NCBI RefSeq assembly: GCF_003853705.1
Contig: NZ_QTQI01000027.1
Coordinates: 42,120 to 106,119 of the forward strand
Direction of reading: 5' to 3'
Source: Burkholderia sp. Bp8992
Lineage (GTDB): Bacteria > Pseudomonadota > Gammaproteobacteria > Burkholderiales > Burkholderiaceae
DNA: 64,000 bases
Part shown: positions 1-64,000 of the stretch, piece after piece
How the letters are laid out: each line of letters begins with the position of its first letter
Position numbering within the stretch: position 1 is the stretch's first letter
Notes under the pieces: model-generated
What the model was told of the DNA's origin: nothing
Databases searched by the model: none
What the model saw: the letters and a program-made list of their open reading frames with translations, nothing else
Made by a program: the position numbers and the translations under genes

Positions 1-2
1 GC

Positions 3-491
3 ATGGTCGGAAGCGCCGGCAGTCCCGCGCCTATCGCGCCGGGTACCGAAATACTCAGCGTGCAGCCGGATGAGGTGATGTCGTTCGTCTACACCGCGGG
101 TACGCTGAGCGTGAACGCGCATCGCGTGCAGCCGGCGGCACCGTTCTCCGTGCGCGTCACGTTTTCCGATGGCCGCGCTTCCCGGCAGTGTGTCGCGCCA
201 CCTGGGCTGGCCGACCGGCTCGCGCCGCTCACCACGCTGATCGCGCGCGGTGGTGTGTCCGGCGCCGAGCTCGAGACGGCGTTCCCGGCGCCGCTCGGCA
301 CGCTGGAAATGCGCGATCGCATCGCCTCCGAACCGCTTCCGACATTAGTGTTCCGGGGGGCGGCCGACACGGACGCGGTGGTGGTCACCGGCCTCCCGGG
401 CGCGGGCGATCGCGCAATCGTCGTCGATCCGGCCGCGCGTGCGGCGCTCGCACTGCTTGCTGGTGGGTGCGATACGCTTGCGCAGCGCTGA
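3..491 (+). CDS. Hypothetical protein, possibly 5'-truncated by the window edge
   Basis: An open frame of 162 codons ends at a TGA at 489-491. The first ATG lies at base 3, so the true start may be outside the window. The protein is rich in Ala, Val, Pro and Gly, with no signal peptide, membrane segment or catalytic motif that I recognise. Third-position GC is high, as in the neighbouring genes, which supports real coding. It converges on the CoA-transferase gene downstream with about 60 bases between the two stops. I do not recognise the family and assign no function. Confidence 0.55.
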   Translation: MVGSAGSPAPIAPGTEILSVQPDEVMSFVYTAGTLSVNAHRVQPAAPFSVRVTFSDGRASRQCVAPPGLADRLAPLTTLIARGGVSGAELETAFPAPLGTLEMRDRIASEPLPTLVFRGAADTDAVVVTGLPGAGDRAIVVDPAARAALALLAGGCDTLAQR

Positions 492-551
492 CTCCCGATA
501 TACCCGGCCGACGCTCCTTACGTGGGCAGTCGGGCCGGGTGTCACGCGCGC

Positions 552-1772
552 TCAAATCGTCTGCTTCGCCTTCAGCGCGGCAATCCGTGCGTCGTCGTAG
601 CCGAGCATGTCGCGCAGCACGTCGTCGGTCTGCGCGCCGAGCAGCGGCGGGGCCGTGCGCGCATCGGGCGGCGTCGCGCTCATCCGGATCGGGTTGCGCA
701 CGAGCTTCACGTCCGCGCCGCACGGGTGCGGCAGCGATACCTGCATCCCGCGCGCGACCACCTGCTCGTTGTCGAACACTTCGTCGAGATCGTTGATCGG
801 CCCGCACGGCACGCCGGCCGCTTCGAGCACGGCGATCCAGTCGGCCTTGTCGCGCGCCTTCACCATCTCCGCGAGGATCGGCACCAGCGTGTCGCGGTGG
901 CGCACGCGCGACGGGTTCGTCGCGAAACGCTCGTCGTCGGCCAGTTCGGACCGGCCGCCGGCCTCGACGAACTTGCGGAACTGGCCGTCGTTGCCGACCG
1001 CGACGATGATCCAGCCGTCGCGCGTCTGGAACGTCTGGTACGGCACGATGTTCGGATGCGCGTTGCCCCAGCGTGCCGGCGGCTTGCCGCTCGCGAGGAA
1101 GTTGGTGTTCATGTTCGCGAGCAGCGCGACCTGCACGTCGAGCAGCGCCATGTCGATGTACTGGCCAACGCCTGTGCGGTCGCGGTGCGCGAGCGCGGCC
1201 AGCACCGCGATCGTCGAATAGAGGCCCGTCGCGAGGTCGGCGATCGCGACGCCGGCCTTCTGCGGGCCGCCGCCCGGCTCGCCGTCGCGCTCGCCGGTGA
1301 TGCTCATGAAGCCGCCGATCCCCTGCACGATGAAGTCGTAGCCCGCGCGGTGCGCGTACGGGCCCGTCTGGCCGAAGCCGGTGACCGAGCAGTAGACGAG
1401 ATCGGGCTTCACCGCACGCAGCGAGTCGTAATCGAGCCCGTATTTCTTCAACTGGCCGACCTTGTAGTTCTCCAGCACGACGTCGCTTTGCGCGGCGAGC
1501 TCGCGCACGATCTGCTGGCCTTCGGGCGTCGCGATGTCGATCGTCACCGAGCGCTTGTTGCGGTTCGCCGCGAGGTAGTACGCGGCCTCGGCGGTATCCG
1601 CGCCGTCCGCGTCCTTCAGGTACGGCGGCCCCCAGTGGCGCGTGTCGTCGCCGGCGCCCGGGCGCTCGACCTTGATCACGTCCGCACCGAAATCGGCAAG
1701 CGTCTGCGCGCACCACGGCCCCGCGAGCACGCGGGTGAGGTCCAGCACGCGGATATGGCTCAGGGCACCCAT
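552..1772 (-). CDS. CaiB/BaiF family III CoA-transferase
   Basis: This 406-residue protein should move CoA between carboxylic acids (family III CoA-transferase, formyl-CoA transferase type). It starts MGALSHIRVLDLTRVLAGPW, the characteristic N-terminus of the family, and carries the conserved GFGQTGPY segment near residues 132-139. The conserved active-site aspartate sits in VAIADLATG, about Asp179. The ATG at 1770-1772 is preceded on the minus strand by AAAGGAGACG at good spacing, so I prefer it over an in-frame ATG 22 codons upstream. Length is normal for the family. It is divergent from alaS and looks monocistronic. The substrate cannot be read from the sequence; Burkholderia carry many paralogues. 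Confidence 0.9.
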   Translation of the reverse strand: MGALSHIRVLDLTRVLAGPWCAQTLADFGADVIKVERPGAGDDTRHWGPPYLKDADGADTAEAAYYLAANRNKRSVTIDIATPEGQQIVRELAAQSDVVLENYKVGQLKKYGLDYDSLRAVKPDLVYCSVTGFGQTGPYAHRAGYDFIVQGIGGFMSITGERDGEPGGGPQKAGVAIADLATGLYSTIAVLAALAHRDRTGVGQYIDMALLDVQVALLANMNTNFLASGKPPARWGNAHPNIVPYQTFQTRDGWIIVAVGNDGQFRKFVEAGGRSELADDERFATNPSRVRHRDTLVPILAEMVKARDKADWIAVLEAAGVPCGPINDLDEVFDNEQVVARGMQVSLPHPCGADVKLVRNPIRMSATPPDARTAPPLLGAQTDDVLRDMLGYDDARIAALKAKQTI

Positions 1773-1934
1773 CGTCGAATCGTCTCCTTTCATGGCTGGC
1801 CCGTCTTGTCCGGCCGGGCCGATTGGCATGCCGAGCATCTTAAGGCGAATCGGCCGCGCGGGTGGCCCAGCCGGGCCGGCCGGATGGCCGAGCCGCTTTG
1901 CCGGCGCTTTGCCCGGAAGCCGGCCCCGATCCCG

Positions 1935-1940
1935 TATAAT
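1935..1940 (+). promoter_or_regulatory. Candidate -10 box of the alaS promoter
   Basis: A perfect TATAAT stands 87 bases upstream of the alaS start, in the divergent region shared with the CoA-transferase gene. No convincing TTGACA-like -35 lies at 16-18 bp. The call rests on the -10 hexamer and its location. Confidence 0.45.
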
Positions 1941-2026
1941 CGATCGTTTCCGAATCCATGCCGCCGCGCGCCCCGCCTGGGGCGCCGGCGTTTGAAGCCG
2001 TCTTTGCCAGACTGTCCCCGCACGCC

Positions 2027-4651
2027 ATGAAAGCTGCCGAAATCCGCGAGAAATTCCTCAAATTCTTCGAATCGAAGGGCCACACGATCGTCCGCTCGTC
2101 GAGCCTCGTGCCCGGTAACGACCCCACGCTGATGTTCACGAACTCGGGCATGGTCCAGTTCAAGGACGTCTTCCTCGGCACGGATCCGCGCCCGTACTCG
2201 CGCGCCACGACGGCGCAGCGCAGCGTGCGCGCGGGCGGCAAGCACAACGACCTCGAGAACGTCGGCTACACGGCGCGCCACCACACGTTCTTCGAGATGC
2301 TCGGCAACTTCTCGTTCGGCGACTACTTCAAGCACGACGCGATCAAGTTCGCGTGGGAGCTGCTGACCACGGTCTACCAGCTGCCGAAGGACAAGCTGTG
2401 GGTCACCGTCTACCAGGAAGACGACGAGGCGTACGACATCTGGGCGAAGGAAGTCGGCGTGCCGACCGAGCGCATCATCCGCATCGGCGACAACAAGGGC
2501 GCGCGCTACGCGTCGGACAACTTCTGGACGATGGGCGACACGGGCCCGTGCGGCCCCTGTACCGAAATCTTCTACGACCACGGCCCGGACGTGTGGGGCG
2601 GCCCGCCGGGGTCGCCTGAAGAAGACGGCGACCGCTACATCGAGATCTGGAACCTCGTGTTCATGCAGTTCAACCGCGACGCGCAGGGCAACATGACGCG
2701 CCTGCCGAAGCAGTCGGTCGACACCGGCATGGGCCTCGAGCGCCTCGCCGCGGTGCTGCAGCACGTGCACAGCAACTACGAGATCGACCTGTTCCAGAAC
2801 CTGATCAAGGCCGCCGCGCGCGTGACCGAGATCAGCGACCTCACGAACAACTCGCTGAAGGTGATCGCCGATCACATCCGTGCGTGCTCGTTCCTGATCG
2901 TCGACGGCGTGATCCCCGGCAACGAAGGCCGCGGCTACGTGCTGCGCCGGATCGTGCGCCGCGCGATCCGCCACGGCTACAAGCTTGGCCGCAAGGGTTC
3001 GTTCTTCCACAAGCTGGTGGCCGACCTCGTCGCCGAGATGGGCACGGCCTATCCGGAGCTGAAGGAAGCGGAACAGCGCGTGACCGACGTGCTGCGCCAG
3101 GAAGAAGAGCGCTTCTTCGAGACGATCGAGCACGGGATGTCGATCCTCGAAGGGGCGCTTGCCGACGTCGAGGCGAAGGGCGGCAAGGTGCTCGACGGCG
3201 AACTCGCATTCAAGCTGCACGATACGTACGGCTTCCCGCTCGACCTCACGGCCGACGTCTGCCGCGAGCGCGGGATGACGGTCGACGAGCCGGCATTCGA
3301 CGACGCGATGGCGCGCCAGCGCGAGCAGGCGCGCGCGGCCGGCAAGTTCAAGGCCGCGCAGGGCCTCGAATACTCGGGCGCGAAGACCACCTTCCACGGT
3401 TACGAGGAAATCGCGTTCGACGACGCGAAGGTCGTCGCGCTGTACGTCGACGGTTCGGCCGTCAACGAAGTGAAGGCCGGCCAGGACGCGGTCGTCGTGC
3501 TCGATCACACGCCGTTCTACGCGGAATCGGGCGGCCAGGTCGGCGACCAGGGCGTGCTCGCGAACGCCGCGACGCGCTTCGCGGTGGCCGACACGCTGAA
3601 GGTGCAGGCCGACGTGATCGGCCATCACGGCACGCTGGAGCAGGGCACGCTGAAGGTCGGCGACGTGCTGCGCGCGGAAATCGACGCGCATCGCCGCGCC
3701 CGCACGCAGCGCAACCACTCGGCCACCCACCTGATGCACAAGGCGCTGCGCGAAGTGCTCGGCGCGCACGTGCAGCAGAAGGGGTCGCTGGTCGACGCGG
3801 AAAAGACCCGCTTCGACTTCGCGCACAACGCGCCGATGACCGACGACGAAATCCGTCGCGTCGAGCAGATCGTCAACAACGAGATCCTGGCCAACGCGCC
3901 GGGCATCGTGCGCGTGATGCCGTACGACGAAGCGGTGAAGGGCGGTGCGATGGCGCTGTTCGGCGAGAAGTACGGCGACGAAGTGCGCGTGCTCGACCTC
4001 GGTTTCTCGCGTGAACTGTGCGGCGGCACGCACGTGCAGCGCAGCGGCGACATCGGTTTCTTCAAGATCGTCGTCGAAGGCGGCGTCGCGGCCGGCATCC
4101 GCCGTGTCGAGGCGATCACCGGCGACAACGCGGTGCGCTACGTGCAGGAGCTCGACGCGCGCGTGAACGAAGCGGCTGCTGCGCTGAAGGCGCAACCGTC
4201 GGAACTCACGCAGCGCATCGCACAGGTGCAGGACCAGGTGAAGTCGCTCGAGAAGGAGCTCGGCGCGCTGAAGTCGAAGCTCGCGTCGAGCCAGGGCGAC
4301 GAGCTCGCGCAGCAGGCCGTCGAAATCGGCGGCGTGTACGTGCTGGCCGCGACGCTCGACGGCGCCGACGCGAAGACGCTGCGCGAAACGGTCGACAAGC
4401 TGAAGGACAAGCTGAAGAGCGCGGCGATCGTGCTGGCGGCCGTCGAGGGCGGCAAGGTCAGCCTGATCGCGGGCGTCACGCCGGACGCGAGCAAGAAGGT
4501 GAAGGCCGGCGAACTCGTGAACTTCGTCGCGCAGCAGGTCGGCGGCAAGGGCGGCGGCCGTCCGGACATGGCGCAGGCAGGCGGCACCGAGCCGGCCAAC
4601 CTGCCGGGCGCGCTGGCCGGCGTGAAGGGCTGGGTCGAAGAGCGGCTCTGA
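2027..4651 (+). CDS. alaS: Alanine--tRNA ligase
   Basis: AlaRS charges tRNA-Ala in the cytoplasm. The 874-residue length fits the bacterial enzyme. From the N-terminus it has the class II catalytic core (starts [19 protein letters not shown], with motif 2 and 3 regions in the first 250 residues), the tRNA-recognition region, then the editing domain. In the editing domain the zinc-ligand motifs HSATH (His564, His568) and CGGTH (Cys665, His669) are intact. The C-terminal DHHA1-type domain includes [15 protein letters not shown]. The start at 2027 matches the conserved N-terminus of the family; in-frame upstream codons are not conserved-looking. A strong hairpin terminator follows, so it is probably transcribed alone. 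Confidence 0.98.
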
Positions 4652-4702
4652 TCGTCACGTCATCGAGGCGATGCCGTTTCACTGACGGCATTGCCTGACT
4701 GA

Positions 4703-4740
4703 AAAACGACCCGATCGGCACGCGCCGGTCGGGTCGTTTT
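4703..4740 (+). terminator. Rho-independent terminator after alaS
   Basis: An inverted repeat AAAACGACCCGATCGGC / GCCGGTCGGGTCGTTTT (17-bp stem with one G-U pair, loop ACGC) sits 51 bases after the alaS stop. The A-rich left flank and T-rich right flank mean it could also stop transcription of the convergent LysR gene. Confidence 0.9.
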
Positions 4741-4781
4741 GTTTGTGCGCGTCGCTCCGTGCGGCGACGCGCGAACACGGG

Positions 4782-5696
4782 TCAGGCCGTCACGGTCGCC
4801 GTCGGCTGCGTCGCATCGGCGGGCGGCCGTCCGGCTTCCGTGAGCGCATCGCGCAGCGCGGCGAGGGCCGCCGATGCATAGCCCTGCCGCCACGCGAGCA
4901 GCGTGTCGATGCCTTCGAGTTCGGGGATCGTGTGCGCGGCGATGTTGCCGGTTTCGGGTTGCAGATCGAGTACCGAGCGCGGCGCGACCGCGACACCCGC
5001 GCCGGCCGCGACACACGCGACGATCGCGTGATACGAGCCGAGTTCGAGCACGCGCGCCGGTTTTACGCCATGCGCCGCATACCACCGCTCGACGTACTTG
5101 CGATACGTGCACCCGCGCTCGAACGCGATCAGCGTCGGCAGGATCACGTCGCGCGGCGTGCGCACCGGCGGATGGCCACGCGGCGTCAGCAGCACGAGAT
5201 CCTCGCGGAAGATCGGCACCGTCTCGAACGTGTCGGGCAGCGCGTCCGGCTCGGGCGGGCGGGCGAACAATGCCGCATCGACCTCGAAGTCGCGCACGCG
5301 GTCGATCAGCCAGCCCGTCGTGCCCGTCAGCAGTTCGAGCGACACGTCGGGCCATGCGTGGTGATAGCGTGCGAGTATCGTCGGCAACCGGCTTGCGGCC
5401 GTGCTTTCCATCGTGCCGAGCCGCAGACGGCCGCGCGGCGTGTCCTCGCGCACTGCGTCGCGCGCTTCGTCGGCGAGCGCGAGCAGGCGTTCCGCATACG
5501 GCAGCAGCGTGTGGCCGGCCGGCGTCAGCACCAGCCGGCGGCCGTCGCGCACGAACAGCGCCGCGCCGAGTTCCTCCTCGAGCTGCTTGATGCGCGTCGT
5601 GACGTTCGACTGCACGCGATTGAGCTTGGCCGCCGCACGCGTCACACCGTTCTCGCGCACGACCGCCCGGAATATCGCCAGCGCGGCCAGATCCAT
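4782..5696 (-). CDS. LysR family transcriptional regulator
   Basis: A 304-residue LysR-type regulator. The N-terminal winged helix-turn-helix is clear (MDLAALAIFRAVVRENGVTR, then NVTTRIKQLEEELG around residues 30-43), followed by an effector-binding domain from about residue 90. It begins at the ATG at 5694-5696 with a CTGGAGAG Shine-Dalgarno just upstream on the minus strand. It faces an MFS transporter gene across about 120 AT-rich bases containing an inverted repeat (5721-5745). This is the classic arrangement for autoregulation plus control of the divergent gene. The N-terminus resembles the PtrR/YneJ-like group, but the effector is unknown. Confidence 0.92.
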   Translation of the reverse strand: MDLAALAIFRAVVRENGVTRAAAKLNRVQSNVTTRIKQLEEELGAALFVRDGRRLVLTPAGHTLLPYAERLLALADEARDAVREDTPRGRLRLGTMESTAASRLPTILARYHHAWPDVSLELLTGTTGWLIDRVRDFEVDAALFARPPEPDALPDTFETVPIFREDLVLLTPRGHPPVRTPRDVILPTLIAFERGCTYRKYVERWYAAHGVKPARVLELGSYHAIVACVAAGAGVAVAPRSVLDLQPETGNIAAHTIPELEGIDTLLAWRQGYASAALAALRDALTEAGRPPADATQPTATVTA

Positions 5697-5720
5697 GATT
5701 CTCTCCAGAGGATGAGTCGA

Positions 5721-5745
5721 TTCTCAATTATTCATTTTTTGAGAA
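5721..5745. promoter_or_regulatory. Inverted repeat, candidate LysR operator
   Basis: TTCTCAA at 5721-5727 and its perfect reverse complement TTGAGAA at 5739-5745 are separated by 11 AT-rich bases. It lies 25 bases upstream of the LysR start and between the divergent genes, the usual place for a LysR recognition site. Confidence 0.6.
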
Positions 5746-5819
5746 CGTTTGGTCAAGCTACGATGAAGGCATTCCGATTTCCGATCCGGCCGGCGCGCTG
5801 AGTGCCGGCCGATGCCGCC

Positions 5820-7082
5820 ATGTCCCGCTTCGATGCCCCGACCGCCGCTGCCGGCGTGCTTTCGTCAGACCAGGCCGATCGTCGCGCCCGCGCGGCCGCG
5901 CTGGCCTGCATGGTCGGCCTCGCCGTCGTGCTCGGCGTCGGCCGCTTCGCGTTCACGCCGTTGTTGCCGCTGATGCTCGCCGACGGCTCGATCGGCCTGA
6001 AGGCCGGCGGCTGGCTCGCGTCGGCAAACTACGCGGGCTACTTCGCCGGCGCGGTCAGTTGCGCGGCGCTGCGTGTCGCGCCCGCGCGGATGGTGCGCTT
6101 CGGGCTCGCGGCCACCGTGCTGCTGACGGCGGCGATGGGCGTCGGGCACCTGTTGCCCGTGTGGCTCGCGGTGCGCTTCGTCGCGGGCGTCGTCAGTGCC
6201 TGGACGTTCGTGTTCGTGTCGCAGTGGGGATTGCGGCGCCTGGCCGAGCTGCACGCGCCGGAATGGAGCGGGGTGATCTACGCGGGGCCCGGCGTCGGCA
6301 TCGTGCTGACGGGGGTGATCGGCAGCGCGCTGGCCGGTCAGCGCGCGGCGTCGGGTTGGCTGGGCTTCGCGGCGCTGTCGGCCGTGCTGTCGGTTGCGAT
6401 CTGGCGCACGTTCGGCACCGTGCCGGCGCCGGCGCACGTGGCACCGCCGGCCGCCGCCGCGCCGCATGCGGCTGCCGGAGCAGCGGCCGCTTCGACGGCG
6501 CCTGCCGCCGGCCTGCGAAGCCGCCGCATGGATGCCGCGTGGCTCGTCGTGCTGTACGGCGCGCCAGGCTTCGGCTACATCATCACCGCGACGTTCCTGC
6601 CGGTGATCGCGCGCGCCGCGCTGCCGGCCGGTTCGCCGTGGCCCGACCTGTTCTGGCCGATGTTCGGCGCGGCGCTGATCGTCGGCGCGATCTCCGCCGC
6701 GCGGCTGCCCGCGCACTGGGACAACCGCCTGCTGCTCGCGGCCGGCTGCGCGACGCAGGCGCTCGGCATCGTGGCCGGAATCGTGTGGCCGAACGCGGCC
6801 GGTTTCTCGGCCGGCAGCGCGCTGCTCGGCCTGCCGTTCACCGCGATCACGCTGTTCGCGATGCGCGAGGCGCGGCGCCTGCACGGCGAGCGCGCAGCCG
6901 GGCTGATGGGCTATGCGACGGCGTCATACGGCATCGGGCAGATCCTCGGGCCGCTCGTCGCGGCGCCGCTGGCCGCGCGTTTCGGGTCGTTTACGCCGGC
7001 GTTGTGGGTCGCGGTGGGCGCGTTGCTCGCCGGTGCGGCCGGTTTTGCGGCGACTGCCGTGAGCGGGCGCCGGCAACCCTGA
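5820..7082 (+). CDS. YbfB/YjiJ family MFS transporter
   Basis: A polytopic inner-membrane protein of 420 residues with about 12 hydrophobic segments. The VVLGVGRFAFTPLLPLM segment in the first membrane helix is typical of the YbfB/YjiJ branch of the major facilitator superfamily. A hydrophilic Ala/Pro-rich loop near residues 200-235 separates the two six-helix halves. I chose the ATG at 5820; an in-frame GTG at 5802 is possible. The gene is divergent from the LysR regulator, which probably controls it. Substrate is unknown; members are usually treated as exporters. Confidence 0.88.
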   Translation: MSRFDAPTAAAGVLSSDQADRRARAAALACMVGLAVVLGVGRFAFTPLLPLMLADGSIGLKAGGWLASANYAGYFAGAVSCAALRVAPARMVRFGLAATVLLTAAMGVGHLLPVWLAVRFVAGVVSAWTFVFVSQWGLRRLAELHAPEWSGVIYAGPGVGIVLTGVIGSALAGQRAASGWLGFAALSAVLSVAIWRTFGTVPAPAHVAPPAAAAPHAAAGAAAASTAPAAGLRSRRMDAAWLVVLYGAPGFGYIITATFLPVIARAALPAGSPWPDLFWPMFGAALIVGAISAARLPAHWDNRLLLAAGCATQALGIVAGIVWPNAAGFSAGSALLGLPFTAITLFAMREARRLHGERAAGLMGYATASYGIGQILGPLVAAPLAARFGSFTPALWVAVGALLAGAAGFAATAVSGRRQP

Positions 7083-7202
7083 CGGCGGCGGGGACGGATC
7101 GTCTGCGGCGCGGGCAAACTCGCTAGAATGAAGCCTTTCCCGCGCCGAGCGGGTGCGCGGGCAGCCGTGAGGCGCCGTCCGGCGCTCGCCAGATCCTCAC
7201 CG

Positions 7203-7739
7203 ATGACCACCGCCGACTACCGTTTCTGCCCGCGCTGCGCGAGCCCGCTGACCGAGCGAGCCGATCCCGAACATGAAGGCGGCCGCGTGCGCCAGGCTTG
7301 CCCCGACGATACCTGCGGCTATGTGCATTGGAACAATCCGCTGCCCGTCGTCGCCGCGATCGTCGAGCTCGGCGGCAAGATCCTGCTCGCGCGCAACGCG
7401 GCCTGGCCCGAAGGGATGTTCGCGCTGATCACCGGCTTCCTCGAAAACGGCGAGACGCCCGAGGACGGCATCGCGCGCGAGGTGTTCGAGGAAACCGCGT
7501 TGAAGGCCGAGCAGGTGTCGCTCGTCGGCGTGTACGAATTCATTCGCAAGAACGAGCTGATCATCGCGTACCACGTGCGTGCGTCGGGCACGGTGTCGCT
7601 GTCGCCGGAACTGCTCGAATACAAGCTCGTCGATCCGCCGCTGCTGCGCCCGTGGCGTGCCGGCACGGGCATCGCGCTCGCCGACTGGATGCGCGCGCGC
7701 GGCCTCGATTTCGAGTTCGTCGACCGGCCGGGGCAGTGA
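7203..7739 (+). CDS. NUDIX hydrolase with N-terminal zinc ribbon
   Basis: A 178-residue NUDIX hydrolase. The NUDIX box runs from Gly78 to Leu100 (GFLENGETPEDGIAREVFEE then TAL), with the REVFEE metal-binding core intact. The usual Gly after the EE is replaced by Ala. The N-terminus has four cysteines, Cys9, Cys12, Cys33 and Cys38, arranged like the zinc ribbon of NudC-type NADH/NAD-capped RNA pyrophosphatases. The protein lacks the longer NudC C-terminal region, so a general nucleoside-diphosphate-X substrate is safer. The start is ATGACCACCGCC at 7203. It lies 139 bases upstream of the thioesterase gene on the same strand. Confidence 0.9.
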   Translation: MTTADYRFCPRCASPLTERADPEHEGGRVRQACPDDTCGYVHWNNPLPVVAAIVELGGKILLARNAAWPEGMFALITGFLENGETPEDGIAREVFEETALKAEQVSLVGVYEFIRKNELIIAYHVRASGTVSLSPELLEYKLVDPPLLRPWRAGTGIALADWMRARGLDFEFVDRPGQ

Positions 7740-7878
7740 TGGGCCGGCCGGTCCGCAGCGTGTCTGCCGCCGCGCCGCGAGCGATCGCGACGCGGCGTTC
7801 CGCTTCTCGCCGGCGTGCCGTGCCGCATGGCCGCCGCGCGTCATCCTCGTCGTTTCCCTCGTCCTGACCGCCATCGCC

Positions 7879-8316
7879 ATGTCCGACAAGCCGCAGCCGC
7901 GTCCGCGCGACGCCTATCGCCACTTCCTGCCGATCACGACCCGCTGGATGGACAACGACGTCTACGGGCACGTGAACAACGTCGTCTACTACAGCTACTT
8001 CGACACCGTCGTGAACGAGTACCTGATCCGCGCCGGCGTGCTCGATGTCGAGCACGGGCAGACGATCGGGCTGGTCGTCGAGACGCAGTGCAACTACTTC
8101 GCGCCGCTCGTGTTCCCGCAGTCGATCGACGCGGGGCTGCGGGTCGTGAAGCTCGGCACGTCGAGCGTGCGCTACGAGGTCGGCCTGTTCGCGCAAGGCG
8201 ACGCGGCGCCGGCCGCGCAGGGGCATTTCGTGCACGTGTACGTCGATCGCGAGACACGCCGCCCCGTGCCGCTGCCCGATGCGTTGCGCGCCGCGCTCGA
8301 GCCGCTCACGGCCTGA
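7879..8316 (+). CDS. Hotdog-fold acyl-CoA thioesterase (4HBT family)
   Basis: A 145-residue single hotdog-domain protein of the 4-hydroxybenzoyl-CoA thioesterase/YbgC type, expected to hydrolyse acyl-CoA thioesters. The active-site helix is clear: WMDNDVYGHVNNVVYYSYFD at residues 23-42, with the family aspartate and the GHVNN turn. The start at 7879 gives the usual family length. The stop is only 9 bases before the livH GTG, so it is probably co-transcribed with the livHMGF set. A thioesterase leading a branched-chain-type transporter operon hints that the imported compound is handled as a CoA ester; that is inference. Confidence 0.88.
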   Translation: MSDKPQPRPRDAYRHFLPITTRWMDNDVYGHVNNVVYYSYFDTVVNEYLIRAGVLDVEHGQTIGLVVETQCNYFAPLVFPQSIDAGLRVVKLGTSSVRYEVGLFAQGDAAPAAQGHFVHVYVDRETRRPVPLPDALRAALEPLTA

Positions 8317-8325
8317 CGGCGCGCG

Positions 8326-9261
8326 GTGCACGCGTTCGCGCTCCAGGCCTTCAACGGCCTCAGCTACGGCTTGCTGCTGTTCATGCTGTCGGCCGGCCTC
8401 ACGCTGATCTTCAGCGTGCAGGGCGTGCTGAACTTCGCGCATGCGAGCTTTTATATGCTCGGCGCGTATGTCGGCTACAGCATCGCGGCCTACGCGGGCT
8501 TCTGGCCCGCGCTGGTGCTCGCGCCGCTCGCGGTCGGGCTGCTCGGCGCCGGCTGCGAACGCGCGCTGCTGCGCCGCGTGCAGGCGCGCGGCCATACGAG
8601 CGAACTGCTGCTGACCTTTGGTCTCGCCTACCTGATCGGCGAGGGCGCGAAACTCGCCTGGGGCCTCGCGCCGCTGCCGGCGCCCGTGCCGCCGCTGTTC
8701 GACGGCGCGCCCGTGACCGTCTTCGGCCTCGCATTGCCGCGCTACCGGCTGTTCATGATGGCGATGTCCGCGACGATGCTGGTCGCGCTCGGCGCGCTGC
8801 TGCGCGTGTCGCACATCGGGCTCGTCGTGCGTGCGGCGCTCACGCATCGCGCGGCCGTCGAGGCGCTCGGCTACGACGTGCCGCGCGTGATGACGGGCCT
8901 GTTCGGCGCCGGCACCGCGCTCGCGGCGCTGGCCGGCGTGATCGGCGCGCCGCTCGCGGTGATCGAGCCCGCGCTGGCCGAGACCGTCGGGTCGGTCGTG
9001 TTCGCGGTCGTCGTGATCGGCGGGCTCGGCTCGCTCGGCGGCGCGTTCGTCGCGTCGCTCGCGGTCGGCTTCGCGCAGACCTTCGCGGCCGCGAGCGATA
9101 CGTCGCTGCGCGACCTCGCGCAATGGGCCGGCGTCGCGCTGCCCGATCGCGTCGCCGCGGTGACGATCGCGCAACTCGCGCCGCTGGTGCCGTACCTGCT
9201 GCTCGTCGCCGTGCTGGTCGCGCGGCCGCGCGGGCTGTTCGGCGAGCGTGTCGATGCGTAG
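8326..9261 (+). CDS. Branched-chain amino acid type ABC transporter permease (LivH-like)
   Basis: A 311-residue integral membrane permease of the LivH type with about eight hydrophobic segments. Family hallmarks are the early GLSYGLLLFMLSAGLTLIFS segment followed by GVLNFAHASFYMLGAY, and the C-terminal GGLGSLGGAFVASLAVG loop that contacts the ATPase. It starts with GTG at 8326, 9 bases after the thioesterase stop, and overlaps livM by 8 bases. Substrates of this family include branched-chain amino acids, amides, urea and aromatic acids; the sequence alone does not decide. Confidence 0.9.
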   Translation: MHAFALQAFNGLSYGLLLFMLSAGLTLIFSVQGVLNFAHASFYMLGAYVGYSIAAYAGFWPALVLAPLAVGLLGAGCERALLRRVQARGHTSELLLTFGLAYLIGEGAKLAWGLAPLPAPVPPLFDGAPVTVFGLALPRYRLFMMAMSATMLVALGALLRVSHIGLVVRAALTHRAAVEALGYDVPRVMTGLFGAGTALAALAGVIGAPLAVIEPALAETVGSVVFAVVVIGGLGSLGGAFVASLAVGFAQTFAAASDTSLRDLAQWAGVALPDRVAAVTIAQLAPLVPYLLLVAVLVARPRGLFGERVDA

Positions 9262-10483
9262 CCGCGTGCTCGCCGGCTGCGTGCGCTGGGCGCTGTTCGC
9301 CGCGTGCTTCGCGCTGCCCGCGTGGCTGTGGCCGCATGGCGCGGTGCTCGGCTATCTCGCGCAGACGGCCGCGCTCGTCGTGCTCGCGCTGTCGTACAAC
9401 CTGCAGCTCGGCACGACCGGGTTGCTGTCGTTCGGGCACGCGGCGTTCGCGGGCCTTGGCGCGTTCGCGGCCGCGCACTGGTTCAATCATGTCGGCGGCC
9501 CGCTGCCGCTGCTGCCGCTCGTCGGCGGCGCGGCCGGCGCGGGCTTCGGGTTCGTCGCCGGATTGCTCGCGACACGCCGCTCCGGCACCGCGTTCGCGAT
9601 GATCACGCTCGGGCTCGGCGAATGCGTCGCGGCCGCCGCGTGGAGCGTGCCCGCGTGGTTCGGCGGCCTGGGCGGCGTGCCGATCGACCGCGCGAGCGGC
9701 GCGCCGTGGGGCAACTGGCATTTCGGCGCACCGGCACATGCCTATGCGGTGATCGCCGCGTGGTGCGTCGTGTCGGCGTGGGCCATGCACGCGCTGACGC
9801 GCACGCCGCTCGCGCGGCTCGCGAACGCGGTGCGCGACAACCCCGCGCGCGTCGCCGCGCTCGGCACCGATCCGCGCCGCGTGCGGCTCGCGATGGTCAC
9901 CTGCGCGTCGTTCTTCGCGGGCATCGCCGGCACGCTGACGCTGATCGACATCGAGATCGCGACGCCCGACAGCGTGTCGATGGCGCGCTCGGCAACCGTG
10001 CTGATCGCCGCGGTGATCGGCGGCACCGGCGCGTTCTTCGGGCCGGCGGCCGGCGCTGCCGTGCTGACCGCGCTGAGCATCGGCGTCGCGGGCGTGTCGC
10101 GTGCATGGGCGCTGTATCTCGGCGTGCTGTTCGTCGCGATCGTCGTGGCCGCGCCGCGCGGGCTCGCGGGTATCGCGCAGGCGTTCGCGCACGCGATGCG
10201 GCGCGATGCGCCGGCGGCCGAGCGGTGGCGGATGCTGTGCGCGCTCGGCGCGTGCATGTTCTGGGGCGTCGCGATCGTCTGCGCGGCCGAGCTCGGCTAC
10301 GCGTGGCGCTTCGCGCAGGACGACGGCACGGGCCTCGCGTTCGGCGCATGGGCGATCGATGCCGATACGCCGGCCGGCTGGGCCGTCGCCGGCTCGGCGG
10401 CCGGCATCGGTACGCTGCTGTGGGGCTGGCGCGCGCGGTTCGTGCAGGGCGGGCAGGCCGGCAAGCGGGAGGACGCACGATGA
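9254..10483 (+). CDS. Branched-chain amino acid type ABC transporter permease (LivM-like) with extended C-terminus
   Basis: A LivM-type permease of about 409 residues. The core is recognisable from LQLGTTGLLSFGHAAFAGLG near residue 50 and the VIGGTGAFFGPAAGAAVL loop near residue 260. After the normal family end near residue 310 there is an unusual tail of about 90 residues. It carries two further hydrophobic stretches (LCALGACMFWGVAIVCAAEL and AGWAVAGSAAGIGTLLWGW) and a basic end. I prefer ATG 9254; GTG 9248 is also in frame. The start overlaps the livH stop and the end overlaps the next gene as ATGA, so translation is probably coupled. Confidence 0.88.
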   Translation: MRSRVLAGCVRWALFAACFALPAWLWPHGAVLGYLAQTAALVVLALSYNLQLGTTGLLSFGHAAFAGLGAFAAAHWFNHVGGPLPLLPLVGGAAGAGFGFVAGLLATRRSGTAFAMITLGLGECVAAAAWSVPAWFGGLGGVPIDRASGAPWGNWHFGAPAHAYAVIAAWCVVSAWAMHALTRTPLARLANAVRDNPARVAALGTDPRRVRLAMVTCASFFAGIAGTLTLIDIEIATPDSVSMARSATVLIAAVIGGTGAFFGPAAGAAVLTALSIGVAGVSRAWALYLGVLFVAIVVAAPRGLAGIAQAFAHAMRRDAPAAERWRMLCALGACMFWGVAIVCAAELGYAWRFAQDDGTGLAFGAWAIDADTPAGWAVAGSAAGIGTLLWGWRARFVQGGQAGKREDAR

Positions 10484-11232
10484 GCGGCAATGCGATCGCG
10501 CTCCACGGCGTCGTGCAGCGCTTCGGCGCGCAGACCGTGCTCGACGGCGTCGAACTGAGCATCGCGGCCGGCGAGCGTCACGCGCTGATCGGGCCGAACG
10601 GCGCGGGCAAGTCGACGCTGTTCGGCGTGATTGCCGGTGCGACGCGGCCGACGCGCGGGCGCGTCGTGCTGCACGGCGTCGAGCTGCGCGGGCGCGGGCC
10701 GGTCGTCGCGAGCCGCCTCGGCATCGGCCGCAGTTTCCAGCAGACGAGTGCGTTCGCGCGGCTGACGGTATTCGACAACCTGCGCTGCGCGGCGCTGCAT
10801 GCGCCGGCCGAACGGCGCCGATGGTGGAACCGGCTGCGCGAATCGGCGTCGGTCGATCTCGCGGCCGCGCGCGTGCTGCACGACATCGGCCTCGATGCGC
10901 GGCGCGACACGCCGGCCGCCGAACTGAGCTATGCGGAACAGCGCGCGCTCGACCTCGGGATCGCGCTCGCGAGCGATGCGCGCACGCTGCTGCTCGACGA
11001 GCCGACGGCCGGCATGAGCCGCGCGCAGGCGGCACGGATGATCGCACTGATCCGCGCGACGACGCAGGGCCGCACGGTGCTGATGATCGAGCACGACATG
11101 GACGCGGTGTTCGACTTCGCCGAACGTATCACGGTGCTCGTGCGCGGCACGGTGGTCGCGACCGGCGCGCCCGATGCCATCCGTGCCGATCCGCGCGTGC
11201 GTGCGGCGTATCTGGGCGAGGGTCGCGCATGA
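10480..11232 (+). CDS. ABC transporter ATP-binding protein (LivG-like)
   Basis: A 250-residue cytoplasmic ATPase of the LivG type. Walker A is GPNGAGKST (Gly38-Thr46), the Q-loop lies in FQQTSAFARLTVFDN, Walker B is TLLLDEPTAGMS, and the switch histidine is in MIEHDM. The ABC signature reads LSYAEQ (residues 149-154) where LSYG(E/Q)Q is usual, so the signature glycine is Ala. The start overlaps the livM stop (ATGA) and the end overlaps the livF start (ATGA). Confidence 0.92.
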   Translation: MSGNAIALHGVVQRFGAQTVLDGVELSIAAGERHALIGPNGAGKSTLFGVIAGATRPTRGRVVLHGVELRGRGPVVASRLGIGRSFQQTSAFARLTVFDNLRCAALHAPAERRRWWNRLRESASVDLAAARVLHDIGLDARRDTPAAELSYAEQRALDLGIALASDARTLLLDEPTAGMSRAQAARMIALIRATTQGRTVLMIEHDMDAVFDFAERITVLVRGTVVATGAPDAIRADPRVRAAYLGEGRA

Positions 11233-11933
11233 GCGCACTGCTCGACATTCGCGGCCTGCGCGCGTGGTACGGATTGCAACCCGTGCTCGACGGCGTCGAT
11301 CTCGCGCTCGCGCCGGGCGAGACGCTCGCGCTGCTCGGCCGCAACGGCTCGGGGCGCTCGACGCTCGCGAAGGCCGTGATGGGGCTCGTCCGCACGGCCG
11401 GCTCGGTGCGCATCGCCGGTGCAGAATGCGCGGGCGCACGGACGTTCGAGATCGCGCGGCGCGGCGTTGCTTACGTGGCCGAAAGCCGCGACGTGTTTCC
11501 GCTGTTGACCGTTCGCGACAACCTGCGGCTCGGCTTGCGCGGCGCACGCGGCCCGGCCGAACGCGCGGCGCTCGACCGCCTGTTCGGTCGCTTTCCGCTG
11601 CTGGCCGCGCGCGCGGACGTGAAAGCAGGGCGCCTGTCGGGCGGCGAGCAGCAGGTGCTCGCGCTGGTGCGCGCGCTGGCCGGGAGCCCGCGCGTGCTGA
11701 TCGTCGACGAGCCGGCCGAAGGGCTCGCGCCGCTCGCGGTCGACGAAGTCGGCGCCTGCCTCGCCGCGCTGCAGGCCGACGGGGTCGCGATCCTGCTGAT
11801 CGAGCAGCGGCTGCAGTTCGCGCCGCGGCTCGCGCGGCGCGTCGCGGTGATGGGGCGCGGACGGATCGTCTACGACGGCGCGCTCGACGGGCTGGGCGGC
11901 GAGGTCGCCAACGCGTGGCTGAGCGCCGGCTGA
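11229..11933 (+). CDS. ABC transporter ATP-binding protein (LivF-like) with Walker A Lys-to-Arg change
   Basis: A 234-residue LivF-type ATPase. Signature LSGGEQQ (136-142) and Walker B VLIVDEPAEGLAP are intact, and IEQR stands where LivF proteins normally have a VEQN-type H-loop. The Walker A motif reads GRNGSGRST at residues 37-45: the phosphate-binding lysine is Arg43 (codon CGC). That change normally impairs ATP hydrolysis in a canonical site. It is the last gene of the thioesterase-livHMGF run. No periplasmic binding protein gene accompanies the set. Confidence 0.88.
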   Translation: MSALLDIRGLRAWYGLQPVLDGVDLALAPGETLALLGRNGSGRSTLAKAVMGLVRTAGSVRIAGAECAGARTFEIARRGVAYVAESRDVFPLLTVRDNLRLGLRGARGPAERAALDRLFGRFPLLAARADVKAGRLSGGEQQVLALVRALAGSPRVLIVDEPAEGLAPLAVDEVGACLAALQADGVAILLIEQRLQFAPRLARRVAVMGRGRIVYDGALDGLGGEVANAWLSAG

Positions 11934-12101
11934 CGGCGCGCGATCGATTGTTCGGCAAACTCCGCCAGTCAATTCGTCTCGAGCCGCTTTATCGCTGCAG
12001 TGCCGCAACGTAAATTTCCAGTCAGGCCGATTGCCGCGGCCACGCATCGACGCGGCAACCGGCGCCAACCATCGAAGGTCTTCTGACTGAGGAATGAAAT
12101 C

Positions 12102-12848
12102 ATGAGCAAGCTGACAGGCAAGGTAGCGATCGTCACGGGCGCATCGAAGGGCATCGGCGCGGCAATCGCGAAGGCACTGGCCGACGAAGGCGCGGCGGTC
12201 GTCGTCAACTACGCGAGCAGCAAGGCAGGTGCCGACGCGGTCGTGAGCGCGATCACCGAAGCGGGCGGCCGCGCGGTCGCGGTCGGCGGCGACGTGTCGA
12301 AGGCAGCCGACGCGCAGCGCATCGTCGATACCGCAATCGAAACGTATGGCCGACTCGACGTGCTCGTCAACAATTCGGGCGTGTACGAATTCGCGCCGAT
12401 CGAAGCGATCACCGAAGAGCACTATCGCCGCCAGTTCGACACGAACGTGTTCGGCGTACTGCTGACCACGCAGGCGGCCGTCAAGCATCTCGGCGAAGGC
12501 GCGAGCATCATCAACATCAGCTCGGTCGTGACCAGCATCACGCCGCCGGCCAGCGCCGTGTACAGCGGCACGAAGGGCGCGGTCGACGCGATCACCGGCG
12601 TGCTCGCGCTCGAACTCGCCCCGCGCAAGATCCGCGTGAACGCGATCAACCCCGGCATGGTCGTGACCGAAGGCACGCACAGCGCGGGCATCATCGGTTC
12701 CGATCTCGAAGCGCAGGTGCTCGGGCAGACGCCGCTCGGCCGCCTCGGCGAGCCGAACGACATCGCGTCGGTGGCCGTGTTCCTCGCGTCGGACGATGCG
12801 CGCTGGATGACCGGCGAGCACCTCGTCGTGAGCGGCGGGTTGAACTGA
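12102..12848 (+). CDS. Short-chain dehydrogenase/reductase (3-oxoacyl-ACP reductase-like)
   Basis: A 248-residue classical SDR. The cofactor motif TGASKGIG is at residues 12-19, the NNAG-like motif is NNSG (90-93), and the catalytic triad is Ser140/141, Tyr154 and Lys158 (YSGTK). Asn37-Tyr38 after the second beta strand and the general pattern suggest NADP(H) use. The end (GEHLVVSGGLN) fits FabG-like paralogues. The gene has its own upstream region of about 170 bases after livF, and GAGGAATG precedes the ATG. The substrate is unknown; this is one of many Burkholderia SDRs rather than the fab operon fabG. Confidence 0.93.
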   Translation: MSKLTGKVAIVTGASKGIGAAIAKALADEGAAVVVNYASSKAGADAVVSAITEAGGRAVAVGGDVSKAADAQRIVDTAIETYGRLDVLVNNSGVYEFAPIEAITEEHYRRQFDTNVFGVLLTTQAAVKHLGEGASIINISSVVTSITPPASAVYSGTKGAVDAITGVLALELAPRKIRVNAINPGMVVTEGTHSAGIIGSDLEAQVLGQTPLGRLGEPNDIASVAVFLASDDARWMTGEHLVVSGGLN

Positions 12849-12865
12849 CCCATCCTGCGTGACTG

Positions 12866-12893
12866 CGCGATCGGCGTGCGTGCGCCGATCGCG
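12866..12893. terminator. Bidirectional hairpin between SDR and UPF0303 genes
   Basis: An 11-bp perfect stem CGCGATCGGCG / CGCCGATCGCG with loop TGCGTG lies in the 48-base gap between two convergent stops. No long T-run follows, so it is a moderate terminator candidate for both directions. Confidence 0.6.
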
Positions 12894-12896
12894 TCG

Positions 12897-13391
12897 TTAC
12901 GCCAGCATTGCCAGCGCGTTCGCGCCGACGTGCCACTGCAGGCACTCGACGACGAGCGCGTGATTGTCTGCGGAGTCGAGCCCCGCGATCGTCATCGCGC
13001 CGACGATGCCGCCCCCGGCGAGCCGCAGCGGCACGCCGCCGCCGTCGAGCGCATAGTCGTCGTCGGACAGTCCCTGCGACTGCAGCGACCAGCCGGCACG
13101 CCGAAAGCACGCGCCGACCGCGAGCGAACTCTGGCCGAAACGCAGCACCGTGTTCTGCCGGCGGCGGATCGCGTCGCTGTCGTGTGCGCCGCTGCCGTCG
13201 AGCGCGCAGTAGAACAACGGCGCCTGCTCGCCGACGATGCTCACCGCGATCGGCAGCCCGCGCCGCGAGGCGAGGTTGACCGCGATTTCCCCCATCCGCC
13301 GTGCGGCGGCCGCATTGAAGCGCGGCAGCGCCGGATTCGATGCGTCGTCGTCGAAGGCGTGGGGTTCGAGGCGAAAATGGGTCGTCACCAT
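12897..13391 (-). CDS. UPF0303 family (GlcG/HbpS-like, DUF336) protein
   Basis: A 164-residue protein matching the UPF0303 pattern: RRGLPIAVSIVGEQAPLFYC, then RRRQNTVLRFGQSSLAVG, then GGGVPLRLAGGGIVGAMTIAG and DHALV-type ending (here NHALVVE). The GlcG/HbpS superfamily fold is annotated as heme-degrading or heme-binding in some members, but no function is established for this group. It starts MVTTHF at 13391, 98 bases after iolB on the same strand, so it may be the last gene of the iolCDEB transcript. It has no signal peptide. Confidence 0.85.
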   Translation of the reverse strand: MVTTHFRLEPHAFDDDASNPALPRFNAAAARRMGEIAVNLASRRGLPIAVSIVGEQAPLFYCALDGSGAHDSDAIRRRQNTVLRFGQSSLAVGACFRRAGWSLQSQGLSDDDYALDGGGVPLRLAGGGIVGAMTIAGLDSADNHALVVECLQWHVGANALAMLA

Positions 13392-13489
13392 GGCGGCTCC
13401 GTGGCGTCGCCGGCTCAGTGTGCGCGTGCCGGGCGTCGCATCGTCACGGGCCGCGCGGGCCCGTCTTCCGTTCAATGCTTCAGGGTTCC

Positions 13490-14308
13490 TCAGCGTTTCG
13501 GCGCCGCGTCGATCATCCACTCGTGCGCGGGATCGTTCTTGAACGCCCATGCGCGGCTTGGGCCCGCCATCACGTTCAGGTAGTACAGGTTGTAGCCGTG
13601 CGGAGCTACGACCGGATGGTAGCCGCGCGGCACCATCACGACGTCGTGGTTCTCGACGGCGCACGCTTCGTCGAGGCTGCGGTCGTCCGTGTACACGCGC
13701 TGGAACGCGAAGCCCTGCGGCGGATCGATCCGGTGATAGTAGGTTTCCTCGAGCGACGTCTCGTCGGGCGCCGCGTCGCGATCGTGCTTGTGCGGCGGAT
13801 AGCTGCTCGAATGGCTGGCCGGCGTGACGACTTCGACGACGAGCAGCCGGTCGGCCGCCGGGTTGTCGCCCATCAGGATGTCGCAGACGTAGCGCGTGTT
13901 GGTGCCTTGCCCGCGCACCGACCGGCGCATCCGTTCGCCGTCGAGGCGCCGCACGGGCTTGTCGCCGCTCGCGTACGGCGCGGTGCACAGCGCGATTTCC
14001 GCATCGCGCGTCGCGACCAGCGTGACGGTCTTGCCGCCCGGCACGTACAGTGCGTCCGGCGACACCTCGTCGAAGACGCTGTCGCGCTTGCCGAGCGCAT
14101 CGTAGGTTTCGCCGTCGACTTCGGCACGCACGGTGCCCGTCAGCACGACCACGCACAGCTCGCGCGTGCCGGTGTCGAGCGTTTCGGTGTCACCGGCCTT
14201 CAGGCGCAGCGCACGAAAGCCGACGTGCTTCCAGCCGGCCGATTCGGGCGTGACGTTGCAGATTTCACGGTCGGCCGAGGCCTTGACCAGCAGGGGAGAA
14301 ATCGTCAT
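13490..14308 (-). CDS. iolB: 5-deoxy-glucuronate isomerase
   Basis: IolB converts 5-deoxy-D-glucuronate to 2-deoxy-5-keto-D-gluconate in inositol breakdown. The 272-residue protein is a bicupin. The metal-ligand region SSYPPHKHD (about residues 168-176), the following ETSLEETYYHRIDPPQGFAF and the QRVYTDDRSLDE segment are characteristic of IolB. It lies 52 bases downstream of iolE in the order iolC-iolD-iolE-iolB on the minus strand. Length is normal. Confidence 0.96.
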   Translation of the reverse strand: MTISPLLVKASADREICNVTPESAGWKHVGFRALRLKAGDTETLDTGTRELCVVVLTGTVRAEVDGETYDALGKRDSVFDEVSPDALYVPGGKTVTLVATRDAEIALCTAPYASGDKPVRRLDGERMRRSVRGQGTNTRYVCDILMGDNPAADRLLVVEVVTPASHSSSYPPHKHDRDAAPDETSLEETYYHRIDPPQGFAFQRVYTDDRSLDEACAVENHDVVMVPRGYHPVVAPHGYNLYYLNVMAGPSRAWAFKNDPAHEWMIDAAPKR

Positions 14309-14360
14309 GGGATGGGGCTCCGCAATAGGGTAGGGCTCACGCGTTCACGCGCTCATGCAC

Positions 14361-15290
14361 TCATGCACTCAACCGGTCGACGATCGCGCGCAGCGACTCG
14401 TAGCCCTTTTTCGCATACGCATAGCTCGGCGCGACGGCCGGATCCTGCTCGGCCTCGACGACGAGCCAGCCTTCGTAGCCGGCGTCCTTCAGCGTGCGCA
14501 GCGTCGCGTCGTAATCGAGCGCGCCGTCGCCGGGCACCGTGAACGTGCCGTTGATCACGCCGTTCAGGAAGCTCCAGCCGCCGTTGCGCGCCTGCGTGAC
14601 GACCTGCGGCCGCACGTCCTTGCAATGCACGTGCGCGACGCGCGCCACGTGCTTCTTCAGCAGCGTGACGGGGTCGGCCGCGCCGCCGAAATAGGCATGG
14701 CCCGTGTCGAACAGCAGGAACACCTTCGCCGGGTCGGTCAGCGCCATCAGGCGGTCGACGTCGTCGGGCGACTCGACGTACGCGCCCATGTGGTGATGGT
14801 AGGCGAGCTTGATCCCGTACGTGTCGAGCAGGTGTGCGCCGAACGCGTCGAGGCGTGCCGCATAGCGCCGCCAGGCGTCGTCGTCGACGAAGCGCGGCCG
14901 TTTCGCGACCGGCGTGTCGATGCTGCCCTGGATCGTGCCCGCGCATTCGCCGTAGACCACGACCTTCACGTCGTTGAACTGCAGCTTCGTCAGGTGCGCG
15001 CGGCAGCGCTCGATCTCCGCCGCGACCGCATCGGCGTCGCTCATGCCCGGCGCGACTTCCGCGAGGAAGCCCGAATACCAGCCCGACACGCACACGAGGC
15101 CGAACTCGGCGAGCTTCGCCTTCAGCTCGGGGCCCGTCTTCGGAAACTTGTTGCCGAGCTCGAAGCCCGCATAGCCGATTTCGGCGCCTTCCTTCAGTGC
15201 CGTTTCGAGCGGTGTCTCGCCGCCGAGCGACGGCAGGTCGTCGTTCATCCACGACAGGGGATTGATGCCGATGCGGACGTTCCAGCTCAT
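14361..15290 (-). CDS. iolE: Myo-inosose-2 dehydratase
   Basis: IolE dehydrates 2-keto-myo-inositol (scyllo-inosose) to the diketo intermediate used by IolD. The 309-residue protein is a xylose-isomerase-like TIM barrel beginning MSWNVRIGINPLSWMNDDLP, the conserved IolE N-terminus. Metal-site segments YHHHMGAYVE, FDTGHAYFGG and VHCKDVRP are present. The start at 15290 is confirmed by this family N-terminus. It lies 65 bases after iolD. Two more proteins of the same fold are encoded elsewhere in the locus (23230 and 25262); this one is the best match to IolE. Confidence 0.96.
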   Translation of the reverse strand: MSWNVRIGINPLSWMNDDLPSLGGETPLETALKEGAEIGYAGFELGNKFPKTGPELKAKLAEFGLVCVSGWYSGFLAEVAPGMSDADAVAAEIERCRAHLTKLQFNDVKVVVYGECAGTIQGSIDTPVAKRPRFVDDDAWRRYAARLDAFGAHLLDTYGIKLAYHHHMGAYVESPDDVDRLMALTDPAKVFLLFDTGHAYFGGAADPVTLLKKHVARVAHVHCKDVRPQVVTQARNGGWSFLNGVINGTFTVPGDGALDYDATLRTLKDAGYEGWLVVEAEQDPAVAPSYAYAKKGYESLRAIVDRLSA

Positions 15291-15355
15291 GAGGTGCTTC
15301 CTTGGTTCGGATGATGTGGGTGCAGGGCGTGGTCTTCGTGGCGCAGCGTGCGCGC

Positions 15356-17239
15356 TCAGCGCCGCTGCCGCGTTTTCGCGTCGAGATACGCGCGGTGTGC
15401 CGCTTCGACGCCGGTGCGTTCGGATACCTGCGGCAACGCGACCTCCCACCACGCGCCGCCGTCGTCGGTCGTGCGCCGGTGCGTGGTGTCGATCACGAGC
15501 ACCTGGCTCTTCTTCGCCGCGCGGGCGCGTGTCATCTCGTGACGCAATTCGACGACGTCGCGCACGTGCACGGCTTCGGCGCCCATCGCACGCGCATGCA
15601 TCGCGAAATCGATCGTCGAGCGCTCGCCGCCTTCGGGCACGCAGTCGTCGAGCATGTTGTTGAAGCTTGCGCCGCCGCAATTGAGTTGCAGCCGCTCGAT
15701 GCAGCCGTAGCCGCGGTTGTCGAGGATCACGACGATGATCTTGCGGCCGAGCATCACCGACGTCGCGAGCTCCGCGTTGAGCATCATGTACGAGCCGTCG
15801 CCGACGATCACGATCACTTCGCGCTCGGGCCGCGCGAGCTTCGCGCCGAGGCCGCCTGCCACTTCGTAGCCCATGCACGAGTACGCATAGTCCATGTGGT
15901 AATTGCCCGGCACGCCGCTGCGCCACAGCTTGTGCAGTTCGGCCGGCAGCGTGCCGGCCGCGCAGACGACGAGGTCGTCGCGTGCGCTGTCGCGTCCGGC
16001 GTCGGCCGCGGAGTCGCGCACCGCGCCGATCACTTCCGCGTCGTACGGCAGCGTGTCCTTCGGAATTCGTGTGGTCAGCTCGGTCACGCGTGCGTTCCAC
16101 GCGGCGGCCTGATCGCGGTTCGCGGCCGTCCACGCGGGATCGGCGTGCCAGCCGGCCAGCGCGGCCGACAACTGGCCGAGGCCCGTGCGCGCATCGGCAA
16201 TGAGCTGCCGGCCGCGTTTCTTGCCGGCATCGAACGGCTGCACGTTCAGGCTCAACAGCGTCGCGTCGCCGTAGAGCGCATGCGAGCCGGTCGTGAAATC
16301 CTGCAGCCGCGTGCCGACCGCGAACACCACGTCGGCCTGCGCGGCGGCACGGTTGGCGGCGGGCGAACCCGTCACGCCGATCGAGCCGAGGTTCAGCGGG
16401 TGATCCCACGCGAGGCTGCCCTTGCCGGCCTGCGATTCGGCGACGGGCACGCCGTGCGTGTCGGCGAACGCACGCAGCGCGTCCCACGCCTGGCTGTACA
16501 GCACGCCGCCGCCGGCGACGATCAGCGGCTTCTTCGCGGCCTTCAGCACGTCGAGCGCATCGGCGAGTTCGAGCGCGTCGGCCGGCGGCCGGCGCATCCG
16601 GATCACCGGCGGCGCGAAGAAATCCTCGGGCCAGTCGTATGCGAAGGTCTGCACGTCCTGCGGCAGCGCGAGACACACGGGGCCGCACTGCGCGGGATCG
16701 GTCATCACCTGGATCGCGCGCGGCAGAGCGACGAGCAGTTGCTCGGGCGACGTGATGCGGTCGAAGTAGCGCGTCACGGGCCGGAAGCAGTCGTTCGCGC
16801 TGACGTCGCCCTGTTCGAAATCTTCCACCTGCTGCAGCACGGGGTCGGGCAGCCGCGACACGAACACGTCGCCGGGCAGCAGCAACAGCGGCAGCCGGCC
16901 GACGTGCGCGAGCGCGGCCGACGTCAGCATGTTGGTCGCGCCGGGGCCGATGCTCGACGTCGCGGCCATCATCCGCTGGCGGAAGTTCGCTTTCGCGAAC
17001 GCGACGGCCGCATTGGCCATCCCTTGCTCGTTGTGCGCGCGGAAGGTCGGCAGCCGGTCTTTTTCGGCATGCAGCGCTTCGCCGAGCCCGGCCACGTTGC
17101 CGTGGCCGAAGATCGCGAACACGCCGCCGCAGTACGGCAGGATTTCGGTGCGGCCGTCGGGCTGGACGACTTCGGCGCGCAGGGCGGCCAGGTAGCGTAC
17201 GAGCGCCTGGCTGACGGTCAGTCTCACGGTGGTGGTCAT
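15356..17239 (-). CDS. iolD: 3D-(3,5/4)-trihydroxycyclohexane-1,2-dione acylhydrolase
   Basis: IolD is the thiamine-diphosphate enzyme that opens the inositol ring to 5-deoxy-glucuronate. The 627-residue length is normal. The N-terminal domain has the ThDP-activating glutamate in HNEQGMANAAVAFAK. The C-terminal ThDP-binding motif begins VGDGSYMMLNAE and ends at DNRGYG. The start MTTTVRLTVSQALVRYLAAL is the family N-terminus and maps to 17239; longer in-frame starts upstream overlap iolC and are rejected. It sits 46 bases after iolC. Confidence 0.96.
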   Translation of the reverse strand: MTTTVRLTVSQALVRYLAALRAEVVQPDGRTEILPYCGGVFAIFGHGNVAGLGEALHAEKDRLPTFRAHNEQGMANAAVAFAKANFRQRMMAATSSIGPGATNMLTSAALAHVGRLPLLLLPGDVFVSRLPDPVLQQVEDFEQGDVSANDCFRPVTRYFDRITSPEQLLVALPRAIQVMTDPAQCGPVCLALPQDVQTFAYDWPEDFFAPPVIRMRRPPADALELADALDVLKAAKKPLIVAGGGVLYSQAWDALRAFADTHGVPVAESQAGKGSLAWDHPLNLGSIGVTGSPAANRAAAQADVVFAVGTRLQDFTTGSHALYGDATLLSLNVQPFDAGKKRGRQLIADARTGLGQLSAALAGWHADPAWTAANRDQAAAWNARVTELTTRIPKDTLPYDAEVIGAVRDSAADAGRDSARDDLVVCAAGTLPAELHKLWRSGVPGNYHMDYAYSCMGYEVAGGLGAKLARPEREVIVIVGDGSYMMLNAELATSVMLGRKIIVVILDNRGYGCIERLQLNCGGASFNNMLDDCVPEGGERSTIDFAMHARAMGAEAVHVRDVVELRHEMTRARAAKKSQVLVIDTTHRRTTDDGGAWWEVALPQVSERTGVEAAHRAYLDAKTRQRR

Positions 17240-17285
17240 CGTCGGTCGATAGAGAGGAGTCGGGTGGTCGTCACGGGCACGGGCA

Positions 17286-19244
17286 TCAGGCTGCGGCAGC
17301 GGCGCGCGCGGCCGCACGGCGGCCGAGCCACGCGTCGACCAGTTGCGTGAAGTTGCCGGCGACTTCGTCGATCAGCGCCTGGTCGTCGATGCGGCCGGCG
17401 AACCAGTTCAGCGATGCATCGGCCCACAGCGTGCGCCCGACCATGAAGCCCTTGACGATCGGGTTGGTTGCCGAGCGGAAGCTGTCGACGAGGTATTGCA
17501 GCGGCTGGTTCAGGCCGAGGATCACCGCGCCGCGGCAGTGCGGGTCGCGCTCGGCGATCAGCGCGGCGAGCCGGGTCCAGCCGTCTGCGCTCAGCGGCGT
17601 GAGCTTCCACCATTCGGGCTTCACGCCGAGGTTGTAGAAGCGCGCGACCGTGCGCAGCACCGCGTCGTCCTCGGTGCCGGCCGGCGTGACCGCGCGCGGC
17701 GGAATCATTTCGAGCAGCAGCTCGTTGCCGCTGGCGCGCGTGGCTTCCCACAGTTCCAGCACGCGCTGCTCCTGCTCGACGCGCAGGTCGACGTCGTCGT
17801 CCGGGTGATAGTGGACGAGGCATTTCACGACCTGTTCGGTCGGCCAGTGCGTGAGCGACGAGCCGACCGAGCGCGTCTCGTCGAAGCGCAGCGGCCGCGA
17901 GCCCGGCAGCTCGACCGGGCGGCCGACCCACCAGCCGCGCCCGGTGGCCGACGCGAGTGCGTCGCTGCCGTACGCGCCGCCGTCGATCAGCACGCCGACC
18001 TGGCCTTCGAGATGACGCTCGCGCTCGACCTGCTCGACCGCGCGCACGAGCAGCCGCTTCAGCGTCTTGATGCGCGCTTCGTCCGCGCCGGCCTGCACCG
18101 CGAGTTCGTAGAACTGGCTGCGATGGTCGAACGCCATCACGCACAGGTCGTCCCAGTCGCGGCGGGGCACCGTCACGCGGTGCAGGTGGGCGAGCGTGCG
18201 GTCGGCATCGACCACCGGATTGCGGCTGCCGTCGAACCAGTGTGCGAGTTCGGCCGGCGTCGGCATCGCGGCCGAGCACGCGTGGCGCGACACGACGATC
18301 GCGCCGCACGCGTTCGCGATGCGCGTCGCGTCGGCCCAGTCGCTCCCGCGCAGCAGCCCCGACAGCAGGCCCGACAGGAATGCGTCGCCCGCGCCGAGCA
18401 CGTTGAGGACCTCGACGCGCTCGCCGAGGAAGGTCGGTGCAGCGTCGATGCCGGCCGGAATGTCGCCTTCGATCACGCAGCAGCCGAGCGCGCCGCGCTT
18501 GACGACGAGCGTCGCGTTCGTGATCGCGCGCACCGCCTGCAACGAGCCGATCAGGTCGTGCGGCACGCCGCCCGCGATCAGGAATTCCTCTTCGGTACCG
18601 ACCAGCAGGTCGAATTCGCCGAGCACCTGCTGCAGCTGCCGCGTCACCTGCGCATCGGGCACGTAGCGGTTCTCGCCGGCGCCGCGCGCGGTGAGTCCCC
18701 ACAGCACCGGCCGATAGTCGATGTCCAGGATGCGGACGGCACCGTGGCGGCGCGCATACGTCAACGCAGTCAGCGACGCCTCGCGCGTGCCCGGCGTCGA
18801 CAGGTGCGTGCCGGTGATCGCGAGTGCGCGGCAACCGGCGATGAAGTCCTCGCTGATCTCGTCGGCGCGCACGGCCATGTCCGCGCAGTTCTCGCGCACG
18901 AACAGCAGCGGGAAGGTGTCGCGATCCTTCAGCCCGAGCAGCACCAGCGCGGTGAGGCGCTCACGGTCGGTCTGCAGCTGGCTCGTGTCGCAGCCTTCGC
19001 GCTCGAGCGTCTCGCGCAGGAAGCGGCCCATCTGCTCGTCGCCGACGCGCGAGATCATCGCGGTCTTCAGCCCGAGCCGCGCGACGCCGAACGCGACGTT
19101 GCCCGACGAGCCGCCGAGATACATCTGGAAGCTGCGCGCGTCCTCGAGGCGGCTGCCGTACTGCTGCGCATAGAGATCCACGGCCACGCGGCCGAGGCAG
19201 GCGAGATCGATGGGGCGGTCACTCGGAAAGTTCAGCTGGCTCAT
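17286..19244 (-). CDS. iolC: Bifunctional 5-dehydro-2-deoxygluconokinase / 5-dehydro-2-deoxyphosphogluconate aldolase (IolC-DUF2090 fusion)
   Basis: A 652-residue two-domain protein. Residues 1 to about 335 are a PfkB-family sugar kinase (IolC) with N-terminal GGSSGNVAFGVARLG and the catalytic-base motif VLNVLGAGDAFLSG. Residues from about 345 to the end form a DUF2090 TIM barrel, taken to replace the separate IolJ aldolase that splits the phosphorylated product into DHAP and malonate semialdehyde. No separate iolJ is visible in the window, which fits the fusion. I chose ATG 19244; a GTG at 19256 is four codons upstream. It is the first gene of the minus-strand iol operon and faces the transporter operon. 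Confidence 0.94.
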   Translation of the reverse strand: MSQLNFPSDRPIDLACLGRVAVDLYAQQYGSRLEDARSFQMYLGGSSGNVAFGVARLGLKTAMISRVGDEQMGRFLRETLEREGCDTSQLQTDRERLTALVLLGLKDRDTFPLLFVRENCADMAVRADEISEDFIAGCRALAITGTHLSTPGTREASLTALTYARRHGAVRILDIDYRPVLWGLTARGAGENRYVPDAQVTRQLQQVLGEFDLLVGTEEEFLIAGGVPHDLIGSLQAVRAITNATLVVKRGALGCCVIEGDIPAGIDAAPTFLGERVEVLNVLGAGDAFLSGLLSGLLRGSDWADATRIANACGAIVVSRHACSAAMPTPAELAHWFDGSRNPVVDADRTLAHLHRVTVPRRDWDDLCVMAFDHRSQFYELAVQAGADEARIKTLKRLLVRAVEQVERERHLEGQVGVLIDGGAYGSDALASATGRGWWVGRPVELPGSRPLRFDETRSVGSSLTHWPTEQVVKCLVHYHPDDDVDLRVEQEQRVLELWEATRASGNELLLEMIPPRAVTPAGTEDDAVLRTVARFYNLGVKPEWWKLTPLSADGWTRLAALIAERDPHCRGAVILGLNQPLQYLVDSFRSATNPIVKGFMVGRTLWADASLNWFAGRIDDQALIDEVAGNFTQLVDAWLGRRAAARAAAAA

Positions 19245-19388
19245 ATCACGTGTCACGCTCGCGGCCGGCGGTCGGCGTTGCCGGCAGATTAGGGGACCGA
19301 TCCTGTGGCGGCTGTCCGCAGCGGGTGCTGCACGACGCGAGACTGCCTGCCGCGGGGAATCGGGCTACGGACGCAGTCTAGACTTTTT

Positions 19389-19402
19389 GGAAATCCAGTT
19401 CC
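19389..19402. promoter_or_regulatory. Candidate IolR (RpiR-type) operator 1
   Basis: GGAAATCCAGTTCC is a perfect GGAA-N6-TTCC. From memory this is the motif reported for the RpiR-type inositol repressor of rhizobia. An RpiR-type gene lies at 27684 in the same locus. Confidence 0.65.
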
Positions 19403-19418
19403 CTAGGTGAAATCACGT

Positions 19419-19432
19419 AGAAATAAATTTCC
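19419..19432. promoter_or_regulatory. Candidate IolR operator 2
   Basis: AGAAATAAATTTCC matches GGAA-N6-TTCC at seven of eight defined positions. It begins exactly 30 bp after operator 1, about three helical turns, so both sites face the same side of the DNA. Confidence 0.5.
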
Positions 19433-19560
19433 AAATTTTCGAGGAAGTGATCTACAGTTTCATCCGGATGCTTCAGTCCCGATCGGACCAGATCGGACTC
19501 GGCCCGGCGGCGCGCAACGCGCCGTCTTCCGCCCCCCGGAGATGAGGAGACAGATTGATC

Positions 19561-20487
19561 ATGAAGACCAAGCTGATGGCCGTCGCGGCCGCCGCGATCC
19601 TGGCTGCGCCGCTCGCGCATGCCGAGAAGATCGGCGTGACGATGGCATCGTTCGACGACACGTTCCTGACCATCCTGCGCAACAGCATCGCCGATTCGGC
19701 GAAGAAGGACGGTGCGACGGTGCAGATCGAGGACGGCGGCAATGACGTCGGCAAGCAGTTGAGCCAGGTCCAGAACATGATCGCGCAGAAGGTCGACGCG
19801 ATCATCGTGAATCCGGTCGATACCGACGCGACGCCGAAGATCACGAAGATGGTGACCGCGGCGAAGATCCCGCTCATCTACGTGAACCGCAAGCCGGTCG
19901 ATTTCGACAAGCTGCCGGCCGGCGTCGCGGTCGTCGCCTCCGACGAAAAGCAGTCGGGCACGCTGCAGGCGCGCCAGGTGTGCAAGCTGCTCGGCGGCAA
20001 GGGCGACCTCCTGGTGCTGATGGGCGAGCTGTCCAACGAATCGGCGCGCGCCCGCACCAAGGACATCGAGGACGTGATCGCGACGAAGGATTGCTCGGGC
20101 ATGAAGATCGTCGACAAGCGCGAAGGCAAGTGGAGCCGCACGCAGGGCCAGGACATCACGATGAACTGGCTGAGCTCCGGGACGAAGTTCGACGCGATCG
20201 TGTCGAACAACGACGAGATGGCGATCGGCGCGATCAACGCGCTGAAGGCCGCGCGCAAGCTGACACCGAAGACGGTCGTCGCGGGCATCGACGCGACGCC
20301 CGACGGGCTCGCGGCGATGAAGGCCGGCGAGCTGAAGGTGTCGGTGTACCAGAACGCGACCGGGCAGGGCGCGCAGGCCGTGGCGGCCGCGCTGAAGCTC
20401 GCGAAGAAGCAGCCGGTCGACCGCTACGTGAACGTGCCGTTCGAGCTCGTGACGCCCGAGAACATGAACCAGTACGCCAAGCACTGA
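19561..20487 (+). CDS. Inositol ABC transporter periplasmic substrate-binding protein (ribose-type)
   Basis: A 308-residue periplasmic binding protein of the ribose/xylose family (Peripla_BP_4). The signal peptide is evident: [20 protein letters not shown] followed by A, with cleavage expected after AHA (residue 21). The mature protein starts [20 protein letters not shown]. An ATPase and a permease follow, and the iol operon is divergent, so myo-inositol is the likely ligand. Ligand identity is inference from context. I chose ATG 19561; the in-frame TTG two codons upstream is less likely. Regulation by the RpiR-type protein through the 19389/19419 sites is proposed. Confidence 0.92.
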
Positions 20488-20555
20488 CCGGCGGTCCGTT
20501 GAACTGCGCGGGCCCGGCGCGACCGGGTTCGCGCGCGATTTGTCGAGGAACGTCC

Positions 20556-22133
20556 ATGTTTACAGCCAGGGTCGCGCGCCCGATGGCCGGCGGCGATACA
20601 CCGACCGCCTCGTCCGGCGGATCGTCCGCCACGCCGGCTTCTCCCGCGGCCGACTGCGTGCTCGAGGTGCGCGGCGTCGGCAAGTCCTTCCCCGGCGTCG
20701 TCGCGCTCGACGGCGTGCAGTTCCGCGTGCGCCGCGGCACCGTTCATGCGCTGATGGGCGAGAACGGCGCGGGCAAGTCCACGCTGATGAAAATCATTGC
20801 GGGCGTCTACACGCCCGACCAGGGCGAGATCCTGATCAACGGCGAGCCGGTCGTGCTGAACGGTCCGCTCGATGCGCTCGACCGCGGGATCGCGATGATC
20901 CACCAGGAACTGAACCTGATGCCGTACATGACGGTCGCGGAGAACATCTGGATCCGCCGCGAACCGAAGAACCGCTTCGGCCTGATCGATCACGCCGAGC
21001 TGCGCCGCCGCACGGCCGCGCTGTTCGAGCGGCTGTCGATCGACATCGATCCGGAAACCGATGTGCGCACGCTGACGGTCGCGAGCCGCCAGATGGTCGA
21101 GATCGCGAAGGCCGTGTCGTTCGACTCGGACGTGCTGATCATGGACGAGCCGACCTCCGCGCTGACCGACAAGGAAGTCACGCACCTGTTCCGGATCATT
21201 CGCCAGCTGCGCGAGCAGGGCAAGGGCATCGTCTACATCACGCACAAGATGAACGAGCTGTTCGAGATCGCCGACGAGTTCTCGGTGTTCCGCGACGGCA
21301 AGTACATCGGCACGCACGCGTCGAGCGACGTCACGCGCGACGACATCATCCGCATGATGGTCGGGCGCGAGATCACGCAGATGTTCCCGAAGGAAGACGT
21401 GCCGATCGGCGACGTCGTGCTGTCGGTGAAGGATCTCTGCGTCGACGGCGTGTTCCGCGACGTGAGCTTCGAGCTGCGCGCCGGCGAAATTCTCGGCGTC
21501 GCGGGCCTCGTCGGCTCGGGGCGCTCGAACGTCGCGGAAGCGCTGTTCGGCGTCGTGCCGGCCACCTCGGGCGAGATCCGCATCGACGGCAAGCCGGTGC
21601 GGATCGCGACGCCCGCGCAGGCGATGAAGCATGGCATGGCGTTCCTCACCGAGGATCGCAAGGATTCCGGCTGCTTCCTGAATCTCGACCTGCTCGCGAA
21701 CATGGAAGCGGCGGTGCTCAGCAACCGCTACGTGAAGTTCAACTTCGTGCAGCACGCGCAATTGAAGCGCGACTGCGAGGAAATGAGCCGGATGCTGCGC
21801 GTGAAGTCGCCCGGGCTGCACGAGGAAATCCAGAACCTGTCGGGCGGCAACCAGCAGAAGGTGCTGATCGGCCGCTGGCTCCTCACGCAGCCGCGCATCC
21901 TGATCCTCGACGAACCGACGCGCGGCATCGACGTCGGCGCGAAGGCCGAGATCCACCGGCTCGTCAGCGCGCTCGCCGGCAAGGGTGTCGCGGTGCTGAT
22001 GATCTCGTCGGAAATGCCGGAAGTGCTGGGGATGAGCGATCGCGTGATGGTGATGCACGAAGGGCGCATGACCGGCATCGTCGATCGCAAGGACGCCGAC
22101 CAGGTCCGCATCATGGATCTCGCGTCGCGCTGA
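20556..22133 (+). CDS. Inositol ABC transporter ATP-binding protein (two NBDs)
   Basis: A 525-residue sugar-ABC ATPase with two fused nucleotide-binding domains (RbsA/MglA type). NBD1: Walker [10 protein letters not shown] near residue 69 and Walker [16 protein letters not shown]2: degenerate Walker [10 protein letters not shown], signature LSGGNQQK and Walker [13 protein letters not shown]. The Lys-to-Arg change in NBD2 is normal for this family. The first 35 residues are a low-complexity Ser/Ala/Pro leader. It starts at ATG 20556 with GAGGAA upstream, 68 bases after the binding-protein gene. Confidence 0.94.
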
Positions 22134-22160
22134 GCCGAAACAAGATTGGAGACAACTGAA

Positions 22161-23186
22161 ATGGGCAACCTGAACCCGGTCGCGGATGCGCAGACCATGA
22201 CACTCAAGTCGCGGCACACGAAATGGCCGCCCGAGCTGAGCATCTTCCTCGTGCTGGTCGGCATCAGCCTGTTCTTCGAGATCGTCGGCTGGATCGTCGT
22301 CGGCCAGAGCTTCCTGTTCAATGCCGAGCGGCTCGAGATCATCGTGCTGCAGATGGCCGTGATCGGCATCATCGCGGTCGGCGTGAACCTCGTGATCATC
22401 ACCAGCGGGATCGACCTGTCGTCGGGGTCGGTCGTCGCGGCCGCGGCCGTCGTGTCGGCGAGCCTCGCGCAGGTGTCCGATTTCCCGCGCGCGGTGTTTC
22501 CGCACCTCACTGATCTGCCGATCATCTGGCCCGTGCTGGCCGGCGTGTGCGTCGGGCTGCTGGTCGGGCTGCTGAATGGCTCGCTGATCGCGATGACGGG
22601 CATCCCGCCGTTCATCGCGACCCTCGGCACGATGGTCGCCGCGCGCGGCTTCGCGAAGTGGTTCACCAACGGGATGCCGGTGTCGATGCTGACCGACCAG
22701 TTCGCGGCCATCGGCGCGGGCGCCAATCCGGTGATCATCTTTGTCGTGATCGCCGCGATCTTCCACGTCGTGCTGCGCTACACGCGCTTCGGCAAGTACA
22801 CCTACGCGATCGGCGCGAACCGCCACGCGGCCGTCGTGTCGGGCATCAACGTCACGCGGCACCTGATCTTCGTCTATGCGATCGCGGGCCTGTTGAGCGG
22901 CATCGCGGGCACCGTGACGGCCGCGCGTGCGATTTCCGGCCAGTCGGGCATGGGCGTGATGTACGAGCTCGATGCGATCGCGGCCGTCGTGATCGGCGGC
23001 ACGTCGCTGTCGGGCGGCCTCGGCCGTGTGACAGGCACTGTGATCGGCGTGCTGATCCTCGGCGTGATGACGTCGGGCTTCACGTTCATCCGCATCGACG
23101 CGTATTACCAGGAGATGGTGAAGGGCGCGATCATCGTCGCGGCCGTGATCGCCGACCAGTACCGCAACAAGAAGTCGCGTCGCTGA
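22161..23186 (+). CDS. Inositol ABC transporter permease (RbsC-like)
   Basis: A 341-residue permease of the ribose/xylose/galactoside class, with about eight to ten hydrophobic segments. Family marks are VNLVIITSGIDLSSGSVVA near residue 75 and the cytoplasmic loop AVVIGGTSLSGGLGRVTGT near residue 275. It begins at ATG 22161 with TTGGAGA as Shine-Dalgarno and follows the ATPase by 27 bases. It is the membrane channel of the proposed inositol importer. Confidence 0.94.
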   Translation: MGNLNPVADAQTMTLKSRHTKWPPELSIFLVLVGISLFFEIVGWIVVGQSFLFNAERLEIIVLQMAVIGIIAVGVNLVIITSGIDLSSGSVVAAAAVVSASLAQVSDFPRAVFPHLTDLPIIWPVLAGVCVGLLVGLLNGSLIAMTGIPPFIATLGTMVAARGFAKWFTNGMPVSMLTDQFAAIGAGANPVIIFVVIAAIFHVVLRYTRFGKYTYAIGANRHAAVVSGINVTRHLIFVYAIAGLLSGIAGTVTAARAISGQSGMGVMYELDAIAAVVIGGTSLSGGLGRVTGTVIGVLILGVMTSGFTFIRIDAYYQEMVKGAIIVAAVIADQYRNKKSRR

Positions 23187-23229
23187 GCGCGCGCGTGAGC
23201 CCCGAATCTCCCTTCACGAAGGACACCCG

Positions 23230-24141
23230 ATGAAGATCGCGCTGGACCCCTACATGATTCGCCACCTGCCGCTCGACCGGCTGCCGCACGCGGTGGCCGA
23301 GCTCGGCTACGACCAGATCGAGCTGTCGCCGCGCAGCGACTTTCTCGACTGGTGGGTGATGCCGCGTGCGACGCGCGAGCGCATGGCCGCGTTCCGCCAG
23401 GCGATGCGCGCGAGCGGCGTCGGCCTCGCGTCCCTGCAGCCGATGTACCGCTGGGCGAGCCCGTTCGAGGACGAGCGGCAATGGGCCGTACGCTGCTGGA
23501 AGAAGGCGATCGAGGTGGCGGTCGAGATGGAGTGCACGCTGATGGTGTCGGAGTTCGGCCGTGGTGCGTCGCCCGAGCGTTCGGTCGGCGAGCGGCCGGG
23601 CGCGAACCCGAAGGAGCTGTGCGAGGCCGCGTGGTTCCGCTCGATGGACGAACTGCTGCCGATTCTCGAGCGCGAACGCATCGTGCTGTCGGTCGAGCCG
23701 CATCCGGAAGACTGGATAGAGCAGCTGCAGCCGGCGATCGACATCGTCACGAACCTCGCTTCGCCGTCGCTGAAGCTGTCGTATATCGCGCCGCACACGT
23801 TCTACTACGGCGACGACATGGCCGCGATGATCGCGGCCGCCGCGCCGATCCTCGCGCACGTGCGCGTAGCCGACACGTTCGACCACCGCAAGAGCAGCCA
23901 GCTGCGCTACATCGTGAACCCGCCCGGCTCGAACCAGATCCGCGTGCACCAGCACCTCGACATCGGGCAGGGCGAGATCGACTGGGACGTGTTTTTCCGC
24001 GCGCTCGGCGCGGCCGGCTTCGACGGCGTGATGTCGTCGTGCGTGTTCGCGTGGGAAGACCGCGCGGAAGCGTCGTCGCGCTACATGCGCGACGAGATCC
24101 AGCGCTACGTCGATCGCCATTTCGATCGCGCCGCGCGCTGA
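23230..24141 (+). CDS. Sugar phosphate isomerase/epimerase family protein in iol locus (IolH-like position)
   Basis: A 303-residue xylose-isomerase-like TIM-barrel protein (AP endonuclease family 2 fold). It begins MKIALDPYMIRHLPLDRLPH, has SVEPHPEDW near residue 155 as a likely metal-binding strand, and HQHLDIGQGEIDW near residue 240. It differs clearly from IolE at 14361. It is the fourth gene of the transporter operon, 43 bases after the permease. Similar genes in other iol loci are called iolH or iolI (inosose isomerase), but the sequence does not let me choose, so I leave the symbol blank. Confidence 0.82.
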   Translation: MKIALDPYMIRHLPLDRLPHAVAELGYDQIELSPRSDFLDWWVMPRATRERMAAFRQAMRASGVGLASLQPMYRWASPFEDERQWAVRCWKKAIEVAVEMECTLMVSEFGRGASPERSVGERPGANPKELCEAAWFRSMDELLPILERERIVLSVEPHPEDWIEQLQPAIDIVTNLASPSLKLSYIAPHTFYYGDDMAAMIAAAAPILAHVRVADTFDHRKSSQLRYIVNPPGSNQIRVHQHLDIGQGEIDWDVFFRALGAAGFDGVMSSCVFAWEDRAEASSRYMRDEIQRYVDRHFDRAAR

Positions 24142-24207
24142 CCGCTGACCGATTGCTGACCGGCGCGGCACGGGCCGCGCCGCTGATGAACGACTGGAGA
24201 CTCGTAG

Positions 24208-25221
24208 ATGACCTTGCAAATCGGCGTGATCGGCTGCGGCGCGATCGGCCAGGACCATATCCGCAGACTGACCCGCACGCTGTCCGGTGCGCGCGTCGTG
24301 GCCGTCAACGACATCGATCCGCAGCAGGCGCGCGACGCGGTGACGAAATACGGGCTCGACGCCGAGATCTACGGCGACGGCCACGAAGTGGTCGCGGCCG
24401 CCGACGTGCAGGCCGTGCTCGTCACGTCGTGGGGGCCGACGCACGAAGCGTTCGTGCTCGACGCGATCGCGCACGGCAAGCCGGTGTTCTGCGAGAAGCC
24501 CTTGGCCGTCACGGCCGACGGCTGCATGCGGATCGTCGAAGCCGAAGTCGCGCACGGCAAGCGGCTCGTGCAGGTCGGCTTCATGCGGCCGTACGACGAA
24601 GGCTATCGCGCGCTGAAGCGCGTGATCGACAGCGGCCAGATCGGCGCGCCGCTGATGCTGCATTGCGCGCACCGCAACCAGTCGGTCGGCGAGCGCTACA
24701 CGACCGACATGGCGATCACCGACACGCTGATCCACGAACTCGACGTGCTGCGCTGGCTGCTCGGCGAGGATTACACGAGCGCGCAGGTCGTCTATCCGAA
24801 GAATACGCGCCATGCGAGCGCGCATCTCGCCGATCCGCAGATCGTGCTGCTCGAAACCGCGAGCGGCGTGCGCATCGATGTCGAGATCTTCGTGAACTGC
24901 CAGTACGGCTACGACATCCAGTGCGAGGTGGTCGGCGAGCAGGGCATCGCGAAGCTGCCCGATCCGCCGGCCGTCGGGCTCAAGCATGCGGCGCGGCAGT
25001 CGGTCGAGATCATGACCGACTGGAAGGAGCGCTTCATCGCGTCGTACGACGTCGAGCTGCAGGCTTTTATCGACGGCGTGCGGCAGGGCGCGCTGACCGG
25101 CCCGTCCGCGTGGGACGGCTATGCGGCGGCGGTCGCGGCCGACGCATGCGTGCGGGCACAGCAGAGCGGCGCGGTCGAGGCGATCGCGATGGCCGATCGT
25201 CCCGCGTTCTATCGCGGCTGA
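24208..25221 (+). CDS. iolG: Inositol 2-dehydrogenase (Gfo/Idh/MocA family)
   Basis: A 337-residue Gfo/Idh/MocA oxidoreductase expected to oxidise myo-inositol to scyllo-inosose with NAD+. The Rossmann motif is [12 protein letters not shown] (residues 6-17). The catalytic-lysine motif CEKPLAV lies near residue 95, and the active-site D-x3-H is in [13 protein letters not shown]. The sequence [15 protein letters not shown] is characteristic of IolG-type proteins. It sits inside the transporter operon between the two TIM-barrel genes, starting MTLQIG at 24208. A second family member at 26228 is more distant, so I give iolG to this one. Confidence 0.92.
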
Positions 25222-25261
25222 CCCACGGCTTGCCTGCCGCTTGCTTACCGGACCGACCGAC

Positions 25262-26188
25262 ATGACGATGAAGATTGGCTGCGCCCCGTGCTGCTGGGGC
25301 GTCGACGACGTGAAGAACCCGCATCTGCCGCCGTGGCGGCACGTGCTCGCCGAGGCCGCGCAGGCCGGCTACTCGGGCATCGAGCTCGGGCCGTACGGCT
25401 ACATCCCGCTCGACCTCGACGTGGTGAGCGCCGAGCTCGACCGCCAGCGCCTGAGCATCACGGCCGGCACGATCTTCGACGATCTTGTATCGCCGGAGAA
25501 CCTGCCGAACCTGCTGCGCCAGACGCGCGACATCTGTGCGCTGATCACGCGGCTGCCGAAGCTGCCGACGCAGGACGGCCAGCGCTACGCGGCGCCGTAC
25601 CTGGTCGTGATGGACTGGGGCCACGAGGAACGCGACTACGCGGCCGGCCACGGCGACCGCGCGCCGCGTTTGTCCGACGAGCGCTGGGCGCGGATGGTCG
25701 ACCATATCCGGCAGATCGCGACGATCGCACGCGACGAGTTCGGCGTGCGCGCGGTGATTCATCCGCACGCGGGCGGCTATATCGAGTTCGCGGACGAGAT
25801 CGACCGGATCGTCGGCGATATTGCGGCCGACACGGCCGGCCTGTGTCTCGACACCGGCCACCTGTACTACTCGGGCATGGACCCGGAATCGTGGTTGCGC
25901 CGCCATGCGGCGCGTCTCGACTACGTGCATTTCAAGGACATCGACGCAGCGGTATACGACGCGGTGATGGGCGAGCACATCGCGTTCTTCGCCGCCTGCG
26001 CGCGCGGCGTGATGTGCCCGATCGGCACCGGCGTGCTCGACTACCCGGCGATCCGCCGCGCGCTCACCGACATCGGCTATGCCGGCTACATCACGATCGA
26101 GCAGGAGCGCGACCCGCGCAACGCCGGCACGAGCCTGCGCGACGTTGCCGCGAGCCGCGCGTTTCTCGCGTCGGCCGGCTTTGCATGA
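25262..26188 (+). CDS. Sugar phosphate isomerase/epimerase family protein (IolE-like TIM barrel)
   Basis: A 308-residue TIM-barrel protein of the xylose-isomerase-like superfamily. Segments typical of metal-dependent members are VIHPHAGGYIEF (near residue 160), LCLDTGHLYYSG (near 195), YVHFKDID (near 220) and ITIEQERDP near the C-terminus. These resemble IolE more than the protein at 23230 does, so it may be a second inosose dehydratase or an inosose isomerase. It starts ATGACGATGAAG at 25262, 40 bases after iolG. Confidence 0.82.
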   Translation: MTMKIGCAPCCWGVDDVKNPHLPPWRHVLAEAAQAGYSGIELGPYGYIPLDLDVVSAELDRQRLSITAGTIFDDLVSPENLPNLLRQTRDICALITRLPKLPTQDGQRYAAPYLVVMDWGHEERDYAAGHGDRAPRLSDERWARMVDHIRQIATIARDEFGVRAVIHPHAGGYIEFADEIDRIVGDIAADTAGLCLDTGHLYYSGMDPESWLRRHAARLDYVHFKDIDAAVYDAVMGEHIAFFAACARGVMCPIGTGVLDYPAIRRALTDIGYAGYITIEQERDPRNAGTSLRDVAASRAFLASAGFA

Positions 26189-26227
26189 CCCAAGAACCAC
26201 TGAACCCGCACCAGGAACACCACCATC

Positions 26228-27400
26228 ATGATTGACGGACAGATTCTGCTTGGACATTCGATTCGCTGGGGCATGGTCGGCGGCGGGCTCGGCAGCCAGA
26301 TCGGCTACAGCCACCGGTCGGCCGCGCTGCGCGACGGCAGCTTCCAGCTGGTTGCCGGCGCATTCGATATCGATCCCGAGCGCGGCCGCCAGTTCGGCGT
26401 GAAGCTCGGCGTCGCGGCCGAGCGCTGCTATCCCGACTACGCGACGATGTTCGACGCCGAGGCACGCCGCCCGGACGGCATCCGTGCGGTATCGATCGCG
26501 ACGCCGAACAACACGCACTTCGAGATTTGCCGCGCCGCGCTGAACGCGGGGCTGCACGTGGTCTGCGAGAAGCCGCTGTGCTTCACGACCGAGGAGGCCG
26601 AGGCGCTGCAGCGGCTGGCGGTCGAGAAGAACCGGATCGTCGGCGTCGCGTACGGCTACTCGGGACACCAGATGATCGAGCAGGCGCGCGAGATGATCGC
26701 GCGCGGCGACCTCGGCGAGATCCGCATCGTGCAGATGCAGTTCGCGCACGGCTTCCACAGCGAAGGCGTCGAGGCCGCGAGCGCGGCCGCGCGCTGGCGC
26801 GTCGATCCGAAGTTCGCGGGCCCGAGCTACGTGCTCGGCGACATCGGCACGCATCCGCTGTACATCTCCGAAGTGATGGTGCCCGAGCTGAAGATCAAGC
26901 GGCTGATGTGTTCGCGGCAGAGCTTCGTGAAGAGCCGTGCACCGCTCGAGGACAACGCGTTCACGATCATGGAGTACGACACCGGCGCAGTCGGTTACGT
27001 ATGGTCGAGCGCGGTGAACGCCGGCTCGATGCACGGCCAGAAGGTGCGCGTGATCGGCTCGAAGGCGAGCATCGAATGGTGGGACGAGCATCCGAACCAG
27101 CTGCGTTACGAAGTGCAGGGGCAGCCCGCGCAGGTGCTCGATCGCGGGATGGGCTACCTGTATCCGCAGGCGCTGCGCGAGGACCGCATCGGCGCCGGGC
27201 ATCCGGAAGGGCTGTTCGAGGCATGGTCTAACCTCTACGCGCGCTTCGCGCTCGCGATGGATGCGGCCGATCGCGGTGACGCCGAGGCCCTGAAGCAGAT
27301 CCGTTATCCGGACGTTCACGCAGGCGTGGAAGGGGTCCGCTGGGTCGAGAACTGCGTGCGCTCGGCCGACGCGGGCAGCGTGTGGGTCGACTATCGCTGA
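26228..27400 (+). CDS. Second Gfo/Idh/MocA oxidoreductase of the iol locus
   Basis: A 390-residue NAD(P)-dependent oxidoreductase. The Rossmann loop GMVGGGLGSQIG is at residues 15-26, CEKPL is near residue 117, and a GDIGTHPLYISEVM segment near residue 205 carries the expected active-site Asp and His. It is about 50 residues longer than IolG and has an extended N-terminus (MIDGQILLGHSIRW). The position as last gene of the transporter operon suggests it oxidises another inositol isomer or an inositol derivative; scyllo-inositol is a reasonable guess but not shown. Confidence 0.85.
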   Translation: MIDGQILLGHSIRWGMVGGGLGSQIGYSHRSAALRDGSFQLVAGAFDIDPERGRQFGVKLGVAAERCYPDYATMFDAEARRPDGIRAVSIATPNNTHFEICRAALNAGLHVVCEKPLCFTTEEAEALQRLAVEKNRIVGVAYGYSGHQMIEQAREMIARGDLGEIRIVQMQFAHGFHSEGVEAASAAARWRVDPKFAGPSYVLGDIGTHPLYISEVMVPELKIKRLMCSRQSFVKSRAPLEDNAFTIMEYDTGAVGYVWSSAVNAGSMHGQKVRVIGSKASIEWWDEHPNQLRYEVQGQPAQVLDRGMGYLYPQALREDRIGAGHPEGLFEAWSNLYARFALAMDAADRGDAEALKQIRYPDVHAGVEGVRWVENCVRSADAGSVWVDYR

Positions 27401-27409
27401 GCAGGGCAG

Positions 27410-27455
27410 GGCCGGCGGCGGGGGGCGACGTCACGTTGCGCACCGACCGCCGGCC
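27410..27455 (+). terminator. Weak hairpin after the inositol transporter operon
   Basis: GGCCGGCGG (27410-27418) pairs with CCGCCGGCC (27447-27455) across a 28-base loop, ten bases after the operon's last stop. There is no T-run, so this is only a possible terminator. The rest of the 283-base gap (27401-27683) holds GGACAATCGCTTCC (27496-27509), one mismatch from GGAA-N6-TTCC, and nothing else I recognise. Confidence 0.35.
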
Positions 27456-27683
27456 TCGGTACACGCCCTAATCTTTACGACGCCGCGAGCGCGTTGGACA
27501 ATCGCTTCCAGTCTTGCCGTGGAGCGTGTGCAAGTGATGATCGAGCGCGTGGGAGCGAGCGTGCGGCGCGGGCCGTGCCGCAAACGTGTTTAAATTCGCC
27601 CTTCATGCATGGTTCCAGTCGAGCCCCGGGCCGCGTCCGCCAGCGTCGCGTGCGCATCGGGGCCGTCAACTTCGCGCTATCCG

Positions 27684-28568
27684 ATGAGTTCATCCGAGAA
27701 ACCTCCCGCCACCGTCGAGCAGTTCCTGCAGCACCTGACGCAGGAGTACGACTGCCTCAGCAATCGCCTGAAGGTGATTGCGCGCCACGTGGAAACGCAT
27801 CGGGACCAGCTTGGCCTGGAAGGCATCCAGTCGCTCGCGGAGGCGTGCGGCGTCCAGCCGTCGGCCGTCGTGCGCTTCGCGAAGCACTTCGGCTTCTCCG
27901 GCTTCTCCGAGATGCAGCGGCTGTTCCGCGAAGGGCTCGCGCAGCAGATTGCGCCGGGGCGTGCGTACAACCTGCGGCTGCGCGACGTGATCGAAGCGGG
28001 CTCGTCGAGCCTGCAGCCCGAACAGATCGCCGACGAATTCATCAAGGGCAGCATTGCCGGGATGCAGCAGCTGCGGCAGACGCTCGATTCGCAGGCGCTC
28101 GCGCAGGCCGTCGATCTGCTCGCCGACACGCAGGCGATCTGGATTGCCGGCTCGCGGCGCGCGTTTCCGATCGCCGTGTATCTCGACTATGCGTTGCAGC
28201 ACACGGACAAGCGCATCGGCCTGTTCAGCGCGCTCGGCAGCATGCACCTCGGGCAGATCCGCTCGGTGCGCGAGGGCGACGTGATGATCGTGATTTCGTT
28301 CATGCCGTATGCGGAGGAAACCGTGCAGGTCGCGCAGCTGGCCGTGCAGCGCGGCGCACGCGTGATCGCGATCACCGACAGCCGGATGAGCCCGCTCGCG
28401 CGGGAGGCCGAGGTGATGCTGATGGTGCAGGACAGCGAGACGTTCGGCTTTCGCGCGCTGACGGCCACGATGGGTCTCGCGCAGAGCCTGTTCGTCGCGC
28501 TCGCGTACCGGCTCGAGCTGTCGTACCTGCCGACCGCCGACGGCGCGCACGGCTCGAAAGCCGGCTGA
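27684..28568 (+). CDS. iolR: RpiR family transcriptional regulator, probable inositol repressor
   Basis: A 294-residue RpiR-type regulator. The N-terminal HTH_6 domain spans about residues 10-85 (SLAEACGVQPSAVVRFAKHF is the recognition region). A SIS sugar-phosphate-binding domain runs from about 130 to 270 (IWIAGSRRAFPIAVYLDYAL). I chose ATG 27684 (MSSSEKPPATVEQFLQHL) because the upstream in-frame ATG adds a low-complexity leader; neither has a strong Shine-Dalgarno. It lies between the transporter operon and iolA. By family precedent it represses the iol genes until an inositol intermediate binds the SIS domain. The symbol is by function and context. Confidence 0.88.
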   Translation: MSSSEKPPATVEQFLQHLTQEYDCLSNRLKVIARHVETHRDQLGLEGIQSLAEACGVQPSAVVRFAKHFGFSGFSEMQRLFREGLAQQIAPGRAYNLRLRDVIEAGSSSLQPEQIADEFIKGSIAGMQQLRQTLDSQALAQAVDLLADTQAIWIAGSRRAFPIAVYLDYALQHTDKRIGLFSALGSMHLGQIRSVREGDVMIVISFMPYAEETVQVAQLAVQRGARVIAITDSRMSPLAREAEVMLMVQDSETFGFRALTATMGLAQSLFVALAYRLELSYLPTADGAHGSKAG

Positions 28569-28576
28569 CCTCGACT

Positions 28577-28621
28577 GCCGGCGTGCCGCCCGCGACTTCG
28601 ATCGGCGGGCGGCACGCCGGC
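28577..28621. terminator. Strong bidirectional hairpin between iolR and iolA
   Basis: A perfect 17-bp stem GCCGGCGTGCCGCCCGC / GCGGGCGGCACGCCGGC with an 11-base loop fills the 57-base gap between two convergent stops. The strand symmetry suits both genes, though a T-run is lacking. Confidence 0.7.
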
Positions 28622-28625
28622 GGGC

Positions 28626-30146
28626 TTACTTCGCGGTCGGCATCGCGAATTCGGCACCCTTGCCGATGCTCGACGACCAGCGCTGCATCACCGATTTCTG
28701 GCGCGTGTAGAAGCGCACGCCTTCCTCGCCGTACGCGTGCATGTCGCCGAACAGGCTCTTCTTCCAGCCGCCGAAGCCGTGCCACGCCATCGGCACGGGG
28801 ATCGGCACGTTGATGCCGACCATGCCGACCTGGATGCGCTGCGCGAATTCGCGTGCGATGCCGCCGTCGCTCGTGAAGCACGACACGCCGTTGCCGAATT
28901 CGTGCGCGTTGATCAGGTCGACCGCTTCGCCGAAATCCTTCACGCGCACGCAGCCGAGCACGGGCCCGAAGATCTCTTCCTTGTAGATCCGCATGTCGGG
29001 GCGCACGTGATCGAACAGCGTGCCGCCGGTGAAGAAGCCGGCCTCGCGGCCCGGCACGCGCAGCCCGCGGCCGTCGACCACCAGTTGCGCGCCTTCGTTC
29101 ACGCCTTGCTCGATATAGCCTTCGATGCGCTTCAGCGCCTCGCCGGTGACGATCGGGCCCATCTCGACTTCCGGCGACATGCCGTCGCCGATCACCAGCC
29201 GGCGTGCGCGCTCGGCCACCGCCGGCACGATCTTGTCTGCCACGTCGCCGACCAGCACCGCGATGCTGATCGCCATGCAGCGCTCGCCGGCCGAGCCGTA
29301 CGCGGCGCCGATCAGCGCGTCGACGGCCTGTTCGAGGTTCGCATCGGGCATCACGACCAGGTGGTTCTTCGCGCCGCCGAGCGCCTGCACGCGCTTGCCC
29401 GACTGCACCGCGCGCTGCTGCACGTAGGCCGCGATCGGCGTCGAGCCGACGAAGCTGACGGCCTGCACGTCGGGGTGGTCGAGCAGCGCGTCGACCGCGC
29501 CCTTGTCGCCCTGCACGACGTTGAACACGCCGGCCGGCAGCCCGGCCTGCGTGAGCAGGTCGGCAATGAACAGCGCGGCCGACGGGTCGCGCTCGCTCGG
29601 CTTCAGCACGAACGTGTTGCCCGTCGCGATCGCGACCGGGAACATCCAGCACGGCACCATGCACGGGAAGTTGAACGGCGTGATGCCCGCGACGACGCCG
29701 AGCGGCTGGCGCATCGTCCAGTTGTCGATGCCGGTGCTGACCTGGTCGGTGAAGTCGCCTTTCAGCAGTTGCGGCACGCCGCATGCGAATTCGATGATGT
29801 CGATGCCGCGCGCGACTTCGCCCTGCGCGTCGGAGAACACCTTGCCGTGCTCGGCCGTGATGATTGCCGCGAGCGTGTCGCGGTGTTCGTTCATCAGCTG
29901 CAGGAAGCGGTGCAGCACGCGTGCGCGGCGGATCGGCGGCGTCGCGGCCCAGGCGGGGAACGCGGCGTGGGCCGACGCGACGGCCCGCTGCACTTCGCTG
30001 TCGTCGGCGAGCGCGACGCGGCGCACCGCGCGGCCGAGCGACGGGTTGAGGACGTCCTGGAAGCGGCCGCTGCGGCCGGCAACGGGCGCGCCGTCGACAT
30101 AGTGGCCGACGTCGGCGTCGGACGTATACGCGGGAACCGGATTCAT
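28626..30146 (-). CDS. iolA: CoA-acylating methylmalonate/malonate-semialdehyde dehydrogenase
   Basis: A 506-residue aldehyde dehydrogenase of the MmsA/IolA type, which turns malonate semialdehyde plus CoA and NAD+ into acetyl-CoA and CO2, the last step of inositol catabolism. Diagnostic segments are [20 protein letters not shown] near residue 160, [10 protein letters not shown] near 255, and the catalytic cysteine in [10 protein letters not shown] (about Cys290). The C-terminal [17 protein letters not shown] segment is also typical. The same enzyme class serves valine breakdown (mmsA). No mmsB is adjacent and the iol locus is, so I favour iolA. A LysR gene is divergent upstream. Confidence 0.9.
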
Positions 30147-30230
30147 CGTGTCTCCTGGGGATGAGGGGGAACAGGATCCAGTCTAGGGAAACCGGCAGGG
30201 CGGGAGAAGACCGCGAAACTTGATTCACTG

Positions 30231-30244
30231 TTCAGAATTCTGAA
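30231..30244. promoter_or_regulatory. Perfect palindrome in the iolA / LysR divergent region
   Basis: TTCAGAATTCTGAA is a 14-bp perfect palindrome ending 10 bases before the LysR ATG and 85 bases upstream of iolA. It is a candidate operator for LysR autoregulation. On the minus strand TAGACT (30185 down to 30180) could serve as the iolA -10. Confidence 0.55.
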
Positions 30245-30254
30245 TAATTAATGG

Positions 30255-31190
30255 ATGAATCAGCAAAATGTCCAGGCGCTCTGGCCGCATATCCATTCGC
30301 TGACGGTGCTGGCCGCGGCCGGCAGTTTCACGGCTGCCGCGCAGCGGCTCGGCATCAGCAAGGCCGCGATGAGCCAGCGCATCGCCGATCTCGAAAAGGC
30401 GGCCGGCGTGCCGCTCGTGCGCCGCACGACACGCAGCGTGCGTCTTACCGATGCGGGCCAGACGCTCGTCGACAGCACGCGCGATGCGTTCGAGTCGATC
30501 GGGCAGCATTTCGCGCGTGTGAAGGATCTGGCCGGCGAGCCGCGCGGCCTGCTGCGCCTGACGGTGCCGGTCGCGCTCGGCCGCCAGCAGGTCGTGCCGC
30601 ACCTGCCCGAATTCCTGCGGCAGCATCCGGGCGTGCAGATCGAGCTCGACCTGTCGGACCGGCTGCATTCGCTGACGCAGGAGGGTTTCGACCTCGCGAT
30701 TCGGCATACGACCACCGCGCCGCAGACCCACGTCGCGTGGAAGCTGTGCGACACGCGCTCGCTGCTGGTCGCGAGCCGCGCCTATCTCGACGCGCGGGGC
30801 GCCCCGCGCCATCCGAACGAGCTCGTCGATCACAGCTGCCTGTGCTACCTGCGCGACAACGAGCCGGCCGCCTGGAGCTTCGAGTTGCACGGCAGGCGGC
30901 GCGAGCGCGTCAGCGTGCCGGTGCGCGGCAGCTTCGCGGCGAACAACAGCGAGGCGATGCGCGAGGCCGCGCTCGGCGGGCTCGGCATCGCGCTGCTGCC
31001 GGATTTCAGCGCGCAGCGCGACCTCGACGCCGGCCGGCTCGTCGCGCTGCTCGACGGCTGGCGGCCGTCGGGCGCGTTCGGCGACCACATCTTCGCGATC
31101 CGCCCGTACAGCCCGGTCGTGCCGAGCGCGGTGCGCGCGCTCGTGCGGCACCTGCGCGAGCGGCTCGCGGGCGGCTTTTCCGGCGCGTGA
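30255..31190 (+). CDS. LysR family transcriptional regulator
   Basis: A 311-residue LysR-type regulator. The HTH (AGSFTAAAQRLGISKAAMSQ, about residues 22-41) is followed by a substrate-binding domain typical of the AaeR/CrgA/DmlR-like group (GLLRLTVPVALGRQQVVPHL near residue 100). The start MNQQNVQALW at 30255 follows the palindrome at 30231-30244, with only a weak ribosome-binding site. It is divergent from iolA and may regulate it, or only itself. Whether it links to inositol use is not visible. Confidence 0.9.
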   Translation: MNQQNVQALWPHIHSLTVLAAAGSFTAAAQRLGISKAAMSQRIADLEKAAGVPLVRRTTRSVRLTDAGQTLVDSTRDAFESIGQHFARVKDLAGEPRGLLRLTVPVALGRQQVVPHLPEFLRQHPGVQIELDLSDRLHSLTQEGFDLAIRHTTTAPQTHVAWKLCDTRSLLVASRAYLDARGAPRHPNELVDHSCLCYLRDNEPAAWSFELHGRRRERVSVPVRGSFAANNSEAMREAALGGLGIALLPDFSAQRDLDAGRLVALLDGWRPSGAFGDHIFAIRPYSPVVPSAVRALVRHLRERLAGGFSGA

Positions 31191-31306
31191 GCGCGGCCCC
31201 GCGTGCGCCGCGCCACGGGCTGCCCGGGCAGGCGCGGCGGCGCTGCGGTAAAATCGCGGCTTCCTCCCGCGCCGCGTAGGGCGCGTCATTCGAAGGTCGA
31301 AAGCCG

Positions 31307-31534
31307 ATGCAGATTCACAAGGAAGTGGACGCGCGCGGGCTTAATTGCCCGTTGCCGATCCTGCGTGCCAAGAAAGCGCTTGCCGATATGGAAAGCGGGC
31401 AGATCCTCAAGGTGCTTGCGACCGACCCGGGCTCGCAGCGCGATTTCGCCGCGTTCGCGAAGCAGACGGGCAACGAGATCGTCGAATCGACGACGCAGGA
31501 CAAGACCTTCGTGTTCCTGATGCGCCGCCGCTGA
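31307..31534 (+). CDS. tusA: TusA/SirA-like sulfurtransferase
   Basis: A 75-residue TusA-family protein that carries sulfur as a persulfide, for example toward tRNA thiolation or molybdenum cofactor. The family signature NCPLPILRAKKAL is present, with the sulfur-carrying Cys14 in the CPxP motif. Length is normal for the family. It has its own upstream region of about 115 bases and no obvious partner gene next to it. Confidence 0.93.
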   Translation: MQIHKEVDARGLNCPLPILRAKKALADMESGQILKVLATDPGSQRDFAAFAKQTGNEIVESTTQDKTFVFLMRRR

Positions 31535-31629
31535 CGGCCCGCATCGCCGGCTCCGCCGTGCCGCGCGCCGGCCGGGCTTCTCTGACAATTCTTAAACCTC
31601 ACCGCGTGACGGGCTGCGTATACTGACCC

Positions 31630-31663
31630 GGCCGGTCGTCCGCTCCCAGCGGACGCGCCGGCC
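31630..31663. repeat. Hairpin upstream of the 144-residue hypothetical gene
   Basis: An inverted repeat with core TCCGCT / AGCGGA around a CCC loop extends with one bulge through GGCCGG / GCCGGCC. It lies between tusA and the next gene, 67 bases before the ATG. It could be a terminator for tusA or a leader structure; no T-run follows. Confidence 0.45.
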
Positions 31664-31729
31664 ACGGTACGTCGCAGGGCGGGCACGGGGGCCATGCCTG
31701 ACGCTACCGTCGTACAACGGGGAGAGGAC

Positions 31730-32164
31730 ATGTCCTTCAGACCAGGGACCTTTCGAAGTCCGTCCGGAACGGAATGCATTGCGCCCGCGCGCGCGTCGGA
31801 ATTGAGCCGGATCGAGCTCGATCCGCGACAGGATCGCCATGCGCGTGCCGCACTGGAGGCCTACGCGGATTCGGCGGCGGCCGAGATGCCGTGGCTGGCC
31901 GAGTGGCTTGACGAACGGCTGCGGGATGTCGCGCAGGACGACGGCCCGGGCCTGACCTACTGCGGTGCGACGATCGAGCGCGTGTTCGATCTGGCGCAGG
32001 CATGGGCGGCAGCCCAGCCCGATTACGCGGCGCCTGCGTGGGAGCGGGTGCGCGGCCAGCTGCAGCGGATGCTCGTTCAACCGGCGCTGCCGGAACGGCC
32101 GGCGCCACGCATGCCGGCGGACGATTGTGCCGAGCCGGTGGCCGGCATCGCGGGCGCGGATTAG
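31730..32164 (+). CDS. Hypothetical protein upstream of the envelope two-component operon
   Basis: A 144-residue soluble-looking protein with no signal peptide or membrane segment. The middle (residues 20-110) is predicted-helical in character, acidic and Ala/Trp-rich (MPWLAEWLDERLRDVAQD). Pro-rich stretches lie near the end. I chose ATG 31730 because GGGGAGAGGAC stands directly upstream; an ATG 12 codons earlier has no such site. It is 267 bases before the response regulator on the same strand. I do not recognise the family. Confidence 0.7.
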   Translation: MSFRPGTFRSPSGTECIAPARASELSRIELDPRQDRHARAALEAYADSAAAEMPWLAEWLDERLRDVAQDDGPGLTYCGATIERVFDLAQAWAAAQPDYAAPAWERVRGQLQRMLVQPALPERPAPRMPADDCAEPVAGIAGAD

Positions 32165-32171
32165 GCGTCCG

Positions 32172-32258
32172 ATTGCGCGGCAGGAAGGATTATTCGAAGA
32201 AAGAACGATAGTCCGCGCAATTTCTTGGCGAATTTCATACTACTATGATGAAATCGCC
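32172..32258 (+). promoter_or_regulatory. Paired inverted repeats in the AT-rich leader of the response regulator gene
   Basis: Two inverted repeats sit back to back in an unusually AT-rich tract. ATTGCGCGG (32172-32180) pairs with CCGCGCAAT (32213-32221). GGCGAATTTCAT (32227-32238) pairs, with one skipped base, with ATGAAATCGCC (32248-32258). The first may end the upstream gene; the second is a candidate operator or leader hairpin for the two-component operon. Confidence 0.45.
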
Positions 32259-32431
32259 GGTTCGTCCGTGCCCCGTTTTTGAGATATTGGACCGGGGTCG
32301 CCGGTTTGCGCAGTGGCGCGAGCGGCGAACGACGGCTCGCCGGCCGAAATCCGGACGCCGCGCACGTGCTGCGCGGCCGGGGGCAGGCGCGGGAGTTGAA
32401 TGGACGAATCGATTTCGATTTGCGGGGTGCT

Positions 32432-33136
32432 ATGAGAATTGCTGTACTGGATGATGATCCGGCCCAGACGGATTTCGTCAGCCAAACGCTGACGGCCGTT
32501 GGCCATACGTGCTATGCGTTCAAGGAAGGCAAGGCCCTGAAGAAGCGCCTGCAGCGCGAGACGTTCGATCTGCTGGTGCTCGACTGGAACGTGCCCGACA
32601 TGTCCGGCGAGGAAGTGCTCAAGTGGGTGCGTGCGAACCAGACCGAGCACAGCCTGCCGATCATCTTCATGACGAGCCGCGACGACGAGGCGGGGATCAC
32701 GCAGATCCTCAACGCCGGCGCCGACGACTACGTGGTCAAGCCCGTGTCGGGCCCGATCCTGCGCGCGCGCATCGGCTCGCTGCTGCGCCGCGCGTATCCG
32801 GTCAACGCCGAGGCCACCGTCCGCGAGTTCGACCAGTTCCGTTTCGACGTGAACCTGAAGCAGGCGTATGTCGGCGACAAGGCCGTGAGCCTCACGCAAA
32901 AGGAATTCGAGCTCGCGCTGCTGCTGTTCCAGCACCTCGACCGGCCGTTGTCGCGTGCGCACATTCTCGATCTCGTGTGGAAGCAGGCGACCGACATCCC
33001 GTCGCGCACGATGGATACGCACATCTCGATGCTGCGCACCAAGCTCGGCCTGCGGCCCGAGAACGGCTATCGCCTCGCGCCGATCTACGGCTACGGCTAC
33101 CGGCTCGAGCGGGTCGGCCAGGGAGAACCGGAGTGA
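32432..33136 (+). CDS. OmpR-type response regulator transcription factor
   Basis: A 234-residue two-domain response regulator. The receiver domain (1-118) has the acidic cluster Asp7-Asp9, phosphoacceptor Asp51 in VLDWNVPDMSG, the switch threonine in FMTSR and Lys103 in DDYVVKP. The C-terminal winged-helix Trans_Reg_C domain (about 130-228) shows LTQKEFELALLLFQH and the PSRTMDTHISMLRTKL recognition helix. It begins at ATG 32432. Its stop overlaps the GTG start of the FecR gene, so the two are translationally coupled. Its partner kinase is almost certainly the CHASE2 kinase two genes downstream. Confidence 0.95.
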   Translation: MRIAVLDDDPAQTDFVSQTLTAVGHTCYAFKEGKALKKRLQRETFDLLVLDWNVPDMSGEEVLKWVRANQTEHSLPIIFMTSRDDEAGITQILNAGADDYVVKPVSGPILRARIGSLLRRAYPVNAEATVREFDQFRFDVNLKQAYVGDKAVSLTQKEFELALLLFQHLDRPLSRAHILDLVWKQATDIPSRTMDTHISMLRTKLGLRPENGYRLAPIYGYGYRLERVGQGEPE

Positions 33137-34494
33137 CCACGGGCATCACGCAGCGCACGGCGAACCTGCGCACGGCGGCGCTGCACGCGGCCTGCGCGGT
33201 CGCGCTTGCGTTCGCCGCGCAGCACGCGGCGGCGCAGCCGCCCGCTGCCGCGGGCAAGATGGTCGTGTACCGCACGCAGGCGGGCGACACGTTGTACGAC
33301 GTCGCCGCACGCTATATGCAGGGCTCGGACGACTGGCAACTGCTCCAGCAGATCAACGGCGTGCCCGCGCCGAAGCACCTGCAGCCCGGCGTCGCGCTGA
33401 AGCTGCCGGTCGCGCGGCTGCGCAAGGAAAAGCTGACCGCCCGCGTGATCGCGGTGCAGGGCACGGCCGAACGCGCGTCCGGCGACGCTTTCACGGCGCT
33501 CGCCAACGACGCGACGCTCGCGGAAGGCGACCGCGTGCGCACGGGCCCGAACGGCTTCGTGACGATCGAGCTCGCCGACGGCACGCACATGAGCCTGCCG
33601 CCCGACAGCCAGCTCGACCTGAAGTCGCTGCGCCGTACCGTGCTGACCGGCACGCTCGATCGCGAGTTCGAACTCACGCGCGGCTCGGTCGACAGCGAAG
33701 TGACCCATCTGAAGAAGCGCGACGACCGCTTCCAGATCCGCTCGCCGTCCGTCGTGGCCGGCGTGCGCGGCACGCATTTCCGCGTGAACTACGACGCGGC
33801 CGGCAATGCGTCGACGCGTGTCGAAGTCCTCGACGGCACCGTCGGCGTCGCGGGGCACCGGCAGGCGGCCGACCCGACGCTCGTGCATGCGAACTTCGGT
33901 AGCGTCGCGACGTCGTCCGGCACGGTCGGCGCGCCCGTCGAGCTGCTGGCCCCGCCCACGCTCGCGCATCCGGACAAGGTGCAGGACGAGTCCGACGTCG
34001 CGTTCGACGTCGCGCCGCTCGCGCAGGCACGCGGTTATCACGTCCAGCTCGCGCACGACGCGGGGTTGCTCGACCTGTTCCGCGAAACGCGTACCGATGC
34101 GCCGCGCGTGGTGTTTCGCGACGTGCCGAACGGCAACTATTTCGTTCGAATCGCCGCGATCGATTCGAACGGTCTCGAGGGGCTGCCGCGCACCTATGCG
34201 TTCGAGCGCCGCGTGATGGGGCTCGACGCGAGCGCGTCGCCCGGCGCCGGCGGCTACGAGTTCCGCTGGTCGCCGAACGGTTCGGGCAAGGATGCGCGCT
34301 ACCGGTTCGTGCTGTCGCGCTCGAAGGACCTGAGCGCGCCGGTCGTCGACCAGGTCGGCCTGCATGCGCGCCAGCTCACCGTTGCGCACCTGCCGCCGGG
34401 CGATTATTTCTGGGCCGTGACCGTCGAGGAATTCGAAGGCGGCAAGTTCTACGAGAAGACCAGTCCCGTCAGCGCGTTCACGTTGTCGCGCTGA
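33133..34494 (+). CDS. Secreted LysM and FecR domain protein
   Basis: A 453-residue exported protein. Residues 1-35 form a signal peptide ending AQHAAAQ. A LysM peptidoglycan-binding domain covers about 43-90 (YRTQAGDTLYDVAARYMQGS). A FecR domain follows at about 120-235 (RTGPNGFVTIELADGTHM, then VVAGVRGTHFRVNY). The C-terminal half looks like one or two fibronectin-III-like beta domains (YHVQLAHDAGLLDLFRETR; PPGDYFWAVTVEEF). It starts with GTG at 33133 overlapping the response regulator stop. No ECF sigma factor is encoded nearby, so this FecR domain works with a two-component system rather than as an anti-sigma partner. Confidence 0.9.
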   Translation: MTTGITQRTANLRTAALHAACAVALAFAAQHAAAQPPAAAGKMVVYRTQAGDTLYDVAARYMQGSDDWQLLQQINGVPAPKHLQPGVALKLPVARLRKEKLTARVIAVQGTAERASGDAFTALANDATLAEGDRVRTGPNGFVTIELADGTHMSLPPDSQLDLKSLRRTVLTGTLDREFELTRGSVDSEVTHLKKRDDRFQIRSPSVVAGVRGTHFRVNYDAAGNASTRVEVLDGTVGVAGHRQAADPTLVHANFGSVATSSGTVGAPVELLAPPTLAHPDKVQDESDVAFDVAPLAQARGYHVQLAHDAGLLDLFRETRTDAPRVVFRDVPNGNYFVRIAAIDSNGLEGLPRTYAFERRVMGLDASASPGAGGYEFRWSPNGSGKDARYRFVLSRSKDLSAPVVDQVGLHARQLTVAHLPPGDYFWAVTVEEFEGGKFYEKTSPVSAFTLSR

Positions 34495-34504
34495 CCCGCG
34501 GCGC

Positions 34505-36892
34505 ATGAAACCCCGCTCCGTGTCCCCGCGGCGGCATCTCGGCCGCCGCTTTCTCATCGAATGGATCGCGATCGGTTGCCTCGGGATCGCGGTGATCCTC
34601 GCGTGCGCGCTCGGCCGCCTGTCGTCGAGCGTCGACGGGCTGATCTACGACCGGCTGCTGATGCTGCGCAGCCTGCCGCTGTCGCCGGATGTGGTCGTCG
34701 TCGACATCGACAACCAGAGCGTGTCGGCGCTCGGCCGCTGGCCGTGGTCGCGCGACGTGCATGCGCGGCTGCTCGACACGCTGGCGCGTGCGCAGCCGGC
34801 CGCCGTCGTCTACGACGTGCTGTTCACCGAACCGTCGCCGGAGGATCGCGCGTTTGCGGACGCGATGAGCCATGTGCCGACCTTCCTGCCCGTACTGCTG
34901 AGCCCGGAGCAAGCGGACGGCACGCGCAGCGTCGATCCGCCGGTCGCCGCGCTCGCGGCGCGCGCGACGGGGCTCGGCCACATCAATCTCGAAGTCGATC
35001 GCGACGGCATCGTGCGCAGCGTCGCGCTGTTCGAAAGCGACGGCCGCGTGCGCTGGCCGCAATTGATGGTGCCCGTGTACCGTGCGATCCAGGCCGGCCG
35101 GCTGCATCCGGTCGGCGGCGTGCCGGGCGCGAATGCGCACGACCTGTCGCGCGATGCGGCCGGCGAGGGCCGCTACCTGATCCCGTTCAGCCGCAATACC
35201 CCCGCTTATCCGACGCTGTCGTTCGACGACGTGCTCGAAGGGCGCGTGAAACCCGATGCGCTGCGCGGCAAGATCGTCGTCGTCGGCGTGACGGCGTCCG
35301 GGCTGTACGACCGCTTCGCGACGCCCGTGTCCGGCGAGTTCGGCCCGCTGGCCGGCGTGTATATCCATGCGAACGTGCTCGACATGCTGGCGACCGGCAG
35401 CGCGATCTCGCCCGCGTCGCGCCTGGGGCTGTTCGCCGCGTCGCTGCTGCCGCTCGCCGTGCTGCTCGGCGGTTTCCTGATGCTGTCGCCGTGGCGTGCG
35501 CTGCTGCTGACGATGAGTCTCGCGGTGCTCGCCGTGGTCGCGAGCCTGGCGCTGCTGTTCGAGGCGCGCATCTGGCTGACGCCGGCACCGGCGATCTTCG
35601 GGCTGATCGCCGTCTACCCGATCTGGAACTGGCGGCGCCTCGAAATGACGATGTCGTACCTGCGCCGCGAGCTGCAGCGGCTCGCCGACGAGCCGCACCT
35701 GCTGCCCGAGGCGCCGCGCACGCGCAGCGTCGGCGGCGACGTGCTCGAGCGGCAGATGGCGCTGATGGCGCAGGCCGCGCAGCGCGTGCAGGACATGAAG
35801 CGCTTCGTGTGGGACAGCCTCGACAGCATGCCGGAGCCGATTTTCGTGACCGACCTCGCCGGGACCGTGCTGATCGCGAACCACGCGGCGAAGCGCTACG
35901 GGTCGCGCCTGTCGCTGCCGCTGCCGGAAGGGCGGCCGCTGCGCAACGCGCTCGGCGAGCTGACCTTCATGAAGACCGTCGACGGCAATGCCGAACACGA
36001 CGCGGCGATCCGCGAGCGCTGGCCAGCCGCGCTCGACCCGACGCTCGAGGCCGAACACGACGCGATGGCGCGCGGCATCGAGGTGCGCGATCGCGACGGG
36101 CTCGACCATCTGTTACGCTACGCGGCCTGTACGAACGCCCAGGGCCGCGTGACGGGCTGGATCGCCGGCCTCGTCGACGTGACCGAGCTGCATGCGGCCG
36201 AGCGGCAGCGCGAGGAAGCGCTGCACCTGCTGTCGCACGACATGCGCTCGCCGCAGTCGTCGATCCTGGCGCTCGTCGAGATCGAGCGCGACCGTGTCGA
36301 CACCGACGCGATGCGCGGGCTGCTCGCGCGGATCGAGCGCTATGCGCATCGCGCGCTGTCGCTGGCCGACGAATTCGTGCAACTGGCGCGCGCCGAGTCG
36401 CAGGCGTACCAGCTCGAGGTCACGAGCCTCGTCGACGTGCTGATCGACGCGAGCGACGAGGTATGGCCGCAGGCGCAGGCGAAGCATATCCGCGTCGACA
36501 CCGAGGTCGGCACCGACATGTGCTGGGTGCGCGCGGACCGCTCGCTGATCACGCGCGCATTCGTGAACCTGCTGAACAACGCGGTCAAATACAGTCCGTC
36601 CGACACCGTGATCACGTGTACGCTGACGGTCGAGCACGCATCGAAGCGGATGTTCTGTACGATTCGCGATCAGGGGTACGGCATTGCGCCGGAAGATCAG
36701 CGGCATCTGTTCGAGCGTTTCAAGCGATTCCATGCCGGCGAGCGGCCCGAGATCTCGGGTTCCGGGCTCGGCATGGCATTCGTGAAGACGGTCGTCACGC
36801 GCCATGGGGGCAGCGTGTCGGTCGACAGCGAGGTGGGTGTCGGCACCGCGGTGACGGTGTCGCTGCCCGCGATCGACGAGCCGTCCGCCTGA
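34505..36892 (+). CDS. CHASE2 domain sensor histidine kinase with PAS domain
   Basis: A 795-residue inner-membrane kinase. One N-terminal membrane helix (about 15-38) precedes a periplasmic CHASE2 domain (about 40-300, with VVVVDIDNQSVSALGRWPWS and GYIxxF-like GRYLIPFSR). Then come two or three membrane helices (about 305-380), a PAS domain (about 440-555), HisKA with the phospho-acceptor in LLSHDMRSP (about His578), and a HATPase with N-box NLLNNAVKYS (about 685), G1 DQGYGIAPED and G2 GSGLGMAF. All catalytic boxes look intact. It follows the FecR gene by 10 bases and pairs with the response regulator at 32432. Confidence 0.95.
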   Translation: MKPRSVSPRRHLGRRFLIEWIAIGCLGIAVILACALGRLSSSVDGLIYDRLLMLRSLPLSPDVVVVDIDNQSVSALGRWPWSRDVHARLLDTLARAQPAAVVYDVLFTEPSPEDRAFADAMSHVPTFLPVLLSPEQADGTRSVDPPVAALAARATGLGHINLEVDRDGIVRSVALFESDGRVRWPQLMVPVYRAIQAGRLHPVGGVPGANAHDLSRDAAGEGRYLIPFSRNTPAYPTLSFDDVLEGRVKPDALRGKIVVVGVTASGLYDRFATPVSGEFGPLAGVYIHANVLDMLATGSAISPASRLGLFAASLLPLAVLLGGFLMLSPWRALLLTMSLAVLAVVASLALLFEARIWLTPAPAIFGLIAVYPIWNWRRLEMTMSYLRRELQRLADEPHLLPEAPRTRSVGGDVLERQMALMAQAAQRVQDMKRFVWDSLDSMPEPIFVTDLAGTVLIANHAAKRYGSRLSLPLPEGRPLRNALGELTFMKTVDGNAEHDAAIRERWPAALDPTLEAEHDAMARGIEVRDRDGLDHLLRYAACTNAQGRVTGWIAGLVDVTELHAAERQREEALHLLSHDMRSPQSSILALVEIERDRVDTDAMRGLLARIERYAHRALSLADEFVQLARAESQAYQLEVTSLVDVLIDASDEVWPQAQAKHIRVDTEVGTDMCWVRADRSLITRAFVNLLNNAVKYSPSDTVITCTLTVEHASKRMFCTIRDQGYGIAPEDQRHLFERFKRFHAGERPEISGSGLGMAFVKTVVTRHGGSVSVDSEVGVGTAVTVSLPAIDEPSA

Positions 36893-36929
36893 CAGGGCCG
36901 GGCACGACGGCAGGGATTTGGGGAAAGCC

Positions 36930-37544
36930 ATGAGAAAGGAATGGGCAGCGACCGCACTGGCGGCGTCGCTGTTGACGGGTTGCGCCGGCGTGACGACCGG
37001 CGTGAGTGCGGTCGGGCAGCCGGATGCGTTTGCCTCCGGTGCGCACGGCTACGATTTCGTGCGGACGGCCGCGCAGGCGGGCGACACCGAGTACCGGCAG
37101 ATCGAGACGCTCGTGCGCGACGAACTCGCGCGCCGCGGCTTCGATGCGCAGCCGCTCAAGGATGCGCGCTACCGGCTGTCGATCGCGTACGCGACGCAGC
37201 CGGCGTCGGTCACGGCGATCGCCGACCGGTGCGGCGCCGCGAGCAGTGCGTGCGTGACGGTCGACGGGCCGGCGCCGCTCGCGCTGCCGTTCATGGGCAC
37301 CGTGTATCGCCACGTGCTCACGCTGCGTTTCGTCGACGCACGATCGGGGGCCGACGTGTACCGCGTATCGGCCGCGCTGCGCGATCGCGATCCGGGCACG
37401 CAGCTGGCCGCGCCGGCGCTCGTGAAGAGCGCGCTGGCGAAGGTGCCGTTCGGCGACGGCAACGGCTGGCTCGTCAAGACGAAAAAAGACGACGCGGGCG
37501 GGATGCCGGGCGTCGTCTCCGTGAAGCCGGCCGAAACGCGCTGA
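36930..37544 (+). CDS. Predicted lipoprotein (DUF4136-like)
   Basis: A 204-residue lipoprotein. The lipobox LLTGC puts the lipidated residue at Cys18, after a short hydrophobic signal (MRKEWAATALAASLLTG). The mature part contains RRGFDAQPLKDARYRLSIAY, a pattern common in DUF4136-type lipoproteins. GGGGAAAGCC precedes the ATG at 36930; an in-frame TTG four codons upstream is less likely. It lies 37 bases after the kinase gene, so it is probably the last gene of the envelope-signalling operon and may be a sensor accessory or an output. Confidence 0.83.
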   Translation: MRKEWAATALAASLLTGCAGVTTGVSAVGQPDAFASGAHGYDFVRTAAQAGDTEYRQIETLVRDELARRGFDAQPLKDARYRLSIAYATQPASVTAIADRCGAASSACVTVDGPAPLALPFMGTVYRHVLTLRFVDARSGADVYRVSAALRDRDPGTQLAAPALVKSALAKVPFGDGNGWLVKTKKDDAGGMPGVVSVKPAETR

Positions 37545-37567
37545 GCGCCGGCCGGTGAGGTGAGGGC

Positions 37568-37587
37568 GGGCTCGCCGCGGCGAGCCC
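37568..37587. terminator. Palindromic hairpin between lipoprotein and galU genes
   Basis: GGGCTCGCCGCGGCGAGCCC is a perfect 20-base palindrome in the 52-base gap between convergent stops. It is a likely bidirectional terminator, though without a T-run. Confidence 0.6.
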
Positions 37588-37596
37588 TTGCCGCGT

Positions 37597-38481
37597 TCAG
37601 GCGGCCGGTTGCGTGCCGCCGCGCGTACGCAGGTACGCGTCGAATTCGGCGCTGACTTCCGGGTGGCGCAGCGCGAATTCCACCGTCGCCTTCAGGTAGC
37701 CGAGCTTGCTGCCGCAATCGTAGCGCGTGCCCTGATACTTGTAGGCCAGCACCTGTTCATCGGCGAGCAGCGCCTGGATCGCGTCGGTGAGCTGCAGTTC
37801 GCCACCCGCGCCGGGCTTCAGCGCGCGCAGGTGTTCGAAGATCCGCGGCTTCAGGATGTAGCGCCCGACCACGCCGAGGTTCGACGGCGCGACTTCCGGC
37901 GCCGGCTTCTCGATGATCGCCGACATCTTGACGATCGACTCTTCCCATTCCTTGCCGTCGACGATCCCGTACGACTTCGTTTCCGACGGCGGGATCTCTT
38001 CGACGCCGATCACCGAGCTGTGATAGTGGTCGAACACGTCGACCATCTGCTTCATCACGGGCGGCGTGCCGTCGAGCAGGTCGTCGGCGAGGATCACCGC
38101 GAACGGGTTGTCGGCCACCAGCTTTTCCGCGCACAGCACCGCATGGCCGAGGCCGAGCGCTTCCGGCTGGCGCACGTAGAAACAGTCGACGTGGCTCGGC
38201 TTGATGCTGCGCACGAGCTCGAGCAGCTTTTCCTTGCCGCGCGCCTCGAGTTCGGCCTCGACCTCGTACGACTTGTCGAAGTGATCCTCGATCGCGCGCT
38301 TGCTGCGCCCGGTGACGAAGATCATCTCGGTGATGCCCGCGGCGATCGCTTCCTCGACCGCGTACTGGATCAGCGGCTTGTCGACGACCGGCAGCATTTC
38401 CTTCGGGCTCGCCTTCGTCGCCGGGAGGAACCGCGTGCCGAGACCGGCAACGGGAAATACCGCCTTGGAAACTTTCAGCAT
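37597..38481 (-). CDS. galU: UTP--glucose-1-phosphate uridylyltransferase
   Basis: GalU makes UDP-glucose for exopolysaccharide, LPS and trehalose pathways. The 294-residue length is normal. The nucleotidyltransferase signature [20 protein letters not shown] is at residues 13-32. The uridine-binding and sugar-binding segments [15 protein letters not shown] and [10 protein letters not shown] are present, and [15 protein letters not shown] and [10 protein letters not shown] follow. The ATG at 38481 has AAAGG upstream. It lies downstream of valS on the same strand, with about 87 bases between. Confidence 0.97.
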
Positions 38482-38568
38482 GATCGAACCTTTATTCCTG
38501 TAATCGACTTGTCAGACGGTCTATGTTCACGTTCGCATTATAGTGAACGCAAACGACCTTACCCTTTG

Positions 38569-41436
38569 TTACGCAGGCAACCGATCGAGCTGCGCCCGCA
38601 GTTTTTCGAGCGTGCTCTGGAATTCCGCGACGCGTTTCTGCTCCTGTTCGACCACGGCCGGCGGCGCTTTCGCGACGAACGCCTCGTTGCCGAGCTTCGC
38701 GTTGCACTTCGCGATCTCGCCCGTCAGGCGCGCGATTTCCTTCGACAGGCGCTCGCGTTCGGCCGCGACATCGATTTCCACCTTCAGCACCAGCTTGTTC
38801 GGGCCGACGATCGCGATCGGCGCGCCGTGCGCTTCCTTGTCGAGCGCCGCTTCGTCCGCGAGGATCTGCACTTCCGACAGGCGCGCGAGCGCCTGGACGT
38901 ACGGCGCGAACGAGCGCAGGCGCTCGGCATCGCCGGCAGCCAGCAGCGGCACCTTGGTCGCCGGCGAGAGGTTCATCTCGCCGCGCAGGTTGCGGCACGC
39001 GTCGACGATCGCCTTCAGGTCGGCCGCCCATTGCTCGGACGCCTCGTCGAGCTTCTGCAGGTTCGCGACCGGGTACGGCTGCGTCATCAGCGACGCTTCG
39101 CCTTCCGCCTTGCCTTGCGGATAGCGGCCGGCGAGCGGCGCGACCTTCTGCCAGAGCGCTTCGGTGATGAACGGGATGACCGGGTGCGCGAGGCGCAACA
39201 CCGTTTCCAGCACGCGCAACAGCGTGCGGCGCGTCGCGCGCTGCTGTTCCGGCGTGCCGTTCTGGATCTGCACCTTCGCGAGCTCGAGGTACCAGTCGCA
39301 GTACTCGTCCCACACGAACTTGTAGATGCTGCTGGCGATGTTGTCGAAGCGGTAATCGGCGAAGCCCTTCGCGATGTCCGCTTCGGTGCGCTGCAGCAGC
39401 GACACGATCCAGCGGTCGGCCGCCGAGAAATCGAGGTAGCCGCCGGGGCCGCAGTCGCCCGCGCCGCACACTTCCGGCTTGTCGGCGCCGCAGTCGTGGC
39501 CTTCGCAGTTCATCAGCACGAAGCGCGTCGCGTTCCACAGCTTGTTGCAGAAGTTGCGATAGCCTTCGCAGCGCGCGAGGTCGAAGTTCACGTTGCGGCC
39601 GAGCGTCGCCATCGACGCCATCGTGAAGCGCAGCGCGTCGGTGCCGAATGCGGCGATGCCGTCCGGGAATTCCTTGCGCGTCTTCTTCTCGATCGTCGCG
39701 GCCTGCTTCGGGTTCATCAGGCCGGTGGTGCGCTTCGCGACCAGCGTCTCGAGGTCGATGCCGTCGACGATGTCGATCGGGTCGAGCGTGTTGCCCTTGC
39801 TCTTCGACATCTTCTGGCCTTCCGCGTCGCGCACGAGGCCGTGCACGTAGACGGTATGGAACGGCACCTTGCCGGTGAAGTGCGTCGTCATCATCACCAT
39901 CCGGGCGACCCAGAAGAAGATGATGTCGAAGCCCGTGACGAGCACCGACGACGGCAGGAAATGCTGCAGTTCAGGCGTTTCGTTGGGCCAGCCGAGCGAC
40001 GAGAACGGCACGAGCGCCGACGAGAACCACGTGTCGAGCACGTCCTCGTCGCGCTTCAGCGCGCCCGCATAACCCTTCGCGGCGGCCTGCGCGCGTGCGT
40101 CCTCCTCGTTGCGCGCGACGAATACCTCGCCGTTTTCGCCGTACCACGCGGGAATCTGGTGGCCCCACCACAGCTGGCGCGAGATGCACCAGTCCTGGAT
40201 ATTTTCGAGCCACTGATAGTAGGTGGTCGTCCAGTTTTCCGGCACGAACTTGATCTGGCCGTTGCGCACCACGTCGAGCGACGTCTCGGTGATCGACTTG
40301 CCGGGGTTGAACGTGCCTTCCGGCGCCGGCTTCGTCATCGCGACGAACCACTGGTCGGTCAGCATCGGCTCGATCACGACGCCCGTGCGGTCGCCGCGCG
40401 GCACCATCAGCCTGTGCGGCTTCACGGAGTCGAGGAAGCCCTGCGCGTCGAGGTCGGCGACGATCGCCTTGCGCGCGTCGAAACGGTCGAGGCCGCGATA
40501 CTGCTCGGGGCCGTTGTCGTTGATCTTCGCGTCGAGCGTCAGGATCTCGATCGGCGCGAGGTTGTGGCGCAGGCCGACCTGGTAGTCGTTGAAGTCGTGC
40601 GCGGGCGTGACCTTCACGACGCCCGTGCCGAACTCGCGGTCGACGTAGTCGTCGGCGATCACCGGGATCTCGCGGCCCGTCAGCGGCAGCGTGACGAGCT
40701 TGCCGATCAGGTGCGCGTAGCGCTCGTCTTCCGGGTGGACCATCAGCGCGACGTCGCCGAGCATCGTCTCGGGGCGCGTGGTGGCCACCGTCAGCGAGCC
40801 CGAGCCGTCGACGAGCGGATAGCGGATGTGCCACAGGTGGCCGTTTTCCTCTTCGCTCGCGACTTCGAGATCCGACACGGCGGTGAGCAGCACCGGGTCC
40901 CAGTTGACGAGGCGCTTGCCGCGGTAGATCAGGCCCTGTTCATAGAGCGTGACGAACACGTCGCGCACGGCGGCCGACATCTTGTCGTCCATCGTGAAGT
41001 ATTCGCGCGACCAGTCGGTCGACGCGCCGAGGCGGCGCACCTGGCCCGTGATCGTCGAGCCGGACTTTTCCTTCCATTCCCATACGCGCTCGACGAACTG
41101 CTCGCGGCCGAGGTCGTGGCGCGACACGCCCTGCGCGTCGAGCTGGCGCTCGACGACGATCTGCGTGGCGATCCCCGCATGGTCGGTGCCGGGCACCCAC
41201 AGCGTGTTCTCGCCGAGCATCCGGTGGTAGCGGGCGAGGCCGTCCATGATCGTCTGGTTGAACGCGTGGCCCATGTGCAGCGTGCCCGTCACGTTCGGCG
41301 GCGGCAACTGGATCGCGAAATCGGGGCGCGACGGATCGAAAGCCGGGGCGGCGTAGCCGCGTTTTTCCCACTCCGGCCCCCATTGGGACTCGATGGTGTG
41401 GGGCTCGAAGCTCTTCGCAAGCGTGTTGTCGCTCAT
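38569..41436 (-). CDS. valS: Valine--tRNA ligase
   Basis: ValRS charges tRNA-Val. The 955-residue class I synthetase has HMGH (residues 54-57, HIGH motif, in [16 protein letters not shown]) and KMSKSKGN (KMSKS loop). It carries the CP1 editing domain ([19 protein letters not shown]) and a C-terminal coiled-coil arm ([20 protein letters not shown] near residue 900). I chose ATG 41436 ([16 protein letters not shown]), the family N-terminus; an ATG 16 codons upstream is in frame. It is divergent from the helicase gene and upstream of galU. Confidence 0.98.
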
Positions 41437-41483
41437 GTTGGAAATCTGCCGAAAAATGCGTGAATTGGATGCCGAATCTGACA

Positions 41484-41489
41484 ATTATA
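41484..41489 (-). promoter_or_regulatory. Candidate -10 of the valS promoter
   Basis: TATAAT on the minus strand lies about 48 bases upstream of the valS start. The best -35 at 17 bp (TGGCTG) is weak. Confidence 0.4.
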
Positions 41490-41615
41490 AATGGATGCCC
41501 ATCGGCCAGCCATCGCCTTGCCGGCACGGGCCTGCCGAGACGGGGCCGCAACGTGCCGGCAACGTGCCCGCCACGCGCGGCCGAACGGATCGGGAACGGC
41601 ATCGCGCGGCCGACT

Positions 41616-41621
41616 TATAAT
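41616..41621 (+). promoter_or_regulatory. Candidate -10 of the helicase gene promoter
   Basis: TATAAT on the plus strand lies 39 bases before the helicase start, in the same divergent region as the valS promoter. No good -35 is seen. Confidence 0.4.
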
Positions 41622-41660
41622 GTCGGGTCCGCATTTTTCTCGCCCGTTAGCTGCCGCTCC

Positions 41661-44024
41661 ATGCCCGATCTGCTCGCCAATCTGAACCCCGAACAACTCG
41701 CCGCCGTCACGTTGCCGAACGAACCGGCGCTGATCCTTGCAGGGGCGGGCAGCGGCAAGACCCGCGTGCTGATCACGCGTATCGCGTGGCTGATCCAGCA
41801 GGGCTACGCATCGCCGCCCACCGTGCTCGCCGTCACCTTCACGAACAAGGCCGCGCGCGAGATGATGGCGCGCCTGTCGGCGATGATGCCGATCGACACG
41901 CGCGGGATGTGGATCGGCACGTTCCACGGCCTGTGCAACCGGATGCTGCGCACGCACTGGCGCGACGCCGGCCTGCCGCAGACGTTCCAGATCCTCGATA
42001 CCGCCGACCAGCTGTCCGCGATCAAGCGGCTGATGAAGGCCGCAAACGTCGACGACGAAAAGTACCCGCCGAAGAACGTCCAGTACTTCATCAACAACGC
42101 GAAGGAGCAGGGGCTGCGTCCCGACAAGGTCGACGCGACCGACAACTTCAACCGCAAGTTCGTCGAGCTGTACCAGGCGTACGACCAGCAGTGCCAGCGC
42201 GAGGGCGTCGTCGATTTTCCCGAGCTGCTGCTGCGCTGCTACGAACTGCTCGCGTACAACGCGCCGCTGCGTGCGCACTACCAGGCGCGCTTCCGGCACA
42301 TCCTCGTCGACGAGTTCCAGGACACCAACAAGCTGCAGTACGCGTGGCTCAAGATGCTCGCGGGCGGCGAGAACGCGATCTTCGCGGTCGGCGACGACGA
42401 CCAGTCGATCTATGCGTTCCGCGGCGCGAACGTCGGCAACATGCGCGACTTCGAAGACGAATTCCGCGTGCGCAACCTGATCAAGCTCGAGCAGAACTAC
42501 CGGTCGCACGGCAACATCCTCGACGCGGCGAACCAGCTGATCTCGAACAACGCGCACCGCCTCGGCAAGAACCTGCGCACCGACGCCGGCCACGGCGAGC
42601 CCGTGCGCGTGTACGAGGCGAGCACCGATTCGCAGGAAGCCGGCTGGATCGTCGAGGAGATCCGCTCGCTGATCAACACCGGGATGGCGCGCAGCGAAGT
42701 GGCCGTCCTGTACCGCAGCAACGCGCAGTCGCGCTCGATCGAGCACACGCTGATGTCGTCGGGCATCCCGTACCGCGTGTATGGCGGCCTGCGCTTCTTC
42801 GAGCGGCAGGAAGTGAAGCACGCGCTCGCGTACCTGCGCCTGATCGACAACCCGAACGACGACACGGCGTTCGTGCGCGTCGTGAACTTCCCGACCCGCG
42901 GGATCGGCGCGCGCTCGATCGAGCAGCTCGCCGACGCCGCGCGTCTCTACGGCTGCTCGATGGCCGCCGCGATTCCGTACGTGACGGGCAAGGCCGGCAC
43001 GAGCCTCGGCGGGTTCGCGAACCTGGTCGCGAAGATGCGCGCCGATACCCAGCACATGAACCTGCCCGACACCGTCGAGCACATCGTGCGCGCCAGCGGC
43101 CTCGCCGATTTCTACCAGGGCGAGCGCGAAGGCCAGGACCGCCTCGAGAACTTGCAGGAACTCGTGAACGCGGCCACCGCGTTCATCGCCGAGGAAGGCT
43201 ACGGGCTCGATACGCCGGCCCGCTCGATCCCGCTGCGCGCGGGCGCGATCGCGGCACCCGAGCTCGGCACCGCGACCGACGATCCGGCGGTCGACGTGCT
43301 CGACCCCGAGTCGCCCGCGGACCCGGCGCAGAACCCCGACACGATGACGCCGCTTGCCGGCTTCCTGTCGCATGCGTCGCTGGAGGCCGGCGACAACCAG
43401 GCGCAGGCCGGCCAGGACGCCGTGCAGCTGATGACGGTCCACGCGGCGAAGGGGCTCGAATTCTCGGCCGTGTTCATCACGGGCCTCGAGGAAGGGCTGT
43501 TCCCGCACGAGAACAGCGTGCTCGAATCCGACGGCCTCGAGGAAGAGCGCCGGCTGATGTACGTCGCGATCACGCGCGCGAAGGAGCGGCTCTACCTGTC
43601 GTTCGCGCAGAGCCGGATGCTGCATGGCCAGACGCGCTACAACGTGCGTTCGCGCTTCTTCGACGAATTGCCCGAGCACGTGCTGAAGTGGCTGACGCCG
43701 AAGGTCGAGGCCGGTTCGCGCTGGGGCGGGCGTTCGGACAACGCCGGGTACGGGCGCGACTGGTTCGCGCGGCCGGGCGGCGGCAGTCGCGAGCAGATCG
43801 TCGATGCGGCCGTGTCCGCGCCGCTGCCCGCGTTCGCGGACAAGCAGCGCGCAGCCGACGCAGGCTTCCGGGTCGGCCAGCAGGTGTTCCATACCAAGTT
43901 CGGCGAAGGCACGGTCACCGCGCTCGAAGGCAACGGCACCGATGCGAAGGCCCAGGTGAAGTTCAAGCGGCACGGCGAGAAGTGGCTCGCGCTCGCGGTC
44001 GCGAAACTGCAGGCGGTGGAATGA
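41661..44024 (+). CDS. uvrD: UvrD/Rep/PcrA-type ATP-dependent DNA helicase
   Basis: A 787-residue superfamily 1A 3'-5' helicase. Motif I is AGAGSGKTR (residues 28-36), motif Ia VTFTNKAAREM, motif II DEFQDTN near 216, motif III GDDDQSIYAFRGA, motif IV QNYRSHGNIL, motif V LMTVHAAKGLEF and motif VI YVAITRAKERL. The C-terminal FHTKFGEGTVTALEG segment resembles the tudor-like tail of PcrA/UvrD. It starts MPDLLANLNPEQL at 41661. I name it uvrD on length and motifs; Burkholderia also have rep. The next gene start overlaps its stop. Confidence 0.93.
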   Translation: MPDLLANLNPEQLAAVTLPNEPALILAGAGSGKTRVLITRIAWLIQQGYASPPTVLAVTFTNKAAREMMARLSAMMPIDTRGMWIGTFHGLCNRMLRTHWRDAGLPQTFQILDTADQLSAIKRLMKAANVDDEKYPPKNVQYFINNAKEQGLRPDKVDATDNFNRKFVELYQAYDQQCQREGVVDFPELLLRCYELLAYNAPLRAHYQARFRHILVDEFQDTNKLQYAWLKMLAGGENAIFAVGDDDQSIYAFRGANVGNMRDFEDEFRVRNLIKLEQNYRSHGNILDAANQLISNNAHRLGKNLRTDAGHGEPVRVYEASTDSQEAGWIVEEIRSLINTGMARSEVAVLYRSNAQSRSIEHTLMSSGIPYRVYGGLRFFERQEVKHALAYLRLIDNPNDDTAFVRVVNFPTRGIGARSIEQLADAARLYGCSMAAAIPYVTGKAGTSLGGFANLVAKMRADTQHMNLPDTVEHIVRASGLADFYQGEREGQDRLENLQELVNAATAFIAEEGYGLDTPARSIPLRAGAIAAPELGTATDDPAVDVLDPESPADPAQNPDTMTPLAGFLSHASLEAGDNQAQAGQDAVQLMTVHAAKGLEFSAVFITGLEEGLFPHENSVLESDGLEEERRLMYVAITRAKERLYLSFAQSRMLHGQTRYNVRSRFFDELPEHVLKWLTPKVEAGSRWGGRSDNAGYGRDWFARPGGGSREQIVDAAVSAPLPAFADKQRAADAGFRVGQQVFHTKFGEGTVTALEGNGTDAKAQVKFKRHGEKWLALAVAKLQAVE

Positions 44025-44818
44025 TGGACATCGACATGGATTCCACGCTTGCGGCCCGGCCGCTCGGCATTCTGGCCGCGCTGCCCGAGGAGCTCGGCGA
44101 CCTGATCGCCGCGATGCGCGCCGAAGGCGCGATGAAGACGGTCACGCTCGGCCGCCGCGATTACCACGTCGGCACCGTGCAGGGCGCGGCCTGCGTCGTC
44201 ACGCTCGCGCGGATCGGCAAGGTCGCGGCCGCCGCGACGGTCAGCGCGCTGATCCACGTGTTCGGCGTGTCGGGCGTCGTGTTCACCGGTGTCGCGGGCG
44301 GCGTGTCGCGCACGGTGCGGGTCGGCGACGTCGTCGTGGCCGATACGCTGCTGCAGCACGATCTCGACGCATCGCCGCTCTTTCCGCGCTACGAGGTGCC
44401 GCTGCTCGGCATCACGCGCTTCACGACCGACGCGGCACTGACGGCGCGCCTGCGTGCCGCGTGCACGCTGTTCGTCGCGGAAGAGGGCGCGCAGTTCGCC
44501 GAGCGCTTCGGGCTCGCCGGCGCGACGCTGCACGCGGGGCTCATCATCAGCGGCGACCGCTTCGTGTCGAGCGAGCGCGAGGTCGTCGCGCTGCGCGACG
44601 CGCTGCCGGACGCGCTCGCGGTCGAAATGGAAGGCGCCGCGATCGCGCAGGTGTGCGCGGAGCACGACGTGCCGTTCGCGCTCGTGCGCACCGTTTCCGA
44701 TACGGCCGACGATCATGCAACGCAGTCGTTCTCGCACTTCCTGTCGGCGATCGCGAGCAGCTATTCGTCCGGCATCCTCAAGCGTTTCCTGACGCTGCAT
44801 GCGACGACGGCGGCCTGA
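44021..44818 (+). CDS. mtnN: 5'-methylthioadenosine/S-adenosylhomocysteine nucleosidase-like protein
   Basis: A 265-residue nucleoside phosphorylase-like hydrolase, expected to split methylthioadenosine and S-adenosylhomocysteine. Family features are GILAALPEELGDL at the N-terminus (with the catalytic Glu in the PEE region), GVAGGVSRTVRVGDVVVADT, VEMEGAAIAQVC and the base-protonating Asp in VRTVSDTADD. It is about 30 residues longer than the Escherichia coli enzyme, including an eight-residue N-terminal leader. ATG 44021 overlaps the helicase stop (ATGATGG), so the two genes are coupled. A futalosine hydrolase-like role is less likely. Confidence 0.87.
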   Translation: MMDIDMDSTLAARPLGILAALPEELGDLIAAMRAEGAMKTVTLGRRDYHVGTVQGAACVVTLARIGKVAAAATVSALIHVFGVSGVVFTGVAGGVSRTVRVGDVVVADTLLQHDLDASPLFPRYEVPLLGITRFTTDAALTARLRAACTLFVAEEGAQFAERFGLAGATLHAGLIISGDRFVSSEREVVALRDALPDALAVEMEGAAIAQVCAEHDVPFALVRTVSDTADDHATQSFSHFLSAIASSYSSGILKRFLTLHATTAA

Positions 44819-44852
44819 AGCCGCCGTCGTACTCTCCCTCCCAGCCGTTCGA

Positions 44853-44880
44853 CCGGCCGCGGCGCGCACGCCGCGGCCGG
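44853..44880. terminator. Hairpin between mtnN and the fsr-like gene
   Basis: An 11-bp perfect stem CCGGCCGCGGC / GCCGCGGCCGG with loop GCGCAC sits between convergent stops at 44818 and 44885. It probably serves both genes. Confidence 0.6.
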
Positions 44881-44884
44881 CTTG

Positions 44885-46120
44885 TCACGCTTTCTTGCGC
44901 CGGCTGCTTTCGAGGTTCGGCAGGAAGATCGTCAGCACGCCGATCAGCGGCAGGAACGAGCACACCTTGTAGACGAACGTGATGCTCGTCGCATCGGCGA
45001 GCTGGCCGAGCACGGCCGCGCCGACGCCGCCGAGACCGAACGCGAAGCCGAAGAACAGGCCCGCGACCATCCCGACCTTGCCGGGCATCAGTTCCGTCGC
45101 ATAGACGAGGATCGCGGCGAATGCCGATGCCAGCACGATGCCGATGATCACGGTCAGCACGCTCGTCCAGAACAGGTTCGCATACGGCAGCAGCAGCGTG
45201 AACGGCGCGACGCCGAGGATCGAAACCCAGATCACGTACTTGCGGCCGATCCGGTCGCCGACGGGCCCGCCGATCAGCGTGCCGGCCGCCACGGCCGCGA
45301 GGAACACGAACAGGTGGATCTGCGCGGCTTGCACCGACAGGTGGAACTTGTCGATCAGGTAGAACGTGAAATAGCTGTTGATGCTCGCGAGGTAGAAGTA
45401 CTTCGAGAACACGAGCAGCACCAGCACGCCGATCGCGCCCATCACGCGGCCGCGCGACAGTGTCGGGTGGCCGGCCGGCACGGCCTTTTTCTTCATCGAC
45501 GGATGCTTCTTGTACCAGTGGCCGATCTGCGTGAGCACGATCATCGCGACGAGCGCGGCCGCCGAGAACCACGCGATGCTGTGCTGGCCGTGCGGGATGA
45601 TCACGAGCGCGGCGAGCAGCGGCCCGAGCGCGGAGCCCGCGTTGCCGCCGACCTGGAACACCGACTGAGCGAGCCCGTGCTGGCCGCCCGACGCCATCCG
45701 CGCGACGCGCGACGATTCGGGATGGAACACCGACGAGCCGCAGCCGACGAGCGCCGCGGCCACCAGCAGCATCGGGAAACTCGACGCCGCCGACATCAGC
45801 AGCAGCCCCGCGAGCGTGAAGCCCATGCCGACCGGCAGCGAATACGGCTTCGGCCGCTTGTCGGTGTAGAGGCCGACGAGCGGCTGCAGCAGCGACGCGG
45901 TGATCTGGTAGGTGAGGGTGATCAGGCCGATCTGCGCGAACGACAGCGCGAACTGGCTCTTGAGCATCGGATAGATCGCGAGGATCAACGACTGGATCAT
46001 GTCGTTGAGCATGTGCGAGAAGCTGATCGCGCCGAGCACCGGGTAGACGGTGCGGGCGACGGGTGGGGCGGACGGCTGGGCGGCGGCTGCGCCGGCCCGG
46101 GAGTCGAGGCTGGTTTCCAT
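44885..46120 (-). CDS. fsr: Fosmidomycin-resistance-type MFS exporter
   Basis: A 411-residue MFS protein with 12 hydrophobic segments. The segment FHPESSRVARMASGGQHGLA then QSVFQVGGNAGSALGPLLAA in the middle is the hallmark of Fsr proteins. The signature ISFSHMLNDMIQSLILAIYP near residue 33 is also typical. It should export small toxic compounds by proton antiport. It starts at 46120 and is divergent from the chemotaxis gene. The name is by similarity; the physiological substrate is unknown. Confidence 0.88.
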   Translation of the reverse strand: METSLDSRAGAAAAQPSAPPVARTVYPVLGAISFSHMLNDMIQSLILAIYPMLKSQFALSFAQIGLITLTYQITASLLQPLVGLYTDKRPKPYSLPVGMGFTLAGLLLMSAASSFPMLLVAAALVGCGSSVFHPESSRVARMASGGQHGLAQSVFQVGGNAGSALGPLLAALVIIPHGQHSIAWFSAAALVAMIVLTQIGHWYKKHPSMKKKAVPAGHPTLSRGRVMGAIGVLVLLVFSKYFYLASINSYFTFYLIDKFHLSVQAAQIHLFVFLAAVAAGTLIGGPVGDRIGRKYVIWVSILGVAPFTLLLPYANLFWTSVLTVIIGIVLASAFAAILVYATELMPGKVGMVAGLFFGFAFGLGGVGAAVLGQLADATSITFVYKVCSFLPLIGVLTIFLPNLESSRRKKA

Positions 46121-46523
46121 GTGAGCTGAACGAGTTGAGGTGGAGGGCGCGCTCTGATGGGGATCGGCGCGTCTTTGATTCGTTGATGCGTCAAAGAAGT
46201 GTAATGTGGCGTATCGAGAATGTCAGGCCAAGTTTTATCGCGAATCGGACATTCATCGGACGGATTGGCCGCTGCGTGCTTTTTTGGACGGGTATAACGC
46301 TGGCGGCGCGTCCGCCGCTTCAGCAGGGCTGCGCCGGGGCTCGGTGGTGTTTTACCGGACTCAAGAAACGGCGGTGGCGGCCGTAGAACGACCCAATGAC
46401 AACATGCGCGCCGCGTCCGGCCGGCTACCCGCCGGGCGGGCGCAGGACGCGCGGCATGGCCTGCCATCGCGGGATTGCCGGGACCGACCTTTCCGGCAGC
46501 GTGATCCATACGGGGATAGTTCG
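46121..46523. promoter_or_regulatory. 403-base divergent region between fsr-like and chemotaxis genes
   Basis: I see no convincing gene here. An inverted repeat TCTTTGA (46172-46178) / TCAAAGA (46191-46197) with a 12-base spacer lies 50-80 bases upstream of the fsr-like start and could be an operator. At 46361-46387 TCAAG-N14-GCCGTAGA resembles a sigma-28 flagellar promoter (consensus TAAAG-N14-GCCGATAA) with exact spacing but only partial match, 137 bases before the chemotaxis gene. Confidence 0.4.
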
Positions 46524-48197
46524 ATGAAAGCAGCATCTTTGCATCCACAGCCCGGTGCGGCGGCCGCCGCACCCGACGTTGCCGCCGGTCGCGCCGCACG
46601 GCGCCCGCGCGCGGCGCGCCGCGCGCGCCGGCCATGGACCGTCAAGGCGACGTTGCGCGCCGCGTTCGCGATCCTGCTGGCCGGCACGCTCGCGATCGGC
46701 GTGTTTTCGTTGTGGCAGATCAGCCGGCTGAACGCGTCGATCGCGTCGGTCTATGAGCAGGGCCACGTCGCGAGCCGCGCGGCGCAGGAGGTGCGGGCCG
46801 AGGTGCTGCGTGCGAGTCGCGCGCAGAAGATGCTGCTGACCGCGACCACCGCGAAGGAGCGCGACGAACTCGGCGCCGACGTCGGCGCGGGGCTCGCGTC
46901 GATCGGCCAGGCGCTCGGCACGCTGCAGCGCTACGCGGATCCGGCCGATGCCGACGATTTGGCGCGGCTGCGCGCATTCTCGACGGCCGTCGGCACATGG
47001 AGCGCGCATCTGCGCGATTTCGTCACGCTCGTGCGCGCGCAGCCGCTCGACCTGTCGCAGATGAACTGGCAGGTCGGCACGCAGGACGTGTCGCTGCTGG
47101 TCGAGACCGGCAAGCTCGAGAAGCTCGTCGCCGAACTCGTGAAGACGCGCGGCGAGAAGTCGAAGGCGACGCTCGATGCATCGGCCACCATCTTTTCGTC
47201 GTCGTTCGCGATGATCGCGGCGATGACGGCCGCGCTGATCGTGCTCGCGATCGTGATCGCCGAGCGCGTCGTGCGGCGCCTCGCGTCGCAGCTCGGCGGC
47301 GAGCCCGCGCTCGCGAAGGAGATTGCCGCGGACATCGCGCGCGGCGACCTCACGCGGCCGATCACGCTCGGCCGGCACGATCGCGACAGCATGGTGCGCG
47401 CGCTGGCCGACATGCAGACGGGGCTCGCGGCCACCGTGGGCGAGATCGCCGTGAGCGCCGAGGCCATCGCGGCCGCGTCCGGCGAAATCTCGACCGGCAA
47501 CCTCGACCTGTCGCGCCGCACCGAGCAGCAGGCCGTCGCGCTCGAGCGTACCGCGGCCAGCATGGAGCAGCTCACGTCGACCGTGCGGCAGAACGCCGAG
47601 AACGCGCGGCAGGCGAGCACGCTCGCGGCCAATGCGTCGGCGGTGGCGGAGACGGGCGGGGAGGTCGTCGGGCGCGTGGTCGCGACGATGAGCGAGATCG
47701 ACGACAGCGCGAAGAACATCCGCGACATCATCGGCACGATCGAGGGGATCGCATTCCAGACCAACATCCTCGCGTTGAACGCGGCCGTCGAGGCCGCGCG
47801 CGCCGGCGAACAGGGGCGCGGCTTCTCGGTGGTCGCCGGCGAGGTGCGCCTGCTCGCGCAGCGCTCGGCGACCGCGGCAAAGGAGATCAGGGAGCTGATC
47901 GGCGCGTCGGTCGAGCGTGTGGCGAACGGCGCGGCGCTCGCGCACGACGCGGGCCGCACGATGGGCGACGTCGTGCGCGCGGTGAAGCGCGTGACCGACA
48001 TCATCGGCGAGATTTCGGCGGCATCGGACGAGCAGAGCGCCGGGATCGACGAGATCGGTCGCGCGGTCACGCAGATGGACGCCGGCACGCAGCAGAACGC
48101 GGCGCTCGTCGAGCAGGCGGCCGCTGCCGCCAACGCGCTCGACGAGCAGGCTCAGGCGCTGAAGTCGCTGGTCGGGCGTTTCCGCATCGCGGCCTGA
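46524..48197 (+). CDS. Methyl-accepting chemotaxis protein
   Basis: A 557-residue transmembrane chemoreceptor. A basic, Arg/Ala-rich cytoplasmic N-terminus of about 40 residues precedes TM1 (about 43-67). A helical periplasmic sensor (four-helix-bundle Tar type) runs to TM2 (about 225-250), followed by HAMP and the methyl-accepting signalling domain. The conserved hairpin tip [20 protein letters not shown] then [20 protein letters not shown] lies near residues 404-445. The protein ends FRIAA without a CheR/CheB pentapeptide tether. The N-terminal extension is long for the family. The ligand is unknown. Confidence 0.94.
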
Positions 48198-48218
48198 GCG
48201 CGCCGGGCCGTCCGGCCG

Positions 48219-49094
48219 TTACGACTTCTTCTGCTTGTCCGGATCGATGATGACCGTGCAGGTCGTGCCCGCCGACAGCACCACGTCGGCCGGCACGTCG
48301 TCGATCTTGATGCGCACCGGCACGCGCTGTGCGAGGCGCACCCAGTTGAACGTCGGGTTCACGTCCGCGACGAGGTCGCGGCTTTGCGGGTTGTCGCGAT
48401 CGTAGATGCCGCGCGAGATGCTCTCGACGTGGCCCTTCATCACGCCGCCGCTCATCAGCCGCATTTCGGCCGGCGCGCCGATCTTCACGCGCGGCAGCTT
48501 GGTTTCCTCGAAGTAGCCGTAGACCCAGAACGAGTGGCTGTCGACGATCGCGAGCTTCGCCTGGCCGGCCACCGCGTAGTTGCCCTTGAACGTCTGCAGG
48601 TTCGTGATGTAGCCGTCGACCGGCGCGACCACGCGCGTGCGCTCGAGGTTGAGCTTCGCGGCATCCAGCGCGGCGATCGCCTGCTGGTACTGCGCATCGG
48701 CGCTCGACGCACTGTGCGCGGCGTTCTCGCGGTTTTCCTTCGACACGACGAGCGCATCGAGATCCGCGCGGCGGGCCGCGTCGTCGCGGCGCATCTGCAG
48801 TTCCGCGCGGCGGGCGGCGACGGCCGCCTGCGCCTGCTCGACCGCGATCTGGTAGTGCGACGGGTCGATCTGCATGATCAGGTCGCCTTTCTTCACGAGC
48901 TGGTTGTCATGCACGGGCAGCTCGACGATCGCGCCCGACACGTCCGGCGCGACGTTGACGATCTCGGCGCGCACGCGCCCGTCGCGCGTCCACGGATCGT
49001 CCATGTAGTGCACCCACAGCGAGCGCCCGATCAGGATCGCGACGAGAAGGATGACGGCGGTCGCGACGAAGCCGAAGAGTTTTCTGAGAATCAT
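48219..49094 (-). CDS. HlyD/EmrA-type periplasmic adaptor (AaeA-like)
   Basis: A 291-residue membrane-fusion protein with one N-terminal membrane helix (about 5-27, LFGFVATAVILLVAILIG) and a periplasmic barrel-sandwich domain. The lipoyl-like halves are VNVAPDVSGAIVELPVHDNQ and RTRVVAPVDGYITNLQT, separated by a short helical hairpin. FWVYGYFEETKLPRVKIG is typical of AaeA. It is the last gene of the minus-strand efflux operon, 12 bases after the DUF1656 gene, and should bridge the FUSC pump to the outer-membrane channel. Confidence 0.92.
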   Translation of the reverse strand: MILRKLFGFVATAVILLVAILIGRSLWVHYMDDPWTRDGRVRAEIVNVAPDVSGAIVELPVHDNQLVKKGDLIMQIDPSHYQIAVEQAQAAVAARRAELQMRRDDAARRADLDALVVSKENRENAAHSASSADAQYQQAIAALDAAKLNLERTRVVAPVDGYITNLQTFKGNYAVAGQAKLAIVDSHSFWVYGYFEETKLPRVKIGAPAEMRLMSGGVMKGHVESISRGIYDRDNPQSRDLVADVNPTFNWVRLAQRVPVRIKIDDVPADVVLSAGTTCTVIIDPDKQKKS

Positions 49095-49106
49095 GATGGT
49101 TCGGAA

Positions 49107-49310
49107 TCAACGGTAAACGGCGAGACTCAGTCCGCCGCAAATGCAGACGAGAAGGCAGGCCCGGAACAGCGACGGGTGCCAGACGAGACGGTAGAGGCCC
49201 GTATAGGCGAGCAGGCGGTCGACGGCCCAGGTCGCGAGCGCGCCCAGGACGAACATCAGCACCACCGTGGGCATGTAGGCATCGAGAATGGCGATTTCAC
49301 GCGGCATCAT
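49107..49310 (-). CDS. DUF1656 small membrane protein (AaeX-like)
   Basis: A 67-residue protein with two predicted membrane helices (AYMPTVVLMFVLGALATWAV and SLFRACLLVCICGGLSLAV). This size, fold and place between a FUSC gene and an HlyD gene define the DUF1656/AaeX family. The ATG at 49310 overlaps the stop of the FUSC gene (ATGA), and the next gene starts 12 bases after its end, so it is translated within the operon. Its role in efflux is not established. Confidence 0.9.
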   Translation of the reverse strand: MMPREIAILDAYMPTVVLMFVLGALATWAVDRLLAYTGLYRLVWHPSLFRACLLVCICGGLSLAVYR

Positions 49311-51511
49311 GACGAGGCTCCTGGTTGGGGACGCACGGGGCGGTTGCGGTTGAGCGGCTCGAGCGGCGATTCCGGATCGAGCAGCGCGGTGCGCACGAAA
49401 TGCAGATGGCTCAGGATGCGCTGCAGCCGGTGGCGCTCCTCGCGCGACGGCTCGAACGCGTCGAGCGCCTGCCGCGTCGCGTCGATTGCCGCATTGGTCG
49501 CGGCGAGCGTCGCGTCGAAACGCGCGGCGTTCGGCTTCGAGAACAGCGCGGCCAGCGCGCTGCGCATCGTCTCGATCGCACGACGCCACGGCATCGCCGG
49601 CGCATAGCGCGGGTCGGGCGGCAGCGTCGCCAGCTCGTGGCGCAGGTCGATCGTCGCGTTGCCGGCTTCGAGCACCGCGAACATCCAGCGCAGTGCGTCG
49701 CGCTGCACGTCGGGCTGGTCGGCCGACAGCGTGTGCGCCTGGTACATCAGGTCGCGCGCGCCGCTCTCGAAGCGTGTGCGCAAGCCGGCGAGCCGCGCAT
49801 GGCCGGCCGCGACGGCCTGGTGGCGCAGGTCGGCGAACAGCCGCTTCTTGAGCCACGGCGCGGTCGGCGGGAACAGCACCGCGAACGCGATCGCCGATAC
49901 CAGCATCGACAGCACGAGCGCGAGCGCATCGTTCATGAAGCTGGTCGGGTCGTAGTGCGTGATGTTGTCCGGGCCGGCGAGGAAGCTGAAGAAGATCAGG
50001 TAGCCCATCCCGTACCCGGCGAGCTTCGGCTTCAGCGTCATGAAGATGCCGATCGCGAGCAGCGGCGCGAGCGCGACGCACAGCAGCGGGAAGCCGTCGA
50101 TGTGCGGATAGATGCCGAACGTCAGCAGGAAACCCGTGCAGACGGCGAGCGCGGTACCCATGCCCATCTGCGCGGACATCGCGGTCGGACGCGGCGTCGA
50201 CGACGCGAGCGCGCAGGTGGCCGCCGCCGTCAGCGTCATCGTCACGCCGCTCGGCCACGCGGTCTCGATCCAGAACCAGCCGAGCACGAGGATCACGGTC
50301 GCGGTGCGGATCGCCGCGATCACCATCGCGGTCATGTTGGTGCGCGGCTCGTAGCGCTCGATCCAGCGTTCGCGTTCGTGCGTCGCGGTCGACAGCGACG
50401 CGTAGGTCGCCGCGTACTCGTGCAGGTCGGTGATGAAACGGTACAGCAGCTCGGCGGCCGTATCGAAGTCGAGCAGCGGAAAGTCCGGCTGCGTTTCGAG
50501 CGCCGCTCGCGTCGCACGGATGTGGCGCGGCAGCGCGTCGCGCCAGGCGAGCAGCTGCTCGGCCGCATGACCGGCGTCGGTCGACGTGCGCACGGGTTCG
50601 CCGGCGGGCGTCAGCAGCAGCGGCGCGATTTCGCGGAAGTACGGCTCGATCGCGTCGATCGCGGCCTGCGCGCCGGCCGCATGCAGCCGGTTCATCAACT
50701 GGTGCAGCGCATGGAAGCGGCTCGACGCGCTCATGAATTCGCTGTTCAGCCGTGCGAGGCGGCCGCTGCGCATCCGCGTGTCCGGATCCTCGAACACGGC
50801 CATGCTGCGCGCGGCCTCGAACCCGACCACGTCCGCGACGAAGCGCGTATGGATGGTTTCGATATGCGCGCGATCGAGCGTGCCCGACAGCGCCGACGCG
50901 ACGTAGTCGACGAAGCTGCCGAAGCGCTTGCGCACCGTCGTGCGCATCTGCTCGCCCGTGGTCTGCGGAAACACGAGCGCGGAGACCACGCCGGCCGACA
51001 CGATCCCGACCATGATTTCGGCCACGCGCGTCATCGCGCTCATGAACGCGCCGTCCGGGTGCTGCGACGCGGGCAGCCCGATCAGCGCGGTCGTGTAGCC
51101 GGCCAGCAGGAAGCCGTAGCTGCGGAAGTTGCGGTTGCGCGCGGCGCCGGCCGTGCACAGCGCGACCCACAGCGCGACGGCCAGCAGGAACAGCTGCGGC
51201 TGCTGCGGGAAGAGCCCGACGAACGTGAGCGTCGCGATGAGCCCGAAGATCGTGCCGGCGACGCGATAGAAGCTCTTCGCGAGCACTGCGCCGCTTTGCG
51301 GCTGCATCACGATGAACACCGTCGTCATCGCCGTTTTCGGCGCGGGCAGGTCGAGCCGCATCGACACGCCGGTCGCGATGAACGCGGCGAGCAGCGCCTT
51401 GAACAGGTAGAGCCACGCGGCGCCGTCGGTGCGGGCCCAGTCGCCGAACGCGGCGGTCCAGGCCGCGAACGGGCCGCCGGCGGGCGCGGAAGCGGGGGAG
51501 GAGGCAGACAT
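49307..51511 (-). CDS. FUSC family inner-membrane efflux protein (AaeB-like)
   Basis: A 734-residue aromatic-acid exporter-type protein. Two blocks of about five to six membrane helices (about 35-185 and 385-520) are each followed by a large cytoplasmic helical region. Typical segments are WLYLFKALLAAFIATGVSMR then LDLPAPKTAMTTVFIVMQPQ, and ETAWPSGVTMTLTAAATCAL at the start of the second block. It lies 15 bases after the NodT gene and overlaps the DUF1656 gene. AaeB exports hydroxylated aromatic acids in enteric bacteria; here the substrate is open. Confidence 0.92.
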   Translation of the reverse strand: MSASSPASAPAGGPFAAWTAAFGDWARTDGAAWLYLFKALLAAFIATGVSMRLDLPAPKTAMTTVFIVMQPQSGAVLAKSFYRVAGTIFGLIATLTFVGLFPQQPQLFLLAVALWVALCTAGAARNRNFRSYGFLLAGYTTALIGLPASQHPDGAFMSAMTRVAEIMVGIVSAGVVSALVFPQTTGEQMRTTVRKRFGSFVDYVASALSGTLDRAHIETIHTRFVADVVGFEAARSMAVFEDPDTRMRSGRLARLNSEFMSASSRFHALHQLMNRLHAAGAQAAIDAIEPYFREIAPLLLTPAGEPVRTSTDAGHAAEQLLAWRDALPRHIRATRAALETQPDFPLLDFDTAAELLYRFITDLHEYAATYASLSTATHERERWIERYEPRTNMTAMVIAAIRTATVILVLGWFWIETAWPSGVTMTLTAAATCALASSTPRPTAMSAQMGMGTALAVCTGFLLTFGIYPHIDGFPLLCVALAPLLAIGIFMTLKPKLAGYGMGYLIFFSFLAGPDNITHYDPTSFMNDALALVLSMLVSAIAFAVLFPPTAPWLKKRLFADLRHQAVAAGHARLAGLRTRFESGARDLMYQAHTLSADQPDVQRDALRWMFAVLEAGNATIDLRHELATLPPDPRYAPAMPWRRAIETMRSALAALFSKPNAARFDATLAATNAAIDATRQALDAFEPSREERHRLQRILSHLHFVRTALLDPESPLEPLNRNRPVRPQPGASS

Positions 51512-51526
51512 GGCGGTCGCTCCGCG

Positions 51527-53143
51527 TTACCGTGCGGCCGTCACGCCGGACGCGCCGGCGGTCGCGACCTGCGCGGGCCGGGCGACGGCTGCCACGGGCT
51601 TCGTGCCCGACGCGGCGGCTGGCGCGGCGGCGGCCTTGTCCTTCGGCGGTTGGCCGCCCGACGGATCGCCTCCCGACGGATGGCCGTCCCGCACATCCTT
51701 GCCCGTCTCGACCCCGCCGCCGAGCGCGGCCATCAGCTGCGCATGCGCGGCGAGGCGTTCCGCATCGATGCGGGCGGCCGTCTCCTGCGCGCGCAGCAAC
51801 TGCTGTTGCGCGACCAGCACGTTCACGTAATCGGTCAGCCCGCGGCGGAAGCCTTCGCGCGACAGCTGGTAGCTGCGGTCATTGGCGGCCACCGAGCGCG
51901 CGGCGTCCTTCTTCTGCGTATCGAGCGAGCGGATCCGCACGACCTGGTCGGCGATGTCCTTGAGCGCGCCGACGATCGTCTGGTTGTAACGCTCGACCGC
52001 CTGGTCGTAGCCGGCGTTCGCCGCGCCGAGCTGCGCACGCAGCCGGCCGCCTTCGAAGATCGGCAGCGACAGCGCGGGGCCGGCCGTCCAGCCGCCGTTC
52101 ATCGCGCGCAGGAAGTCGGTGAACGGCGCGGTCACGCCGAAGCCGCCGACTGTCGCGAGCAGGTCGATGTTCGGGTAGAACGACGCTTTCGCGACGTCGA
52201 TGCCGCGTGCCTGCGCGTCGACCGTCCAGCGCGCCGCGACGACGTCGGGGCGGCGGCCGAGCAGGTCGGCCGGCAGCGCCGCCGGCAAGCCGGCCGGCGC
52301 ATCGAGCGACAGCTGCGGCCGCTTGAGCGCGTCGCCGGCGCCCGGGCCCTTGCCGGCCAGCGCGGCGAGCTGATGGCGCGCGAGCTGGATCGCTTCCTCG
52401 TAGCTGTCGATCTGGCGCTCGTAGTCGGGCAGCGTCGATTCCGCCTGGCTCACTTCGAGCTGCGTGCCGAGGCCGGCCTGCAGCCGCTTGCGCGCGAGAT
52501 CGGCGAGCGAACGCTGGCGCTCGAACGTTTCATGCGCGAGGTCGAGCAGCGCGTAGTTCATCGACATGCCGACATACGCGCGCACGACGTTGACTTCGAG
52601 TTCGAGCTTCGCCGCACGCGCGTCGGCGGCGGTCGCATGCGCTGTGTCGAGCGCGCGTTCGGTCGCGTTCTTGTCCTTGCCCCACAGGTCGAGGTGGTAC
52701 GACAGGCCGAGCGTGCCCGTGTTGTTCCAGGTGTCGGCGTTCGCGAGCGGGCCCGGGCCGTAGAACACGTTGTCGGGCCAGTGCTCGCGCGTCAGCGACA
52801 GGTTGCCGTTGATCTGCGGCAGTTCGGCCGAGCGGGCGACGCGCGCCATCGCCTGCGCTTCGCGCACGCGCGCCTCGGCGGCCGCGAGGGTCGGATTGCC
52901 GGCCTGGGCGGATGCAATCCATGCGTCGAGTTGCGGATCACGATAGGCGCGCCACCAGTCGGCCGCGGGCCAGCCCGCGTCGCGGTCGGCCCCGCGGATC
53001 GCGGCGCCGGCGTCGAGCGCGTTCGCCTCGAGGCGGGCCGATTGCGGCTTGTTGTTGTCGCCCATGCTCGCGCATCCGGCCATTATTAATGAGACTGCAA
53101 GAACCGCCAGTGCGAGCGTCCCTTTTGTCGCCGGAGACTGCAC
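51527..53143 (-). CDS. NodT family outer-membrane efflux lipoprotein
   Basis: A 538-residue TolC-like outer-membrane channel. I chose the GTG at 53143 because AGGGAG stands 7 bases upstream. It gives the signal MQSPATKGTLALAVLAVSLI then MAGC, with lipidated Cys24. The longer ATG start would bury this signal. Two outer-membrane efflux repeats are visible (PTLAAAEARVREAQAMARVA; RLQAGLGTQLEVSQAE and RRGLTDYVNVLVAQQQLL). The last 60 residues are a Pro/Ala/Gly/Lys-rich tail with GHPSGGDPSGGQPPKDK. It is the first gene of the efflux operon. Confidence 0.92.
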   Translation of the reverse strand: MQSPATKGTLALAVLAVSLIMAGCASMGDNNKPQSARLEANALDAGAAIRGADRDAGWPAADWWRAYRDPQLDAWIASAQAGNPTLAAAEARVREAQAMARVARSAELPQINGNLSLTREHWPDNVFYGPGPLANADTWNNTGTLGLSYHLDLWGKDKNATERALDTAHATAADARAAKLELEVNVVRAYVGMSMNYALLDLAHETFERQRSLADLARKRLQAGLGTQLEVSQAESTLPDYERQIDSYEEAIQLARHQLAALAGKGPGAGDALKRPQLSLDAPAGLPAALPADLLGRRPDVVAARWTVDAQARGIDVAKASFYPNIDLLATVGGFGVTAPFTDFLRAMNGGWTAGPALSLPIFEGGRLRAQLGAANAGYDQAVERYNQTIVGALKDIADQVVRIRSLDTQKKDAARSVAANDRSYQLSREGFRRGLTDYVNVLVAQQQLLRAQETAARIDAERLAAHAQLMAALGGGVETGKDVRDGHPSGGDPSGGQPPKDKAAAAPAAASGTKPVAAVARPAQVATAGASGVTAAR

Positions 53144-53189
53144 GATTTTCTCCCTTTCGGATATAGATGAGTCGGATGCGATTATATTT

Positions 53190-53205
53190 TTCAGTGATTC
53201 CTGAA
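53190..53205. promoter_or_regulatory. Inverted repeat in the efflux operon / LysR divergent region
   Basis: TTCAG-TGATTC-CTGAA is a perfect 5-bp inverted repeat with a 6-base spacer in the AT-rich 157-base gap between the NodT and LysR genes. It is a candidate LysR site. The same arms, TTCAG and CTGAA, form the outer part of the palindrome at 30231. Confidence 0.4.
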
Positions 53206-53300
53206 TAAATGGACAACGGTGCAAGTCATTTTTACGAATCCTGAGATAATATTTGTTGGCCCCTGTGCAACAATCCCTCCGGATTCAAACGGGTAATGGG

Positions 53301-54242
53301 ATGGATACGCTACAAAACATGCGGGTGTTCGTTCGCGTGGTCGACGCGGGAAGCTTTACCGCGGCTGCCCAGCAGATGAACTCGACCACCGCCTACGCGT
53401 CGCGCGCGGTCTCGGATCTCGAGGCGCACCTGCGCACGCGTCTCCTGAACCGCACGACGCGCCGGATCGCGCTGACCGAAGCCGGCGAGCGCTACCTGCA
53501 GCGCTGCGAGCAGATCCTGGCGTACGTCGATCAGGCCGAAGCCGAGGCCGGCGACGCGCACGCACGCCCGTCGGGCAAGCTGAAGGTCCATTGCTTCACG
53601 AGCCTCGGCCAGCACTACCTGGTGCCGGCGATCGCGCGCTACCGCGAGCGCTATCCGGACGTGCATGTCGAACTGACGCTCGCGCAGCGGATGCCCGACC
53701 TGCTCGACGAGGGGTACGACGTCGCGATCGTCGTCGGCCGCGACCTGCCCGATTCGGGGCTCGTGTCGCAGCGGCTCGGCGAGAGCTACAGCGTCGTCTG
53801 CGCGTCGCCCGGCTACGTCGAGGCGCACGGCGTGCCGCGGCTGCCGGCCGATCTCGCGCAGCACGTATGCCTCGGGATGGTCGCGCCGGGCTTTCACTTC
53901 GACGAATGGGCGCTGGCGGGGCCGAACGGCGACGAGATCGTGCCGATCACGGCGCCGCCGTTTCGCGTGAACGTCGCCGAGGCGCTCGCGGTGGCCGTGC
54001 GGGAAGGGATGGGGATCGGCGGGTTGCCGCTCTATTCGGCGATCGGCTGGCTGCGCAGCGGGCACATCGTGCGCGTGATGCCGGCGTACCGGTCGCACGT
54101 GATGAACATCTACGCGCTGTATCCGTCGCGCCAGTACCTCGACGCGAAAATTCGCACCTGGGTCGATTTCCTGCGCGAAGAGTTGCCGCTCACGCTCGAA
54201 GCGGACGAAGCCGCGCTCGAGCAGTACACGCATGCGACATGA
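53301..54242 (+). CDS. LysR family regulator of the efflux operon (AaeR-like)
   Basis: A 313-residue LysR-type regulator starting MDTLQNMRVFVRVVDAGSFT. The HTH continues AAAQQMNSTTAYASRAVSDL, and the effector domain has the CrgA/AaeR-like GKLKVHCFTSLGQHYLVPAI segment near residue 95. I chose ATG 53301; an in-frame start 16 codons upstream adds residues not seen in the family. It is divergent from the NodT-FUSC-DUF1656-HlyD operon, the same layout as aaeR/aaeXAB of enteric bacteria, so it probably activates that operon in response to an aromatic acid. Confidence 0.92.
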   Translation: MDTLQNMRVFVRVVDAGSFTAAAQQMNSTTAYASRAVSDLEAHLRTRLLNRTTRRIALTEAGERYLQRCEQILAYVDQAEAEAGDAHARPSGKLKVHCFTSLGQHYLVPAIARYRERYPDVHVELTLAQRMPDLLDEGYDVAIVVGRDLPDSGLVSQRLGESYSVVCASPGYVEAHGVPRLPADLAQHVCLGMVAPGFHFDEWALAGPNGDEIVPITAPPFRVNVAEALAVAVREGMGIGGLPLYSAIGWLRSGHIVRVMPAYRSHVMNIYALYPSRQYLDAKIRTWVDFLREELPLTLEADEAALEQYTHAT

Positions 54243-54359
54243 CAGCGCGGTTGACCGCAATCTGACGAGATTTGTCCTTCACGCAACATTTTTTTACGAA
54301 CGCGTGTCAGACAGTTTGATACTGTGGGAATTAACGAGATACGCAACCCCGGAGTAGCA

Positions 54360-54512
54360 ATGGATACGCACCTGATGATCGGCCTTGGCGTCCTGCTGGG
54401 CGCAGCCGCTGCCGCCGCGGCGACCCGCGACCTGCTGCGCGCGATGAAGGCGAAGGCGCAGATGAAGCCGGTTCCGGTGCGCGTGCGCGAGCCGCGCGGC
54501 CGCGGCCGCTGA
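54360..54512 (+). CDS. Small predicted membrane protein
   Basis: A 50-residue protein with one hydrophobic Gly/Ala-rich segment (MIGLGVLLGAAAAAAATRDL, residues 6-25) followed by a basic tail ending PRGRGR. The ATG at 54360 has CCGGAG upstream at 5-base spacing, and an AT-richer promoter-like stretch (TTGATACTG, TTAACGAGATACGCAA) precedes it. It has its own transcription unit between two convergent or parallel operons. I do not recognise the family. Confidence 0.6.
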   Translation: MDTHLMIGLGVLLGAAAAAAATRDLLRAMKAKAQMKPVPVRVREPRGRGR

Positions 54513-54570
54513 TCCTGCCGTCACGCGCGGTGGCGGGAAGGCCGCGCAACGCGGCCTGGCGGGCCGGCGT

Positions 54571-55410
54571 TCAGCCGAGCTCGACGACCTTGTCCCACGC
54601 GAACGCTTGATTTTCGAGTTCGCCGGTGCGCCGGTGGATGTAGCCGCGCGGGTTGCACACCACGCGTGTTCCGCCGCCCGCAACGTAGTCGAATGACGTA
54701 TGGGTGTGGCCGTGAAGCCACAGATCCACCGGCGGCTGCACCAGTTCCGCCATGTCCGTCACAAACCCCGCCGACGCAAGATCTTCCGCATAGCGTGCCG
54801 CCAGCGAGCGCCGGTGCGGCGCATGATGGGTGACAACGATCGTCTTGCCCGCGAACGGCGTCGCGAGTTGCGTTTCCAGCCATTTACGGCTTTGCCGGTG
54901 CAGCGCGATCGCGTCGGCCGGCGAGAAATCCCGTTCAGGCGCACCCGGCGTACCCGGTGCCGCATGCAGCGCCGCGTCGTGCGGCCAGGTCACCTGGATC
55001 AGTCCCTTGAAATCGAGCATCACGCGCAGCGCGGCGTCGATCGCGCCGGCCATGCTGGCTTCGTCGCGGCCGAACAGCGAAAAATCGGCCCAGAGCGTCG
55101 TGCCGAGCACGCGGAAGCGCTGCTCGGGATCGACGTAGACGCCGTTGTTCAGGTAATGCACGTTGTCGAGCGCGTGCGCCGCGTCGCGCATCGCCGTCTC
55201 CAGCGCGCCGAATTCCCCGTCGTAATACTCGTGGTTGCCCGGCACGTAGACCACCGGCACGGAGGGATCGAACGTCTCGGCGGCCCAGCGCAGGCCCTCC
55301 GCGTGATTGTGGATGTCGCCGGCCAGCACGACGAGATCCGCGTCGGCATGCGCGATCACGTCGGGCTGGTTGCTTTCGAGATGCAGGTCGGACAGGACGC
55401 GGACTTTCAC
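54571..55410 (-). CDS. Calcineurin-like metallophosphoesterase
   Basis: A 279-residue metallophosphoesterase. The dinuclear metal motifs are in order: DLHLE (residues 8-12), GDIHNH (about 31-36), PGNHEYYD (about 57-64), THHAPH (about 195) and HGHTH near 234. No signal peptide, so cytoplasmic. The substrate cannot be told; the family includes cyclic-nucleotide and nucleotide phosphatases. It is the last gene of the wrbA-DUF2069-oxidase operon, 25 bases after the FAD enzyme. Confidence 0.9.
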   Translation of the reverse strand: MKVRVLSDLHLESNQPDVIAHADADLVVLAGDIHNHAEGLRWAAETFDPSVPVVYVPGNHEYYDGEFGALETAMRDAAHALDNVHYLNNGVYVDPEQRFRVLGTTLWADFSLFGRDEASMAGAIDAALRVMLDFKGLIQVTWPHDAALHAAPGTPGAPERDFSPADAIALHRQSRKWLETQLATPFAGKTIVVTHHAPHRRSLAARYAEDLASAGFVTDMAELVQPPVDLWLHGHTHTSFDYVAGGGTRVVCNPRGYIHRRTGELENQAFAWDKVVELG

Positions 55411-55435
55411 GGGCGGGGCTCCGGAGTGGGCGGCT

Positions 55436-56854
55436 TCAGCGCAGGACCTTGCCGGGATTCATCAGGCCGCGCGGGTCGAGCGCGGTCTTCAGCGTGCGCA
55501 TCAGCGTCGTCTCGACCGGCGCCTTGTAGCGCTGCGCGTCGTCGATCTTCAGCTGGCCGATCCCGTGCTCGGCGCTGATCGTGCCGTGGTGGCGGTGCAC
55601 GTTGTCGTACACGATCCGGTTGATCGGCGCCTGGAACGCCGCGAGGAACGCCTTCGCGTCGCCGCCTTCGGGCATCTGCACGTTGTAGTGGAGGTTGCCG
55701 TCGCCGAGGTGGCCGAACGTGACCATGCGTGCACCGGGCGCGGCCTGCTGGATCGCCGCGTCGGTCTCGTCGATGAAGCGTGCGACCGACGAGATCGGCA
55801 CCGCGATGTCGTGCTTGATGTTGAGCCCTTCGTCGGCCTGCGCGAGCGGGATATGCTCGCGCAGGTCCCAGAACGCGCGCGACTGCGCGAGATTCTCCGC
55901 GACCACCGCGTCGACCACGAGCCCCGCTTCGAACGCTTCTTCCATCAGTTTCTCGAACAGCGCGCGCGCATGCGCTTCGCTTTCGTTGTCGGACAGTTCG
56001 AGCAGCACCGTCTGCGCATGCGTCTGCGCGAACGGGCAGCGCAGTTGCGGGTAGTGCTTGCCGACCAGTTGCATGCAGAAATCCGACATCAGTTCGAAGC
56101 CGGTCAGGAGCGGCCCGGCCGCGCGCTGCGCGAGCGACAGGAAGTCGAGCGCCGCGTGCGGCGATTCGAGCGCGGCGAGTGCCGTGACCTGCGCGGCCGG
56201 CAGCGGATGCAGTTTCATCACGGCCGCCGTGATGATCCCGAGCGTGCCTTCCGCGCCGATGAACAGGTCGCGCAGGTCATAGCCCGTGTTGTCCTTGCGC
56301 AATCCGCGCAGGCCGTCCCAGATTTCGCCCTGCGGCGTCACGACCTCGAGCCCGAGGCACAGCTCGCGCGCGTTGCCGTAGCGCAGCACCGCGGTGCCGC
56401 CCGCATTGGTCGACAGGTTGCCGCCGATCGTGCAGCTGCCTTCCGCCGCGAGGCTCAGCGCGAACAGCCGGCCGCCTTCGCGGGCGCGTGCCTGCACGTC
56501 GGCGAGGATCACGCCGGCTTCGACGGTGATCGTGTTGTTGTGCGGATCGAGCGCGCGCACGCGGTTCAGGCGCGCGACGCTCAGCACGGCCTGGCTGCCG
56601 CTCGCGTCGGGCGTGGCGCCGCCGGCGAGGCCGGTGTTGCCGCCTTGCGGCACGAGCGCGACGCCGTGCGTGTTGGCGAGCTTCACGAGTGCGGCGACTT
56701 CAGCCGTGTTCGCGGGCTTCAGCACCGCGCACGCGGCGCCCTTGTAGCGGCGGCGCCAGTCGGTCAGGAACGGTTCGGTATCGTGCGGGTCGGTCAGCAC
56801 GTGGTCGGCGCCGATCGCGTCGCGGCACGCGGAAACGAAAGCTTCGGAGGACAT
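55436..56854 (-). CDS. FAD-binding D-2-hydroxyacid dehydrogenase family oxidoreductase
   Basis: A roughly 472-residue flavoprotein of the GlcD/D-2-hydroxyglutarate dehydrogenase family. The PCMH-type FAD domain has LVPQGGNTGLAGGATP near residue 70, GGNLSTNAGGTAVLRYGNAR near 147 and GAEGTLGIITA near 202. The C-terminal FAD-oxidase domain has GHLGDGNLHYNV near 380 and SAEHGIGQLK near 430. The start region is GTG-ATG-ATG; AAGG favours the second ATG at 56854. It lies about 20 bases after the DUF2069 gene. Whether it acts on D-lactate, glycolate or D-2-hydroxyglutarate is not decided. Confidence 0.9.
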   Translation of the reverse strand: MSSEAFVSACRDAIGADHVLTDPHDTEPFLTDWRRRYKGAACAVLKPANTAEVAALVKLANTHGVALVPQGGNTGLAGGATPDASGSQAVLSVARLNRVRALDPHNNTITVEAGVILADVQARAREGGRLFALSLAAEGSCTIGGNLSTNAGGTAVLRYGNARELCLGLEVVTPQGEIWDGLRGLRKDNTGYDLRDLFIGAEGTLGIITAAVMKLHPLPAAQVTALAALESPHAALDFLSLAQRAAGPLLTGFELMSDFCMQLVGKHYPQLRCPFAQTHAQTVLLELSDNESEAHARALFEKLMEEAFEAGLVVDAVVAENLAQSRAFWDLREHIPLAQADEGLNIKHDIAVPISSVARFIDETDAAIQQAAPGARMVTFGHLGDGNLHYNVQMPEGGDAKAFLAAFQAPINRIVYDNVHRHHGTISAEHGIGQLKIDDAQRYKAPVETTLMRTLKTALDPRGLMNPGKVLR

Positions 56855-56875
56855 CATCACCTTGTCGCGTAAGGG

Positions 56876-57888
<1,013 letters not shown>

Positions 57889-58030
57889 CTACGGAGCCGC
57901 ATGCGGCCGCGCGCGTGCCCGGTGCAGTCGGCCCCTGCTGGAATCGAGCGGCTATTATAGGGGCTGAAGCCGTCGCGCAGCGCGGCGGCGGCGCGCCATG
58001 AGGCGCGCGGCATCAGGAAGGAGAAGTCGT

Positions 58031-59362
58031 TTGCCGAAGTTGAGCGTCGATCTCGACACCCTCAAGCGCCTCGCGCAGTTCGCGGCCCGGCGCAGCGCCG
58101 AGGATCGCATCCCGCAAGTGGCGGGCAGCCTGACCTTCACGACGATGCTGGCGCTCGTGCCGCTCGTGACGGTCGCGTTCGCGCTGTTCACCGCGTTCCC
58201 GATGTTCGCGTCGTTCCAGATCTCGCTGCAGGGCTTCCTCGCGGATCACCTGATGCCTGCGCAGTTCAACGTCCAGATCTTCAAGTACCTGAACCAGTTC
58301 GCGTCGAAGGCCAAGGGGCTGACGACGGCCGGCCTGATCGTGCTCGTCGTCACGTCGGTGATGACGATGATGACGATCGAATCGGCGTTCAACCTGATCT
58401 GGCGCGTGCGCAAGCCGCGGCCGTTCGCGCAGCGCGTGCTCGCGTACTGGGCGCTGATCACGCTTGGGCCCTTGCTGTTCGGCGTGAGCCTGTCGATCTC
58501 GTCGTACCTGTTCACGCAGTCGCTCGCATTCACCGGCGCGGGGCCGTCCACGTCGATCGTCGAGTGGCTGCTCGCGCTCGTCTCGCTGCCGCTGACGGTG
58601 CTCGCGTTCACGCTGCTGTACGTGTACCTGCCGAACTGTGCGGTCGCGTGGCGCGACGCGGTGATCGGCGGCCTGTTCGCGGCCGTCGCGTTCGAGCTCG
58701 CGAAGCGCGGCTTCGGCTACTACGTGCGGCGCATTCCGACCTATACGGCCGTCTACGGCGCGTTCGCGGCGCTGCCGGTGTTCCTGCTGTGGGTGTACCT
58801 GAGCTGGTTCATCGCGCTGCTCGGCGCGATGGTGGCGTCCGCGCTGCCGGCGATCCGCGTCGGCCAGTTCCACCGCATTCACTATCCGGGCAGCGACCTG
58901 CTCGACGCGCTCGAACTGCTCGCGCGGCTGGCCGAAGCGCGCGCGGCCGGCAAGCGCGGCTACACGGCAATGCGGCTGGCGACCATGCTGCGCTGCGACA
59001 TGGAAACCGCGCAGCGGTTATTGACGACGATGGAGGAGCGCGAGTGGATTGCGCGGCTCGAAGGCGGCGGCGAGACCACGCCGCGCTACATCCTGCTCGC
59101 GAATCCGGAGCAGCTGACGCTCGCGCAACTGTTCGACGTGCTGGTGATCGACCGCACGGAGCTGACCTATCAGCTGCAGCGTCGCCGCAGCCACGTCGAA
59201 GGCGCGGCGCTGCTCGCGGTGCTGTCGAGCGACCGGTTCGACGTGTCGCTTGCGTCGCTGATCGCCGCGCACCGGCTCGCGGGCGCGCAGCCGGCCGGGA
59301 GCGGCGGGCAGGCACCCGACGGCGTGCCCGACCCGCACGCGCGGCCGCCGCGGCCTGCATGA
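58031..59362 (+). CDS. YihY/BrkB family inner-membrane protein
   Basis: A roughly 443-residue protein with six membrane helices in the first 280 residues, then a cytoplasmic winged-helix-like C-terminal part (MRLATMLRCDMETAQRLLTT). Family segments: QVAGSLTFTTMLALVPLVTV near residue 32 and VYGAFAALPVFLLWVYLSWF near 240. I chose TTG 58031 because GGAAGGAGAAG lies 7 bases upstream; the ATG eleven codons earlier has no such site. The family was once linked to RNase BN by mistake; its role is unknown. The last 25 residues are Pro/Gly-rich. Confidence 0.88.
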   Translation: MPKLSVDLDTLKRLAQFAARRSAEDRIPQVAGSLTFTTMLALVPLVTVAFALFTAFPMFASFQISLQGFLADHLMPAQFNVQIFKYLNQFASKAKGLTTAGLIVLVVTSVMTMMTIESAFNLIWRVRKPRPFAQRVLAYWALITLGPLLFGVSLSISSYLFTQSLAFTGAGPSTSIVEWLLALVSLPLTVLAFTLLYVYLPNCAVAWRDAVIGGLFAAVAFELAKRGFGYYVRRIPTYTAVYGAFAALPVFLLWVYLSWFIALLGAMVASALPAIRVGQFHRIHYPGSDLLDALELLARLAEARAAGKRGYTAMRLATMLRCDMETAQRLLTTMEEREWIARLEGGGETTPRYILLANPEQLTLAQLFDVLVIDRTELTYQLQRRRSHVEGAALLAVLSSDRFDVSLASLIAAHRLAGAQPAGSGGQAPDGVPDPHARPPRPA

Positions 59363-59377
59363 AGGCGGCGCCCGGCG

Positions 59378-59695
59378 CTACAGCGGAATCTTGCCGGTGC
59401 AGATGTCCTTGAACATCACCCAGTCGCCCATCAGGCTGTAGATCGGGTGCCGGAACGTGGCCGGGCGGTTCTTCTCGAAGAAGAAGTGTCCGACCCACGC
59501 GAACCCGTAGCCGCAGACGATCGCCGCCGGCAGCCACAGCCAGTGGCCCGTCGCGATCGCCATCGCGACGCAGCCGATCACGCCGAGCGAGCCGATGAAG
59601 TGCAGCCGCCGCGAAGTCAGGTTCTGGTGTTCGTTCAGGTAATACGGGTAGAAATCAGCGAAGCTGGCGAATTGCTCGGAATGCGTATGCGCCAT
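59378..59695 (-). CDS. DUF962 / Mpo1-like membrane protein
   Basis: A 105-residue protein with two to three hydrophobic segments. The N-terminal YYLNEHQNLTSRRLHFIGSL and central YGFAWVGHFFFEKNRPATF segments define the DUF962/Mpo1-like family, whose yeast member is an iron-dependent dioxygenase acting on 2-hydroxy fatty acids. The conserved histidines (HxxxHxxG-type and GHFFFE) are present. It converges on the YihY gene with 15 bases between stops. Confidence 0.9.
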   Translation of the reverse strand: MAHTHSEQFASFADFYPYYLNEHQNLTSRRLHFIGSLGVIGCVAMAIATGHWLWLPAAIVCGYGFAWVGHFFFEKNRPATFRHPIYSLMGDWVMFKDICTGKIPL

Positions 59696-59852
59696 GGCCG
59701 TCTCCTCGGGCCGCCATCGATAGGGTCATTGTGCGGCGGCCGGCCCGGGTCCGCAAGCGGCGGCGGGCCGCCGCGCCGGGCCGCGCTTTCCTTTTGACAG
59801 GCTTTCCGATAGGATCGAAAGAGATTTTGCATTCAAGCATGAGGGGACTACG

Positions 59853-60308
59853 ATGCGCGTCAGCGATATTCTGAAAGTGAAGGGCAACACGCTGTTTACG
59901 GTGACGCCCGATAAGCCGCTGCGCGAAGCGGTCGATACGATGGCCGAACACGATATCGGTTCGTTGGTCGTGATGGAGTACGGCGATCTCGTCGGGATGC
60001 TGACGTTCCGCGAGATCATCCTGCGCCTGCACGTGAACGGCGGCGCGATCGGCGACGTCCAGGTGCGCAAGGTGATGGACGAGCCGCTCACGTGTACGCC
60101 GGAAACCGACGTCAACGAAGTGCGCCGGATGATGCTCGAGCGTCACGCGCGCTACATGCCGGTGCTCGACAAGAAGGTGCTGATGGGCGTCATTTCGTTC
60201 TACGACGTCGCGAAGACGGTCGTCGAGGCGCAGAGCTTCGAGAACCGGATGCTGAAGGCGTACATCCGCGACTGGCCGGAATCGGAAGCCGAAGCGCACA
60301 AGCCGTGA
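59853..60308 (+). CDS. Twin CBS-domain protein
   Basis: A 151-residue protein made of two CBS motifs (about residues 7-65 and 72-130), the pair forming one adenosine-nucleotide-binding Bateman module. It starts MRVSDILKVKGNTLF and contains AEHDIGSLVVMEYGDLVGML and RHARYMPVLDKKVLMGVISF. It has no attached catalytic domain, so a regulatory role is likely. A TTGACA hexamer lies at 59794 but no clear -10 at standard spacing. A strong terminator follows. Confidence 0.92.
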   Translation: MRVSDILKVKGNTLFTVTPDKPLREAVDTMAEHDIGSLVVMEYGDLVGMLTFREIILRLHVNGGAIGDVQVRKVMDEPLTCTPETDVNEVRRMMLERHARYMPVLDKKVLMGVISFYDVAKTVVEAQSFENRMLKAYIRDWPESEAEAHKP

Positions 60309-60357
60309 ACCATGCCGCGCCCGGCACCTTGATGCATGGGCGCCGCCATCCGGCACG

Positions 60358-60392
60358 CGGCGGCGCAGGCTTGTCCTGCGCCGCCGTTTTTT
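60358..60392 (+). terminator. Rho-independent terminator after the CBS gene
   Basis: A perfect 12-bp stem CGGCGGCGCAGG / CCTGCGCCGCCG with loop CTTGT is followed by six T (60387-60392). It is a textbook intrinsic terminator. Confidence 0.95.
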
Positions 60393-60447
60393 CAACGACA
60401 ACACGAGGCCCGCGCAGCTTCGCCGAGACGACGCGCGCGTATTCCGC

Positions 60448-62382
60448 ATGAGCGATCACACGCAAGCCACTTCGGGGCGGCGCGACGAACGGCGCGCCCA
60501 CGCATCGCAGTTCGACCTGCTGCGCGAGCGCCGTTTCGCGCCGTTCTTCACGACCCAGTTCCTCGGCGCGCTGAACGACAACGTCTTCAAGATCGGCTTC
60601 ACGTCGCTCGTCACCTATCACACCGCACGGTTCTCCGGCGTCGACGCGAAGACGGCCGCGTTCCTGATCTCCGCGATCTTCATTCTGCCGTTCGTGCTGT
60701 TCTCGGCGACGTCCGGCCAGATCGCCGACAAATACGACAAGGCGACCCTCACGCGCTTCGTGAAGACCTTCGAGATCGTGCTGATGCTCGTCGGCGCGGC
60801 CGGTTTCGTCACGCACAGCGCGACGCTGCTGTATCTGTGCACGTTCATGATGGGGATGCACTCGACGCTGTTCGGGCCCGTCAAGTATTCGTACCTGCCG
60901 CAGCATCTGGGCGAGCATGAGCTGGTCGGCGGCAACGGCCTCGTCGAAATGGGCACGTTCATCGCGATCCTGATCGGCACGATCATCGGCGGTGCGGCCG
61001 CGGGCATCGAAGGCGCCGGCGAGCGCGTGCTCGCGGTAAGCGTCGTGGCAATCGCGCTCGCGGGGCGGCTCGTCGCGCAGCGCGTGCCGTCGACGCCCGC
61101 GCCGCAGCCCGATCTCGTGATCAACTGGAATCCGTTCAGCGAAACATGGCGCAACCTCGGGCTCGCGCGCCAGAACCGCACCGTGTTCCTCAGCCTGCTC
61201 GGCATCTCGTGGCTGTGGTTCGTCGGCGCGACGTTCCTCACGTCGTTCTTCAATTTTGCGAAGGACGTGCTGTCCGCGAGCCCCGACGTCGTCACGATCC
61301 TGCTCGCGACGTTCTCGGTCGGCATCGGCCTCGGCTCGCTGCTGTGCGAGCGGCTGTCGCAGCGGCGGGTCGAGATCGGCCTCGTGCCGCTCGGCTCGAT
61401 CGGCATCAGCGTGTTCGCGATCGAGCTGTATTTCGCGAGCCACGCGCTGCCGTCGCCTGGCCACCTGCTGTCGGTCGGCGAGTTCCTGGCCGGTGCGCGC
61501 CACTGGCGCATCCTGGCCGACCTGTTCCTGCTCGCGATGTTCGGCGGCTTCTACAGCGTGCCGCTGTACGCGCTGATCCAGAGCCGCAGCGCGCCGACGC
61601 ACCGCGCGCGGATCATCGCCGCGAACAACATCCTGAACGCGCTGTTCATGATCCTGTCGGCCGTGATGGCGATGGGGCTGACCAAGGCCGGCGTCGACAT
61701 CCCGGGGCTGTTCCTCGTCACCGCGCTCCTGAACGTGATCGTCGCGACGTATATCTACCTGCTCGTGCCCGAGTTCCTGCTGCGCTTCGTCGCGTGGGTG
61801 CTCGTGCATACGTTCTACCGGATCCGCCTCGTCCATGCGGAGCGGATCCCGGCGGAAGGGGCGGCCGTGCTCGTGTGCAACCACGTCAGCTACGTCGACG
61901 CGCTCGTGCTGGCCGCCGCGAGCCCGCGCCCGATCCGTTTCGTGATGGATCACCGGATCTTCAAGACGCGCTTCGCGAGCTGGGTGTTCCGGCATGCGAA
62001 GGCGATCCCGATCGCGCCGCGCCACGAGGATCCCGCGATGCTCGCGCGCGCGTACGACTTGTGCGAGGCCGCGCTGAAGGAAGGCGAACTCGTGTGCATC
62101 TTCCCCGAGGGCAAGCTGACGAAGACGGGCGACATCAATACGTTCCATCACGGCATCACCGAGATCCTGGGCCGCACGCCGGCCCCCGTGATCCCGATGG
62201 CGCTGCGCGGGCTGTGGGGCAGCTATTTCTCGCGGCATTCCGATGCGCGGATGCCGCGCCCCATCAAGCGCGGCGTGATGAGCCGGCTGACGCTGGCGGT
62301 CGGCGAGCCGATCGCGGCATCGGTCGCGACGCCCGAGTTGTTGCAGGCGGCGGTGACCGAGCTGCGCGGCGCGCGGAAGTAG
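60448..62382 (+). CDS. MFS transporter - 1-acylglycerol-3-phosphate acyltransferase fusion (LplT-PlsC-like)
   Basis: A 644-residue fusion. Residues about 30-410 are an MFS domain resembling the lysophospholipid transporter LplT (FFTTQFLGALNDNVFKIGFT near residue 31). Residues about 425-640 are a PlsC-type acyltransferase with the HX4D motif in CNHVSYVDA (His about 478) and FPEGKLTK near 553. In Escherichia coli LplT works with Aas (acyltransferase plus acyl-ACP synthetase). Here the synthetase domain is absent. The likely role is flipping and re-acylating lysophospholipids at the inner membrane; that is inference. It starts 55 bases after the CBS terminator. Confidence 0.92.
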   Translation: MSDHTQATSGRRDERRAHASQFDLLRERRFAPFFTTQFLGALNDNVFKIGFTSLVTYHTARFSGVDAKTAAFLISAIFILPFVLFSATSGQIADKYDKATLTRFVKTFEIVLMLVGAAGFVTHSATLLYLCTFMMGMHSTLFGPVKYSYLPQHLGEHELVGGNGLVEMGTFIAILIGTIIGGAAAGIEGAGERVLAVSVVAIALAGRLVAQRVPSTPAPQPDLVINWNPFSETWRNLGLARQNRTVFLSLLGISWLWFVGATFLTSFFNFAKDVLSASPDVVTILLATFSVGIGLGSLLCERLSQRRVEIGLVPLGSIGISVFAIELYFASHALPSPGHLLSVGEFLAGARHWRILADLFLLAMFGGFYSVPLYALIQSRSAPTHRARIIAANNILNALFMILSAVMAMGLTKAGVDIPGLFLVTALLNVIVATYIYLLVPEFLLRFVAWVLVHTFYRIRLVHAERIPAEGAAVLVCNHVSYVDALVLAAASPRPIRFVMDHRIFKTRFASWVFRHAKAIPIAPRHEDPAMLARAYDLCEAALKEGELVCIFPEGKLTKTGDINTFHHGITEILGRTPAPVIPMALRGLWGSYFSRHSDARMPRPIKRGVMSRLTLAVGEPIAASVATPELLQAAVTELRGARK

Positions 62383-62672
62383 GCAGGTGCCGGGTCCGGC
62401 GCGGGATGATCGATCCGCGCATCGGGCCGGGATGGCGGCCCCGGTTCGGCGGGTCCCGGGCGCAACGCCGAGGGCCCGCGATCGCCTACTTGCCTCATAC
62501 CTTCCCTTATCCGCGGCCGGCCCGTGTGGTCTGAACGGTTCACACGGCCCGCGGGTCCGGGACGGCTGGCATAATAGCGGTTTACCTCTTTTTCTCGACC
62601 GGCAAACGGATCGGCCTGCCTGCGGCCCTGGCAGTGCATCGGTTTGCCCATTTCTCTTTGGGCGGTTCCATC

Positions 62673-63773
62673 ATGTCCGGCAATACCCTCGGCACGCTTT
62701 TCACTGTCACGACCTTCGGCGAATCGCACGGTCCCGCGATCGGCTGCGTGATCGACGGCTGCCCGCCGGGGATGGCGCTGACCGAAGCCGACATCCAGGT
62801 CGAACTCGATCGCCGCAAGCCCGGCACGTCGCGGCACGTGACGCAACGGCAGGAGGCCGACGAGGTCGAGATCCTGTCGGGCGTGTTCGAAGGCGTGACG
62901 ACCGGCACGCCGATCGCGCTGCTGATCCGCAACACCGACCAGCGCAGCAAGGACTACGGCAACATCGTCGAGACGTTCCGTCCCGGTCACGCCGACTACA
63001 CCTACTGGCAGAAGTACGGCATCCGCGACTACCGTGGCGGCGGCCGCTCGTCCGCGCGCCTGACCGCGCCGATCGTCGGTGCGGGCGCGGTCGCGAAGAA
63101 GTGGCTGCGCGAGCGCTTCGGCGTCGAGGTGCGCGGCTACATGAGCGGCTTGGGCGAGATCGACGTGCCGTTCGTCGACTGGTCGCACGTGCGCGAGAAC
63201 CCGTTCTTCTCGCCGAATGCGGCGATCGTGCCGGAACTCGAGGCGTACATGGACGCGCTGCGCAAGGATGGCGATTCGATCGGCGCGCGCATCGACGTCG
63301 TCGCGTCGGGGGTGCCGGTCGGCTGGGGCGAACCCGTATTCGACCGTCTCGATGCCGATATCGCGAAGGCGATGATGAGCATCAACGCGGTGAAGGGCGT
63401 CGAGATCGGCGCGGGCTTCGACAGCGTCGCGCAGCGCGGCTCGGTGCACGGCGACGAACTGACGCCGGGCGGCTTCGTCGGCAACCATGCGGGCGGCGTG
63501 CTCGGCGGGATTTCGACGGGGCAGGACATCACCGTGTCGATCGCGATCAAGCCGACGTCGAGCATCCGTACGCCGCGCCGTTCGATCACGAAGGCAGGCG
63601 ACGAGGCGACGGTCGAGACGTTCGGCCGCCACGATCCGTGCGTCGGCATTCGTGCGACGCCGATCGCCGAGTCGATGCTCGCACTGGTGCTGATCGATCA
63701 CGCGCTGCGCCATCGTGCGCAGTGCGGCGATGTCGAGACGTCGACGCCGAAGATTGCCGGCAGCGCGACCTGA
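62673..63773 (+). CDS. aroC: Chorismate synthase
   Basis: AroC makes chorismate from 5-enolpyruvylshikimate 3-phosphate using reduced FMN. The 366-residue protein has the conserved segments [14 protein letters not shown] (residues 16-29), [25 protein letters not shown] and GGISTGQDI, and the C-terminal RHDPC-like GRHDPCVG. The start at 62673 ([20 protein letters not shown]) is the family N-terminus. CATAAT at 62570 in the 290-base gap upstream could be its -10; the gap also has an imperfect GGCCCGTGTG/CACACGGCCC hairpin near 62518-62551. A terminator follows. Confidence 0.98.
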
Positions 63774-63824
63774 CGCAAGCGGGGCGGGGCGCGGCGTCTC
63801 GCCTGACGGCCTGCCAAGATTGCA

Positions 63825-63857
63825 AAACGGGGCGCTGCGTCAAGCAGCGCCCCGTTT
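63825..63857. terminator. Terminator between aroC and the ETF-QO gene
   Basis: A perfect 14-bp stem AAACGGGGCGCTGC / GCAGCGCCCCGTTT with loop GTCAA lies between convergent genes. A and T flanks suit termination in both directions. Confidence 0.88.
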
Positions 63858-63910
63858 CGTTTGTGGCGGTCCACAAAAGCGCGCCGCGCGTGGCGGCGCG
63901 TTCCGGCGGA

Positions 63911-64000
63911 TTACATGTTCGGATAATTCGGCCCGCCGCCGCCTTCGGGCGTGACCCACACGATGTTCTGCGTCGGGTCCTTGATGTCGCAGGTCTTGCA
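63911..64000 (-). CDS. Electron transfer flavoprotein-ubiquinone oxidoreductase, C-terminal end (partial)
   Basis: Thirty codons on the minus strand run from the window edge to a TAA at 63911-63913. They encode CKTCDIKDPTQNIVWVTPEG then GGGPNYPNM. This is the conserved C-terminus of ETF-QO, which passes electrons from electron transfer flavoprotein to ubiquinone. The CKTCDIKDP segment belongs to its 4Fe-4S cluster-binding region. The rest of the gene lies to the right of the window. Confidence 0.9.
   Translation of the reverse strand, partial: CKTCDIKDPTQNIVWVTPEGGGGPNYPNM

Follow-up and report, generated by a model that had tools for sequence, protein, structure and literature searches.

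A conserved 44-bp composite with two putative IolR operators between divergent inositol genes of Burkholderia

The gap between the divergent iolC and inositol transporter genes of Burkholderia sp. Bp8992 contains a conserved 44-bp stretch, which very probably holds two docking sites for the RpiR-type regulator IolR. The two sites, S1 and S2, flank a dyad, named C, which is as invariant as the sites themselves. Alphaproteobacteria are already known to have this regulator family, the motif and an iolC promoter with two sites, according to the accessible parts of the respective papers (PMC2597717, PMC8877191), and the flanked dyad is what is new here. A regulatory code known mainly from alphaproteobacteria is thereby extended to Burkholderia and its relatives, with a likely regulator named and a layout that can be tested. 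The earlier note had proposed the twin sites alone as the IolR operator; judged from the alignments, they are only part of a larger conserved composite, and the dyad between them, a further site upstream of rpiR (S3) and the flanking -10 boxes had been missed. In the following, the window is the whole stretch of 64,000 nucleotides that was analysed, and the positions of its features are collected in Table 1.

The inositol locus and its twin sites

The inositol locus spans approximately positions 13490-30146 of the window. Profile searches place iolC (with DUF2090), iolD and iolB on the minus strand, and a sugar-type substrate-binding protein, an iolG-type dehydrogenase, further TIM-barrel and Gfo/Idh enzymes and the RpiR-type regulator on the plus strand; a CoA-acylating methylmalonate-semialdehyde dehydrogenase (iolA/mmsA) follows after rpiR on the minus strand. 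The fused iolC scores 1030.8 bits against NCBIfam NF047869 (cut-off 600) and matches the Pfam domains PfkB and DUF2090, and the iolG-type dehydrogenase scores 555.7 bits against NF052679 (cut-off 540). The labels iolE, transporter ATPase, permease and LysR (30255) are putative and come from our reading of the open frames.

The regulator gene that the earlier note had placed in the locus is indeed there, with its ATG at 27684 as given, with HTH_6 and SIS domains and with iolB, iolC, iolD, iolG and the CoA-acylating dehydrogenase nearby. The proteins nearest to it come from Burkholderia sp., B. seminalis, B. lata and B. cenocepacia, among others, species which we take to be the cepacia group. 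The IolR of Bacillus subtilis is a DeoR-type protein, which shares its name and pathway with the regulator of the window and differs from it in family: Pfam detected no DeoR domain in the window regulator and assigned HTH_6 (RpiR) instead. The Caulobacter IolR is likewise described as not homologous to that of Bacillus (PMC2597717, accessible text).

Table 1. Positions of the genes, sites and predicted promoter elements in the window
Feature	Position	Strand	Remarks
iolC fused to DUF2090 (kinase/aldolase)	17286..19256	-	heads the minus-strand iol genes
Predicted -10 of iolC promoter, TAGACT	19375..19380	-	8 bp from S1; position inferred
S1 GGAAATCCAGTTCC, proposed IolR operator	19389..19402		covers -35 region of predicted iolC promoter
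C CTAGGTGAAATCACGTAG, imperfect dyad CTAGGTGA-AA-TCACGTAG	19403..19420		abuts S1, overlaps S2 by two bases
S2 AGAAATAAATTTCC, proposed IolR operator	19419..19432		overlaps -35 region of predicted transporter promoter
Predicted -10 of transporter promoter, TACAGT	19453..19458	+	20 bp after S2; position inferred
Sugar-type ABC substrate-binding protein	19555..20487	+	Pfam Peripla_BP_4; heads the transporter/iolG gene row
iolG-type bifunctional inositol/D-chiro-inositol dehydrogenase	24208..25221	+	in the transporter gene row
S3 GGACAATCGCTTCC, proposed weaker IolR site	27496..27509		one mismatch; 175-188 bp upstream of rpiR ATG
rpiR (proposed iolR), RpiR-type HTH_6 + SIS regulator	27684..28568	+	Pfam, frame 27609-28568

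The gap between iolC and the transporter row is 298 bp long, with divergent genes on both sides. Its description as an AT-rich island applies to the core (19376-19458, 36% GC), not to the whole gap, which has 61% GC. Within it, a perfect GGAA-N6-TTCC site and a copy whose single mismatch is the first base stand where they had been reported, 30 bp apart from start to start. At 10.5 bp per helical turn, this spacing amounts to 2.9 turns and falls slightly short of three, and the two sites may be bound cooperatively.

Among 10,000 dinucleotide shuffles of the gap, a perfect site arose in 1.2%, and a perfect site together with a second one of at most one mismatch in 0.24%. Taken alone, the rarity of the pair is suggestive, not conclusive, because the bare motif is common: the window contains 23 sites with at most one mismatch against 11 expected, and one 7.1-Mb relative contains 107 perfect copies genome-wide (22 for the reversed control pattern). 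The motif count alone was therefore discarded as evidence. A further perfect copy, GGAAGGGCTGTTCC, lies at 43490-43503, far from the iol locus, and is probably a chance occurrence.

The reality of the twin sites is decided by their conservation among relatives, on which the earlier note had made its proposal depend. A match over the gap was present in 48 of 65 genomes of the genus, all of which were aligned. S1 is perfect in 47 of the 48, the exception being L027, in which S1 is damaged and the rest of the composite retained; S2 has the same one-mismatch form in all 48 and is perfect in none of them, and the 44-bp length from S1 to S2 is kept in every one. The variable bases of S1 are limited to 19395-19398, the last four of its six spacer bases, and 19402, each differing in 1-6 of 48 rows; in the flanks, at 19300-19356 and 19480-19491, bases differ in up to 44 rows. 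Within the 551 aligned bp, the longest run with no more than one differing row extends from 19398 to 19435 and comprises the right half of S1, C and S2. The mismatch of S2 is not a sign of decay, because its first-position A is invariant and the same form (AGAAAT...ATTTCT) stands just upstream of rpiR in four of ten distant loci. Among the 17 genomes without a match over the gap, G058 (82% complete) encodes an RpiR that is 95% identical, but its gap and iolC are unmatched, and the other 16 lack an rpiR ortholog, most of them having a divergent iol locus.

The motif beside rpiR in other inositol loci

Other iol loci of the genus encode an iolC that is 54-61% and an RpiR that is about 42-47% identical to those of the window, and such loci also exist in other genera of the Burkholderiaceae; iolC was found in 101 of 249 family genomes, 72 of them outside the genus. 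From these, 58 places were assembled, namely 15 of the genus's 16 divergent iolC places, another three that hold an RpiR paralogue, and 40 from other genera (from 39 of the 72 genomes). An rpiR match was present in 56 places, and the 450 bp upstream of it were searched. A perfect GGAA-N6-TTCC lies within this distance in 50 of the 56 Burkholderiaceae loci, against 0.36 expected from shuffles; the positive loci are related and do not represent 50 independent events. Because the sites were selected for GGAA and TTCC, these columns are necessarily perfect, and the informative ones lie outside the searched motif: a T precedes the site in 51 of 51 cases, an A follows it in 50, the first three spacer places are A, A and T in 50, 49 and 50, and the last three vary among the 51 sites upstream of rpiR. 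The motif that the earlier note had named as that of rhizobial IolR is documented with an RpiR-type IolR in Caulobacter (PMC2597717, accessible text), and it tracks rpiR in other iol clusters.

No perfect site was found upstream of rpiR in six of the 56 loci (L063, L064-L066, L117 and L135), among which L117 and L135 have a site with one mismatch. L064-L066 served as negative controls, with no GGAA site beside RpiR paralogues that are 54-58% identical to the window's and with no other iol gene found near the paralogue. In these three Burkholderia genomes, the second RpiR is closer to that of the window than their own iol-linked RpiR. Outside the family, three alphaproteobacterial iol loci (n = 3; 91 plasmid records were matched by RpiR) encode an RpiR 39-41% identical to the window's, and the site beside rpiR is perfect in two of them and has one mismatch only in the third.

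In many Burkholderiaceae loci (L119-L156), a conserved AAATTTCAT element stands about 14-22 bp before the single GGAAAATnnnTTCC site upstream of rpiR, and it is possibly a half-site or a part of the promoter. As a counterpart of C it was rejected, since neither its spacing nor its sequence fits.

Upstream of rpiR, the best site in 29 named Burkholderia loci is perfect in seven, and has one mismatch in 16, two in five and three in one; in the 23 loci with at most one mismatch, it starts 185-198 bp before the rpiR ATG. The S3 region could be aligned in 20 relatives, four of which read TTGGAAAATNNTTTCCA, like the family consensus upstream of rpiR. From these positions, autoregulation of rpiR through S3 is considered likely, though weaker. 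At the other genes, the motif was found upstream of iolC as a perfect and a one-mismatch copy, and the inositol transporter promoter shares these same sites with it, through the divergent row that starts at 19555. Inside that row, the scan detected no site at the start of iolG (24208), and a one-mismatch match lies at 23985 within the preceding gene. In the mmsA/lysR gap, at iolA, no site with at most one mismatch was found, and therefore the proposed regulon would be incomplete; a site at iolA, as reported for Caulobacter, is not taken to be required in every species.

Element C and the predicted promoters

In C, seven of the eight half-site bases are symmetric, and the element is identical in 47 of the 48 relatives, with one differing base in the remaining one. 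A pattern taken from Burkholderia alone, allowing one mismatch, matched one copy in each of five complete genomes of relatives, its reversed control giving 1, 1, 0, 0 and 0 matches. Among 51 non-Burkholderia loci (829 kb), which had been collected through the RpiR search, C was found at two or fewer mismatches three times, always in the transporter gap: in Ideonella (L186), Delftia (L187) and a member of the Comamonadaceae (L210). None was found within two mismatches in the 58 Burkholderiaceae places of other types, most of which have a single site.

With relaxed patterns, written after viewing the sequences concerned, the succession of a GAAA...TTTC-type site, a C-like dyad and a second site is recognized in six of six distant transporter gaps (L186, L187, L201, L202, L210 and L213), at offsets of 31, 30, 30, 30, 30 and 29 bp, respectively. 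By the strict motif, both sites have at most one mismatch only in L186 and L187, and two mismatches per site in the other four. The C-like dyad is better than shuffles in five of these loci (P ≤0.0015) and no better in L213 (P 0.365). In Delftia tsuruhatensis (L187, 1-1400), S1-C-S2 is retained although the divergent iolC/iolD/iolE side is reduced to a short iolD/iolE remnant. This locus has an extra perfect site 29 bp further on, which places its outer sites 59 bp apart; the two motifs of the Caulobacter iolC promoter are separated by the same distance (PMC2597717, accessible text), which may be a coincidence. A search of the order with the substrate-binding protein gave 12 of 399 genomes at the cut-off used. 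One of the loci, L239, has a composite with the same core sequence as Delftia L187 and was not counted as independent, and nine others (L240-L248, with substrate-binding proteins 60-62% identical) have a GAAA...TTTC-type site with two or fewer mismatches about 190-220 bp before the protein match, with no C within two mismatches.

The composite is framed by two predicted -10 boxes, neither of which varies among the 48 relatives. On the iolC side, TAGACT, TACAGT or TAATCT can be recognized by eye 7-8 bp from S1 in the window and the six distant loci; the transporter side has, also by eye, TACAGT or TATAGT at 19-20 bp after S2 in the window and four loci. In L202 and L210, the transporter -10 lies only 9 bp after S2, a shift of about one helical turn. 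A scan of the window for consensus sigma-70 promoters found none, and both promoters lack consensus -35 boxes. If transcription is assumed to start 6-7 bases beyond the end of each -10 box, the centre of C would fall near -42 to -44 for iolC and near -53 for the transporter (near -42 in L202 and L210). C would then lie where class II activators bind. S1 and S2 would overlap the -35 regions expected at a 17-bp spacing, which is the layout of a repressor blocking two promoters.

Proposed regulation and alternative readings

The GGAA-N6-TTCC motif is known for the RpiR-type IolR of alphaproteobacteria, and the closest likeness is with IolR of Caulobacter crescentus (CC1297), an HTH_6 and SIS regulator within an iol locus that uses the same palindrome (PMC2597717, here and below for its accessible text). 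As here, the motif occurs twice in the Caulobacter iolC promoter and also at the inositol ABC transporter; mutation of one of the two iolC copies derepresses, and mutation of the second has no effect in the medium used. Unlike the arrangement in the window, the two Caulobacter motifs are 59 bp from each other, at 104 and 45 bp upstream of iolC (PMC2597717), whereas S1 and S2 are separated by 30 bp, enclose a dyad and lie in a divergent promoter that both operons share; no separate site was found at the start of iolG, and none at iolA. In Sinorhizobium meliloti, an RpiR-like IolR is described as repressing the iol genes, with sites upstream of iolY, iolR and iolC, and DKGP has been proposed as its effector; that system is alphaproteobacterial and has a different operon layout (PMC8877191, in its accessible part, citing Kohler 2011). 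The same work of Kohler 2011 on S. meliloti IolR is cited in the accessible part of an Ensifer aridi paper. RpiR proteins can be tetramers, and NanR of Streptococcus pneumoniae, of the same family, reads a near-palindrome of 18 bp with GAAA and TTTT arms, its tetramer having been proposed to bridge to a second half-site; it differs in activating sialic acid genes and in that its DNA affinity is unchanged by the effector (PMC12713135, a preprint, accessible text). In the accessible portion of the open full-text literature searched, no description of a Burkholderia IolR operator or of element C was found.

Comparison of sequences supports the IolR reading of the sites well, and repression by IolR through S1 and S2 is considered probable with good confidence. 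According to this proposal, S1 and S2 would be the operators of the RpiR-type regulator encoded at 27684-28568. When no inositol intermediate is present, IolR dimers, or possibly one tetramer across the 30 bp, would occupy both sites, cover part of the -35 region of each of the two divergent promoters, iolC and transporter, and thus repress both operons. A sugar phosphate of the pathway, by analogy with rhizobial IolR 2-deoxy-5-keto-gluconate-6-phosphate, would bind the SIS domain and release the block, and S3 would let IolR tune its own gene. C would be a second functional element, serving at these two promoters, whose -35 boxes are non-consensus, either as an activator site or as a stretch of the IolR operator. 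Against repression by IolR stand the low specificity of the bare motif, the form of S2, which is never perfect, the silent second motif of Caulobacter (PMC2597717), the two mismatches per site in four of the six distant composites, the two or three mismatches of S3 in six of 29 loci, the lack of an iolA site, and L027, where S1 is damaged yet the rest is kept.

That the conserved block is a mere pair of divergent core promoters, with incidental matches to the motif, is very improbable. In its favour, predicted -10 boxes lie within the block, and GAAA and TTTC words arise more readily in AT-rich DNA; however, a perfect and a near site coincide in only 0.24% of shuffles, the same motif precedes rpiR in 50 of 56 other loci where shuffles predict 0.36, the half-sites hold while the spacer of S1 varies, and the Caulobacter mutation data (PMC2597717, accessible text) speak against it. 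The role of C itself is more evenly contested. A separate, dedicated activator could bind it, at about -42 relative to iolC and, for the transporter promoter, at about -42 or -53, with IolR at S1 and S2 mainly excluding this activator in a competition switch, a reading to which we give a real chance, though a little below even. It would account for a C that is as invariant as S1 and S2, abuts the one and overlaps the other, for promoters that lack consensus -35 boxes, and for the absence of C from the 58 other, mostly single-site Burkholderiaceae loci; the two distances from S2 to the transporter -10 (19-20 or 9 bp) lie about one turn apart, as expected if a protein on S2 or C must face RNA polymerase. 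However, no candidate activator gene accompanies C in every case, with a single copy of C per genome the activator would have one target only, the start sites on which these positions depend are predicted, and C in L213 is no better than shuffles (P 0.365).

Alternatively, C may be an integral part of the operator of IolR: a tetramer bound at S1 and S2 would bend or contact the DNA between them, and S1-C-S2 would form one operator of 44 bp. This reading is given a chance only slightly lower than that of the activator, and some other role of C is also considered. The register of S1, C and S2, kept in seven loci (offset 29-31), argues for it, and one C per genome fits a dedicated local regulator. 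In the same direction points rpiR, which is the only known regulator gene near all seven composites, the six distant ones having been found via rpiR. However, the half-site of C, CTANGTGA, is unlike GGAA or GAAA, and IolR sites elsewhere do without C, because the 58 Burkholderiaceae loci lack it at two or fewer mismatches and 50 of them have a perfect site by rpiR. A more specific joint claim is that the 44 bp form a composite switch of Burkholderiales inositol loci, in which a dedicated activator on C, acting in a class II-like manner, is shared by the divergent promoters and excluded by an IolR tetramer bridging S1 and S2, both operons switching together from one protein-sized platform whose register is kept by helical phasing; taken as a whole, it is rather unlikely. 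If C is an activator site, inositol use would be controlled in two ways without any sign of this in the locus, and if it is part of the IolR operator, it would make an unusual, extended RpiR site.

Regulators other than RpiR were also considered as binders of C. A LacI-family regulator (Peripla_BP_4 domain) adjoins rpiR in several inositol loci of Comamonadaceae, for example at 8802-9881 of L210. As a general binder of C it was rejected, for tblastn found none in the window, L186, L187 or L201 (a 10-kb contig), all of which have C. No other regulator gene was tied to C, non-LacI types having been scanned in part of the genes of L186, L210 and L213. The LysR-like regulator (30255) was judged unlikely as well, its own gap having a different conserved palindrome. 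This palindrome, TTCAGAATTCTGAA, is perfect and lies at 30231-30244 in the mmsA/lysR gap; it is intact in 18 of the 19 relatives aligned (20 fetched), with one base differing in L067, and is probably the LysR-like regulator's own operator.
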